DNA from: Gemmatimonadaceae bacterium
GTDB lineage: Bacteria > Gemmatimonadota > Gemmatimonadetes > Gemmatimonadales > Gemmatimonadaceae
NCBI GenBank assembly: GCA_040882285.1
Contig: JBBEBQ010000010.1
Location: 408,829 to 453,075, forward strand
Reading direction: 5' to 3'
DNA: 44,247 nucleotides
Shown here: one piece after another, positions 1-44,247 of the stretch
How the letters are laid out: every line of letters starts with the position of its first letter
Position numbering within the stretch: the first letter of the stretch is position 1
Notes under the pieces: generated by a model
The model's input: the letters and a program-made list of their open reading frames with translations, nothing else
The model's database searches: none
Told to the model about the DNA's origin: nothing
Translations under genes and position numbers: made by a program

Positions 1-24
1 CGAGGTCTGTGCCGTTGAAGGTGG

Positions 25-969
25 TTATGCGCGCAAAGGCCGGGCTACGAGGATCCCGGTCGACCGCCGTATCGCGGCCACGTACTCCGGCAGTGTCGTC
101 CGCGTGATCTCGACCACGCCTCCGGACAAAGGCGCGTGCAGCACGCGCAGGACGTTCGCTGCATCGCGGTACGCGAACGCCGAGTGTGTCACGTCCAGAC
201 CGGGGATCGCGGTGGCGAACGCCAGAATGTCGCCCGACTCGATGCGGTCGGATACTTCCGGGATGCGCGCGGTGGGGATCACGTGCCGCGGCCGGCCGTC
301 GAGCGTGCGCTCCATCTCGCCGATCTCGTGGTACACGTCGTCGTTCGCGAGCGCGGGGTAGCTGCTCCGGTGCTCCGTCATGAACCGCAACGGCCGCCTG
401 TCTTCGACTCCGCCCAGCTCGGCGCCGAGCTCGCGGTGCAGGCCGCGCTTCGCGCCGTCGGTGATCCACTCGCTGAAGTAGTGCAGCCGCGACGTGTAGC
501 CGCCGCGCATGCCGCCGCGGTAACGCATGCGCTCCATCTCGTGGCCGTACTTCTCCCAGGAAGGAGCGCCGGGCTCGTCCGCGGCGCGGGACACGGCGAT
601 GCACGATTCGACCAGCGAGACGCAGTCGAATTTCGTGAGCGACAATGTGAGCGGCTCGGTGCGGACCGGGCTGCCTCCCGCGCGCAGATAGGCTTCCAGC
701 GTGTACGCCTCGTACGGCGTGCCGACCGCGAGCTCGCCGACGCGGGTGGCGCTGCGTCCGAGCGGCACGTCGGTGCGGGTGAGCTCTTCACGGCGAATCG
801 TCGCGATCCAGGCATCGAGCCGGGCTTCGTCCGGACTCGCCGGTGCGGCGGTGTCGGCCGCCGCGGTGCTCGCGTTGGCCCGCGGCCTCTCGCAGGCGAC
901 AAGTCCTATGCCCGCCGCGGTCAGGGCAACGTTCTTGATGAGGGCGCGTCGGGAAATGGCGTCTGACAT
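25..969 (-). CDS. DUF1460 family secreted/lipoprotein amidase-like protein
   Basis: The product is 314 aa from the ATG at 969; a GTG at 978 would add three residues. The N-terminus has a twin-arginine-like motif (SRRALIK, residues 6-12), a hydrophobic stretch and a lipobox ending LVAC (Cys26), so a Tat-exported lipoprotein is likely. The body matches DUF1460, an NlpC/P60-like papain-fold family often annotated N-acetylmuramoyl-L-alanine amidase-like. The candidate nucleophile is Cys116 in FDCVSLVE, and a His sits in DVTHSAFAY near the C-terminus. Length fits the family. A cell-wall or muropeptide substrate is inferred from the family only. The gene is divergent from the DUF4112 gene, and the 91-bp spacer carries a good -10 box facing it. 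Confidence 0.8.
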   Translation of the reverse strand: MSDAISRRALIKNVALTAAGIGLVACERPRANASTAAADTAAPASPDEARLDAWIATIRREELTRTDVPLGRSATRVGELAVGTPYEAYTLEAYLRAGGSPVRTEPLTLSLTKFDCVSLVESCIAVSRAADEPGAPSWEKYGHEMERMRYRGGMRGGYTSRLHYFSEWITDGAKRGLHRELGAELGGVEDRRPLRFMTEHRSSYPALANDDVYHEIGEMERTLDGRPRHVIPTARIPEVSDRIESGDILAFATAIPGLDVTHSAFAYRDAANVLRVLHAPLSGGVVEITRTTLPEYVAAIRRSTGILVARPLRA

Positions 970-1014
970 GGTGCGCACCGGGGAAAGGGCTCCGGACTAC
1001 AAGCTATGCCTATC

Positions 1015-1020
1015 ATTATA
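1015..1020 (-). promoter_or_regulatory. Candidate -10 box for the DUF1460 gene
   Basis: Read on the minus strand this is a perfect TATAAT, about 45 nt upstream of the ATG at 969, in the only AT-rich patch of the spacer. No convincing -35 hexamer is visible 16-18 bp further upstream, so this is a partial promoter match only. Confidence 0.35.
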
Positions 1021-1060
1021 GATACACCTGGACCGAAAGGAGAGAAATATCCCGACCGAC

Positions 1061-1552
1061 ATGCGCTCTCCGCCGACTGACGAGCGATACTCTTCGACCG
1101 CTCTCAGCGTGGACCGCGCCCGCGTCCTCGCGCGCTCTCTCGACAGCGCGGTCCGGATCCCGGGCACGAACATGCGCTTCGGGCTCGACGCGGTGATCGG
1201 GCTCGTCCCCGGCCTCGGCGACGTCGCCGGCGCGGCGATGGGGAGCTACCTCGTTGTGCTCGGATCCCGGCTCGGCGCGCCCAAGCCCGTGCTCGCGCGC
1301 ATGGTGCTCAACGTCGCGCTCGACACGCTCGTGGGGATAGTTCCGGTGGCGGGCGATCTGTTCGACGTCGCGTGGAAGGCCAACATGCGCAACATGGCCC
1401 TGCTCGAGCGGTACATCGACAGGCCGGCCGCGACGAGAAGATCGAGCAGCGCTTTCGTGTTGGCGATCGTCGCGGCGCTCGCGCTGCTCGCCGTGGGCGG
1501 GATCATGTTGGCGGTCGTCGTGGTCCGCTGGCTGTTCGGGGCGCTGAGTTGA
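1061..1552 (+). CDS. DUF4112 domain membrane protein
   Basis: The product is 163 aa and matches the DUF4112 family, small membrane proteins of unknown function. The hallmark is seen: an amphipathic N-terminus followed by RFGLDAVIGLVPGLGDVAG, a repeat of that pattern (LVGIVPVAGDLFDVAWK), and a C-terminal TM helix at about residues 132-158. AAAGGAG at 1036-1042 is a Shine-Dalgarno-like site, rather far from the ATG at 1061, and no other in-frame start lies between. The stop overlaps the proposed TTG start of the next gene, so translational coupling is likely. Function is not known. Confidence 0.85.
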   Translation: MRSPPTDERYSSTALSVDRARVLARSLDSAVRIPGTNMRFGLDAVIGLVPGLGDVAGAAMGSYLVVLGSRLGAPKPVLARMVLNVALDTLVGIVPVAGDLFDVAWKANMRNMALLERYIDRPAATRRSSSAFVLAIVAALALLAVGGIMLAVVVVRWLFGALS

Positions 1553-2484
1553 AGGAGATACTCGGCCTGCACCACGTCACCGCGATCGCGGGCGACGCGC
1601 GCGAGAACCTGGAGTTCTACACGCGCGTGCTGGGCATGCGCCTCGTGAAGCGCAGCGTGAATCAGGATTCGCCGGGCACGTACCACCTGTTCTACGCCGA
1701 CGCCGTCGCGCACCCCGGCACCGACCTGACTTTCTTTCCCTGGCCCGAGATGGCGCCGGCGAAAGCGGGGATCGGGCTGACCATGGAAGTCGCGCTCGCG
1801 ATTCCGGCGGGCGCGCTCGAGTTCTGGATCGAGCGGCTGGAGAGCAGCGGAGTGAAGACCACCGCGATCGAAGAGCGCCGCGGCGAGCGCTGCCTTCCCT
1901 TCGCGGATCCGCACGGACTGCCGCTCGTGCTCGCCGAGACCGCGGACGCGCGCGAGTTCGCCGTGTGGGACAAGAGTCCGATCGCCGCGAGTCGGCAGAT
2001 CATGGGTCTGCACTCGGTGCGGTTATGGGAGCGCTCGCTCGAGGAGACCTCGACATTCCTCACGCGCGTGCTCGGCTTCGAGGAGCTCGGCGCGGAGGGT
2101 GAGTGGCACCGCTTCGGCGTACATGGCGGCGGGTCCGGCAAGTTTCTCGAGATCCGCGAGCTGCCGGAGATCGCGCGCGGCGCGTGGGGCACCGGCGGAG
2201 TGCATCACATCGCTTGGCGCGTCGCCGATCTCGACGCCGAGCTCGCGGTGCGCGAGCGCATCAGCGTCGCCAAGAGACGACCGACCGATGTGATCGATCG
2301 CTTCTGGTTCAAGTCGGTGTACTTCCTCGAGCCGGGCGGCGCGCTGTTCGAGATCGCGACCGACGGCCCTGGATTTACGGTGGACGAGAAGTTGGAGTCC
2401 TTGGGGGAGAAGCTCGTCCTTCCGCCTTGGCTCGAACCGAGCCGTGCGGTGATCGAAGCCGCGCTGCCGCCATTAAAGCGGTGA
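1549..2484 (+). CDS. VOC family ring-cleaving dioxygenase / glyoxalase-like protein (MhqO-type)
   Basis: The product is 311 aa with two tandem vicinal-oxygen-chelate modules, the first beginning ILGLHHVTAIAG and the second IMGLHSVRLWE. Segments LVKRSVNQDSPGTYHLFYAD and DLTFFPWP are typical of the MhqO/MhqA-like ring-cleaving dioxygenase group, putatively Fe(II)-dependent and acting on hydroquinone-like substrates. Candidate metal ligands are the His in LHHVT, the His in GVHHIAWRV and the Glu in GALFEIATD. No ATG or GTG lies near the conserved start; a TTG at 1549, overlapping the DUF4112 stop, gives the expected N-terminus. The TGA stop is the first part of a TGACTAG repeat array. Substrate is unknown. 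Confidence 0.85.
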   Translation: MKEILGLHHVTAIAGDARENLEFYTRVLGMRLVKRSVNQDSPGTYHLFYADAVAHPGTDLTFFPWPEMAPAKAGIGLTMEVALAIPAGALEFWIERLESSGVKTTAIEERRGERCLPFADPHGLPLVLAETADAREFAVWDKSPIAASRQIMGLHSVRLWERSLEETSTFLTRVLGFEELGAEGEWHRFGVHGGGSGKFLEIRELPEIARGAWGTGGVHHIAWRVADLDAELAVRERISVAKRRPTDVIDRFWFKSVYFLEPGGALFEIATDGPGFTVDEKLESLGEKLVLPPWLEPSRAVIEAALPPLKR

Positions 2485-2552
2485 CTAGTGACTAGTGACT
2501 AATCACTAATCACTAGATCACTAATCACTAATCACTAATCACTAATCACTAA
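2482..2552. repeat. Heptanucleotide tandem array, TGACTAG then ATCACTA units
   Basis: Two and a half TGACTAG units are followed by seven ATCACTA units, with a single extra G after the second. The array starts inside the stop codon of the VOC gene and fills most of the space before the convergent RhlE gene. The switch in unit creates an inverted repeat at the junction. Confidence 0.95.
2485..2516. terminator. Hairpin at repeat-orientation switch between convergent genes
   Basis: Arms 2485-2498 and 2503-2516 pair at 13 of 14 positions around a 4-nt loop (CTAA). It sits between the stops of two convergent genes and could stop transcription from either side. It is AT-rich for this genome and lacks a T-run, so the terminator role is inference. 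Confidence 0.35.
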
Positions 2553-2571
2553 CGCTCAGTCGGCTAACAGT

Positions 2572-3927
2572 TCAAATCCGCGGCTTGCCGGGCCCACGGC
2601 GGCGGCTCGAGACCGGTCCTTTGCGTCGCAGGCCGGTCTTCTGCGGACCCGCGGGCTCGGGCGCTGCCTTCGGACTCGAATCCGCGGCTTTCGGCGCGGG
2701 CCTCGCTTTCTTCTCCTTCGAGCGCGTACGGTCTGCGCTCCGCTGCGCGCGCATCTTGGCCAGGCGCTCGGCGAGCGGGATCTCCAGACTCTCGGCGGTC
2801 TTCGCGGAGTAGTCGAAATCGGGGACGGTGACGCGCAATAGCGGGTGACCGACCACCCGTTCGATCGCGTGCAGGTCGCCGAGCTCGCCGGGCGCGACGA
2901 ATGTGAACGCGTCGCCGGTCAGCTCGGCACGAGCGGTGCGGCCGACGCGGTGGATGTAGTCCTCGGGCTTGTTTGGCACGTCGAAATTCACGACGTGGCC
3001 GAGGGCCTCGACGTCGATCCCGCGCGCGGCGATGTCCGTCGCGATCAGCACGCGGTACACGCCGTTCTTGAATCCTTCCAGCGCTTCGGTGCGCTGCGGC
3101 TGCGTGCGATTGCCGTGGATGCGCGCGGCGTTGATCCCGCGCTTGTCGAGATACTCCCACAGCCGGTTGGCGCGATGCTTGGTGCGGGTGAATACGAGCG
3201 CGTCGTGCATGATCTCGCGCTCGAGCAGCGTGAGCAACAGCTCGGATTTGCGCTCCTGCGGCACGAGGTAGATCGCCTGCGTGATCCCGACAGCGGGCTT
3301 GGACTGGCGCTCAAGGTTGATCGTCGCGGGATCCTTGAGCATCTCCCGCGTGAGCTGCACGATCTGGCCGGGTATCGTCGCGCTGAAGAACAGCGTCTGG
3401 CGCTTGGTCGGCACGTAACGGAGCAGGCGGCGGATGTCGGGGAGAAATCCCATGTCCAGCATACGGTCCGCTTCGTCGAGCACCAGATGCTCGATCTTGT
3501 CGAGCTTCGCGTACGGGAAGCGCAGGTGGTCGAGCAGGCGGCCGGGAGTCGCGACGATGACGTCAACGCCGGTTCGGAACGCGTGCTCCTGCGGTCCCAT
3601 CGCGACGCCGCCGAAAACCGAAGCGGAAGTGATGGGCGTGTGGACCGCGAGATCCTCGAGGTCTTCCAGGATCTGCGCGGCTAGCTCGCGAGTGGGAGTG
3701 AGAATGAGCGCGCGCGTGGTGCGGCGCGGCTTGGCGAGCAGGCTGTTGAGGATCGGCAGCAGAAAAGCCGCGGTCTTGCCGCTTCCCGTCATGGCGCAGG
3801 CGAGGACATCCTTGCCCGCAACGGCGGGCGGAATGGCGTCGGCCTGGATGGGCGTGGGCCGGGTGAAACCCAGCTCCTTGACACCCTTGAGAAGATCGGG
3901 GTGGAGGTCGAACGAACCGAAAGGCAT
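2572..3927 (-). CDS. rhlE: DEAD-box ATP-dependent RNA helicase, RhlE-like
   Basis: The product is 451 aa from the ATG at 3927, giving MPFGSFDLHPDLLKG; a longer start at 3993 adds 22 unconserved residues. Motifs appear in order: Q motif (GFTRPTPIQ), Walker A (AMTGSGKT), PTRELAAQ, TPGR, DEAD (VLDEADRMLDMGF), SAT, then the helicase C lobe ending in HRVGRTAR. The last ~70 residues are basic and low in complexity, as in RhlE-type proteins. It remodels RNA structures with ATP, for example in ribosome assembly or RNA decay. It is convergent with the VOC gene. No clear Shine-Dalgarno is visible. CsdA or DbpA would need a specific C-terminal domain that is absent. Confidence 0.93.
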   Translation of the reverse strand: MPFGSFDLHPDLLKGVKELGFTRPTPIQADAIPPAVAGKDVLACAMTGSGKTAAFLLPILNSLLAKPRRTTRALILTPTRELAAQILEDLEDLAVHTPITSASVFGGVAMGPQEHAFRTGVDVIVATPGRLLDHLRFPYAKLDKIEHLVLDEADRMLDMGFLPDIRRLLRYVPTKRQTLFFSATIPGQIVQLTREMLKDPATINLERQSKPAVGITQAIYLVPQERKSELLLTLLEREIMHDALVFTRTKHRANRLWEYLDKRGINAARIHGNRTQPQRTEALEGFKNGVYRVLIATDIAARGIDVEALGHVVNFDVPNKPEDYIHRVGRTARAELTGDAFTFVAPGELGDLHAIERVVGHPLLRVTVPDFDYSAKTAESLEIPLAERLAKMRAQRSADRTRSKEKKARPAPKAADSSPKAAPEPAGPQKTGLRRKGPVSSRRRGPGKPRI

Positions 3928-4027
3928 GAAGTGTTTTATGGGCTTAGGTAAGTGTCTTACATAAGGAAGATAGGCCGTTGCAGGGCCAACCACTGCGATT
4001 CCGGGCGCTTTCGGGGCGGCTTCAACC

Positions 4028-4057
4028 TTGACTAGTCTGACTAGATAACATTACAGT
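4028..4057 (+). promoter_or_regulatory. Candidate promoter/operator of the vapBC pair
   Basis: TTGACT (4028-4033) and TACAGT (4052-4057) are separated by 18 bp. Two copies of TGACTAG-like sequence lie within it (4029-4035 and 4038-4044), a plausible autoregulatory operator. The ATG follows only 5 nt after the -10 box, so either the transcript is nearly leaderless or the true promoter is further upstream. Confidence 0.4.
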
Positions 4058-4062
4058 AGAGG

Positions 4063-4335
4063 ATGAAATACACCTACTCCCTCTACGATGCGAAGGCCAA
4101 GCTCTCGGCGCTCGTTCGGAAGGTCCGGGAGGGTCATCACGTGACCATCACGCTTCACGGCGAGCCGGTCGCCGAGCTGCGGCCGGTCGCCAAGACGGAG
4201 GGAGGACTCGCCGCGCGCCTGAAGGACCTGAAAGAGCGGGGAGTCATTGTTCCAGCCGCGACCCGTCCAGGTCCCATACGCGCCGTCGCGAGGCGTCCTG
4301 GGGCGCTCAAGCGTTTTCTGGACGAACGCGACTGA
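4063..4335 (+). CDS. Type II antitoxin, Phd/YefM (VapB-like) family
   Basis: The product is 90 aa. The N-terminal ~50 residues (YSLYDAKAKLSALVRKVREG, then HHVTITLHGEPVAELRPV) follow the Phd/YefM pattern: a short DNA-binding fold that dimerises and binds the operator. The C-terminal ~40 residues are charged and probably wrap the toxin. The PIN toxin ATG directly follows the TGA stop with no gap, the usual antitoxin-first order. AGAGG sits immediately before the ATG, too close for a normal Shine-Dalgarno site. Pairing with a PIN toxin makes this a VapBC-class module even though the antitoxin fold is Phd-like. Confidence 0.85.
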   Translation: MKYTYSLYDAKAKLSALVRKVREGHHVTITLHGEPVAELRPVAKTEGGLAARLKDLKERGVIVPAATRPGPIRAVARRPGALKRFLDERD

Positions 4336-4716
4336 ATGAAGGTTGGGTACGTAGATACGTCGTGTCTTGTCGCATTGGCCCTGGCTGAGCCGGCCGCGGC
4401 CAGGATACAACGCAGGCTGAGTGGCTTTGACGAGCTCCATGCTTCGAATCTGCTCGAGGCCGAGTTGAATTCAGTCATGCTGCGCGAGCGCTCCGCTTCT
4501 ACGCCAGCGCTGTTCAAGGGTATCAGCTGGGTAGTTCCTGATCGGCCGTTGCACGCGGAGATCGCGCGAGTTCTCGAGGCAGGATACGTGCGTGGCACCG
4601 ATTGCTGGCACCTCGCCAGCGCGTTGTATCTGGCTCGTGAGCCGGAAACGTTGATCTTTCTGACACTGGACATGAGGCAGTTGGCCGTCGCCCGCAAGCT
4701 CGGATTCCAGGAATAG
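4336..4716 (+). CDS. vapC: PIN-domain ribonuclease toxin, VapC-like
   Basis: The product is 126 aa, the usual VapC length. The PIN acidic residues are visible: Asp7 (YVDTSCLVAL), Glu41/Glu43 (LLEAELNSV), Asp89 (RGTDCWHLASAL) and Asp112 (FLTLDMRQ). The family is Mg2+-dependent endoribonucleases that cut tRNA or rRNA when freed from the antitoxin. The start abuts the antitoxin stop, and the next gene (an alpha/beta hydrolase) begins 2 bp after this stop, so read-through transcription into it is likely. The RNA target cannot be told from sequence. Confidence 0.9.
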   Translation: MKVGYVDTSCLVALALAEPAAARIQRRLSGFDELHASNLLEAELNSVMLRERSASTPALFKGISWVVPDRPLHAEIARVLEAGYVRGTDCWHLASALYLAREPETLIFLTLDMRQLAVARKLGFQE

Positions 4717-4718
4717 CG

Positions 4719-6065
4719 ATGCCCAGGCTCCCGCTCGTCCTCGTGCACGGCTACTCCGCGGACGCGGGCTCGTTCCGGAAGTGGTCCGCCGAGCTTGGCG
4801 CGCGCGGCTACGACGTGAGCACGATCCACGTCTGCAATTACCGGTCGCTAACCAACGAAGTCACGATCCGCGACATCGCCGAGGGTTTCGACCGGGCGCT
4901 GCGCGAGCGCGCGGGACTCGACCGGGACGAGCCGTTCGATGCCATCGTGCACTCGACGGGAATGCTCGTCGTGCGCTCGTGGCTCACCGCGTACGCCAAG
5001 CGGCGCGACCGGCTCAAGCACCTCGTCGCGCTCGCGCCGGCGACGTTCGGCTCGCCGATCGCGCACAAGGGACGCAGCTGGCTGGGCGCGCTGTTCCAGG
5101 GGAATCGCGAGCCGGGTCCCGATTTTCTCGAGGCAGGCGACAAGATCCTCGACGGGCTCGAGCTGGGCGGCCGGTACACGTGGGACCTCGCGCACCAGGA
5201 CATGCTCGGCACGGAGACGCACTACGGCCCGACCGGCAACACTCCCTTCGCGTTCGTCTTCTGCGGTGACCGCGGCTACAGCGGACTCGGCGCGATGGCC
5301 AATTCGCCCGGCAGCGACGGTACCGTGCGCTGGGCCGGCTGCGCGCTCAACATGCGGAAGATTTCGCTCGATCTCACCGTCGATCCCGCGCGCGTCGGGG
5401 CGACCGGACGCGTGAACGTGGAGCCGTGGCCGAACGTGGACATCCCGGTGATCTTCGTGGCCGGGAAGAATCACGGGACGATTCTGAGCGATCCCGGGCG
5501 GTGGCTCGTGGACATGGTGGACCGCGCGCTCCAGGTGTCGGACGGCGAGCAGTTCGACAAGTGGCTCGCGACGGCCGAGCGCGACGCGGATGCGGCGCGA
5601 CGGGGGGTGGACGAATGGCAGCAGTTCGTGATCCGCGCGGTGGACGAGCGCGGCGATCCGATCACCGACTACAACGTGCAGCTGTTCTCGCGCCGCGGGC
5701 ACGACGAGCAGCCGATCCCGTTCGCGGTGGACGTGCACACGTACCTGGCCGACGCGAGCTTGCGCTGTTTTCACGTGAACTTGACGCAGCTTCGCGTGGA
5801 GGACATGACGAGTCTGTGGATTCGCGTGATCGCTTCATCTGGTTCGGCGCTCGTCGGCTACACCGGCTTCGGCAGCGACAAAGTCGGCGATGTGTCCAGC
5901 GGCACCTCGCGAGATGGGAAGTGGGACGGAGAGCTGAACCTGTCGTCGCTGGTCGGCGACGCGAAGGTGAAGTTCTTTTATCCGTACACGACGACGCTGG
6001 TCGAGCTGAAATTGAATCGCGAGCCGTTGCCATTGGCCGGGCGCAACGAGGTGTGCTGGTTCTGA
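4719..6065 (+). CDS. Alpha/beta hydrolase (lipase-like) with C-terminal beta-rich domain
   Basis: The product is 448 aa. The first ~290 residues form an alpha/beta hydrolase: oxyanion segment LVLVHGYS (His10-Gly11), nucleophile Ser79 in IVHSTGM, and probable catalytic His252 in GKNHGTIL. The nucleophile elbow is V-H-S-T-G, so the first Gly of GxSxG is replaced, as happens in some lipases. Residues ~300-448 form an additional, probably beta-sandwich region that I do not recognise. There is no signal peptide, so it is probably cytoplasmic. It starts 2 bp after vapC. The substrate is unknown; an ester or lipid is a guess from the fold. Confidence 0.75.
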   Translation: MPRLPLVLVHGYSADAGSFRKWSAELGARGYDVSTIHVCNYRSLTNEVTIRDIAEGFDRALRERAGLDRDEPFDAIVHSTGMLVVRSWLTAYAKRRDRLKHLVALAPATFGSPIAHKGRSWLGALFQGNREPGPDFLEAGDKILDGLELGGRYTWDLAHQDMLGTETHYGPTGNTPFAFVFCGDRGYSGLGAMANSPGSDGTVRWAGCALNMRKISLDLTVDPARVGATGRVNVEPWPNVDIPVIFVAGKNHGTILSDPGRWLVDMVDRALQVSDGEQFDKWLATAERDADAARRGVDEWQQFVIRAVDERGDPITDYNVQLFSRRGHDEQPIPFAVDVHTYLADASLRCFHVNLTQLRVEDMTSLWIRVIASSGSALVGYTGFGSDKVGDVSSGTSRDGKWDGELNLSSLVGDAKVKFFYPYTTTLVELKLNREPLPLAGRNEVCWF

Positions 6066-6069
6066 ACTA

Positions 6070-6097
6070 CAGCTAGCTGCTAGCTGCCAGCTGCTTG
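6070..6097. repeat. Heptanucleotide array, CTGCTAG-type
   Basis: Four in-phase 7-bp units: CAGCTAG, CTGCTAG, CTGCCAG, CTGCTTG. It begins 4 bp after the stop of the alpha/beta hydrolase gene. Confidence 0.85.
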
Positions 6098-6109
6098 TTA
6101 GACTTCGGC

Positions 6110-6712
6110 ATGAGTTCCGTATTCCTCCTTTCTCCCGCTAGTACCGCCGGCAAGCGGGCGGCGATTCTGATGAATCCCGGGGCGGAGTTCGAGCTGGCGA
6201 GGCGGCTGCGGAACGACGAGCTGAGTATCGGAGAGGTATTCAGCTTTCTCAGTGGTTTGTACTTCCGTGGAAAGCTCGCCTACGCCAGGAAATTTGCGGC
6301 GGCGCCGGAGAGCATCTTCGTCATCACGTCGAATCACGGGTTGGTGTCGCCGGACACGCTCGTCGACCTCGACGAGTTGCGCGAATTCGCGGCGGTACCG
6401 ATAGATCTGGAGGAGCCGCGGTACGTGCGGCCGATGGCCGCCGGCGCGCGCAATCTCGCTGCCTCGGCTGACCGGACAACGCGGATCGTTCTGCTCGGCA
6501 GCATCGCGACCAGGAAGTACGTCGAGCCTCTCGGTGAAGTGTTCGGAGAGCGACTGGTCTTCCCATCCGAGTTCGTGGGCCGCGGCGACATGAGTCGCGG
6601 CGGGCTGATGCTGCGGAGCGTGCTGGCGGGAAAGGAGCTGGACTACATCCCCGTCGCCACTGCCGTACGTCGCGGAGCGCGGCCGCCTAAGCTGGAGAAG
6701 ATTCCCCGGTAG
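6110..6712 (+). CDS. Unrecognised conserved-looking protein
   Basis: The product is 200 aa from the ATG at 6110 (MSSVFLLSPASTAGKRA); a TTG at 6095 would lie inside the preceding repeat. I do not recognise the family. The N-terminal FLLSPAS..GKRA pattern and a central segment rich in Val and Arg suggest a soluble alpha/beta protein without signal peptide or membrane segments. The C-terminus is basic (RRGARPPKLEKIPR). The 3' end overlaps the convergent GNAT-like gene by 26 bp. Normal codon use and a full-length frame support a real gene. Confidence 0.6.
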   Translation: MSSVFLLSPASTAGKRAAILMNPGAEFELARRLRNDELSIGEVFSFLSGLYFRGKLAYARKFAAAPESIFVITSNHGLVSPDTLVDLDELREFAAVPIDLEEPRYVRPMAAGARNLAASADRTTRIVLLGSIATRKYVEPLGEVFGERLVFPSEFVGRGDMSRGGLMLRSVLAGKELDYIPVATAVRRGARPPKLEKIPR

Positions 6713-7166
6713 CGGTCAATCGCGCAACGAGGATGCGCATCTCGACGCCGTCGGCGTAGTAATCGTTCACGCTCGCCTCATCGGTGAAGCCGGCGAGCGT
6801 GAGCAGCTCGGCGTAGCTCTTCATCTCCGGCAGATCGGGAAGCTCCGCGACGATCAACCGGGCGCCGCCGGCCGAGAGCTCCTTGACCGCGGCCGAGAGC
6901 GCCGCGATCCCGCTGGCTTCGTCCGCGCGCGCGATGCACGAGATCGCGCCCGTCCTGTCGGCGCCGGCCACGAAGTTGAAAGAGACGAACGCGCGCAGCT
7001 CGGCGCCTGCGAATGAGCCGAGCGCGGAATGCTCTCCGTCAGCGTTCGCCGCGATGGTGTCGAGCACCCAACTGGGTCGCTCGCCGTTGTCCGCCCAGCA
7101 TGGATCACACGACAGCAGATCAGCCGCGGCCGGCACGTCGGCAGGGCCAAGCGCCCGCTCACTCAT
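6687..7166 (-). CDS. GNAT-like N-acetyltransferase (weak match)
   Basis: The product is 159 aa from the ATG at 7166. The order fits a GNAT fold: an N-terminal ALGPADVPAAADLL helix, a central beta strand (GAELRAFVSFNFV), a helix resembling the acetyl-CoA region (GIAALSAAVKELSAGGARLI) and a terminal AGFTDEASVNDYYADGVEM segment as seen in GNAT proteins that contact their substrate. The classical Q/RxxGxG/A motif is not clear, so the call is tentative. It lies downstream of lpd on the same strand after a repeat-bearing spacer, and its end overlaps the opposing gene by 26 bp. Confidence 0.5.
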   Translation of the reverse strand: MSERALGPADVPAAADLLSCDPCWADNGERPSWVLDTIAANADGEHSALGSFAGAELRAFVSFNFVAGADRTGAISCIARADEASGIAALSAAVKELSAGGARLIVAELPDLPEMKSYAELLTLAGFTDEASVNDYYADGVEMRILVARLTATGESSPA

Positions 7167-7177
7167 ACAAGCCAGCG

Positions 7178-7233
7178 CGCAGGCCGCAGGACGGAGGGCG
7201 CAGGGTCGTTAGCACGCAGCACGCAGCGCAGTT
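7178..7233. repeat. Degenerate heptanucleotide array, CGCAGGN and CACGCAG units
   Basis: Eight consecutive 7-bp units remain in phase despite divergence: CGCAGGC, CGCAGGA, CGGAGGG, CGCAGGG, TCGTTAG, CACGCAG, CACGCAG, CGCAGTT. The array reaches the stop codon of lpd. Confidence 0.75.
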
Positions 7234-8645
7234 CAAATGTGAATCGACCGCCCAAGCACGCCGAGCGCCGCTTCCTTTACCACCTCGGACAGCGTCGGAT
7301 GCGAATGCACCGTGATCCCGATGTCCTCCGACGAGCCGCGGTACTCGAACGCGAGCACCACTTCCTGAATCAGCTCCGATGCGTTCGCGCCGATGATGTG
7401 GCAGCCGAGCAGCTCGTCGGTCTTGGCGTCGGCGATGAACTTCACGAAGCCGCTCGTCTCGTTCATGCTGCGCGCGCGGCCGTTCGCGGAAAAGGGAAAC
7501 TTGCCGACCTTGAACTTGCGGCCGCTGTCCTTCACCTCCTGCTCGGACAGGCCGACGGTCGCGATCTCGGGCCAGGTGTACACCACCGAGGGCATCGACC
7601 TGTAATCCATGCGCGCCTTATGGCCCGCGATCACCTCCGCCGCGACGACGCCTTCCTCTTCGGCCTTGTGCGCGAGCAGCTTGCCGCCGACCGCGTCGCC
7701 GATGGCGTACACGTCCGGGAGATTGGTGCGCATCTGGCCGTCCACCACCAGCTCGCCGCGCTGACCGACGTTGAGGCCAAGCGCCTTCGCGTCGATTCCC
7801 TGAAGCGACGGCTTGCGTCCGACGGAGACGAGCACGCGGTCCGCTTCGAGCGTCTCGGTCTTGCCGTTCGCGTCTATGTCCACGAGCACGCGGTTCTTCT
7901 CGACGCGCGCGCCGGTGACCTTGGTGCCGACGCGGAGGTCGAGCCCCTGCTTGCGGAAGATCTTGTCTGCTTCCTTGACGACCTCGTGGTCGGTGCCGGG
8001 AAGAATCGTCGGCGTCAGCTCGACGACGGTCACTTTCGCGCCGAGCCTGCGCCAGACGGAGCCGAGCTCGAGTCCGATGATTCCGCCGCCGATGACGACG
8101 AGATGCTTCGGCACTTCGGCAATCCGCAGCGCGCCGTCATTGGAGAGCACGCGGTCCTCGTCGAACTTGAGAAAGGGCAGCTCAATCGGGATCGAGCCCG
8201 TCGCGATGATCACGTGCTTCGCCTGGTAGCTGGTGGTCTTGCCGTCCTCGCCCGCGACGTCCACGACGTTGCCGGCCTTCAGCGTTCCGCGTCCCTTCGC
8301 CCAGGTGATCTTGTTCTTCCGGAAGAGGAACTCGATTCCCTTGGTGTTCTGCGCGACGACGTCGTCCTTGCGCTTGAGCATCGCGGCGAGGTCCAGCTCG
8401 ACGCCGGACGTTTTCACGCCGTGCGCGGCGGCGTGCAGCCGCGCGAACTCGTAGTGCTCGGACGAAGTCAGCAGCGCCTTCGAAGGAATGCAGCCGATGT
8501 TGACGCACGTTCCGCCGAGCGTCTTCGCCTGCTCGACGCAGACGGTGGCGAGTCCGAGCTGCGCGGCGCGGATCGCGGCGACGTAGCCGCCGGGGCCGCC
8601 GCCGATGATTACTACGTCGACGGTGGACGGGGAATTGTCAGGCAT
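7233..8645 (-). CDS. lpdA: Dihydrolipoyl dehydrogenase (E3)
   Basis: The product is 470 aa, the standard length. It has the N-terminal FAD-binding motif (VVIIGGGPGGYVAA), the redox-active disulfide Cys47/Cys52 (GGTCVNIGCIPSK), a second nucleotide-binding motif for NAD (VIGGGIIGLELGSVW), the FAD motif (VYAIGDAVGG) and the C-terminal catalytic HSHPTLSE. It reoxidises the lipoyl groups of 2-oxoacid dehydrogenase complexes with NAD+. The E2 gene lies upstream on the same strand, separated by a small lipoprotein gene and a large palindrome; E1 is not in the window. No strong ribosome site precedes the ATG at 8645. Confidence 0.97.
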   Translation of the reverse strand: MPDNSPSTVDVVIIGGGPGGYVAAIRAAQLGLATVCVEQAKTLGGTCVNIGCIPSKALLTSSEHYEFARLHAAAHGVKTSGVELDLAAMLKRKDDVVAQNTKGIEFLFRKNKITWAKGRGTLKAGNVVDVAGEDGKTTSYQAKHVIIATGSIPIELPFLKFDEDRVLSNDGALRIAEVPKHLVVIGGGIIGLELGSVWRRLGAKVTVVELTPTILPGTDHEVVKEADKIFRKQGLDLRVGTKVTGARVEKNRVLVDIDANGKTETLEADRVLVSVGRKPSLQGIDAKALGLNVGQRGELVVDGQMRTNLPDVYAIGDAVGGKLLAHKAEEEGVVAAEVIAGHKARMDYRSMPSVVYTWPEIATVGLSEQEVKDSGRKFKVGKFPFSANGRARSMNETSGFVKFIADAKTDELLGCHIIGANASELIQEVVLAFEYRGSSEDIGITVHSHPTLSEVVKEAALGVLGRSIHI

Positions 8646-8674
8646 TGGAAAAAGCTAACGGCAACGGCGACAGA

Positions 8675-8787
8675 TAACTGCGAGGGGCGGGGACCGGCGT
8701 GGGGGCAACTCCTCGCACCTACGCGCTCGCTGCGCTCGCGCTAAGACGGTGCTTCGGAGTTGCCCCCACGCCGGTCCCCGCCCGGGG
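8675..8787. repeat. Palindromic element, copy 1
   Basis: Perfect 28-bp inverted arms (8685-8712 and 8756-8783) flank a 43-nt loop. A second copy lies at 35414-35527 with the same outer flanks and the same loop end (CTAAGACGG then GCTTCGGAG). It sits 18 bp past the stop of the upstream lipoprotein gene and about 30 bp before lpdA. Likely a structured RNA/terminator or a MITE/REP-like element. Confidence 0.9.
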
Positions 8788-8804
8788 TGCGCCCGCCGGT
8801 TCCT

Positions 8805-9275
8805 CTACTGCCGCCTGGCTGTGAACCGGCCGCTGACGCGGTCGCCGCCACCGGTCGGCGTCGCGACGAACGATCCGACCAGTGAGTCGCCCTCAACCCG
8901 TCCGTCGGTCGTGGTGTTCACCTCGGCGCTGCCCACCGTCGGGCTGGTGTAGGGCCCGAACGCCGTGCGCATGCCGGACTCGGTGGCGGATTCTACGCGG
9001 ATCGGGATATCGGTCGTCTGGCCGCTGAAGCGAAGCGTGCCGGTCAGATCGGGGCCCGCCGGGGTGAAGGTCATCGTCCAGGCCGAGCCGGTGTCCGATG
9101 CCGGCGCATTGAGGCGGTACGAGCGGCCGTTCCACGTCCCAGCGTACATGGACTGCGCGGGCGTCAGTGCGGGCGTGGCCGGCTCGATCGCCGCGGTGGT
9201 GTCGGTCTCGGCGTCGTCGCCGCCCTTGCATGCGACGAGCGCGAGAGCCATTGAGGCGAGAATCAATTTTTTCAT
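8805..9275 (-). CDS. Small lipoprotein, unknown function
   Basis: The product is 156 aa from the ATG at 9275, preceded at good distance by AGGAGG, the clearest Shine-Dalgarno site in the window. The N-terminus is a lipoprotein signal (MKKLILASMALALVAC, lipobox Cys16), followed by an acidic/Thr/Ala/Pro linker. The remaining ~115 residues look like a compact beta-barrel or lipocalin-like sheet (YAGTWNGRSYRL, WTMTFTPAGPDLTGTLRF, GDRVSGRFTARR). The family is not recognised. It lies between sucB and lpdA on the same strand, probably in one transcription unit, though a role in that complex is unlikely for an exported protein. Confidence 0.75.
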   Translation of the reverse strand: MKKLILASMALALVACKGGDDAETDTTAAIEPATPALTPAQSMYAGTWNGRSYRLNAPASDTGSAWTMTFTPAGPDLTGTLRFSGQTTDIPIRVESATESGMRTAFGPYTSPTVGSAEVNTTTDGRVEGDSLVGSFVATPTGGGDRVSGRFTARRQ

Positions 9276-9313
9276 GCAGCCTCCTGTGGGGGAAAACGGT
9301 GAATCCGAATCAA

Positions 9314-10603
9314 TCAGTCCACCAGCATCGCCGCGGGGTCTTCCATCAGCTCCTTGAGCCGTACGAGGAAAAGCACGGAGTGCTGTCCGTCCACGATGCG
9401 GTGGTCGTACGACAGCGCGACGTACATCATCGGGCGCGCCTCGATCTTCCCGTCGATCACGACAGGCCGGTCCTGGATCTTGTGCAGCCCGAGAATGCCC
9501 ACCTGCGGGTAGTTGATGATCGGCGTGGACACCAGTGAGCCGAAGACGCCGCCGTTGGTGATGGTGAACGTTCCGCCGGTAAGGTCGTCCATCGTCAGCT
9601 TGCCGTCGCGCGCGCGCTTGGCGACGTCGGCGATGCCGCGCGCGATCTGGATCATCCCTTTGCTGTCGGCGTCCTTCACGTTCGGGACGACGAGCCCCTG
9701 GTCGGACGCGACCGCGATCCCCATGTGCACGTAGTGCTTGTACAAAATGCTGTCGCCGTCGAGCTGCGCGTTGATGTTCGGGAAGCTCTTCAGCGCGAGA
9801 CACGCGGCCTTCACGAAGAACGGCATGAACGAGAGCTTGACGCCGTGCTCCTTTTCCGTGCGCTCCTTCAGTCGATCGCGCAGCGACATGACGGCGGTCA
9901 TGTCGATCTCGTTGAACGTGGTCAGGTGCGCGGTCGAGTGCTGGCTCTCGAGCAGGTGCTCGGCGATCCGCTTGCGCCGCGTCGACATCTTTTCGCGTGT
10001 CTCGCGAGAGCCGTCGGTGGCTGGTGTCTGTGTGCGGGCGCCCCGATCCGGGCCGACTGCAGCGGCTAGCTTGGCTCCCTGCGGCGCCTGCTGCGCAGTC
10101 GCCTTGGTCGCCGAAGACGCCGCCTCCGTCGATCCGGCATCGGGGCGCCCCTCGGGCACGGTGCCGGCCGCGGTTCCGGCGCGGGCAGCCTCGAGAACAT
10201 CAGGCTTGCTCACGACGCCGCCGCGCCCTGTTCCTTGAACCGCACTGATGTCGACCCCGGACTCGTCGGCAACGCGGCGCGCGGCGGGCGAGGATTTCAT
10301 TTCGGCAGCCGGCGCGGGCGGCGCTTCGGCTTTGGACGGGGCGGCGGCGGGCGCGGTACTCTCGGTCTTCGTGTCGTCGATCTCGCCCAGGACTTCGTTC
10401 ACCTTCACGACGTCGCCTTCCTTCTTGGCGTGTCGAGCGACGACCCCGGCTTTCAGCGCCGGGACCTCGACGGTGATCTTGTCCGTCTCCAGCTCCACCA
10501 CGGTGTCGCCGGCCGCGACGGCTTCGCCTTCCTGCTTGGTCCAGCGCGAGACGGTCGCTTCCACGATGGATTCGCCGAGCGGCGGGACTTTAAGCGAGAT
10601 CAT
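9314..10603 (-). CDS. sucB: Dihydrolipoyllysine succinyltransferase, 2-oxoglutarate dehydrogenase E2
   Basis: The product is 429 aa from the ATG at 10603 (MISLKVPPLGESI). Residues 1-76 form the lipoyl domain with Lys42 in ELETDKITVEV. A Pro/Ala linker leads to the E3/E1-binding domain (SPAARRVADESGVDISAVQGTGRGG), then a second long linker, and the catalytic domain of ~230 residues with a C-terminal SYDHRIVDGQHSV containing the CoA-transfer His and Asp. The catalytic sequence is of the succinyltransferase type (MSTRRKRIAEHLLESQHSTA, FMPFFVKAACLALK). It transfers succinyl from lipoate to CoA in the TCA cycle. lpdA follows on the same strand. No Shine-Dalgarno is apparent. Confidence 0.93.
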   Translation of the reverse strand: MISLKVPPLGESIVEATVSRWTKQEGEAVAAGDTVVELETDKITVEVPALKAGVVARHAKKEGDVVKVNEVLGEIDDTKTESTAPAAAPSKAEAPPAPAAEMKSSPAARRVADESGVDISAVQGTGRGGVVSKPDVLEAARAGTAAGTVPEGRPDAGSTEAASSATKATAQQAPQGAKLAAAVGPDRGARTQTPATDGSRETREKMSTRRKRIAEHLLESQHSTAHLTTFNEIDMTAVMSLRDRLKERTEKEHGVKLSFMPFFVKAACLALKSFPNINAQLDGDSILYKHYVHMGIAVASDQGLVVPNVKDADSKGMIQIARGIADVAKRARDGKLTMDDLTGGTFTITNGGVFGSLVSTPIINYPQVGILGLHKIQDRPVVIDGKIEARPMMYVALSYDHRIVDGQHSVLFLVRLKELMEDPAAMLVD

Positions 10604-10653
10604 GCGTTCAGTGCCGGAGTGCGGGAAACCGAAGAGGGCCGTAAACTTCACCG

Positions 10654-10695
10654 AGCCAACAGCCAACAGCCAACAGCCAATAGCCAACAGCCAAC
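10654..10695. repeat. Heptanucleotide array, AGCCAAC x6
   Basis: Six in-phase 7-bp units, five AGCCAAC and one AGCCAAT. It fills the spacer between the divergent sucB and MDR oxidoreductase genes, so it lies in or beside both promoters. Confidence 0.95.
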
Positions 10696-10726
10696 AGCTT
10701 CGTTTCAAAATATAGCCGCAAGCAAA

Positions 10727-11773
10727 GTGCGAGCACTCACGATATCCACTCACGGCGGGCTCGACTCGCTCGAGTACCGTACGGACCTGCCGGTGCCGGA
10801 GCCCGGACCGGGGCAGCTCCGCGTCCGCGTGCGCGCGGCGGCCCTCAATCATCTCGACATCTGGATGCTCGGCGGTCTGCCGGGCGTCACGATCCAGCCG
10901 CCGTGGACGCTCGGCGCCGACGCGTGCGGCGTGGTGGACAAGCTCGGTAAGGACACGGCGGATGCAGCCGCCAACGTCGGTGACTACGTCGTCATCAACC
11001 CCGGCATCAGCTGCCGGCGCTGCGAGTTCTGCCTGCGCGGCGAGCATTCACTGTGCGTGAAGTTCGGGCTGCTCGGCGAGCACCTTCCCGGAACGCTCGC
11101 GGAATACGTGATCGTGCCCGCGACCAACGTGCGCGCCATACCGGCCGAGACTCAGCCCGAGATTGCGGCGGCGTTCACGCTCGCGACGATTACCGCGTGG
11201 CGCATGATCGTGTCGCGCGCGCAAGTGCAGGCGGGAGAGACGGTGCTCATCTGGGGGATCGGCGGCGGCGTCGCGATCGCGGCGCTGCAGATCGCCAAGC
11301 TGCGCGGGGCGACGGTGTGGGTGACCTCGAGCAGCGACGCCAAGCTCGCGCGCGCCCGCGAGCTCGGCGCGGACAAGGCGCTCAATCACGCGGCGGTGGA
11401 CGTCGCGGCCGAAGTCCGCGCGCTCACCGGCAAGCGCGGCGTGGACGTGGTCGTGGACGACGTCGGGCCGGCGACGTGGGAGAAATCGCTCGGCTCGCTG
11501 GCGAAGTCCGGACGGCTCGTCACGTGCGGCGCGACTTCGGGTCCGAAAGTCGAGACCGACGTGCGCAAGCTGTTCTGGAACCAGTGGACGATCCTCGGCT
11601 CGACGATGGGCAGCGACGCCGAGTTCGACGCGATCGTCGGCGAGCTGGCGCAGGGACGGCTCCTGCCGCCGGTAGACAGCGTGTTCGACCTGGAAGACGG
11701 ACGCGCGGCGTTCGAGCGGCTCCAGACGGCCGGCCGGTTCGGAAAGGTCGTAGTGCGTATCTCTAATGAATGA
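10727..11773 (+). CDS. Zinc-type medium-chain dehydrogenase/reductase
   Basis: The product is 348 aa from a GTG at 10727 (VRALTISTHGG); longer frames run through the repeat. The N-terminal GroES-like domain has the structural-zinc four-Cys lobe (CRRCEFCLRGEHSLC). The catalytic-zinc GHE motif is replaced by LGADACGVV, as in alcohol-dehydrogenase-like quinone or enoyl reductases. The Rossmann domain has GETVLIWGIGGGVAIAALQIAK, then the GKRGVDVVVDDVG strand. It is likely an NADPH-dependent oxidoreductase; the substrate is unknown. The zinc-ribbon gene overlaps its 3' end by 8 bp. Confidence 0.88.
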   Translation: MRALTISTHGGLDSLEYRTDLPVPEPGPGQLRVRVRAAALNHLDIWMLGGLPGVTIQPPWTLGADACGVVDKLGKDTADAAANVGDYVVINPGISCRRCEFCLRGEHSLCVKFGLLGEHLPGTLAEYVIVPATNVRAIPAETQPEIAAAFTLATITAWRMIVSRAQVQAGETVLIWGIGGGVAIAALQIAKLRGATVWVTSSSDAKLARARELGADKALNHAAVDVAAEVRALTGKRGVDVVVDDVGPATWEKSLGSLAKSGRLVTCGATSGPKVETDVRKLFWNQWTILGSTMGSDAEFDAIVGELAQGRLLPPVDSVFDLEDGRAAFERLQTAGRFGKVVVRISNE

Positions 11774-12005
11774 AGAGCAGGCGGGTGGCGAAGCGCAGTA
11801 CACCGCGGCGGAGGTGGACCAGATCCGCCGCGCATGGTCGGGCGAGCACCCACCCGACTGCCCGCGGTGCGGCTCCAGGCTGACCCGGCGGCGGATCGGC
11901 GGGGGATCGTTCGGCCTCGGCTACGCCCGGCGGCGGGAGTGGCTGATCTGCCCGGGGTGCAAGCGGAGCGCGCTGTTCGACTTGAAGCGGGGGACCAGGA
12001 ACTAG
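11766..12005 (+). CDS. Small zinc-ribbon protein
   Basis: The product is 79 aa, with a pair of CxxC knuckles (CPRCG at ~33-37 and CPGCK at ~63-67) separated by a basic, Gly-rich stretch. This is a zinc ribbon with no enzymatic domain; nucleic-acid or protein binding is only a guess. The start overlaps the MDR gene by 8 bp, so the two are probably translated in a coupled way. The TAG stop is followed directly by a TGACTAG hairpin. Confidence 0.7.
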   Translation: MNEEQAGGEAQYTAAEVDQIRRAWSGEHPPDCPRCGSRLTRRRIGGGSFGLGYARRREWLICPGCKRSALFDLKRGTRN

Positions 12006-12034
12006 GTGACTAGTGTCACAAGTCACTAGTCACC
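12005..12034. repeat. TGACTAG-type inverted repeat (hairpin)
   Basis: Perfect 11-bp arms (12005-12015 and 12024-12034) surround an 8-nt loop, built from one TGACTAG unit and its reverse complement. The left arm starts in the stop codon of the zinc-ribbon gene and an A-run follows the right arm. It may act as a weak terminator or mRNA-end hairpin. Confidence 0.85.
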
Positions 12035-12058
12035 AAAACGTGCTAATTTCATCGACAC

Positions 12059-12901
12059 ATGCAACATTCCTTCGCGCAGCTAACAGACACCTTCCCCAGC
12101 CAGCTTCCCGACGTCGAGCCGGTGGGCTTCGCGGAGCGGCTGCGCTACAGTCTGGAGCAGCTGTACCAGTACGTGCCCGCGCTGTTCGGCGCGCTGGTCA
12201 TTCTCTTCGCGACGTATCTGCTCGCGCGACTGGCGGAGAAGGGACTCGAGCGGCTCCTGCGAAAGATCCACTTCAACCGCCTGCTCGAGCGCGGCGGCGT
12301 GATGCAGGCGGTCGAGCGATCGGGGTCGCATCTCAACCCGACGCGGGTCACGGCGCACGTCGTCTTCTGGTTCATCATGTTCCTGGGGATGCTCGTCGCC
12401 GCGAACGCGCTCGGCCTCGAGTCGCTGGCGAACGTGTTCTCGCAGCTCGTCAGCTACATCCCGAGCGTGATCGCGGCGATCGCTATCATCATCATCGGCA
12501 TCGTGCTCGGCAGCTTCGTCGGCGGGCTGATCATGGCGTCGGCGGGCGGACTCCACGGCGGCCCGACGCTCGCGCGCGTCGGGAAGGCGGGAGTGGTGCT
12601 GCTCGCGGTGTTCATGGCGCTGCAGGAGCTGGGGATCGCGACCGAAATCGTCACGACCGCGTTCGCGCTGCTGTTCGGCGCGGTGTCGCTGGCGCTTGCA
12701 CTGTCGTTCGGGCTCGGCAACCGCGAGCTGGCCGGCGAGATCACGCGCGAGTGGTACAACCGGTACCGGGCGGAGCGCGAGGCGATCGACCGGGAGAACG
12801 CGGAGCTGGACCGGGAGGAGGAGATGGAGTTTGGGACGTATACGGGTCAGCATTCCGCGCCCCGCTATGGAGATGAGCAGGGGGATGAGACCGGGGGATG
12901 A
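12059..12901 (+). CDS. CmpX-like conserved TM-helix membrane protein (mechanosensitive channel-related)
   Basis: The product is 280 aa. Hydrophobic segments lie at about residues 40-60, 100-120, 135-165, 175-193 and 200-220. Repeated amphipathic/TM patterns (VRVGKAGVVLLAVFMALQELGI-like and FGAVSLALALSFGLGNRELAG) match the conserved TM-helix repeat of CmpX and related MscS-superfamily proteins. The MscS beta domain is absent. The C-terminal ~60 residues are highly charged and probably cytoplasmic. CmpX-type proteins are linked to envelope stress and c-di-GMP in pseudomonads; the role here is unknown. A CTGCGTG heptamer array follows 17 bp after the stop. Confidence 0.8.
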   Translation: MQHSFAQLTDTFPSQLPDVEPVGFAERLRYSLEQLYQYVPALFGALVILFATYLLARLAEKGLERLLRKIHFNRLLERGGVMQAVERSGSHLNPTRVTAHVVFWFIMFLGMLVAANALGLESLANVFSQLVSYIPSVIAAIAIIIIGIVLGSFVGGLIMASAGGLHGGPTLARVGKAGVVLLAVFMALQELGIATEIVTTAFALLFGAVSLALALSFGLGNRELAGEITREWYNRYRAEREAIDRENAELDREEEMEFGTYTGQHSAPRYGDEQGDETGG

Positions 12902-12918
12902 TTTGGCGGGGAAAAACG

Positions 12919-12967
12919 CTGCGTGCTGCGTGCTGCGTGCTGCGTGCTGCGTGCTGCGTGCTGCGTC
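12919..12967. repeat. Heptanucleotide array, CTGCGTG x7
   Basis: Six perfect CTGCGTG units and one CTGCGTC, all in phase. It lies between the CmpX-like gene and the TauE/SafE gene. Confidence 0.97.
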
Positions 12968-13010
12968 CTCGCGGGTAACGGTGAGTAGTTGACCTTTCGT
13001 CATTCAGCCG

Positions 13011-13739
13011 CTGGGTACTGAACAGCTTCTCCTTTTCGTCCTTGCGGTCGCATCCGGGGCGACGGCGACGGTAGCGGGGTTCGGAATTGGCAGCGTCCTT
13101 ACGCCGTTCCTCGCGCTCAGGATTGGGACACCCCTCGCCGTTGCCGCCGTAGCGCTACCACACGCATTGGCCGCGGGATTTCGACTCACATTACTGTGGA
13201 CTGAAGTTGACTGGGCCGTGCTCAAGCGGTTCGGGATCGCGAGCGCGGTGGGATCGCTCGTTGGCGCGCTGCTGCAGCCGATGTTTGGATTGCGCGGGCT
13301 CACGCTCGTGCTCGGCGCGCTGCTCGTGCTCACGGCGATCGTCACGATCACGGGCTGGCTCGAGGCGCGCGCGTTTCCGCGCGAAGTCGCGTACGGGCTC
13401 GGCGGAGTCTCCGGCTTGTTCGGCGGGCTCGTGGGCAATCAGGGAGGCGTGCGATCCGGCGCGCTGCTCGCTTTTGATCTCTCGCCGCGCGCGTTCGTCG
13501 CGACGGGCACTGCGTCGGCGGTGCTGGTGGATCTCGCGCGGACGCCGGTGTACCTCTGGCGCGCGGGGGGCGAGCTCGGCGAGCTGCTGCCGACGATCGC
13601 GGTGATGGCAGTCGGCGTGCTTTTAGGAACGCTCGCGGGGGAGCGGTTTCTCCGTCGGTTGCCGAAGAAGACGTTCAGGAAAGTGGTGGCGATCGCTGTC
13701 GGATTGGTGGGGATCTGGTTGATCGTGAGCGAGCTGTAG
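13011..13739 (+). CDS. TauE/SafE family membrane permease (non-standard start)
   Basis: The frame is open from a stop at 12990. The conserved first segments (LLLFVLAVASGATATVAGFG, IGSVLTPFLAL, AVAAVALPHALAAGF) are encoded upstream of the first ATG/GTG/TTG, a TTG at 13167. Using that TTG would remove the first TauE repeat. Only CTG at 13011 or ATT at 13002 can serve as start, so the coordinates use CTG (242 aa). About seven TM helices and two related halves (VAGFGIGSVLTP; GLVGNQGGVRSGALLAF) fit the TauE/SafE family of sulfite/sulfonate-type anion exporters. Substrate unknown. If a sequencing error hides a normal start, the gene could begin slightly earlier. Confidence 0.8.
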   Translation: MGTEQLLLFVLAVASGATATVAGFGIGSVLTPFLALRIGTPLAVAAVALPHALAAGFRLTLLWTEVDWAVLKRFGIASAVGSLVGALLQPMFGLRGLTLVLGALLVLTAIVTITGWLEARAFPREVAYGLGGVSGLFGGLVGNQGGVRSGALLAFDLSPRAFVATGTASAVLVDLARTPVYLWRAGGELGELLPTIAVMAVGVLLGTLAGERFLRRLPKKTFRKVVAIAVGLVGIWLIVSEL

Positions 13740-13741
13740 GA

Positions 13742-13756
13742 CAAGAACAGTTCTTG
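13742..13756. promoter_or_regulatory. Perfect 7-bp-arm palindrome upstream of the kinase array
   Basis: CAAGAAC-A-GTTCTTG lies 3 bp after the TauE/SafE stop and 125 bp upstream of the first kinase. It could be an operator for the kinase array or the end of the preceding transcript. Other weak symmetries lie at 13824-13841 and 13858-13874, next to the kinase ATG. No convincing -35/-10 pair was found in the 141-bp spacer. Confidence 0.4.
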
Positions 13757-13880
13757 ACGAGTAGGCCGAAGGCTTGCCGAGAACGCCGCTCCAGGTGTGC
13801 GACTGGATTTCTTAAGCCTAATCCCTGGAGCCTGCTCCGGGCTCGCTCAACCCAGTACCAAACCGTAGTTTTGGCGCGGC

Positions 13881-16559
13881 ATGCTTCCCCCCCAAACAAC
13901 CCTGAATCGGCTCGCGTCCGCCCTCGAGGGCCGCTACTCGATCGTCCGCGAGATCGGCACCGGCGGGATGGCGACGGTCTACCTCGCCGAGGACGTCCGG
14001 CACAGGCGCAAAGTCGCCATCAAGGTGCTGCACCCCGAGCTGACCGCGGTGCTCGGTCCCGAGCGGTTTCTCAACGAGATCGAGCTCACGGCGAACCTGC
14101 AGCACCCGCACATTTTGCCGCTGTTCGATTCGGGCGCCGCGGACAACCTGTTGTTCTACGTCATGCCCTTCGTGGAAGGCGAGACGCTGCGGCAGAAGCT
14201 CATGCGCGAGCAGCAGCTCCCGATCGCGGAGGCGGTCAGGATCGCGAGCGACATCGCCGACGCGCTGGAGTACGCGCACAAGCACGGCGTAGTGCATCGC
14301 GACATCAAGCCGGAGAACGTGCTGCTGCACGAGGGACGGCCGCTCGTGGCCGACTTCGGGATCGCCCTCGCCGTGCAGCACGCGGGCGGCGAGCGGATGA
14401 CGCAGACCGGGATGTCGCTGGGAACGCCGCAGTACATGGCGCCGGAGCAGGCGATGGGCGACAAGGCGGTCGATCATCGCGCCGACATCTACGCGCTCGG
14501 CGCGGTGACATACGAGATGCTCACCGGCGAGCCGCCGTTCACCGGGCCGAACGCGCAGGCTGTCGTCGCGAAGATCCTCACCACGGATCCGTCGCCGCTC
14601 GTAGCCAAGCGCCGCTCGGTGCCGCCGCAGGTGAACGCCGCGGTGCTCACGGCGCTGGAGAAGATGCCGGCCGACAGATTCGCGAGCGCGGCGGAATTCT
14701 CCGAGGCGATCGCGGGCCGCGGGCCGACGCTCGCGCACACCAGCGCGACTGTCGCGACGGTCACTTCCGCCGCCGCGCCGCGCTGGCGAGTGGCTGCGCT
14801 GGCGGCGTCGGGAATTGCGGTAGCGGCGCTCGCGCTGGCCGCGTGGATGGCGACGAGTGGCCCGGGCGCCGGCGCGGAAACGCCCAACTGGCAGTACGTC
14901 GAGATGGGCGACACCGCCGGCGTCAGCATCGCGAACGCCGGCCTGGCGCTCTCTCCCGACGGAGCGACCCTCGTTTTCCGTGACGCCATCGCGGGCGGCC
15001 GTCTCTGGATCAAGCATCGCTCGGAGCTCGACGCGCGCGCGATCCCCGGCACCGAGCGCGCGTCGAATCCGACTTTCTCCCCCGACGGCGAGTGGGTCGC
15101 CTTCATAGCCGACGGGAGGCTGAAGAAGATCCGCGTTCGGGGAGGCGCGGCGATCACGATCGCCGATTCCGTCGCCGGCCCATACGGCGGAGCGGCCTGG
15201 CTCGAGGACGGGTCGCTGGTCTATGTGGCGCCATCTCTCATCGAGCTCCGCCGAATCGGCGAGGCCGGCGGATCGTACTCGGTGGTGCTGCACGACACGC
15301 TGACGGGCGGGCGGGGGATGGGCTATCCCACTCCGCTCCCACGCGGACGTGGCGTGCTGGTGCAGATGTGCAGCTCCGGCTGCGTCTCAGTCGGAGTGCA
15401 CGCGGTGGATTTCAGAGCGGGGACACGGAAGGCGATCATCGAGGATGCAATCCAGGCCTGGTATCTGCCTTCCGGCCACCTGCTGTACGTGCGCGCCGAC
15501 GGAGCGGCGCTTGTCGCGCCCTTCGATCTTGAAAAGCTCGAGATCACCGGAGGAGCCGTGCCCGCGCTCGAGAGCGTGTTTCGGGGAGGAGGCTTTGCGC
15601 AGCTCGCCTGGTCGCGCTCCGGCAGCCTGGTCTACTTGTCGGGAGCGGTCGACTTCCGCGACGCGATCATCGTCCGCGTCAGCGCGGAAGGAAGCGTCAG
15701 CCAGGTAGATACGTCCTGGTCGGGCCAGTTCAATTCGCTTGCGATTTCGCCCGACGGCCGACGCCTCGCTGTCGGCGTCGGCGTGGGAAGCAGCGCATTG
15801 AATATCTGGGTCAAGCAGCTGGACCGCGGGCCGCTCACGCGCCTGACTTTCGGGGGTCGGGACCGGCGCCCAGCCTGGTCACCGGACGGTCGGCTCGTGG
15901 CATTCATCCGCGACACGCTCACGACCGGCATGGTTGTCACCCGGCCCGCGGACGGAAGCGGCTCGGATCGTCTCCTGCTCCGCCTGCCGCAGCAGCTCCA
16001 GGAAGTGACGTGGACGCGCGACGGTCAGTGGCTGGTGGTCCGGACCGACAACGCCGGCCAAGGTGCCGGCGACCTGATTGGAGTTCGCACCAGCGGTGAT
16101 ACCACGCCGGTGCTGCTCGCGGGTAGCGGGTTCACCGAGCTGCATCCCGAAGTCTCGCCCGACGGCAAATGGCTAGCGTACACATCCATCGAATCGGGAC
16201 GGGATGAAGTGTACGTGCGGCCGTTCCCGGTCACCGGCGGCGGCTTGTGGCAGGTGTCCGTCGGCGGCGGGAGCCAGCCGCGCTGGTCCAGGGATGCGAA
16301 GCGGATCTTTTACCTCGACGCGGGCAACCGCCTCACAGCCGCGGACGTGCGCGCCGCTCCCGCCTTCGAGGTTGTCGGACGGCGCGCTCTATTCGCTGCG
16401 AACGATTTCATTTTCGACGCGTTTCACCAGTCTTACGACGTCGGCCCCGACGGAAGCTTCTTCTTCGTTACCATCCGCCAGCGGACCGGCGCGCGGCGGC
16501 AACAACTGGTGCGGGTGGACAACTGGTTCCAGGACCTCCAGGCGCGGCTGAAGCAGTGA
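13881..16559 (+). CDS. Transmembrane Ser/Thr protein kinase 1 (PknB-type, TolB/WD40-like sensor)
   Basis: The product is 892 aa. Residues ~19-280 are a complete eukaryotic-like kinase: Gly loop IGTGGMATV, Lys48 (VAIK), catalytic Asp141 (HRDIKPEN), Asp158 (ADFG) and activation segment TGMSLGTPQYMAPEQ. A single TM helix is at about 303-324. The remaining ~565 residues carry repeated SPDG-type blades of a TolB/WD40-like beta-propeller, probably outside the membrane. Cys497 and Cys501 (CSSGC) could form a disulfide. The last 4 bp overlap the next kinase (GTGA). The sensor half most resembles kinase 5. The ligand is unknown. Confidence 0.95.
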   Translation: MLPPQTTLNRLASALEGRYSIVREIGTGGMATVYLAEDVRHRRKVAIKVLHPELTAVLGPERFLNEIELTANLQHPHILPLFDSGAADNLLFYVMPFVEGETLRQKLMREQQLPIAEAVRIASDIADALEYAHKHGVVHRDIKPENVLLHEGRPLVADFGIALAVQHAGGERMTQTGMSLGTPQYMAPEQAMGDKAVDHRADIYALGAVTYEMLTGEPPFTGPNAQAVVAKILTTDPSPLVAKRRSVPPQVNAAVLTALEKMPADRFASAAEFSEAIAGRGPTLAHTSATVATVTSAAAPRWRVAALAASGIAVAALALAAWMATSGPGAGAETPNWQYVEMGDTAGVSIANAGLALSPDGATLVFRDAIAGGRLWIKHRSELDARAIPGTERASNPTFSPDGEWVAFIADGRLKKIRVRGGAAITIADSVAGPYGGAAWLEDGSLVYVAPSLIELRRIGEAGGSYSVVLHDTLTGGRGMGYPTPLPRGRGVLVQMCSSGCVSVGVHAVDFRAGTRKAIIEDAIQAWYLPSGHLLYVRADGAALVAPFDLEKLEITGGAVPALESVFRGGGFAQLAWSRSGSLVYLSGAVDFRDAIIVRVSAEGSVSQVDTSWSGQFNSLAISPDGRRLAVGVGVGSSALNIWVKQLDRGPLTRLTFGGRDRRPAWSPDGRLVAFIRDTLTTGMVVTRPADGSGSDRLLLRLPQQLQEVTWTRDGQWLVVRTDNAGQGAGDLIGVRTSGDTTPVLLAGSGFTELHPEVSPDGKWLAYTSIESGRDEVYVRPFPVTGGGLWQVSVGGGSQPRWSRDAKRIFYLDAGNRLTAADVRAAPAFEVVGRRALFAANDFIFDAFHQSYDVGPDGSFFFVTIRQRTGARRQQLVRVDNWFQDLQARLKQ

Positions 16560-19234
16560 GCAATCCTGTGGAGCGCCTGACGACCGCGCTCGCCGGTCGA
16601 TACGAGATCGAGCGCGAGGTCGGCCAAGGCGGAATGGCGACGGTGTATCTCGCGCAGGACGTGCGGCACCACCGCAAGGTGGCGCTCAAGGTGCTGCGCC
16701 CCGAGCTGTCGGCGATACTCGGCGGCGAGCGCTTCCTGCACGAAATCCGCACGACCGCAAATCTGCAACATCCGCACATCCTGCCGCTGCATGACTCCGG
16801 GGAAGCCGACGGCTTCGTCTTCTATGTAATGCCGTTCGTTTCCGGCGAGTCGCTCCGGGATCGGCTCTCGCGCGAGACGCAGTTGCCGGTGGATGACGCC
16901 GTGTGCATCGCGCGTGAAGTAGCCGACGCGCTCGACTACGCCCACCGCCACGGCGTGATCCACCGCGACATCAAGCCCGAGAACATTTTGCTGCACGACG
17001 GCCGCGCGCAGGTCGCGGACTTCGGAATCGCGCTCGCGGTGAGTTCGGCAGGCGGCGGCACGCGCATGACCGAAACAGGCATGTCGCTCGGCACTCCGCA
17101 CTACATGAGCCCCGAGCAGGCGATGGGCGAGCGGGAGATCTCGGCCAAGAGCGACATCTACGCGCTCGGCTGCGTGCTGTACGAGATGCTCGTCGGCGAG
17201 CCGCCGTTCACCGGGCCGAGCGCGCAGGCGATCATCGCGCGCGTGGTAACTGAGGAGCCGCGCTCGCTGACGTTGCAGCGCAGATCCATCCCGCCGCATC
17301 TTGAGGCCGTTGTCCGCCGCGCGTTGGAGAAACTTCCCGCTGATCGTTTCCAGAGCGCAGCGCAGTTCGGGGCGGCGCTCGCGAACCCCGAGCTCGTCCC
17401 GGTGCCCCCGCGGCGCGAGAGCGCTCTCACGGGCCACGCTCGACTGCCGGCCGGTGGGTGGCGCTCGCACCGCTTCGCCGTTCCCGCATTAGCCGCGCTG
17501 CTCGCTCTCGCAATCGCGGGAGGCGCGTGGGGATGGATGCGGCCAATGCCGGTGCCGGTCAATCCGGTGGCCACGTTTGCGCTGCCGCTTCCGGATGACG
17601 CTCCGTTCGTCGAGACGGGTGGACGCGCGATAGCGTTTTCGCCCGACGGCGACCGGATCGTGTACACCGGCAGAACGAAGCAGGGGGAGCAACACCTTTT
17701 CCTGCGGAGCCTCCGGCAACTTCAGCCTGCTGCAATTCCTGGAACCCGGGACGCGAGGGACCCGTTCTTCTCTCCGGATGGAGCGTGGATCGGCTTCGTT
17801 ACCGCGGACGACAAGATCCAGAAGGTCGCGCTCGCAGGCGGGCCGCCGCTGACGATCGCAAGCGCGGACAGCGGGTATCTCGGAGCAAGCTGGGGCGCGG
17901 GCGATATCGTGGTCGTGGCTACCCTATTCGGACTGCGACAGGTGCCGGCGGCCGGCGGGCGATTGACGTTGCTGACCAGGACCGATTCGCTGCAGCTTGC
18001 GGCGCATCGGTTTCCTGAATTTCTCCCGGATGGAAAAACCGTCCTCTTCCAGCTTCGGGACTCCGCCGGCATAGATCGACTCGCTGCGGCAAGTTTGGGG
18101 GATGGGACCGTAAAGCAGCTCAATGAAGTCGGCTCCGATCCTCGTTACGTGAACTCGGGGCACGTCCTGCTCAGCAGCCTCATGGGAACTGTTGTAGCCG
18201 TCCCGTTCGATGCATCCCGCGTAGAGGTCACGGGCGCCGCTATCCCGGTCGCGGAGGGTGTCGTTGTCGGCTCCGGAGGTGCCGCGAAAATGGGCGTTTC
18301 GCGACGGGGATCGATTGCATATAGCCCGGGTGCTTCCGGCGCCCGCTCGCTGGTGCTGGTAGACCGAAGTGGGGCCGTGCAGCAGATATCAACTGAAAAT
18401 CGGAGTTACGAGTCTCCCCGTTTTTCACCGGATGGGAAGAGCGTTGCGGTTGCCGTAGACGAAGGTTCGAGCTCGAGCATCTGGGTGTTCGAGCTCGCGC
18501 AAAAGACACTCACCCGGCTCACCTTCTCCGGGAATTCCAGCCGGGCCTTCTGGACGCCGGACGGCGCCCGGGTTACGTACACGGCATTCGACGGACCCCC
18601 GGCCATCTGGTCGGTTCGCGCGGATGGGAGCGCTCAGCCGGAGCGGGTGATCGCCAGCGGAAGTGGCAGGATCGGCGATGATTGGAGCCGCGATGGTCGA
18701 ACTCTCGTGTTCCATCAGGGCGGAGCCGCCCGAAACGACATTATGCTGTTGTCCACGGACAGCGGCGCTGCGCCGCGACCATATCTCGACAGCGCGGCGG
18801 ACGAGTTCGCACCGGCCGTGTCTCCCGATGGTGCGTGGGTGGCTTATACGTCCAGCGAATCGGGTCGAACCGAGATTTACGTGCGCTCGTTTCCTGTTCC
18901 GGGTGGCAAGGTGCAAGTCTCGCTCGCTGGTGGATCCCAGCCCCGATGGTCGCGCGACGGGCGCGAGCTTTTCTTCCTGAACGGCGAGCAAATGATGGCG
19001 GCCACAGTGCAGCTTCGGCCGACGTTCACCGTGACGGGGCGAACGGAGCTGTTTCGCGGGGCGTTTCGGAGCAACCTGTACTTTGCCCAGTACGATGTCT
19101 CACCCGATGGCCGGCATTTTCTGACAATGAAGAGCGAGCAGGAATCGCAGGGGTTGATCGTCATGCTGAACTGGTTCGACCAGCTCCGCGGCAACCGTGC
19201 CGACGCGCGAACGCAAGCGGCGGCGGGTCAATAG
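16556..19234 (+). CDS. Transmembrane Ser/Thr protein kinase 2 (PknB-type, TolB/WD40-like sensor)
   Basis: The product is 892 aa from a GTG at 16556, overlapping the previous stop by 4 bp, so translational coupling is likely. The kinase is intact: IGQ-like loop VGQGGMATV, Lys45 (VALK), Asp138 (HRDIKPEN), Asp155 (ADFG) and TGMSLGTPHYMSPEQ. The activation-loop region (MTETGMSLGTPHYMSPEQ, GEREISAKSDIYALG) groups it with kinase 6. The TM helix is at about 307-326 and a propeller follows. The sensor half resembles kinase 3 (DIMLLSTDSG, DEFAPAVSPDGAWVAYTSSE). It ends 1 bp before the start of kinase 3. Confidence 0.94.
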   Translation: MSNPVERLTTALAGRYEIEREVGQGGMATVYLAQDVRHHRKVALKVLRPELSAILGGERFLHEIRTTANLQHPHILPLHDSGEADGFVFYVMPFVSGESLRDRLSRETQLPVDDAVCIAREVADALDYAHRHGVIHRDIKPENILLHDGRAQVADFGIALAVSSAGGGTRMTETGMSLGTPHYMSPEQAMGEREISAKSDIYALGCVLYEMLVGEPPFTGPSAQAIIARVVTEEPRSLTLQRRSIPPHLEAVVRRALEKLPADRFQSAAQFGAALANPELVPVPPRRESALTGHARLPAGGWRSHRFAVPALAALLALAIAGGAWGWMRPMPVPVNPVATFALPLPDDAPFVETGGRAIAFSPDGDRIVYTGRTKQGEQHLFLRSLRQLQPAAIPGTRDARDPFFSPDGAWIGFVTADDKIQKVALAGGPPLTIASADSGYLGASWGAGDIVVVATLFGLRQVPAAGGRLTLLTRTDSLQLAAHRFPEFLPDGKTVLFQLRDSAGIDRLAAASLGDGTVKQLNEVGSDPRYVNSGHVLLSSLMGTVVAVPFDASRVEVTGAAIPVAEGVVVGSGGAAKMGVSRRGSIAYSPGASGARSLVLVDRSGAVQQISTENRSYESPRFSPDGKSVAVAVDEGSSSSIWVFELAQKTLTRLTFSGNSSRAFWTPDGARVTYTAFDGPPAIWSVRADGSAQPERVIASGSGRIGDDWSRDGRTLVFHQGGAARNDIMLLSTDSGAAPRPYLDSAADEFAPAVSPDGAWVAYTSSESGRTEIYVRSFPVPGGKVQVSLAGGSQPRWSRDGRELFFLNGEQMMAATVQLRPTFTVTGRTELFRGAFRSNLYFAQYDVSPDGRHFLTMKSEQESQGLIVMLNWFDQLRGNRADARTQAAAGQ

Positions 19235-19235
19235 C

Positions 19236-21908
19236 ATGACTGGTTCCAGCAACGTTCTAGACAAGCTCTCCACCGCGCTCGCGGATCGGTACGAGATCGA
19301 GCGCGAGATCGGACAGGGCGGAATGGCCACCGTGTATCTCGCGCAGGACATTCGCCACCGCCGCAAGGTCGCGATCAAGGTGCTGCACCCCGAGCTCACC
19401 GCCGTGCTCGGCCCCGAGAGATTTCTCAACGAGATCGAGCTCACCGCGAACCTGCAGCATCCGCATATCCTGCCGCTGTTCGATTCGGGTGCGGCCGACA
19501 CGCTGCTGTTCTATGTGATGCCGTACGTGCAGGGCGAGACGCTCCGCACGCGTCTTGCGCGCGAGCAACAGCTCCCGATCGCCGAGGCGGTGCGCATCGC
19601 CAGCGACGTGGCCGACGCGCTCGAGTACGCGCACAAGCACGGCGTAGTCCACCGCGACGTCAAGCCCGAGAACATCCTCCTGCACGACGGACGTCCGCTC
19701 GTGGCGGACTTCGGCATCGCGCTCGCCGTGCAGCAGGCAGGCGGGTCGCGCATGACGCAGACCGGAATGTCGCTCGGTACCCCGCAGTACATGGCCCCCG
19801 AGCAGGCGATGGGCGACAAGTCGGTAGATCACCGCGCGGACATCTACGCGCTGGGCGCGGTGACATACGAGATGCTCACCGGCGAGCCGCCATTCACCGG
19901 TCCGAACTCGCAGGCGGTCGTCGCGAAGATCCTCACCACGGATCCTTCGTCACTCGTTTCGAAGCGACGCTCCGTGCCGCCGCATGTCGAATCGGCGGTA
20001 CTCACGGCACTGGAGAAGATGCCCGCGGACAGATTCGCGAGCGCGGCGGAGTTCGCCGACGCGATTGCCGGACGCGGTCCGGTCCTGGAGACGCGCGCCA
20101 CGGCGAGCGCGCGCGCAGTGGCGGCGAGGCCGGGCGCCCGTCAGCGCGCCCTGCACGCGCTGCCGTGGGCGGTCGCTGCCATGGCGATTGCGGTCGGTGC
20201 GTGGGGTTGGTTGCGGGATGAGCCCTCGGTCCAGGCGCCGGTTGCGCGCTTTTCCATAACCTTTGCCGAAACCGCGCGCTTCACCGACCTCCCGGGCAGC
20301 GGTATCGCGGTATCGCCGGACGGTGCTCGCTTCGTCTATACGGGTGTGAATGCCGCGGGTGTGGGCCAGCTGTTCATGCGTGCGCTCGGGCAGCTCGAGC
20401 CGGTGCCGATCGAGGGGACTCGTGGAGCCACAGCGCCCTTCTTCTCGCCGGACGGAGCGTGGATCGGATTCGTAGCCACGGGGCGGCTACAGAAAATAGC
20501 TCTCTCGGGCGGCCCGCCGCTCACCATCTCCGCCCTGGACAGCGGCTTTTTCGGTGCCACCTGGGGCGACAACGACGTCGTGGTTTTCGCCATGGAGGAC
20601 GGGTTGCGACAGGTGCCTGCGGCCGGCGGCAAGCCGGCGCTGCTGCTGCAGCTGGACACGACCGATGGTGTGACGGGTTACCGTTTTCCTCATTTCATGC
20701 CGGGCGGAGATGCCGTGCTGTTCCAGCTGTCGGCGGGGCTTAATACTTTCTCGCCCGCTGCAGTGACGCTGGGCGACCGTCGCGTGAAAAAATTTCAGGT
20801 CGCGGGGGGCAACCCCAGCTACGTCTCGACCGGACACATCGTACTCTCCAACTCCGACGGCACGATAACCGCCGCGCCGTTCGATCCGCGATCACTGGAG
20901 TTCCGGGGGAACGCCGTACCGATAGCGGAGCAAGTCGCCGTCGGCCTCGGAGGCCCCGCCGAGTTCGGCATTTCCCTGCGGGGGACTTTCGTGTACGCGA
21001 GCGGGACCGCCACCGCGAGGTCCGTGGTGGCGGTGGAGCGCGGCGGCAGCGTGAGTGAGCTCACGACGGAGATGCGGACATACAGCGCGCCACGGCTATC
21101 GCCGGACGGGACGCGGATCGCCGTGGAGATCGCCGAGAGCGGGGCGAGTTCCATCTGGGTCTACGAAGTCGCGCAGAAGACGCTGACGAAGCTGACGGTC
21201 ACAGGCACGGCGTCGCGCCCCGTGTGGACGCCCGATGGATCGCGACTTACCTATACGATGGACGTCAACGGAACGCCGGATATCGGCTGGATCAGGGCCG
21301 ACGGCAGCGCGCTGGCGGAGCCACTGCTCGCGATGCCGGGTCGCCAGTTGGCGGACGAGTGGTCCCCCGACGGCAGGTGGCTCGTGTACCACCAGAACAA
21401 CGCCTCGGTGAGCCGCAACGACATCATCCTGATGTCGGCAGACAGTGGTCGCGCGGTGCGGACTTACCTGCAGACTCCGAACGACGAGTTCGCGCCGGCC
21501 GTTTCACCCGACGGGCGCTGGCTGGCGTACACATCGGATGAGTCCGGCCGCTATGAGATTTACGTACGATCCTTTCCCGAGCCGGGCGGGAAAGTGCAGA
21601 TCTCACTCGACGGCGGGGGAGAGGCCCGTTGGTCCCGCAACGGTAGTGAGCTTTTTTATCGGAACGGCGAAAGGATGATGGCCGCCCGCGTCGTCACCGC
21701 GCCCGGGTTCTCGGTTCAGAGTCGCACCGAGCTGTTTCGCGGGATCTTCACAAGTTATCCCTTCCACGCGCAGTACGACGTGACGAGGGACGGCCGCTTC
21801 ATCACGACGCAAGGTCCGGCGTCGTCGGGCGCGGTAGTGGTGGTCCTCAACTGGTTCGACCAGCTGCGCGGCGAGGGCCGCGCGCGGCAGCAGAGCGGCG
21901 GGCAGTAA
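19236..21908 (+). CDS. Transmembrane Ser/Thr protein kinase 3 (PknB-type, mosaic)
   Basis: The product is 890 aa from the ATG at 19236, one base after the previous stop; an upstream in-frame start at 19197 lies inside kinase 2. Lys48 (VAIK), Asp141 (HRDVKPEN, with Val where the others have Ile) and Asp158 (ADFG) are present. The kinase half groups with kinases 1 and 5 (TQTGMSLGTPQYMAPEQ, GDKSVDHRADIYALG). The juxtamembrane/TM tract (nt 20058-20210, TM about 308-327) is 98% identical to that of kinase 5. The propeller half instead resembles kinase 2. This looks like a recombinant gene. Confidence 0.94.
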   Translation: MTGSSNVLDKLSTALADRYEIEREIGQGGMATVYLAQDIRHRRKVAIKVLHPELTAVLGPERFLNEIELTANLQHPHILPLFDSGAADTLLFYVMPYVQGETLRTRLAREQQLPIAEAVRIASDVADALEYAHKHGVVHRDVKPENILLHDGRPLVADFGIALAVQQAGGSRMTQTGMSLGTPQYMAPEQAMGDKSVDHRADIYALGAVTYEMLTGEPPFTGPNSQAVVAKILTTDPSSLVSKRRSVPPHVESAVLTALEKMPADRFASAAEFADAIAGRGPVLETRATASARAVAARPGARQRALHALPWAVAAMAIAVGAWGWLRDEPSVQAPVARFSITFAETARFTDLPGSGIAVSPDGARFVYTGVNAAGVGQLFMRALGQLEPVPIEGTRGATAPFFSPDGAWIGFVATGRLQKIALSGGPPLTISALDSGFFGATWGDNDVVVFAMEDGLRQVPAAGGKPALLLQLDTTDGVTGYRFPHFMPGGDAVLFQLSAGLNTFSPAAVTLGDRRVKKFQVAGGNPSYVSTGHIVLSNSDGTITAAPFDPRSLEFRGNAVPIAEQVAVGLGGPAEFGISLRGTFVYASGTATARSVVAVERGGSVSELTTEMRTYSAPRLSPDGTRIAVEIAESGASSIWVYEVAQKTLTKLTVTGTASRPVWTPDGSRLTYTMDVNGTPDIGWIRADGSALAEPLLAMPGRQLADEWSPDGRWLVYHQNNASVSRNDIILMSADSGRAVRTYLQTPNDEFAPAVSPDGRWLAYTSDESGRYEIYVRSFPEPGGKVQISLDGGGEARWSRNGSELFYRNGERMMAARVVTAPGFSVQSRTELFRGIFTSYPFHAQYDVTRDGRFITTQGPASSGAVVVVLNWFDQLRGEGRARQQSGGQ
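20058..20210. repeat. Recombined juxtamembrane/TM tract, copy in kinase 3
   Basis: This 153-bp segment aligns without gaps to 25360-25512 with only 3 mismatches. Flanking parts of the two genes differ much more, including at synonymous sites. It encodes the end of the kinase domain, an Arg/Ala linker and the TM helix. Confidence 0.9.
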
Positions 21909-21910
21909 AT

Positions 21911-24553
21911 GTGACGGACACCACCAGCGCCCTCGACAAGCTCAACGCTGCTCTCGCGGACAAGTACCTGGTCGAGCGCGAGATAGGTCAGGGCGGAATG
22001 GCGACGGTGTATCTCGCCGAGGACGTGAGGCACCATCGCAAGGTCGCGATCAAGCTGCTGCATCCGGAGCTGAGCGCGGTGCTCGGTCCGGAGCGGTTCC
22101 TCAAGGAGATCGAACTCACCGCCAACCTGCAGCACCCGCACATACTTCCGCTGTTCGATTCGGGGAACGCGGACGGGCACCTCTACTACGTGATGCCGTT
22201 CGTCGAGGGCGAGACGCTGCGCCGCAAGCTCGAACGCGAGCGGCAGCTGCCCGTGCCCGACGCAGTGCGAATCGCTGCCGATGTCGCGGACGCGCTCGAC
22301 TACGCGCACAAGCGAAACGTGATCCACCGCGACATCAAGCCGGAGAACATCCTGCTGCACGACGGCCGCCCGATGGTGGCCGACTTCGGCATCGCGCTGG
22401 CCGTGCAGCACGCGGGCGGCACGCGCATGACGCAGACCGGCATGTCGCTCGGCACCCCGCAGTACATGAGCCCCGAGCAGGCGATGGGCGAGCGCGATGT
22501 GGATCACCGCGCGGACATCTACGCTCTCGCCGCAGTGACGTACGAGATGCTTACCGGCGAGGCGCCGTTCAGCGGACCGACCGCGCAGGCCATCGTCGCG
22601 AAGGTCATGACCAATGATCCCGTCCCGCTGCGGGAGCTCCGCAAGACGATTCCGCCGCACGTGGAGGCAGCCGTTCTCACGGGCTTGCAGAAGCTGCCGG
22701 CCGACCGCTTCGTGACTGCCGGCGATCTTCGCGCGGCGCTGACGGATCCGCGCAGTGACGCGGGCGTCCGCGCCGCGGCGCCGATTCAACCAGCGGCAGG
22801 CGCTCTGGCGCGGCGAAAGTGGCTTCTGCCAGCGGCCGCGCTCGCGCTGGTCGCGCTCGGAGCGGCGGCGGCGTGGATCGCGAAGCCGGTGCCGACATCG
22901 GGTCGACTGCCCGTGCAATTCGCTCTCTACGTCGATTCGGCGCACCAGGCGGGCACCGCCTGCTGCGGCTACCAGGTGGCGATCTCTCCGGATGAAAAGG
23001 AGCTCGTTTACGTCGGCGCGCACAATGGCCTTCGCCAGCTTTATGCGCGGCAGCTGAACGAGCTCGTCGCGCATGCCGTCCCCGGAACGGAAGGCGCCCT
23101 CGAGGTATTCTTCTCTCCGGACGGCAACTGGCTCGGATTCAGGACGAGACGCGGGGGAGGCGGAGGACGAGCGGGAGCCGTCGGTGACTACGAGCTGAGA
23201 AAGGTGCCGGCGCGCGGTGGAGCCCCACTCACGATCGCGACCGTACAGGGCTTTCCGTACGGCGCGACCTGGCTGTCCGATGGAACCATCGTTTTTGCGG
23301 GCGAGGGAAAGTTGTACGCCGTCTCGGCGGACGGCGGCACTCCGACGAGGATCGGCGTGCCTGATTCGAGCTACCGGTACCCATCGAGCGTGGCCGGCAC
23401 CAGCGCCGTGTTGTACGCGCGCTTCCGCCCGGACGGCGGTCCGCGAGTCGGGGTGGTGGATATCCGCAGCGGCGCCGAGCATTACATCACCGACGGCGCC
23501 CGGCCGGTGTATAGCGCCGCTGGATACGTGACCGTCGCACGCGGAGGATCGCTCGTCGCGCAACGCTACGAGCCGCGACGGGGCGCCACGAGCGGGTCAC
23601 CCCGCACCCTGACCGATAACCTCAGCCGGCCGATCGATTACGACATATCCGCACGCGGACTGTTGATTTATCAGTCCGGCACGGCGGGCGGAGCCGTGGA
23701 TTTCGTGGAAAACGGGGTGGCGCGGGAGATCAACATCCCGGTGAACGCGAATCATTATGACAGCCCGCGGATCTCTCCCGACGGCCGGCGCCTGGCGGTC
23801 GCGATGGGTGGGATTGCGGGCGGGCACCAGATTGTGGTCCACGATCTCGAGCGCAAAACGACCTTGCGGCTCACGTTCTCCGGAAACAGCGAGTATCTCG
23901 CCTGGACACCTGACGGGCGCAGCCTGGTGTACGCCGGCGATTCGCTGGTGAGGATCCAGCCCGCCGACCGCAGCGCACCCGAGCGAGTCCTCCTCTCGGT
24001 CAGTCCCCGGCTCATCAATCAGGTTTCCGTCGGCGGCAAGTGGCTTGCCTACGCGGTGCAGGACCCAGCCGATGCTAACACTTCGGACATTTTCATAGCT
24101 TCGCTCGATTCGACACGGGGACAACCGTACCAAGCCACTCCTTTCAGCGAGACGGCCCCTGCGCTCTCGCCTGACGGCAAGTGGCTGGCGTACGTGTCGG
24201 ACGAAAGCGGCCGCGCGGAGGTGTACGCGAGCGCGGTGCCGGTCGCGGGCGCGCGCGAGGTCATCTCGAACAATGGCGGGCAGGAGCCGGTGTGGAGCCG
24301 TGACGGGCGAACGCTGTTTTATCGCACGCTCGAAGGGGCTGTCATCGCCGTCGCGATCACCGGCCAGGCTGCTCCCACAGTCGCCGGCCGTCGTGAGATC
24401 TTCCGGTCGTCACACGAGCTCTCCGAAGACGGCTCAGACTACGACGTCCTTCCTGACGGGAAGGGGCTGGTGATGGTGCGGTCTGCCCGCGCCGGCGCCC
24501 CGATCGTGGTTTTCACCGACGCGTTCAGCGACATCTTCCGGGCGGCTAGGTGA
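21911..24553 (+). CDS. Transmembrane Ser/Thr protein kinase 4 (PknB-type, divergent sensor)
   Basis: The product is 880 aa from a GTG at 21911, two bases after the previous stop. The kinase is intact: IGQGGMATV, Lys48 (VAIK), Asp141 (HRDIKPEN), Asp158 (ADFG) and TGMSLGTPQYMSPEQ. The TM helix is at about 303-324. The propeller half is unlike those of the other five and contains a Cys-Cys pair just after the membrane (GTACCGYQ), a Gly/Arg-rich insert (RRGGGGGRAG) and the usual SPDG blades. Its last bases overlap the next kinase start (GTGA). The signal is unknown. Confidence 0.94.
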   Translation: MTDTTSALDKLNAALADKYLVEREIGQGGMATVYLAEDVRHHRKVAIKLLHPELSAVLGPERFLKEIELTANLQHPHILPLFDSGNADGHLYYVMPFVEGETLRRKLERERQLPVPDAVRIAADVADALDYAHKRNVIHRDIKPENILLHDGRPMVADFGIALAVQHAGGTRMTQTGMSLGTPQYMSPEQAMGERDVDHRADIYALAAVTYEMLTGEAPFSGPTAQAIVAKVMTNDPVPLRELRKTIPPHVEAAVLTGLQKLPADRFVTAGDLRAALTDPRSDAGVRAAAPIQPAAGALARRKWLLPAAALALVALGAAAAWIAKPVPTSGRLPVQFALYVDSAHQAGTACCGYQVAISPDEKELVYVGAHNGLRQLYARQLNELVAHAVPGTEGALEVFFSPDGNWLGFRTRRGGGGGRAGAVGDYELRKVPARGGAPLTIATVQGFPYGATWLSDGTIVFAGEGKLYAVSADGGTPTRIGVPDSSYRYPSSVAGTSAVLYARFRPDGGPRVGVVDIRSGAEHYITDGARPVYSAAGYVTVARGGSLVAQRYEPRRGATSGSPRTLTDNLSRPIDYDISARGLLIYQSGTAGGAVDFVENGVAREINIPVNANHYDSPRISPDGRRLAVAMGGIAGGHQIVVHDLERKTTLRLTFSGNSEYLAWTPDGRSLVYAGDSLVRIQPADRSAPERVLLSVSPRLINQVSVGGKWLAYAVQDPADANTSDIFIASLDSTRGQPYQATPFSETAPALSPDGKWLAYVSDESGRAEVYASAVPVAGAREVISNNGGQEPVWSRDGRTLFYRTLEGAVIAVAITGQAAPTVAGRREIFRSSHELSEDGSDYDVLPDGKGLVMVRSARAGAPIVVFTDAFSDIFRAAR

Positions 24554-27219
24554 CCGAGTCAAGCCGCCTGAGCGCGACGCTCGCCGACCGCTATACCATC
24601 GAGCGCGAGATCGGCCAGGGCGGAATGGCGACCGTGTATCTCGCCGAAGACGTGAAGCACCACCGCAAAGTCGCGATCAAGGTGCTGCACCCCGAGCTGA
24701 GCGCGCTGCTCGGCCCCGAGCGGTTCCTCAAGGAGATCGAGCTCACCGCGAACCTGCAGCACCCGCACATCCTGCCGCTGTTCGACTCGGGGAACGCCGG
24801 CGGGCACCTGTATTACGTGATGCCGTTCGTCGAGGGAGAGACGCTGCGCCGCAAGCTCGAGCGCGAGCAGCAGCTGCCGATCGCCGAGGCGGTGCGAATC
24901 GCGAGCGACGTCGCCGACGCGCTCGAGTACGCGCACAAGCGCGGCGTGGTGCACCGCGACATCAAGCCGGAGAACATCCTGCTGCACGACGGACGTCCGC
25001 TCGTCGCGGACTTCGGCATCGCGCTGGCCGTGCAGCAGGCGGGTGGCGCCCGCATGACGCAAACGGGAATGTCGCTTGGCACGCCGCAATACATGGCCCC
25101 AGAACAGGCGATGGGCGACAAGTCCGTGGATCATCGCGCGGATATCTATGCGCTCGGCGCGGTCACTTACGAGATGCTGACGGGCGAGCCGCCGTTCATC
25201 GGACCGAACGCGCAGGCGGTAGTAGCGAAGGTACTCACGACGGATCCGATCTCGCTCGCGGTCAAGCGGCGGTCGGTGCCGCCGCACGTGGAAGCGGCTG
25301 TGCTTACCGCGCTGGAGAAGATGCCGGCGGACCGGTTCGCGAGCGCGGCGCAGTTCGCGGACGCGATTGCCGGACGCGGTCCGGTCCCGGAGACGCGCGC
25401 TACGGCGAGCGCGCGCGCAGTGGCGGCGAGGCCGGGCGCCCGGCAGCGCGCCCTGCACGCGCTGCCGTGGGCGGTCGCTGCCATGGCGATTGCGGTCGGT
25501 GCGTGGGGTTGGCTGCGACCTCCGGAGCGGTCGGTCCGTCGTGACCGCATCATGCTGTGGAAGACGGTGACTCCGGTATCCGTCGTGGGGCGCTTCCTCG
25601 CGGTGTCCCCGGACGGCGAAACGCTCGCGTTCGTGGATACCATAGGAAAGCAGCAGCTCTGGCTGAAGGAGCCCGACAAGCTCGACGCCGTTCCGATCGT
25701 CGGAACGGATGAAGCCGCCGGCCCGGCGTTTTCGCCGGACGGTGAATGGATCGCGTTCGGTGCCGAAGGGAAGTTGAAGAAAGTGCCGGCGTTCGGTGGG
25801 TCCGCGATAACCCTGTCCGATTCCGCAGCGATCCAGCCGGCCGTGGCATGGCTGGACGACGGAACGATTCTCTTCACCACAGCATCTTTCAATCTGCTCG
25901 CCGTGCCCGCCGCGGGCGGACCAAGCAGACGGGTAGTATCGGCGGACTCCATGGGCCGGGGCGTCGTAAACGTCACGGGACTTCCAGGCAGCGCCGGCGC
26001 CATAATCACTACCTGCCGGCCCGGCTGCGACGACGCCGACGTGCGGGCGCTCGATCTCGAGACCGGCGAGTCCAATGTGCTGGCCGCGGAGTCGCTGCAG
26101 GGATGGTTTCTCGATGGAAACATCGTGTTCGTGCGACGGGATGGCGGGGCGTTCGCCGCGCCTTTCAACATCCGCAAGCGCGTTCTTACCGGGCCGGCCG
26201 TGCCCGTGCTCAGCGGTGTTCGGACCGGTGTCGTGGTCGCGGACATGACGGTCGCGCGGAATGGAACGCTCGTGTACATCCCCGGCGCCTCGCAGGCGGG
26301 GTCGTTAGTGGAGCCGGTGTGGGTGACCAGGTCGGGATTGACATCGCCGGTGGACTCGGCGTGGTCGTTCGTGACGTCGGCGAACTGGGGGATGGCGTTG
26401 TCGCACGACGGTCGAAGGCTCGCGGTCGGAGCGCGGGTTTCCGGAAGCGACGACATCTGGGTGAAGGAGTTCGACGGGGGCGCGCTTCGGAGGCTTACCT
26501 TCGAAGGAAGCAACACGCGCGCGGCCGCCTGGTCGCCGGACGGAGCATCGGTGATCTACACGTCGGTGCAGGGCGGGAACTCGGACTTCCGGATTCGGCG
26601 CGCGGACGGTACCGGCGGCGAGGAGATTCTGGTTGATCTGCAGCGGGGCCTTTTCGAGATCGCGCTGACCAGGGATCCGGCGCAGATGATCGTGCGGGTC
26701 GGCGCGCCGCCGAGCCGGGATATGCTGCTGTTGTTCCGCCGCGACAGTGGTGCCGTCCCGCTCATCGCCTCGGAGCGGTTTCAGGAAGTCGGACCGGCAC
26801 TCTCGCGGGACGGGCGCTGGCTGGCATACGCATCGGACGAGACCGGCAGATACGAGGTGTACGTGCGGCCCTTTCCCAACGTCAACGAGGGAAAGTGGCA
26901 GGTATCGCGCAATGGCGGGTTCGAGCCCTTCTGGGCGCGCAACGGAAGGGAGCTGTTCTATCGGGAGGCTGCCGGGAACATCATATCGGTCTCTCTAGTG
27001 TCCGATTCTACGTTCCGCACCGGCGACCAGCGCATTCTTTTCTCGACCCGCGGCCTCAATCTTCTCCCTCAGGGTCGATCGTACGACGTCATGCCGGACG
27101 ATCAGCGCTTCATTTTCACCCGCCCAGTGGGTGCCGAGGTGAGCAATGCCCCGGTGCCGGTTGTGGTCGTCCAGAACTGGGGCGCCGAGATCAGAAACCT
27201 GGCGCGCGGACAGCGCTAA
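24550..27219 (+). CDS. Transmembrane Ser/Thr protein kinase 5 (PknB-type, TolB/WD40-like sensor)
   Basis: The product is 889 aa from a GTG at 24550, overlapping kinase 4 by 4 bp. Lys44 (VAIK), Asp137 (HRDIKPEN), Asp154 (ADFG) and TGMSLGTPQYMAPEQ are present. The TM helix is at about 303-322, within the tract shared with kinase 3. The sensor half resembles kinase 1: both have SPDGEWIAF-like and LKK-x-P/R-x-x-GG patterns and a CxxxC pair (here Cys489 and Cys493, CRPGC), suggesting a common extracytoplasmic fold with a disulfide. The TAA stop lies in the same frame as kinase 6, 24 bp before its proposed start. Confidence 0.95.
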   Translation: MTESSRLSATLADRYTIEREIGQGGMATVYLAEDVKHHRKVAIKVLHPELSALLGPERFLKEIELTANLQHPHILPLFDSGNAGGHLYYVMPFVEGETLRRKLEREQQLPIAEAVRIASDVADALEYAHKRGVVHRDIKPENILLHDGRPLVADFGIALAVQQAGGARMTQTGMSLGTPQYMAPEQAMGDKSVDHRADIYALGAVTYEMLTGEPPFIGPNAQAVVAKVLTTDPISLAVKRRSVPPHVEAAVLTALEKMPADRFASAAQFADAIAGRGPVPETRATASARAVAARPGARQRALHALPWAVAAMAIAVGAWGWLRPPERSVRRDRIMLWKTVTPVSVVGRFLAVSPDGETLAFVDTIGKQQLWLKEPDKLDAVPIVGTDEAAGPAFSPDGEWIAFGAEGKLKKVPAFGGSAITLSDSAAIQPAVAWLDDGTILFTTASFNLLAVPAAGGPSRRVVSADSMGRGVVNVTGLPGSAGAIITTCRPGCDDADVRALDLETGESNVLAAESLQGWFLDGNIVFVRRDGGAFAAPFNIRKRVLTGPAVPVLSGVRTGVVVADMTVARNGTLVYIPGASQAGSLVEPVWVTRSGLTSPVDSAWSFVTSANWGMALSHDGRRLAVGARVSGSDDIWVKEFDGGALRRLTFEGSNTRAAAWSPDGASVIYTSVQGGNSDFRIRRADGTGGEEILVDLQRGLFEIALTRDPAQMIVRVGAPPSRDMLLLFRRDSGAVPLIASERFQEVGPALSRDGRWLAYASDETGRYEVYVRPFPNVNEGKWQVSRNGGFEPFWARNGRELFYREAAGNIISVSLVSDSTFRTGDQRILFSTRGLNLLPQGRSYDVMPDDQRFIFTRPVGAEVSNAPVPVVVVQNWGAEIRNLARGQR
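25360..25512. repeat. Recombined juxtamembrane/TM tract, copy in kinase 5
   Basis: Partner of 20058-20210: 150 of 153 positions identical, no gaps. The similarity drops sharply immediately after it, where the sensor domains become unrelated. Confidence 0.9.
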
Positions 27220-27243
27220 CCGTTCGCCACACCGGGTAATTAT

Positions 27244-29892
27244 CTGACCAGCATCGACAAGCTCTCCACCGCGCTCGCCGACCGGTACGCCATCGACCGC
27301 GAGATCGGCGTCGGCGGGATGGCCACTGTATACCTCGCGCGCGATCTCAGGCACGACCGCCTCGTCGCGCTCAAGCTGCTCCGCCCCGAGCTGGGAGCCG
27401 TGATCGGCGCGGAGCGATTCCTCGCGGAGATCAAGCTGACCGCGAACCTGCAGCACCCGCACATTCTCCCGCTGTTCGACTCCGGCGCGGTCGACGGATT
27501 GCTCTTCTACGTGATGCCGTACGTCGAAGGCGTGTCCGTGCGCGAGCGGCTGAATCGCGAGAAGCAGCTCCCCATCGCGGAGTCGGTCAAGATCGCGACC
27601 GAAGTCGCGAGCGCGCTCGACTACGCGCATCGCCGCAACGTGATCCACCGCGACATCAAGCCGGAGAACATCCTGCTGCACGACGGGCAGGCGCTCGTCG
27701 CCGACTTCGGGATCGCCCTCGCGGTCAGCACCGCCGGCACGCGCATGACCGAGACCGGGATGTCGCTCGGCACCCCGCACTACATGAGCCCCGAGCAGGC
27801 GATGGGCGAGCGCGAGATCACCGCGCGCTCCGACGTGTATGCGCTTGGCGCCGTCACGTACGAGATGCTGGTCGGCGAGCCGCCGTTCACCGGCCCGACC
27901 GCGCAGTCAATCGTCGCGAAGGTTCTGACCGAGCAGCCGCGGCCGCTCCTGCCCAAGCGGCACACGATCCCGCGGCACGTCGAGCTGGCGGTGCTCACCG
28001 CGCTGGAGAAGCTCCCGGCCGACCGGTTCGCGACCGCCGCGGAATTCTCCGCGGCGATCAACACGCCCGGCGTCGTAACGGCGGCGGCGCGCGCGACCGG
28101 CGCCGTTCGCTCCGCCGCTATTCCGTGGTGGCGGCGGCCTCTCGTGGCGCTCCCGGCGATCGCGCTGGCCGCGATCGCGCTCGGCTACGCCATCGGAAGC
28201 GCGGCGTCCGCCGATCAGCGCGCGGTTCCCGCCGTATCGCGCTTCGTCGTCGCGACGCCGCCGGACCATCGCCTGGACGGATCGGGGCTGACGATGCTCA
28301 CGATCTCTCCCGACGGCGGAACGCTGGTGTACGCCGGTCACGGCGCGCGCGGAGTGCAGCTGTACCGCAGGCGGCTGGACGAGCTGGTCGCGACTCCCAT
28401 CGCCGGAACGGAGGGAGCGGCGAACCCGCTGTTCAGCCCCGACGGGCAGTGGATCAGCTTCACCGCCGGCACGACGATGAAGAGGATGTCAGCGGCGGGC
28501 GGCGCCGTCGTCCCGGTTCCCACGGGCGCGCTGTTTCCGCAGGGAGGGATCTGGCTCGACAACCTCACGCTCGCCGTCACCGGTCTCGACGGCGCGATCT
28601 ACGCGATCGACGGCGAAGGCAAGAGCCGCGTCGTCGCCGGCCCGGATTCGTCGAAGGGCGAGTCCGCGCTGATCGTGACGCACGCGGTCGATGGCGGGCG
28701 CTCGGTGATAACTATCGCCGCACCGGGCGCGGGCGTCATCGGCCGGCCGTACCTCATCGACGTCGCCAGCGGCAAGCGGAAGCTGATACTCGACCAGGTC
28801 GTCGCGGGCGTGGCGTACGACCGCGGCTACATCGCGTGGATCGATCCGGAGGGAACGCTGTTCGGCGCGGCGTTCGATCTGGACGACGCGAAGCTCACCG
28901 GCACGCCGGTGACGCTGGCGCAGCAGGTCCTGCTGCCGGTGGGCGGACCGCCGCAAGTCTCGGTCTCGCACAACGGCTCGCTGGTATACGTGCCGCAGCT
29001 TCCGTTCGAGCTGATGCTGGTGGATCGGGCCGGCGTCGCGACGCGCGCGGCGGACGTGCAGCGGCGCTTCCACAGTCCCCGCTTCTCGCCGGACGGAGCG
29101 CGGATCGCGGTGGACTTCACGCAGCAGGGGACGCGCGACGTGTGGACGCTCGACCTGCGGGACCGCACGCTCACGCGCCTCACCTTCGACAACGACGGGC
29201 ACGATCCGGTGTGGGACGCGAGCGGCCGGCGGGTGGCGTACGCGAGCGCGCGCAACGGTGTGATCGGGATGTTCGCGCGGAATGCCGACGGGAGCGGCGC
29301 CGCGGATTCAATCTACGTCGGCGCGTCGGCGCAGACCGTGGCTGCGTTCCTTCCCGGCGACCAGCGCGCGCTGACGATTCTCACGGGGGCGGCCGGCAGC
29401 TTCGATCTCGCGCTCACGCCGCTCACCGGCGACCGGAAGGAGCAGCCGTTCCTCGCCACCAATTTCAATGAGTACTACCCCGCGATCTCGCCGGACGGCC
29501 GCTGGCTGGCGTACGTGTCCGACGAGTCGGGCCAGAACGAGGTATACGTGCGTCCGCTCGACGGTCCGGGCGGAAAGATGCTCGTGTCGCAGAGCGGCGG
29601 CATCGAGCCGGTCTGGTCGCGCAACGGAAGAGAGCTGTTCTACCGCGGGACCGGGCGGGAAGACACGCCGCTGATGGCGGTGTCGGTCCAGACCGCGCCG
29701 GAGTTCCGCGTGCTGTCGCGAACTCCGCTATTCGACGTGTCGGTGTACGAGGCCGCGATCCCGCACTCGAACTACGACGTGCGGGCGGACGGGAAGTTCG
29801 TGATGGTGTACCAGGGCCGCCTGTCCGACATGGTCGTGATTCAGAACTGGACGGAGGAAGTGAAGCGGAAGGGCAGGGCGGCGGGACGTTAG
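27244..29892 (+). CDS. Transmembrane Ser/Thr protein kinase 6 (PknB-type, probable CTG start)
   Basis: The product is 882 aa if begun at CTG 27244, which reads (M)TSIDKLSTALADRY and aligns with the starts of kinases 3 and 4. No ATG, GTG or TTG lies between the stop of kinase 5 (27217-27219, same frame) and the ATG at 27319. That ATG is residue 26 and lies at the end of the Gly loop (IGVGGM), so starting there would delete strand beta-1 and the nucleotide-binding glycines. Lys44 (VALK), Asp137 (HRDIKPEN) and Asp154 (ADFG) are intact; TM is at about 298-320 and a propeller follows. The kinase half groups with kinase 2. The stop overlaps that of the PP2C gene. Confidence 0.9.
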   Translation: MTSIDKLSTALADRYAIDREIGVGGMATVYLARDLRHDRLVALKLLRPELGAVIGAERFLAEIKLTANLQHPHILPLFDSGAVDGLLFYVMPYVEGVSVRERLNREKQLPIAESVKIATEVASALDYAHRRNVIHRDIKPENILLHDGQALVADFGIALAVSTAGTRMTETGMSLGTPHYMSPEQAMGEREITARSDVYALGAVTYEMLVGEPPFTGPTAQSIVAKVLTEQPRPLLPKRHTIPRHVELAVLTALEKLPADRFATAAEFSAAINTPGVVTAAARATGAVRSAAIPWWRRPLVALPAIALAAIALGYAIGSAASADQRAVPAVSRFVVATPPDHRLDGSGLTMLTISPDGGTLVYAGHGARGVQLYRRRLDELVATPIAGTEGAANPLFSPDGQWISFTAGTTMKRMSAAGGAVVPVPTGALFPQGGIWLDNLTLAVTGLDGAIYAIDGEGKSRVVAGPDSSKGESALIVTHAVDGGRSVITIAAPGAGVIGRPYLIDVASGKRKLILDQVVAGVAYDRGYIAWIDPEGTLFGAAFDLDDAKLTGTPVTLAQQVLLPVGGPPQVSVSHNGSLVYVPQLPFELMLVDRAGVATRAADVQRRFHSPRFSPDGARIAVDFTQQGTRDVWTLDLRDRTLTRLTFDNDGHDPVWDASGRRVAYASARNGVIGMFARNADGSGAADSIYVGASAQTVAAFLPGDQRALTILTGAAGSFDLALTPLTGDRKEQPFLATNFNEYYPAISPDGRWLAYVSDESGQNEVYVRPLDGPGGKMLVSQSGGIEPVWSRNGRELFYRGTGREDTPLMAVSVQTAPEFRVLSRTPLFDVSVYEAAIPHSNYDVRADGKFVMVYQGRLSDMVVIQNWTEEVKRKGRAAGR

Positions 29893-30815
29893 GGAGAAAA
29901 GGCCGGGCGTGATACCGGCGGCGTCTTCTCCGGCGGCGCGCGGCCAACCACGATGGTGACGTTGTCGGTTCCGCCGCGCTCGAGCGCGAGATCGAGCAGC
30001 TCGCGCGCCAGCTGCTCGGAGCCGGTCATGCGGCTCATGCGCTCACCGATCTCCTCGTCCGTGACGTGCTTGGTGAGGCCGTCCGAGCAGAACAGCAGCG
30101 TGCCGCTGCGCTGGATCTCTATGCACGTGACTTCGGGAGTGGCCTCGCCGCCCCCGATCGCGCTCGCGAGCACGTTGCGGTAAGGCGAGATCTCCATGCG
30201 CTCCGCGGGCAGCACTCCCTTGTCCACCAAGTCCTGCGCGATCGTCTGATCGCGCGTGAGCCGCTTGAGCTCGCTGCCGTTCCAGTAATAGCCGCGGCTG
30301 TCGCCCACCTGCACCACGTACGCCCACGGCCAGATCACGAGCCCGACGGTGAGCGTGGAAGCCATGCTCGTGGGCGGTGTACGACCCGCGCCGTCGGCCA
30401 GCACCGCGTCGTGCGCCTCGCCGATCGCGGTGCGCAGCGAATCGAGCAGCTCTTCGTCCGACGCTTTCCCGGCCGCGTGGTACGAGCGCAGCGTGCACGA
30501 CACGTACTTCGTGACCGACTCGGTCGCGAGCTGCGCCGCCTCGCTCCCGAAGTCGCCGCCGCCCACGCCGTCGGCCACGACCAGAATCGTCGCGAGCCGC
30601 GACCCGCGCAGCGGCAACTTGTCCACGTGCGGCAGGCTCGTCTTGTGCACCACGACCTGCGGGTGCACGGTGCAAACGAGAAAATGATCCTGATTGGTCT
30701 CGCGGACCTTGCCCTGGTGCGTCAGCCCGAAGAGATCGAGCTCGTCGTCGCGCGGACGTTTCAGCTCGGGTGACGCGATCTCGGCGGGCGGAGGACGGTC
30801 GTCGCAGTGGGGCAT
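29889..30815 (-). CDS. PP2C-type Ser/Thr protein phosphatase (PrpC/Stp-like)
   Basis: The product is 308 aa, soluble, with no TM helix. PP2C motifs are in order: RETNQDHF (Asp43), VVADGVGGGDFG (Asp82-Gly83), a Ser/Thr-rich core (TSMASTLTVGLV), VQVGDSRGYYW, LLFCSDGLTKHV and GGTDNVTIVV. These supply the metal-binding acids of a Mn2+/Mg2+-dependent phosphatase. About 28 extra residues precede the domain. It is convergent with kinase 6 and their stop codons overlap by 3 bp, so it very probably opposes some of the six kinases. It must be transcribed separately from them, since it lies on the other strand. Confidence 0.95.
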   Translation of the reverse strand: MPHCDDRPPPAEIASPELKRPRDDELDLFGLTHQGKVRETNQDHFLVCTVHPQVVVHKTSLPHVDKLPLRGSRLATILVVADGVGGGDFGSEAAQLATESVTKYVSCTLRSYHAAGKASDEELLDSLRTAIGEAHDAVLADGAGRTPPTSMASTLTVGLVIWPWAYVVQVGDSRGYYWNGSELKRLTRDQTIAQDLVDKGVLPAERMEISPYRNVLASAIGGGEATPEVTCIEIQRSGTLLFCSDGLTKHVTDEEIGERMSRMTGSEQLARELLDLALERGGTDNVTIVVGRAPPEKTPPVSRPAFSP

Positions 30816-30833
30816 GGAAGATCAAGAGTAAAG

Positions 30834-30861
30834 CTAGCAGCTAGCAGCTATGAGCTCACAG
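30834..30861. repeat. Heptanucleotide array, CTAGCAG-type
   Basis: Four in-phase 7-bp units: CTAGCAG, CTAGCAG, CTATGAG, CTCACAG. It lies just upstream of the PP2C gene. It is in opposite orientation to the array at 30907-30935, with about 45 bp between. Confidence 0.75.
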
Positions 30862-30906
30862 GAACCGCGAGACGATGGCACGCCACTGGTTTCCTCGATC
30901 TTTTCG

Positions 30907-30935
30907 CTGCTAGCTGCCAGCTGTCGGCCTGCCAG
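30907..30935. repeat. Heptanucleotide array, CTGCTAG-type (inverted partner)
   Basis: CTGCTAG, CTGCCAG, CTGTCGG and an 8-bp CCTGCCAG. It is the reverse-complement type of the array at 30834-30861 and ends 6 bp before the stop codon of the cupin gene. Confidence 0.7.
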
Positions 30936-30941
30936 CTCTTC

Positions 30942-31460
30942 TTATCGATTCCTCGGATCGTCCGCCGGATTCACGTACGTCACCACCCACGGTCCCATCG
31001 CGTGCAGCTGCACGACCGTCTCTCCGACCGTGTGCACGAAGTGCCGCATCCCCGGCCGCATCGCGATGAACGAGCCCGGCTGCAGCTCGTTCCAGCCGCC
31101 CGCCCTGAACGTGTCGCCCATGCCGATGTGGAACAGTCCACTGATGACGGTGATGTGCTCCCACTGCGGGTGATAGTGCGGCTGAATCGTGTAGTTGTTG
31201 GGGAGCTTGAGCCGCAGCGTGAACAGCTCGGCCTTGGTCGGATCGCCGTCGAGCACTATCATCTGCGCGCCGGCCGGCAGCGCCGCGGGTCCCGCGCCCC
31301 ACCCCATGAGGTTCGCGTGCGCGAGCACCATCCCTTCGGTGGATCGATGCACGGGCGTCATCGAAACTTCCGCCGCCGGCGGCGGGGGCGGCACCGCAAC
31401 AGTTCGCGCGCACGCCAGCGCTGCCGCCGCCGGCAAGATTACCAGGAAAAAGCTTCGCAC
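30942..31460 (-). CDS. Cupin-domain lipoprotein
   Basis: The product is 172 aa from a GTG at 31460, preceded by GGGAGGT at proper spacing. The signal peptide MRSFFLVILPAAAALAC ends in a lipobox (Cys17), then a Pro-rich spacer. The cupin core is visible: motif 1 with HYHPQWEHITVISGLFHIGMG (metal-binding His and Glu) and motif 2 with PGSFIAMRPGMRHFVHT. It is a small extracytoplasmic metal-binding beta-barrel; an enzymatic or binding role cannot be decided. It is divergent from gyrA. Confidence 0.85.
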   Translation of the reverse strand: MRSFFLVILPAAAALACARTVAVPPPPPAAEVSMTPVHRSTEGMVLAHANLMGWGAGPAALPAGAQMIVLDGDPTKAELFTLRLKLPNNYTIQPHYHPQWEHITVISGLFHIGMGDTFRAGGWNELQPGSFIAMRPGMRHFVHTVGETVVQLHAMGPWVVTYVNPADDPRNR

Positions 31461-31619
31461 GGGGACCTCCCTTTGTGGAACCGGAGAAAAGTCGCTCCCC
31501 CTGAACTTCGGCGCGGCCCACGGCCGGCGAAAGTCCCACCTTTTGGGGGCGGGTTCCGACTACTACCGCTGGCAGTCCTAAGCTGTTGAATCGCAGGCAC
31601 TTACCACGGATGTTCACCA

Positions 31620-31648
31620 TTGATTAAGCCCGTCGGAAATCGTATATT
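31620..31648 (+). promoter_or_regulatory. Candidate gyrA promoter
   Basis: TTGATT (31620-31625), a 17-bp spacer and TATATT (31643-31648) form a good sigma-70-type promoter. The predicted start site is about 40-45 nt upstream of the gyrA ATG. It is the best promoter match in the window. The remaining divergent spacer (31461-31619) shows no other clear signal. Confidence 0.6.
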
Positions 31649-31698
31649 GCAGGGTTCGGCGGATTCCCCTACCGCCCGCCACCCACTCACCCGATTAG

Positions 31699-34254
31699 AT
31701 GACCGCGCCCATCATCCGCGAACGCATCCTTCCGCGCCTCATAGACGACGAGATCAAAGAGTCGTTCATCAACTACTCGATGAGCGTCATCGTGTCGCGC
31801 GCGCTCCCCGACGTGCGCGACGGGCTCAAGCCCGTGCACCGCCGCGTGCTGTACGCGATGAACGAGCTCGGTCTCGTGCCGGGCCGGCCGTACAAGAAAT
31901 CGGCGACCGTCGTCGGCGACGTGCTCGGCAAGTATCACCCGCACGGCGACTCGTCGGTGTACGATGCGCTCGTGCGCATGGTGCAGGATTTCTCGCTGCG
32001 CTATCCGCTGGTGGACGGGCAGGGGAACTTCGGCTCGGTGGACGGCGATCCCGCGGCCGCGTACCGGTACACCGAGGCGCGGCTCACGCGCGTCGCGATG
32101 GAGATGCTCGCCGACATCGACAAGAACACCGTCGACTTCACGCCGAACTTCGACGACCGGCTGATGGAGCCGAGTGTGCTCCCGTCGGCGGTGCCAAACC
32201 TGCTGGTGAACGGCTCGTCGGGGATCGCGGTCGGCATGGCGACGAACATCCCGCCGCACAACGTCCGGGAAGTCGTCAACGCGCTCGTCGCGCTGATCGA
32301 AGATCCTGAGATCGAGCCGGGCGCGGTGCGGAAGCTCATCAAGGGCCCGGATTTCCCGACGGGCGGCTACATCTACGGCCGCGCCGGCATCCGCGCCTAC
32401 CAGGAGACGGGGCGCGGCCGGATCGTGATGCGCGCGCGCGCCGTCATCGAGGAAAAGGAATCCTCCAACAAGTCGCAGATCGTCGTGAACGAGCTGCCGT
32501 ACCAGGTGAACAAGGCCAAGCTCATCATCGACATGGTCGAGCTGGTGAAGGAAGGGAAGCTCGAGGGGATCTCCGCGCTGCGCGACGAGTCCGACAAGGA
32601 CGGCATGCGCATCGTGATCGAGCTCAAGCGCGACGCCATCCCGCGCGTGGTGCTGAACCAGCTGTACAAGCACACGGCGATGCAGTCCACGTTCGGCGTG
32701 ATCATGCTGGCGCTGGTGCCCGACCCGGGCACGGGCCAGCTCGTGCCGAAGATCATGCCGCTGCGCGACGTGCTGCTGCACTACATCGAGCACCGGCATA
32801 CCGTGGTGATCCGTCGGACGCAGTTCGATCTCGACAAGGCGGTCGAGCGCGAGCACATCCTCGAGGGTCTCAAGATCGCGGTCGACAACATCGACGCGGT
32901 CATCAAGCTCATCCGCGCCGCCGACGACACGGCGACGGCGAGCGGGCAGCTGCAGAAGAAGTTCAAGCTCAGCGAGCGGCAGGCCGAGGCGATCCTCAAC
33001 ATGCGGCTCGCCAAGCTCACGGGTCTCGAGATCGAGAAGCTGGAGGTCGAGCTGAAGGAGGTGCGCGCGACGATCAAGGACCTGCGCGACATCCTCTCGT
33101 CCAAGCCGCGCCGGATGCGGCTCGTCCGCGCGGAGCTGGAGAAAGTCGCCGAGACGTACGGGGACGAGCGGAGATCGGAGATAACGAGCGACGAGGGCGA
33201 GTTCACGATCGAGGATCTGATCGCCGAGGAGGACATGGTGATCACGATCTCGCACTCGGGCTACATCAAGCGCACGAGCGTGTCCACGTACCACAAGCAG
33301 CGGCGCGGCGGGCGCGGGCTCAGCGGCCAGGGGCTCAAGGAAGAGGACTTCATCGAGCGGCTGTTCATCGGCTCGACGCACGACTACATGCTGTGCTTCA
33401 CGCACGACGGCCGCTGCTTCTGGCTCAAGGTGCACGAGCTGCCGCAGGCCGGGCGCGCGGCGCGCGGCAAGCCGATCGTCAACCTGATCAACGTCTCGCC
33501 CGAGACGCAGATCAAGGCGATCGTGCCGGTGCGCGCGTTCAGCGACACCGAGTTCCTCCTGTTCTGCACGCGCGACGGCACGGTGAAGAAGACCGCGCTG
33601 TCGCAGTATGCCAACCCGCGCGCCAACGGGATCAAGGCGATCAAGATCGACGCCGGCGACGAGCTGATCGACGTGCAGGTGACGAGCGGCACCAACGACG
33701 TCGTGCTCGCGACCAAGCACGGCCTGTCCATCCGCTTCCACGAGCAGCAGGTCCGGCAGATGGGACGCGACACCACGGGCGTGAAGGGCGTGGAGCTGCG
33801 CGCGAATGACCATGTCGTGGGGATGGTCGTCATCAAGCGTGAGGCGACACTGCTCGTCGTGACGGAGCGCGGGCTCGGCAAGTGCTCCAATATCGACGAC
33901 TACCGCGTGCAGAATCGCGGCGGCAAGGGGATCATCACGGTGAACCGCACCGAGAAGACCGGAGACGTCGTGGGAATCATGGAAGTGCTGCCGGAAGACG
34001 AGATCATGATCATCACCCGCGGCGGAGTCATCATCCGCTCGCCGGTCTCGCAGATCCGCACCACCGGCCGGATCGCGCAGGGCGTGCGGCTCGTGAATCT
34101 CGATCCGGGCGACGTCGTGACCGCGGTCGCGCGCGTGGTGCCGGAGGACGAGGGCGAAGATGGCGGCCCGGGCGGCCCGGGCGGCCCGGGCGGCCCGGGC
34201 GACACCGGCGGCGACGAAGCCGACGAGGCAGTAGAGGCCGGCTCCGAGAGCTGA
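31699..34254 (+). CDS. gyrA: DNA gyrase subunit A
   Basis: The product is 851 aa. The breakage-reunion domain has catalytic Arg123-Tyr124 (YRYTEARL). The quinolone-determining region reads [13 protein letters not shown] with Ser85 and Asp89, equal to the susceptible Ser83/Asp87 of E. coli. The GyrA box QRRGGRG near residue 534 and the following six-bladed C-terminal domain distinguish it from ParC. The tail after the last blade is acidic and Gly-rich, with four GGP repeats. The enzyme introduces negative supercoils with GyrB, which is not in the window. A good promoter lies upstream. The next gene starts on the last base of the stop codon. Confidence 0.97.
34162..34200. repeat. 9-bp in-frame repeat GGCGGCCCG x4 in the gyrA tail
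   Basis: Four perfect GGCGGCCCG units plus a partial one encode Gly-Gly-Pro repeats in the acidic C-terminal tail of GyrA. Copy number could change by slippage without breaking the frame. Confidence 0.95.
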
Positions 34255-35408
34255 TGGCGCCGACGGTGAAGACTCCGCCGGAAACGCGCGCGAAGCAGCA
34301 GCAGGACGAGACGATAGAAGTCCTGCGCGCGGCGCTCCAGAAGATGGAGGCGGAGCTGCACCGGGTCCGGGAGGAAGCGCAGAACCGGGGACATCTCGTG
34401 GACATCCTCCACGAGGTCATGGGGAATCTCGCGAGCGACGAGATCTTCCACATGCTCACGCGCCGCCTGGCGTGCGCGCTCGACCTGTCGCAGGCGTCGG
34501 TCGTGCTCGCCAAGCCCGGCGACGAGATGGGCGTGGTGGCCACCGCGTTCGAGGCGCCCTCGCTGCAGAACCTGCAGGTCAAGGTGGACCGGTATCCCGA
34601 GATCGCGGCCGCGCTGCTCGACCAGCGGCCGGTGCTGATCCGCGACATCCACCAGAGCCCGTGGTACACCGAGCTGCGCAAGCGCTGGGAGCAGGAGGGC
34701 CTGCACGTCTCGGTGAAGTCGGTGATCGTGCTCCCGTTCTACCTGGACGACGACACATCGGGCGTGTTCCTGCTGCGCCGCGACCAGTCCAGGCCGGAGG
34801 TCGACGAGGGCGACGTGGAATTCGCCAGCACGGTCGTGGGCAGCGCGCTGGCGGCGATCCGCCGCGCGCACGCGGTGGAGCTGACCCGCGCGGACAACCA
34901 GCGGCTCGAGGTCCTGGCGCACACCGACCCGCTGACGCAGCTGCTCAACCGCCGCGCTCTCACGCTGCGGCTGGTGGCGGAGATGGACCGCGTGCGCCGG
35001 TACGACTCGATGCTGTCGCTGCTGATGGTGGACCTCGACTACTTCAAGTTCATGAACGACACGTACGGCCACCTCGCGGGCGACGAGGTGCTGCACGAGG
35101 TCGCGGCGCTGCTCCAGCGCTCGACGCGCACGGTGGATTTCGTGGCGCGGTACGGCGGGGAGGAGTTCGTGGTGGTTCTGCCCGAGACCACATCCCAGGG
35201 CGCGGTCGCGTTCGCCGAGCGCGTGCGGGAGCGGATCGAGCGCCACAGCTTTCTGGGCACCGATCGCGGGGGCGCGAAGCTCACGACCAGCATCGGCGTG
35301 GCCACGTTCCCGTCGCCGGGAGTGGACACGGTCGAGACCTTGTTTGTAAAGGCGGACGAGGCGTTGTACCGGGCCAAAGAGCAGGGGCGAAACAGGGTCT
35401 GCGTATAG
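34254..35408 (+). CDS. GAF-GGDEF diguanylate cyclase
   Basis: The product is 384 aa from the ATG at 34254, which shares one base with the gyrA stop (TGATG), so translational coupling is likely. Residues ~17-45 form a coiled coil, ~48-205 a GAF-like sensor, and ~215-384 the GGDEF domain. The active site is GGEEF at 301-305, with DPLTQLLNRRAL upstream and DLDYFKFMNDTYGHLAGDEV as the metal/GTP loop. The inhibitory I-site RxxD is present (Arg292-Asp295), five residues before GGEEF. It should make c-di-GMP and be product-inhibited. No TM helix, so it is cytoplasmic. Confidence 0.93.
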   Translation: MAPTVKTPPETRAKQQQDETIEVLRAALQKMEAELHRVREEAQNRGHLVDILHEVMGNLASDEIFHMLTRRLACALDLSQASVVLAKPGDEMGVVATAFEAPSLQNLQVKVDRYPEIAAALLDQRPVLIRDIHQSPWYTELRKRWEQEGLHVSVKSVIVLPFYLDDDTSGVFLLRRDQSRPEVDEGDVEFASTVVGSALAAIRRAHAVELTRADNQRLEVLAHTDPLTQLLNRRALTLRLVAEMDRVRRYDSMLSLLMVDLDYFKFMNDTYGHLAGDEVLHEVAALLQRSTRTVDFVARYGGEEFVVVLPETTSQGAVAFAERVRERIERHSFLGTDRGGAKLTTSIGVATFPSPGVDTVETLFVKADEALYRAKEQGRNRVCV

Positions 35409-35413
35409 CGCTG

Positions 35414-35527
35414 TAACTGCGAGGGGCGGGGACCGGCGGGAGGGTAACGTTCTCGCGCCTACGCTCGCAAACTACGCTCGCTAAGACGGCGCTTCGGAGT
35501 TACCCTCCCGCCGGTCCCCGCCCGGGG
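35414..35527. repeat. Palindromic element, copy 2
   Basis: Perfect 25-bp inverted arms (35424-35448 and 35499-35523) flank a 50-nt loop. Compared with copy 1 at 8675-8787, three stem pairs differ, each with the matching change in the other arm. It begins 6 bp after the stop of the diguanylate cyclase gene and ends about 40 bp before the next gene. Confidence 0.9.
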
Positions 35528-35568
35528 CTGGTGAGCTATACTCTACCGTGTCCTCAACGGCCTTGCCC

Positions 35569-36615
35569 ATGACACGTCCTGACCACGATCTCCGCAGTTT
35601 CCTTCTCGCCGCGCTCGCCCCCGTCGCTCTTGGCACGTGCGTAGCCAGCGACGATAGTGCACCCACGACGGATACATCCGCAGCCACCGCGCCGGTCGTG
35701 ATGCGCACGCCCGTTAATAAGGGCACGTACGGGATGGCGTCCTTGACGAAGTGGGCGCTGTCGAGCGATCGGAAGAACATCATCGCGGTGGTGGATCCGG
35801 CGGGAGTGGAGGCGGAGCCGGTGCCGAACGGGTTCTTCGTCGGCATGGAAGGGAACGGCTTCCAGGTGCAGGTGGACAGCGTGTGGGACGTCGCGCCATC
35901 ACCGGACTGGAGCGCGATCGCGTACAGCCGCGCGTACAACCTGTCGCACGGAGAGTCGCCGCTCATACCGGACGAGATGTGGGTGAATCTCAGCCGGCAG
36001 ACGGGAGTGGATACGGCGACGCTGCGCGCGGCGTCGTTCCCGAGCAGCGGGATGTCGTACGCTCGCGCGGTGTCGCGCCCCGCGGTGATCAACGTGCCGC
36101 GCGATCCGAGAGCGGCGGGCGCGGCGGACAGCGCGCGGCCGCGGATGTTCACGGTCGGGCCGGGCTGGCGGGTGCGCTGGACCAGCGACGGAACTATCCT
36201 CGCGGTCGGCTCCACGCCGCAGCGGGTGCAGGACTACGAGCCGTCGCCGTCGTACGCCGCGCTCGACCCGAAGAGCGGCGTGCTGCACGGCTCGCTGCCC
36301 GCGGGCGCGAAGCTGGTGCAGCCCGCCTGGAAGACGGGGCCGACGATCGACATCTCGATTCCCGTGGACATGTCCACGGCGCCGAACATCCAGGTCGGCG
36401 AGGGTGCGAGCGGGATGATCATCGAGAGCGCGCGCGGGATCATCACCCTGCGGCCGCTCGCGTCCACCGCGGGCGCGCAGCCGATCACCGTGGGACCGGG
36501 AATCGCCCTGGCCGCGACGGCCACGGGGCGATTCATCCTCGCGCTCGCGCCCAGGCAGAAGGCGGGGCAGTACGAGCATCCGGTGGAGCTCGTCGTATAC
36601 ACCGTTACGCGGTGA
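35569..36615 (+). CDS. Predicted lipoprotein with beta-propeller-like repeats
   Basis: The product is 348 aa from the ATG at 35569; a GTG at 35548 would add seven residues. The signal ends in a lipobox-like LGTC (Cys24), then a Thr/Ala/Asp linker. The body has short blade-like patterns (KWALSSDRKNIIAVVDPAG, VAPSPDWSAIAYSRAYN, VRWTSDGTILAVGS) resembling the propeller sensors of the kinases, but with no kinase. Function is unknown. It follows palindrome copy 2, and a TGACTAG array starts 5 bp after its stop. Confidence 0.65.
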   Translation: MTRPDHDLRSFLLAALAPVALGTCVASDDSAPTTDTSAATAPVVMRTPVNKGTYGMASLTKWALSSDRKNIIAVVDPAGVEAEPVPNGFFVGMEGNGFQVQVDSVWDVAPSPDWSAIAYSRAYNLSHGESPLIPDEMWVNLSRQTGVDTATLRAASFPSSGMSYARAVSRPAVINVPRDPRAAGAADSARPRMFTVGPGWRVRWTSDGTILAVGSTPQRVQDYEPSPSYAALDPKSGVLHGSLPAGAKLVQPAWKTGPTIDISIPVDMSTAPNIQVGEGASGMIIESARGIITLRPLASTAGAQPITVGPGIALAATATGRFILALAPRQKAGQYEHPVELVVYTVTR

Positions 36616-36620
36616 AACTG

Positions 36621-36656
36621 TGACTAGTGACTAGTGACTAGTGACTTAGTGACTAG
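36621..36656. repeat. TGACTAG heptamer array (left arm of a pair)
   Basis: Three perfect TGACTAG units, one 8-bp TGACTTAG and one further TGACTAG, starting 5 bp after a stop codon. The array at 36735-36767 carries the reverse-complement unit, so the two could pair across about 78 bp. Confidence 0.95.
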
Positions 36657-36734
36657 TAACGGCGAACTGCGAAGCGGCGAAACCGGGGGAAGCCTTTCTG
36701 CGTACGGCTCTCCGTGTCATGCTTGTCGGGTAGT

Positions 36735-36777
36735 TCACTAGTCACTAGTCACCAGTCACTGGTCACCATCCAGCCCC
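36735..36777. repeat. TCACTAG heptamer array (right arm) plus 16-bp shared flank
   Basis: TCACTAG, TCACTAG, TCACCAG and TCACTGG are followed by GTCACCATCCAGCCCC (36762-36777). The same 16 bp follows the array at 37129, giving direct repeats on both sides of the small membrane-protein gene. Confidence 0.9.
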
Positions 36778-36784
36778 TATTCCA

Positions 36785-37111
36785 ATGCTCTACGCCCTCA
36801 TCGCCATCCTCACCGGCCTGCTCCTACTGGCCGACACGTTCGTCAGCATGCGCGGGTTCAGCGGAGTGATCGCGGCGCTCAAGCCGTACGAGACGGTCAT
36901 CGGGATCGTCGCGCTGATCGCGGGGATCCTGCACTTCTTCACCCTGCTCGGCATCGCGCTCATCATGGGCGGGCTCATGCTCGGCACCCGCGCGCTCACG
37001 ACGGTGCCGAGCATCGGCGATGAGCTGGGCTCGGCGTCCAGCGCGTTGACTCCGTTTCGCGGGATCATCGGCGGGGTTACGCTGGTGCTTGGAGTGCTTG
37101 CGCTACTTTAA
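36785..37111 (+). CDS. Small four-TM membrane protein, unknown
   Basis: The product is 108 aa and very hydrophobic, with about four TM helices (residues 2-19, 38-55, 53-68 as a re-entrant pair, 90-107). The composition (MLYALIAILTGLLLLAD, IGIVALIAGILHFFTLLG) is that of an integral membrane protein. I do not recognise the family. No Shine-Dalgarno precedes the ATG; the upstream sequence is the repeat flank. It is bracketed by two copies of a heptamer array with identical flank, which could make it a removable cassette. Confidence 0.65.
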   Translation: MLYALIAILTGLLLLADTFVSMRGFSGVIAALKPYETVIGIVALIAGILHFFTLLGIALIMGGLMLGTRALTTVPSIGDELGSASSALTPFRGIIGGVTLVLGVLALL

Positions 37112-37128
37112 GCTTCTCGGCACGTATC

Positions 37129-37180
37129 GGTGACTAGTCACTAGTCACTAGTCACTAGTCACTAGTCACCATCCAGCCCC
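37129..37180. repeat. TCACTAG heptamer array plus 16-bp shared flank
   Basis: GGTGACTAG is followed by four TCACTAG units and GTCACCATCCAGCCCC (37165-37180). The stop codon and last four residues (V-T-S-D) of the GNAT gene on the minus strand lie inside the array. Confidence 0.95.
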
Positions 37181-37844
37181 CAGCGGCACCCTTCGGATAG
37201 TCCTCGGGCTTCGCCACCGCCGGATTCAGCCACTCGATGATCGCCGCGTAGCCCCGGCTCTCCGGATCGTGCAGCAGATAATCGCTGACCACCGCGAGCA
37301 CGTGGAAGCCGTTCCGCAGCTGGAACGACAGCGTCGGATCCTTGCACTCCCCCCGCACCACGCACCGCACGTACTCTTCGGCGGACATCCGCTCGGCGTA
37401 CTCGAGGTAGCCGCGCAGCCGCGCGCCCGCGCGGATTCGCAGGAGCCCCAGCCGCTCCGCCAGCTCCCGCCGCGCCGCGTACAGCATCTTCCCGATCCCC
37501 CGCCGCTGGTGATCGGGGTGCACCATCACTTCGGCGCCGTACAGCGTGCGGCCGTGCTCGGGATCGTGGTTGGAGAAAGTCCCCGCCGCGGTGAACTCGC
37601 GCCAGCTCATGTGCGACTGGTAATCGTCCCACAGGATCACCAGACTCGCGGCCATTCCCACGACCTTGTCGTCGGGCGTCACCGCCACGAACTGTCCTTC
37701 GGGAAACACGTCGAGGTGCCGCCCGAGCTGGTCGCTGTTCCACGGCCTCGACGTGGGATACACCGCGCGCGTAAGCGCCGTGATCCCGGGCAGGTCGCGC
37801 GCCCCGGTGTTGCGCACGCGGATGTCCGCGCTGGCGTCCGTCAC
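37155..37844 (-). CDS. GNAT family N-acetyltransferase
   Basis: The product is 229 aa from a GTG at 37844 that overlaps the nitrilase stop (GTGA), a sign of coupling. GNAT features: N-terminal VRNTGARDLPGITALTRAVYP, beta strands (VVGMAASLVIL), acetyl-CoA loop HPDHQRRGIGKMLYAA, and a C-terminal region binding the acceptor. It matches the GNAT half of proteins where a GNAT domain is fused to a carbon-nitrogen hydrolase; here the two are separate genes. Its last residues and stop codon derive from a TGACTAG repeat, so the original C-terminus may have been replaced. Confidence 0.9.
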   Translation of the reverse strand: MTDASADIRVRNTGARDLPGITALTRAVYPTSRPWNSDQLGRHLDVFPEGQFVAVTPDDKVVGMAASLVILWDDYQSHMSWREFTAAGTFSNHDPEHGRTLYGAEVMVHPDHQRRGIGKMLYAARRELAERLGLLRIRAGARLRGYLEYAERMSAEEYVRCVVRGECKDPTLSFQLRNGFHVLAVVSDYLLHDPESRGYAAIIEWLNPAVAKPEDYPKGAAGGWMVTSD

Positions 37845-38725
37845 AGCGCGATGATCTCCGGGTTCTCCACCAGCTTCGCCGTGCGGTGGCTGTCGAACAA
37901 CGGGAGCACCGTGCCCGTGTCGCGCGTGTCGAGAATGGTGTGCAGGTTCAGCTCGCCGATCACCATCATCTCCTGATTCGGATTTCCCTCCGCGAGAATG
38001 CCGTCGCGCGAGAAGGGGAAATCGCTCGGCGTGAGAATCGAGGCCTGGCCGTAGTTCAGCGAGACTGCGGGCACCATCGGCAGCGACCCCACCGTGCACG
38101 AGTGAATCACGTACATCTGGTTCTCGATCGCGCGCGCCTGCGCGCAGTACCGCACGCGCAGGAACCCCTGCCGGTCGTCCGTGCAGCTCGGCACCACCAG
38201 GATGTTCGCGCCCGCGCGCGCGGCGGCGCGCGCCATCTCCGGAAACTCCACGTCGTAGCAGATGGCGACGGCGAACCGGCCGAACTCGGCCTCGAACACG
38301 TTCAGCCGGTCGCTGGGCGCGACTATCCAGTCCTCGGACTCGAACCGCGTCATGTGCAGCTTGCCCTGCACGCCGTGCTTGCCTCCGGGCCCGAACACGA
38401 AACAGTGGTTCCGGATCGTCCCCTCGGAATCCTCCACGGGGATCGTGCCCGCGACTATGTAGATGCCGTGCTCCTGCGCGAGCCCGCTCATCATCTCGGT
38501 GAAGCGCGGCACCTGGTCCGCGAGGTCGTTGATCTGCTGCGAGATCGGCCGCTTGATGTCGCCGAGCGTGAGGAGCTGGACGGTGAAGTACTCGGGGAAG
38601 ACGAGCAGCGAGCACTTATAATCGGCGGCGGTGCCCACGAGACCCACGACCTGGTCGCGAAACTGCTCGAAGGTCGTGACCGGCCGGATGAAGTACTGCA
38701 GCGACGCGACGCGAACGCGGTCCAT
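37841..38725 (-). CDS. Carbon-nitrogen hydrolase (nitrilase superfamily)
   Basis: The product is 294 aa. The Glu-Lys-Cys triad is seen: Glu45 (FPEYF), Lys122 (GKLHMTRFE) and Cys156 (ICYDVEFPE). The length and N-terminal MDRVRVASLQYFI start fit amidase-type members of the superfamily. It probably hydrolyses an amide or N-carbamoyl bond; the substrate is unknown. It starts 1 bp after the CoA-binding gene stop and its stop overlaps the GNAT start, forming a three-gene operon. A GNAT/nitrilase pairing occurs as a single fused protein in other bacteria. Confidence 0.93.
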   Translation of the reverse strand: MDRVRVASLQYFIRPVTTFEQFRDQVVGLVGTAADYKCSLLVFPEYFTVQLLTLGDIKRPISQQINDLADQVPRFTEMMSGLAQEHGIYIVAGTIPVEDSEGTIRNHCFVFGPGGKHGVQGKLHMTRFESEDWIVAPSDRLNVFEAEFGRFAVAICYDVEFPEMARAAARAGANILVVPSCTDDRQGFLRVRYCAQARAIENQMYVIHSCTVGSLPMVPAVSLNYGQASILTPSDFPFSRDGILAEGNPNQEMMVIGELNLHTILDTRDTGTVLPLFDSHRTAKLVENPEIIAL

Positions 38726-38726
38726 G

Positions 38727-39176
38727 TTACCTCCCGATCCGGCGCAGCTCGACCATCATGCACCGGTCCTGCACGACGTCGATCCCGGCGCGCGCGAGTT
38801 TCTCCGCCGCTTCGTCGTTGGTGATCCCCAGCTGGAACCACACCGCGCGCGGCTGCTTCGCGATGATGTCGTCCACGTGCGGCGGGATGTCCTTCGGCCG
38901 GCGAAACACGTTCACGATGTCCACCTCCCCCGGCACGTCGGCGACTTTGCGGTACACCTGCTTGCCGAGTATCTCGGTCACTTCGCGATAGTATACGGGC
39001 ACGGGGATGATCTCGTACCCGGCGGCCATCGCGTACGCGGGGACGAATCGGGCGGGCTTGTGCAGCTCGACTTTAATGCCGAGCACGGCGATGCGCTTGG
39101 AGGATTCGAGCAGGGCGGCGATCTGATCGTCGGATTCCAGGAGGTGCTTGCGCCAGGCGTTGTCTGTTTCGGTCAT
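38727..39176 (-). CDS. CoA-binding domain protein (YccU-like)
   Basis: The product is 149 aa from the ATG at 39176 (MTETDNAWRKHLLESDDQI); an upstream start at 39206 adds ten unconserved residues. It is a single CoA_binding_2 Rossmann-type domain: SKRIAVLGIKVELHKPARFVP, GYEIIPVPVYYREVTEILG, VDIVNVFRRPKDIPPHVDDI and AVWFQLGITNDEAAEKLARAG, with CMMVELRR at the end. The family binds CoA but usually lacks a known catalytic role. It leads the operon with nitrilase and GNAT genes. The CoA link to the GNAT enzyme is suggestive but inferred. Confidence 0.9.
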   Translation of the reverse strand: MTETDNAWRKHLLESDDQIAALLESSKRIAVLGIKVELHKPARFVPAYAMAAGYEIIPVPVYYREVTEILGKQVYRKVADVPGEVDIVNVFRRPKDIPPHVDDIIAKQPRAVWFQLGITNDEAAEKLARAGIDVVQDRCMMVELRRIGR

Positions 39177-39220
39177 GGCTCTTTTGGTTGGCAGGATGCG
39201 AGCCAACGGGGGCGGCTACA

Positions 39221-39241
39221 GGGATTCCCTTTGGAATACCC
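39221..39241. promoter_or_regulatory. Inverted repeat between divergent genes
   Basis: GGGATTCC and GGAATaCCC (one bulged A) flank a 4-nt spacer within the 127-bp region between the CoA-binding and saccharopine-dehydrogenase-like genes. It could be an operator for both. No clear promoter hexamers were found. Confidence 0.3.
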
Positions 39242-39303
39242 CAGGAGCCAGTGTCCGCCGTTTATCTTGCCGATGCAACCCGAACCTGGGAGTCCTCCGC
39301 CAC

Positions 39304-40449
39304 ATGCGTTTGCTTGTCCTCGGTGCCGGCCTTCAGGGGTCCGCCTGTGCCTACGACCTGCTGCAGAACCCCGAGGTCGAGCAGATCAGGCTCGCTGACA
39401 TCAGCATCGAGCACGTGCGCGATTTCCTCGCGCCGTACTCCGGCAAGCGGCTGATTCCCACCCCGCTGGACGTGCGCAACACGGAAGCCGTGCGCGCGCT
39501 GATGACCGAGTCCGACGCGGTGATGAGCGCGATCCCGTACTACTTCAACTTCGAGCTCGCCAGGCACGCGGTCGAATGCAAGGTGCACTTCTGCGACCTC
39601 GGCGGCAACACGCCGATCGTCTTCCAGCAGAAGGAGCTGGATCCCCAGGCGAAGCACAACGGCGTGAGCGTCGTCCCCGACTGCGGGCTCGCGCCGGGAA
39701 TGGTGAACATCCTGGCCGAGCACGGAATCAAACAGCTCGACCGCGTCGACAGCGTGAAGATCTACGTGGGCGGGCTGCCGCAGCATCCCGAGCCGCCGCT
39801 CAACTACATGGTGGTGTACTCGCTCGAGGGGACGCTCGACTACTACACGAGCCTGTCGTGGATCCTGCGCGACGGCAAGCGCATGCAGGTGAAGGCGCTG
39901 TCGGAGCGCGAGCCGGTGGATTTCCCCGCGCCGGTCGGGCGGCTCGAGGCGTTCCACACCGCGGGCGGATTGTCGACGATGGCGTTCCGCTACGAGGGGA
40001 AGATCCCCAACATGGAGTACAAGACGCTGCGCTATCCCGGCCACGCGGAGATAATGGAAGCGATCCGCGAGATCGGGCTGCTCGATTCGGAGCCGATCGA
40101 CGTGAAGGGAGTCCGGGTCGCGCCGCGCGACGTGGCGGTGGCGGCGATGTCGGAGAAGCTCACCATGCCCGGCGCGCACGATCTGGTCGCGCTCCGGATC
40201 GTGGTCGAGGGCAAGAAGGGCGGCAAGCCCGCGAGGCGCGCGTACGAGATGGTGGACAGGTATGACGCGAAGCTCGGCGTCAGCGCGATGATGCGGACGA
40301 CCGGTTACTCGCTATCCATCATCGGCCAGATGCAGGCCCGCGGCCAAGTCCCGGCCGGAGTTCACACACCGGACGAAGCGATCCCGGGCGATGAGTACAT
40401 CGCCGAGCTGGCCAAGCGCGGCATCGTGATCGATCAGAGGAGCGAGTAG
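39304..40449 (+). CDS. Saccharopine dehydrogenase family oxidoreductase
   Basis: The product is 381 aa from the ATG at 39304. The N-terminal Rossmann domain has the dinucleotide motif LVLGAGLQGSACAYDL, then an acidic residue at the end of strand 2 (IRLADIS). Downstream FCDLGGN and VPDCGLAPGMVNILAEHG are hallmarks of the saccharopine/lysine dehydrogenase group. It is probably an NAD(P)-dependent amino-acid dehydrogenase such as L-lysine dehydrogenase or saccharopine dehydrogenase; the sequence alone does not choose. No other lysine-pathway gene is near. It is divergent from the CoA-binding/nitrilase/GNAT operon. Confidence 0.9.
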   Translation: MRLLVLGAGLQGSACAYDLLQNPEVEQIRLADISIEHVRDFLAPYSGKRLIPTPLDVRNTEAVRALMTESDAVMSAIPYYFNFELARHAVECKVHFCDLGGNTPIVFQQKELDPQAKHNGVSVVPDCGLAPGMVNILAEHGIKQLDRVDSVKIYVGGLPQHPEPPLNYMVVYSLEGTLDYYTSLSWILRDGKRMQVKALSEREPVDFPAPVGRLEAFHTAGGLSTMAFRYEGKIPNMEYKTLRYPGHAEIMEAIREIGLLDSEPIDVKGVRVAPRDVAVAAMSEKLTMPGAHDLVALRIVVEGKKGGKPARRAYEMVDRYDAKLGVSAMMRTTGYSLSIIGQMQARGQVPAGVHTPDEAIPGDEYIAELAKRGIVIDQRSE

Positions 40450-40466
40450 AGATCGCAGTTGTAGTT

Positions 40467-40504
40467 ACTAGTCACTAGTCACCAGTCACTAGTCACTAGT
40501 CACC
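40467..40504. repeat. ACTAGTC heptamer array between convergent genes
   Basis: Five in-phase units (ACTAGTC x4 and ACCAGTC) plus ACC. It starts 18 bp after the saccharopine-dehydrogenase-like stop, and the TGA of the convergent carboxypeptidase gene lies inside it. Confidence 0.95.
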
Positions 40505-42143
40505 GCGCGAAGCGCGCAATCGTCTCCCCCATCGCATCGATGCTCGCCCGCGCGTTCCACCGGTCCGCCCCGTTGTAGATGAAGGAAAACGCGACCACCT
40601 CGCCGTTCTCCGACGTGACGTAGCCCGCGAGCGCCAGCACGTTGTTCGTCGTCCCCGTCTTCGCGTGCAGGTTTCCGTCGGCCGGAGTCTGCCGCATGCG
40701 CGTCCGCAGCAGCTCCGACTTGCCTGCCACCGGGAGCGACGCGTGGAACGCCGGCCCCCACGGCGCGGCGTGGGCGTAGCCGAGCAGCTCCGCCATCTGG
40801 AAGCCCGTGACGCGGTCGAGCGTGGAGAGTCCGCTGCCGTCGGCCACTGCGAGTGTGGAGGCATTCGTCCCCAACTTGTCCTGGAAGAACCCGCGCAGCA
40901 GCGACTCGGCGGCCGGCACGGATCCCTGGCCTTCGCGCCCCGGCCCGCGCACCGCGTTTCGCAGCAGCAGCTCGGCGAACAGGTTGATGCTCTCGCGGTT
41001 CATGATCGCGACGATCTGCTCGAGCGGCGGCGACAGCAGCGACGTGACCTTGGTGGCGTTGGCCGGCGTCTTTCTGAGCTGCGCTCCGCCGTCCACCTGC
41101 ACGCCCACAGCGCGCAGCGCCGCGTGGAACGCGCCGGTGGTGAACGCCGGCGGATTGTTGACCACGAGCCCGTACCGGCGCACCGGCGAGCGCGTGCCGA
41201 TCCGGCCGCTCACCTGGATGTTGCCGTCGGGCATGTACCTCGCGCGCACCGCGGCTCCGCCGCCCGCGACCGTGCTCACGCGTCCGCGGATCGCGATCGT
41301 CGTGGTCGCCGGCTCGAGGGTGACGACGGCGTCCCTTCCCGATCGCTCGGCGGGGTCCACCGTCACCCACAGCACGTTCTCCGCGAGCGACAGCGCCGAC
41401 ACGCGCGCCGCGTAGGACGATCCCTTGTACCGCTCGAGCCAGCCTTCGGGGTAGAGCACGTTGTCGAACGCGGTGGCGTCGCCGATCACCGCGCCCGTGA
41501 TGCGCCTGATGCCGGCGGCCGCGACCGCGCGCGCGAGCTTGTCCACCGGCTCCGAGTACTTGCCGGGGTGGAACCGCCTGGAGAACGAGGGATCGCCGTC
41601 GCCGCGGATGTAGAGGTTGCCCTTGAGCGTCCCGTTGGCGTCCACCTCGCCGTCGCGCAGCACGTCGGTGGAGAAGCGGTAGTGGGGGCCGAGCCGGTCG
41701 AGCGCGATCGCGGCCGTGAGCAGCTTCATCGTGGACGCGGGGAGCACCGGAATGTCGGCGTTGGCCGCGAACAGCGTGTCGCCGCGCGACAGCGAGATGA
41801 CGCTGCTGCTCCACATGCCCGAGCGGGTGCGCGACGTCATGATGGACATGAGGTCGGCCTTGAGGGCGGCCGCGCCGCGCGGGCTGGTGGCCTTGGGCGG
41901 GGGGGGCGGCGGCGGCGTGCGCCGGCGGCGCTGGGCCGCGCGCCTCTGGGCCGCTCTCCGCTGCGCGGCCGTCTGCCGGCGCGCCTGGAATTCCACCGCC
42001 TCGCGCCCGCTGACGGACGACGGCTCGGCGAACGGCGAGGCGCGGGGCTCGACCGCGCCGATTCCGAGGAGGAGTGCTAGGGCGCCGGCGGCGAGTGGAC
42101 TGAATCGCGCGTACGCGCGCGGCAAAGCTTTCATATCTTTCAC
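40500..42143 (-). CDS. dacB: D-alanyl-D-alanine carboxypeptidase/endopeptidase, PBP4 (S13) family
   Basis: The product is 547 aa from a GTG at 42143; an ATG at 42134 is equally possible (three fewer residues). A hydrophobic signal (residues ~15-31) is followed by a peculiar Arg/Ala/Gln linker (QRRAAQRRAAQRRRR) and a run of seven prolines (77-83). The S13 catalytic motifs are Ser137-Lys140 (PASTMKLLT), SINLFAE and HAKTGTTNNV; the large domain insert between the first two motifs is typical. It trims or cleaves peptidoglycan in the periplasm. The stop codon is supplied by a heptamer repeat. Confidence 0.93.
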   Translation of the reverse strand: MKDMKALPRAYARFSPLAAGALALLLGIGAVEPRASPFAEPSSVSGREAVEFQARRQTAAQRRAAQRRAAQRRRRTPPPPPPPKATSPRGAAALKADLMSIMTSRTRSGMWSSSVISLSRGDTLFAANADIPVLPASTMKLLTAAIALDRLGPHYRFSTDVLRDGEVDANGTLKGNLYIRGDGDPSFSRRFHPGKYSEPVDKLARAVAAAGIRRITGAVIGDATAFDNVLYPEGWLERYKGSSYAARVSALSLAENVLWVTVDPAERSGRDAVVTLEPATTTIAIRGRVSTVAGGGAAVRARYMPDGNIQVSGRIGTRSPVRRYGLVVNNPPAFTTGAFHAALRAVGVQVDGGAQLRKTPANATKVTSLLSPPLEQIVAIMNRESINLFAELLLRNAVRGPGREGQGSVPAAESLLRGFFQDKLGTNASTLAVADGSGLSTLDRVTGFQMAELLGYAHAAPWGPAFHASLPVAGKSELLRTRMRQTPADGNLHAKTGTTNNVLALAGYVTSENGEVVAFSFIYNGADRWNARASIDAMGETIARFAR

Positions 42144-42249
42144 GAGTGCATGAATCCGGGATGCGAGGGGAGGTCGTTCGTCGAAGCCAGTGCAACCTCC
42201 TTGCCGCCGCGTGACCAGCTCGATCTGGCGCGCGGCGCCAAATGGCCAC

Positions 42250-42696
42250 TCAGCGCTGAAAGACTCCGTCGAGCGCCAGAATAAGTGCCGCTAGCGGGAT
42301 GATGGTCGCTGTCCAGAACGCGAACATCGCCTTGTACATCCGCGTTTCGCATCGGGCGAACTTCGCGTCGATTCGCTCTTCGAACGCGGGAAAACGAGCC
42401 TCGAGCGCGGCAAGTCTCGTCTCGATCGCCGTGAACCGCGCGTCGAATCGTTTATCCATTTCCGCGAATCGCTTGTCCATCTCGGCCCGGATGGACGCGC
42501 CCTCCGCGCGCAGCTCGGAGCGAAACCGCTCCCAGTTGAGGTCGTTCAACTCGCGCAGTTGATTGCGATACGTTTCGTCCACGGCGTTGAACCAGTTGAC
42601 CAGCTCGTTCGCGACATCGTCTCCGAGCTGGTCGTAGAAGCGGCGTGAAAGCTTGGCGGTGACAGGCAAGGGCGCTCCGGTGCGGTTCGCCCTCAA
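42250..42696 (-). CDS. Coiled-coil protein with C-terminal TM helix
   Basis: The product is 148 aa from a TTG at 42696. A helical N-terminal segment (RRFYDQLGDDVANELVNWFN) is followed by a coiled coil with heptads such as AEMDKRFDARFTAIETRLAA over residues ~70-115, then a TM helix (FWTATIIPLAALILALDG) near the end. The coding DNA has a 21-bp repeat matching two heptads (about 42427-42482). It resembles the DUF1640/CCDC90-like layout: coiled coil with a tail anchor. Function is not known. The TTG start is uncertain. Confidence 0.65.
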   Translation of the reverse strand: MRANRTGAPLPVTAKLSRRFYDQLGDDVANELVNWFNAVDETYRNQLRELNDLNWERFRSELRAEGASIRAEMDKRFAEMDKRFDARFTAIETRLAALEARFPAFEERIDAKFARCETRMYKAMFAFWTATIIPLAALILALDGVFQR

Positions 42697-42754
42697 TCAA
42701 ACGATAGGCCGAGCACCACGCGTAATCAACCGATTTCGGCCGGTGCCGAACCAA

Positions 42755-43138
42755 TCAGGCCCGCGCCACCTCGCTCGTGCAGTGCGCGCAACGCGTAGCC
42801 GCCGCGTCGATGCTCATCCGGCAGAACGCGCACGTCTTGGTCGCCGGCGCTGCCGGATCCGGCTTGATGAACATCTTCGCCATCCGCCACACCACGAACC
42901 CGATGATGACGAAGTTGAGCGCCGCGCTCGCGAAGTCGCCTACGAGGAACTCTACAGATCCGACTGTCCATGTGGCTTCCCGCCACGCGCCACCGGGAAT
43001 GAGCACGCCCACGATCGGCATGATGAAATCGTCCACGAACGCCGTCACCAGCTTTCCGAACGCCGCGCCAATGACGACGGCGATCGCCAGCGCCATGACG
43101 TTCTGCTTGAGGAGGAAGGCTTTGAATTCAGACCACAT
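42755..43138 (-). CDS. mscL: Large-conductance mechanosensitive channel MscL with zinc-ribbon tail
   Basis: The product is 127 aa. The N-terminal helix and first TM (FKAFLLKQNVMALAIAVVIG, AAFGKLVTAFVDDFIMPIVG) and the second TM (FVIIGFVVWRMAKMF) match MscL, which opens under membrane tension to release solutes. Instead of the usual charged C-terminal helix bundle, the tail carries two CxxC knuckles (Cys103/Cys106 and Cys117/Cys120), a zinc-ribbon-like end. Such tails occur in some MscL-like proteins. It is co-directional with the upstream DUF5009-like gene, 120 bp away. Confidence 0.93.
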   Translation of the reverse strand: MWSEFKAFLLKQNVMALAIAVVIGAAFGKLVTAFVDDFIMPIVGVLIPGGAWREATWTVGSVEFLVGDFASAALNFVIIGFVVWRMAKMFIKPDPAAPATKTCAFCRMSIDAAATRCAHCTSEVARA

Positions 43139-43146
43139 AAGGGCGG

Positions 43147-43174
43147 TGACTAGTGATTAGTGACTAGTGACTAG
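43147..43174. repeat. TGACTAG heptamer array
   Basis: TGACTAG, TGATTAG, TGACTAG and TGACTAG in phase, 8 bp upstream of the mscL ATG. It is followed at 43193-43255 by a different degenerate heptamer run. Confidence 0.95.
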
Positions 43175-43192
43175 TAAGATCAAAATCGCGGT

Positions 43193-43255
43193 CAGCTCGA
43201 AGCCGGCAGCTCCCAGCTGGCAGCTCGCAGCTTGGCAGTTCTATGTGGCAGTTGC
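43193..43255. repeat. Degenerate heptanucleotide array, CAGCTNN-type
   Basis: Nine 7-bp units in phase: CAGCTCG, AAGCCGG, CAGCTCC, CAGCTGG, CAGCTCG, CAGCTTG, GCAGTTC, TATGTGG, CAGTTGC. It ends 3 bp before the stop codon of the next gene. Confidence 0.75.
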
Positions 43256-43258
43256 CGT

Positions 43259-44247
43259 TCAAACCTTGAGGAATATTCTCTTCTTGTACAGGATCCACAG
43301 AATCCCCAGCCAGACGAGCACGAACGTGAAGGCAAACGCCAGCGACGCCAGCTTCGGCGGCAGCCAACTCACGTACGCGCTCTCGTACACGCAGCGCTGC
43401 AGCGCCACCTTGTTCTCTCCGCCGCACGGCACCTTGATCACCGAGTAGATCAGCCGCGCCATCGCCCCCGACCCCCAGAACGCGACGATCGGATTCATCC
43501 CGTAAATCGCGAGCGGCTTGGTCCACCATGTGACCCGGTGCTGGTCGATGATCCACATGCACGTCGCGAGCGTGGCCGCGCCCATCCCCGCGGTGAACAG
43601 CACGTACGAGCTGGTCCACAGCGATTTGTTGATCGGGAAGGACCAGTTCCACATCAAGCCGGCCACCATCGCGATGCATCCCGCGGCGAACAGTCCGGCG
43701 ATGCGCTCCGGCAGCGGCTGCTTGCTGTTGATCCACCTGCCGGCGATGACGCCGAGTATGACCGTGCCGATCGCGGGGATCGTCGAGAGCAGCCCTTCGG
43801 GGTCCCAGGTGCGCGAGCCCGACCAGAGGTGTCCGCCCATGACCGCGCGGTCCACCCACGCCGCGAGGTGCTGATCCTTGGTGTGGAGGAAGAACGCGCC
43901 AGGGAGTCCGAACTTTCCCGGCACGGGAACGATCGTCATCAGCACCTGGTAGCCGATGAGCAGTATGCCGGAGGCGATTATCTGCTGCTTGAGATTCGTG
44001 CGGAACGCGATGAGCGCGCCGAACATGTAGGCGAGCCCGATGCGCTGGAGGACGCCGGTGTAGCGGAGCTGGGTGAAGCGCTCGATCTTCTCGTACGGGA
44101 ACATGTTCAGCAGCAGGCCGAGCGCGATGATGACGAGTCCGCGCTTGAGGATCTGCCGGACGAGGTCGCCCTCGGAGGCGCCGCGCGCGCGGCGGGACTC
44201 GAGCGAGATCCACGTGGTGATGCCGACGATGAAGAGGAAGAACGGGA
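43259..44247 (-). CDS. DUF5009 / heparan-alpha-glucosaminide N-acetyltransferase-like membrane protein (5' truncated)
   Basis: The window cuts the gene at its 5' end; 328 codons are visible in an open frame running off at 44247. The visible N-terminal part reads [19 protein letters not shown] and continues [20 protein letters not shown], typical of the HGSNAT/DUF5009 family. About nine hydrophobic segments follow, with [20 protein letters not shown] and the late [20 protein letters not shown] motif. The family moves acetyl groups across membranes onto sugars; the substrate here is unknown. Confidence 0.88.

Follow-up and report, generated by a model that had tools for sequence, protein, structure and literature searches.

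Two related hairpins in the window

The window, a 44,247-nucleotide stretch of a Gemmatimonadaceae genome (2.89 Mb in 27 contigs), contains two copies of a palindromic intergenic element. Copy 1 lies between two minus-strand genes, on the stop side of a small ORF at 8805-9251 and on the start side of a dihydrolipoamide-dehydrogenase-like gene at 7233-8645. Copy 2 follows a plus-strand GAF-GGDEF gene (34254-35408) and precedes a plus-strand ORF at 35548-36615, for which a start was scored at 35698. The initial annotation had correctly located both copies and placed each between a stop codon and a co-directional gene; yet the core of the element is on the plus strand in both cases, so that the copies are oppositely oriented relative to transcription. 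The features of the two copies are:

8675-8787, plus strand: element copy 1 (the block common to copy 2)
8685-8712, plus strand: copy 1, outer stem, 5' arm, 28 bp, perfect
8715-8719, plus strand: copy 1, inner stem A, 5' side GCACC, pairing with 8748-8752
8719-8748, plus strand: copy 1, core, extended variant GCGCTCGCTGCGCTCGCGC, covariance-model score 34.8 bits
8720-8722 (TAC) and 8742-8747 (TAAGAC), plus strand: copy 1, internal loop around apical stem B
8748-8752, plus strand: copy 1, inner stem A, 3' side GGTGC
8756-8783, plus strand: copy 1, outer stem, 3' arm
35414-35527, plus strand: element copy 2
35424-35448, plus strand: copy 2, outer stem, 5' arm, 25 bp, perfect
35455-35459, plus strand: copy 2, inner stem A, 5' side GCGCC
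35459-35488, plus strand: copy 2, core CTACGCTCGCAAACTACGCTCGCTAAGACG, the commonest loop type of the family, 64.2 bits
35488-35492, plus strand: copy 2, inner stem A, 3' side GGCGC
35499-35523, plus strand: copy 2, outer stem, 3' arm

Every position of the outer stems is paired (28/28 for 8685-8712/8756-8783 in copy 1 and 25/25 for 35424-35448/35499-35523 in copy 2). The three compensated stem differences reported between the copies are real, as all six named base pairs check, and the 5-bp inner stem holds a fourth that had been missed (copy 1 A8717-T8750, copy 2 G35457-C35490). On either strand, both copies fold with z-scores of -6.7 to -10.3 against dinucleotide shuffles, none of 200 shuffles being as good. 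No other pair in their own genome has long stems that are clearly alike. Orthologs are present in one congener for copy 1 (G001) and in two others for copy 2 (G002 and G003), which indicates that both are old loci and not a recent duplication; the compensated changes are visible by eye because one stem lineage is common to the two.

Copy number and genus restriction

The element was initially thought to exist in two copies, which is wrong: its own genome has about 75, and the family, found only in a single uncultured genus of Gemmatimonadaceae, numbers some 50-80 intergenic hairpins in each genome. A search of the own genome with copy 2 returned 48 matches, mostly of the middle 30-45 bases alone, and these have the same core at the hairpin tip with a different long stem each time. 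With a covariance model of the core (apical part) and inner stem, a check that the initial annotation had proposed, further copies were found both in the own genome (77 matches at E<=1) and in three congeners (54, 78 and 68 matches at E<=0.001), all relatives being draft assemblies and several metagenome-derived. Another 56 genomes, from the family and the order, gave no match, and in a class-wide sample of 198 genomes from 89 genera matches were confined to this genus (1/89).

An exact-core pattern scan of 84,980 genomes, a set that may omit the window's own genome, retrieved three MAGs only (JACDCY, JANLGX and CALMKE), labelled Gemmatimonadaceae or Gemmatimonadetes, and the same pattern had no match in viral contigs. 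Searches of the window and four element loci against Rfam, at gathering and lax thresholds, gave only chance matches below cut-off, and a literature search found no description of such a family.

Architecture of the element

The element is about 110 bp long. Its outer stem of 20-35 bp is followed inwards by a small internal loop, an inner stem of 5-6 bp, a conserved internal loop and, at the tip, an apical stem-loop. Outer and inner stems are free in sequence, whereas the apical stem-loop is mostly fixed yet replaceable. The only sequence conserved throughout is the internal loop between the stems, CTAC...TANNACG, which has TAC on one side and TANNAC on the other and is closed by invariant C-G pairs. 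On the element's plus strand the core consensus reads C-TAC-GCKCGC-AAACTRC-GCNCGC-TANNAC-G, in which almost no variation is seen at the closing C-G pair (C8-G37 of the core alignment) or at loop bases CTAC, TA and ACG. The minus strand of the core reads CGTC...GTAG; among full-length copies GTAG occurs in 99% and CGTC in 68% of cores. The apical stretch from CTACG to CTANNACG is 17 nt in most copies and ranges from 4 to 57 nt, so the tip too is replaceable.

The median outer stem spans 25 columns (21-38 columns, 5th-95th percentile); outer stems differ in sequence at nearly every locus, with no conserved position at their outer ends in a base profile. Observed arm scores are far above those of arms drawn from different elements. 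Left arms are G-rich and right arms C-rich, and a GCATC motif often lies beyond the outer end of the right arm. Across 31 copies, the inner stem has both-side changes at 4/5 pairs and no one-sided standard-pair change; the core alignment has 54 both-side cells and likewise no one-sided change of this kind.

Position relative to genes

Based on gene calls from a simple home-made codon-usage scorer, which is an approximation, 247 of 251 elements lie outside predicted genes. Where a gene ends on the 5' side, the outer base of the hairpin is a median of 17-19.5 nt past the stop codon, the usual element start being 15-20 nt after it. Counting each region once, 115 are co-directional, 46 convergent and 12 divergent; the elements avoid divergent promoters. 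All 49 element pairs less than 600 bp apart are convergent, and single elements occur in either orientation to their genes (++ 42, -- 37). Convergent pairs also occupy most of the larger gaps of a cluster on contig C23 that resembles a pyrimidine-catabolism cluster, judging by functions read from sequence. At one locus (L083:3660-3700, A2 columns 193-229), the 200-bp spacer that separates two convergent hairpins has at its middle a block conserved in 4/4 species, possibly a promoter or regulatory site.

Compensatory change and turnover at orthologous loci

Matches of flanking sequence defined about 72 orthologous sets, 23 of which are present in all four species. Over 94 gap-free ortholog comparisons, 71.4% of stem pairs were the same, 22.2% were another Watson-Crick pair and 5.1% were changed on one side. 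The stems have undergone massive double-sided change, with 458 pairs replaced by another Watson-Crick pair through change of both partners, as against 105 in which a single partner changed, although the compared sequences are related and such cell counts are non-independent events. About four in five changed pairs at these loci are altered on both sides, which strongly supports the earlier claim that pairing is maintained, the proposed causes being selection on a hairpin and palindrome-templated repair. On C23, in the gap separating two oxidoreductase genes, the four species align almost gap-free across both hairpins, and 17 of 71 pairs are changed on both sides compared with at most 4 in slid controls; none of 500 shuffles reaches 17.

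Transitions account for 41% and transversions for 59% of the compensated changes; single substitutions in flanking DNA, taken from crude flank alignments, are 33% transitions and 67% transversions. Stems have diverged no more than the intergenic DNA next to them, with no sign of accelerated change. The ideas that stems had been wholly replaced, or that they were spacer-like records, were dropped, as the gap-free orthologs show stepwise stem drift.

Element turnover exists, as some orthologous sites are without an element. A site on C2 of G000 has no hairpin where G002 and G003 do, and at a G000 gene junction with overlapping stop and start codons both G001 and G002 carry an element, with different stems. 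The sequence ATGA/TATGA at the junction common to G002 C135 and G000 C11 is a possible target-site duplication; it is ambiguous as such, since stop and start codons overlap there and G001 carries the element too. At this overlapping junction of G000, an additional open stretch of about 0.9 kb is present in G003 (G003:C123, approximately 23200-24130; L366). On the best reading, the family is old and mostly vertically inherited.

Action as DNA or RNA

At stem position 6-8, 47 of 108 independent loci have a fixed A.C on the plus strand, equivalent to a G.T/G.U wobble on the minus strand. Mismatches at this position number 49 A.C against 3 G.T and occur in every gene-orientation class. An apparently broad strand asymmetry (A.C 244 versus G.T 89) narrowed to this one position when one locus was counted per orthologous set; elsewhere in the stems of independent loci, 50 A.C versus 39 G.T is not significant (p 0.29). 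The minus strand folds better at 79 of 108 loci with DNA parameters and at 94 of 108 with RNA parameters.

An RNA hairpin in mRNA leaders or trailers, acting in 3'-end protection, processing or attenuation and with selection on RNA structure alone driving compensation, is a possible but unlikely explanation. It would suit the placement right after stop codons, the scarcity of elements at divergent promoters, the extensive covariation and the fixed G.U-compatible pair on the strand that is the more stable as RNA at most loci. However, the near-equal orientations of single elements mean that the transcribed strand varies by locus while the wobble strand stays constant. Because the wobble is fixed to the element strand and not to the transcript, folded DNA is favoured, and of the earlier suggestion of selection on an RNA hairpin the pairing is upheld, action as RNA being one possibility. 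Evolution via G-U intermediates would also be expected to yield mostly transitions, which does not fit the observed spectrum, and tolerance of a mismatch in a 25-bp GC-rich stem would predict more one-sided changes than are seen. No Rfam family was matched, and an intrinsic terminator is ruled out, as a T-tract follows the hairpin at neither end on either strand in any of 242 elements; a terminator scan of window positions 8400-9100 also found none. The orientation evidence favours DNA, although a separately transcribed RNA is possible and would be compatible with RNA parameters favouring the minus strand more than DNA parameters do.

Comparison with known elements

REP/BIME sequences are intergenic palindromes found between convergent and unidirectional genes, with head-to-head dimers and a bias to positions downstream of genes; REP superfamilies carry a GTAG or CGTC tag, unpaired at one end of the palindrome, and a family-specific stem of 5-13 bp (Di Nocera et al. 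2013, PMC3733652). The present family resembles them as a multicopy set of extragenic palindromes past stop codons, between convergent and co-directional genes, with head-to-head dimers and with both GTAG and CGTC in its core, and some REPs also lie within longer palindromes. These hallmarks, and the occurrence of both superfamily tags on the minus strand of the core, speak for REPs of the classical kind, which a RAYT (Y1 transposase) mobilises. Such an origin is nevertheless very improbable. The outer stems here are 20-35 bp without a consensus, the tags are enclosed in the hairpin, where they flank the apical stem on the minus strand, and the element is about 110 bp long, compared with 20-40 bp for REPs, and confined to a single genus. 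The RAYT-like gene that the initial annotation had suggested looking for is absent: no Y1_Tnp (PF01797) protein was detected in any of the four genomes of the genus (0/4, controls positive), which contradicts present-day mobility by this route. The family is thus REP-like in distribution, but departs from REPs in two defining features and in having no such mobiliser. Pairs of inverted hairpins with a spacer also recall REPINs as a possible unit (REPIN/RAYT, PMC3116915), from which they differ in the missing RAYT gene, the different long stems of paired hairpins and the many singletons.

Weinberg et al. (2010, PMC2864571) described STAXI and similar motifs, likewise covarying structures found by comparative genomics and considered for action as folded single-stranded DNA; STAXI, however, consists of pseudoknot repeats in another gene context, and its authors lean to RNA. 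A search for SbcD found distant homologs in every relative and is uninformative. In attC sites of integrons, the outer core boxes are conserved and the centre is variable, and the folded strand is recognised by its structure. That one strand folds better here, and that integron-integrase matches (TIGR02249) are above cut-off in two of the four genomes (G000 and G001), would be in line with attC-like sites of an integron or of another tyrosine recombinase using folded single strands. We consider this extremely improbable: the layout is reversed, with the conserved part inside and the variable part outside, the two genomes that lack an above-cut-off integrase are as rich in elements as the others, and the elements lie in syntenic chromosomal order with neither cassette arrays nor an integrase link. 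Integron-integrase-like genes or fragments are scattered at G000:C14:5513, C5:314636, C20:13935 and C8:83694, one of them interrupted by TGA.

Proposed template switching and selection, and a putative recogniser

Template switching maintains hairpins and produces changes on both sides with no intermediate step, among them transversions (Monttinen and Loytynoja 2022, PMC8794818). The same hallmark is found here, in a different setting: that study concerned rRNA and microRNA genes, whereas the present hairpins occupy about 70 dispersed intergenic loci of one bacterial genus and have a conserved internal loop. Rare one-sided changes together with transversions are what template switching predicts, and strong selection for perfect stems could match them too. 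That the hairpins are functionless, being long inverted repeats kept perfect by polymerase template switching alone with no protein reader, would agree with a compensatory spectrum resembling the neutral one, with arms that drift like the adjoining DNA and with the known ability of this process to preserve hairpins. We regard it as improbable, since the CTAC/TANNACG loop is nearly invariant though unpaired, where template switching conserves nothing, so that its conservation needs a recogniser. Placement at gene ends, the exclusively convergent arrangement of pairs and retention at 72 orthologous loci also need selection or a recogniser.

Our preferred explanation, held with about even confidence, is that these are genus-restricted, REP/BIME-like intergenic DNA hairpins that are recognised by shape, spread in the ancestor of the genus and have their arms kept matched by template switching together with selection. 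A putative protein would recognise the conserved internal loop on a hairpin that is extruded or single-stranded; given the indifference to the direction of transcription, this hairpin is more likely to be DNA than mRNA. The spread in the genus ancestor may have depended on a putative enzyme other than a Y1/RAYT transposase, with slow turnover at present. The arms would stay matched through template switching, one arm being copied from the other during replication, and selection against unmatched arms would probably add to this.

More tentatively, and with some doubt, we hypothesise that the hairpins represent a new class of dispersed element read purely by the shape of folded DNA, with sequence-free stems on either side of a conserved internal loop, which a putative genus-specific, non-RAYT protein spreads and maintains while template switching matches the arms. 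If true, the genomes would hold a natural, genome-wide record of copying between arms. Selected RNA structures are classically proven by compensatory change, and with some 70 orthologous hairpin loci in four species the family offers a rare opportunity to tell selection on structure apart from copying by template switching. The family also suggests that shape-recognised DNA elements can be abundant and yet missed by repeat finders that rely on conserved sequence.

Other repeats of the window and family

Between genes of the window there are also inverted pairs of heptanucleotide tandem repeats, GTGACTA/TAGTCAC, at 2478-2560, 36620-36777, 37124-37194, 40465-40528 and 43146-43189. Analogous heptad palindromes occur in other genera, with the units GATTGCG, GGGAATC, CTGCGAA (G005) and GGTAGGN (G004). 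Another Gemmatimonadaceae genome (G024, L321-L340) has long quasi-palindromes of its own, with 37-53 bp stems and CACGGAAAC-like motifs, so Gemmatimonadaceae may commonly carry long palindromes between genes, belonging to different families. The window further contains, at 13881-29892, six tandem plus-strand genes of approximately 860-1000 aa whose first 300 bases are 72-81% alike, the first encoding a Ser/Thr kinase with PD40 beta-propeller repeats.
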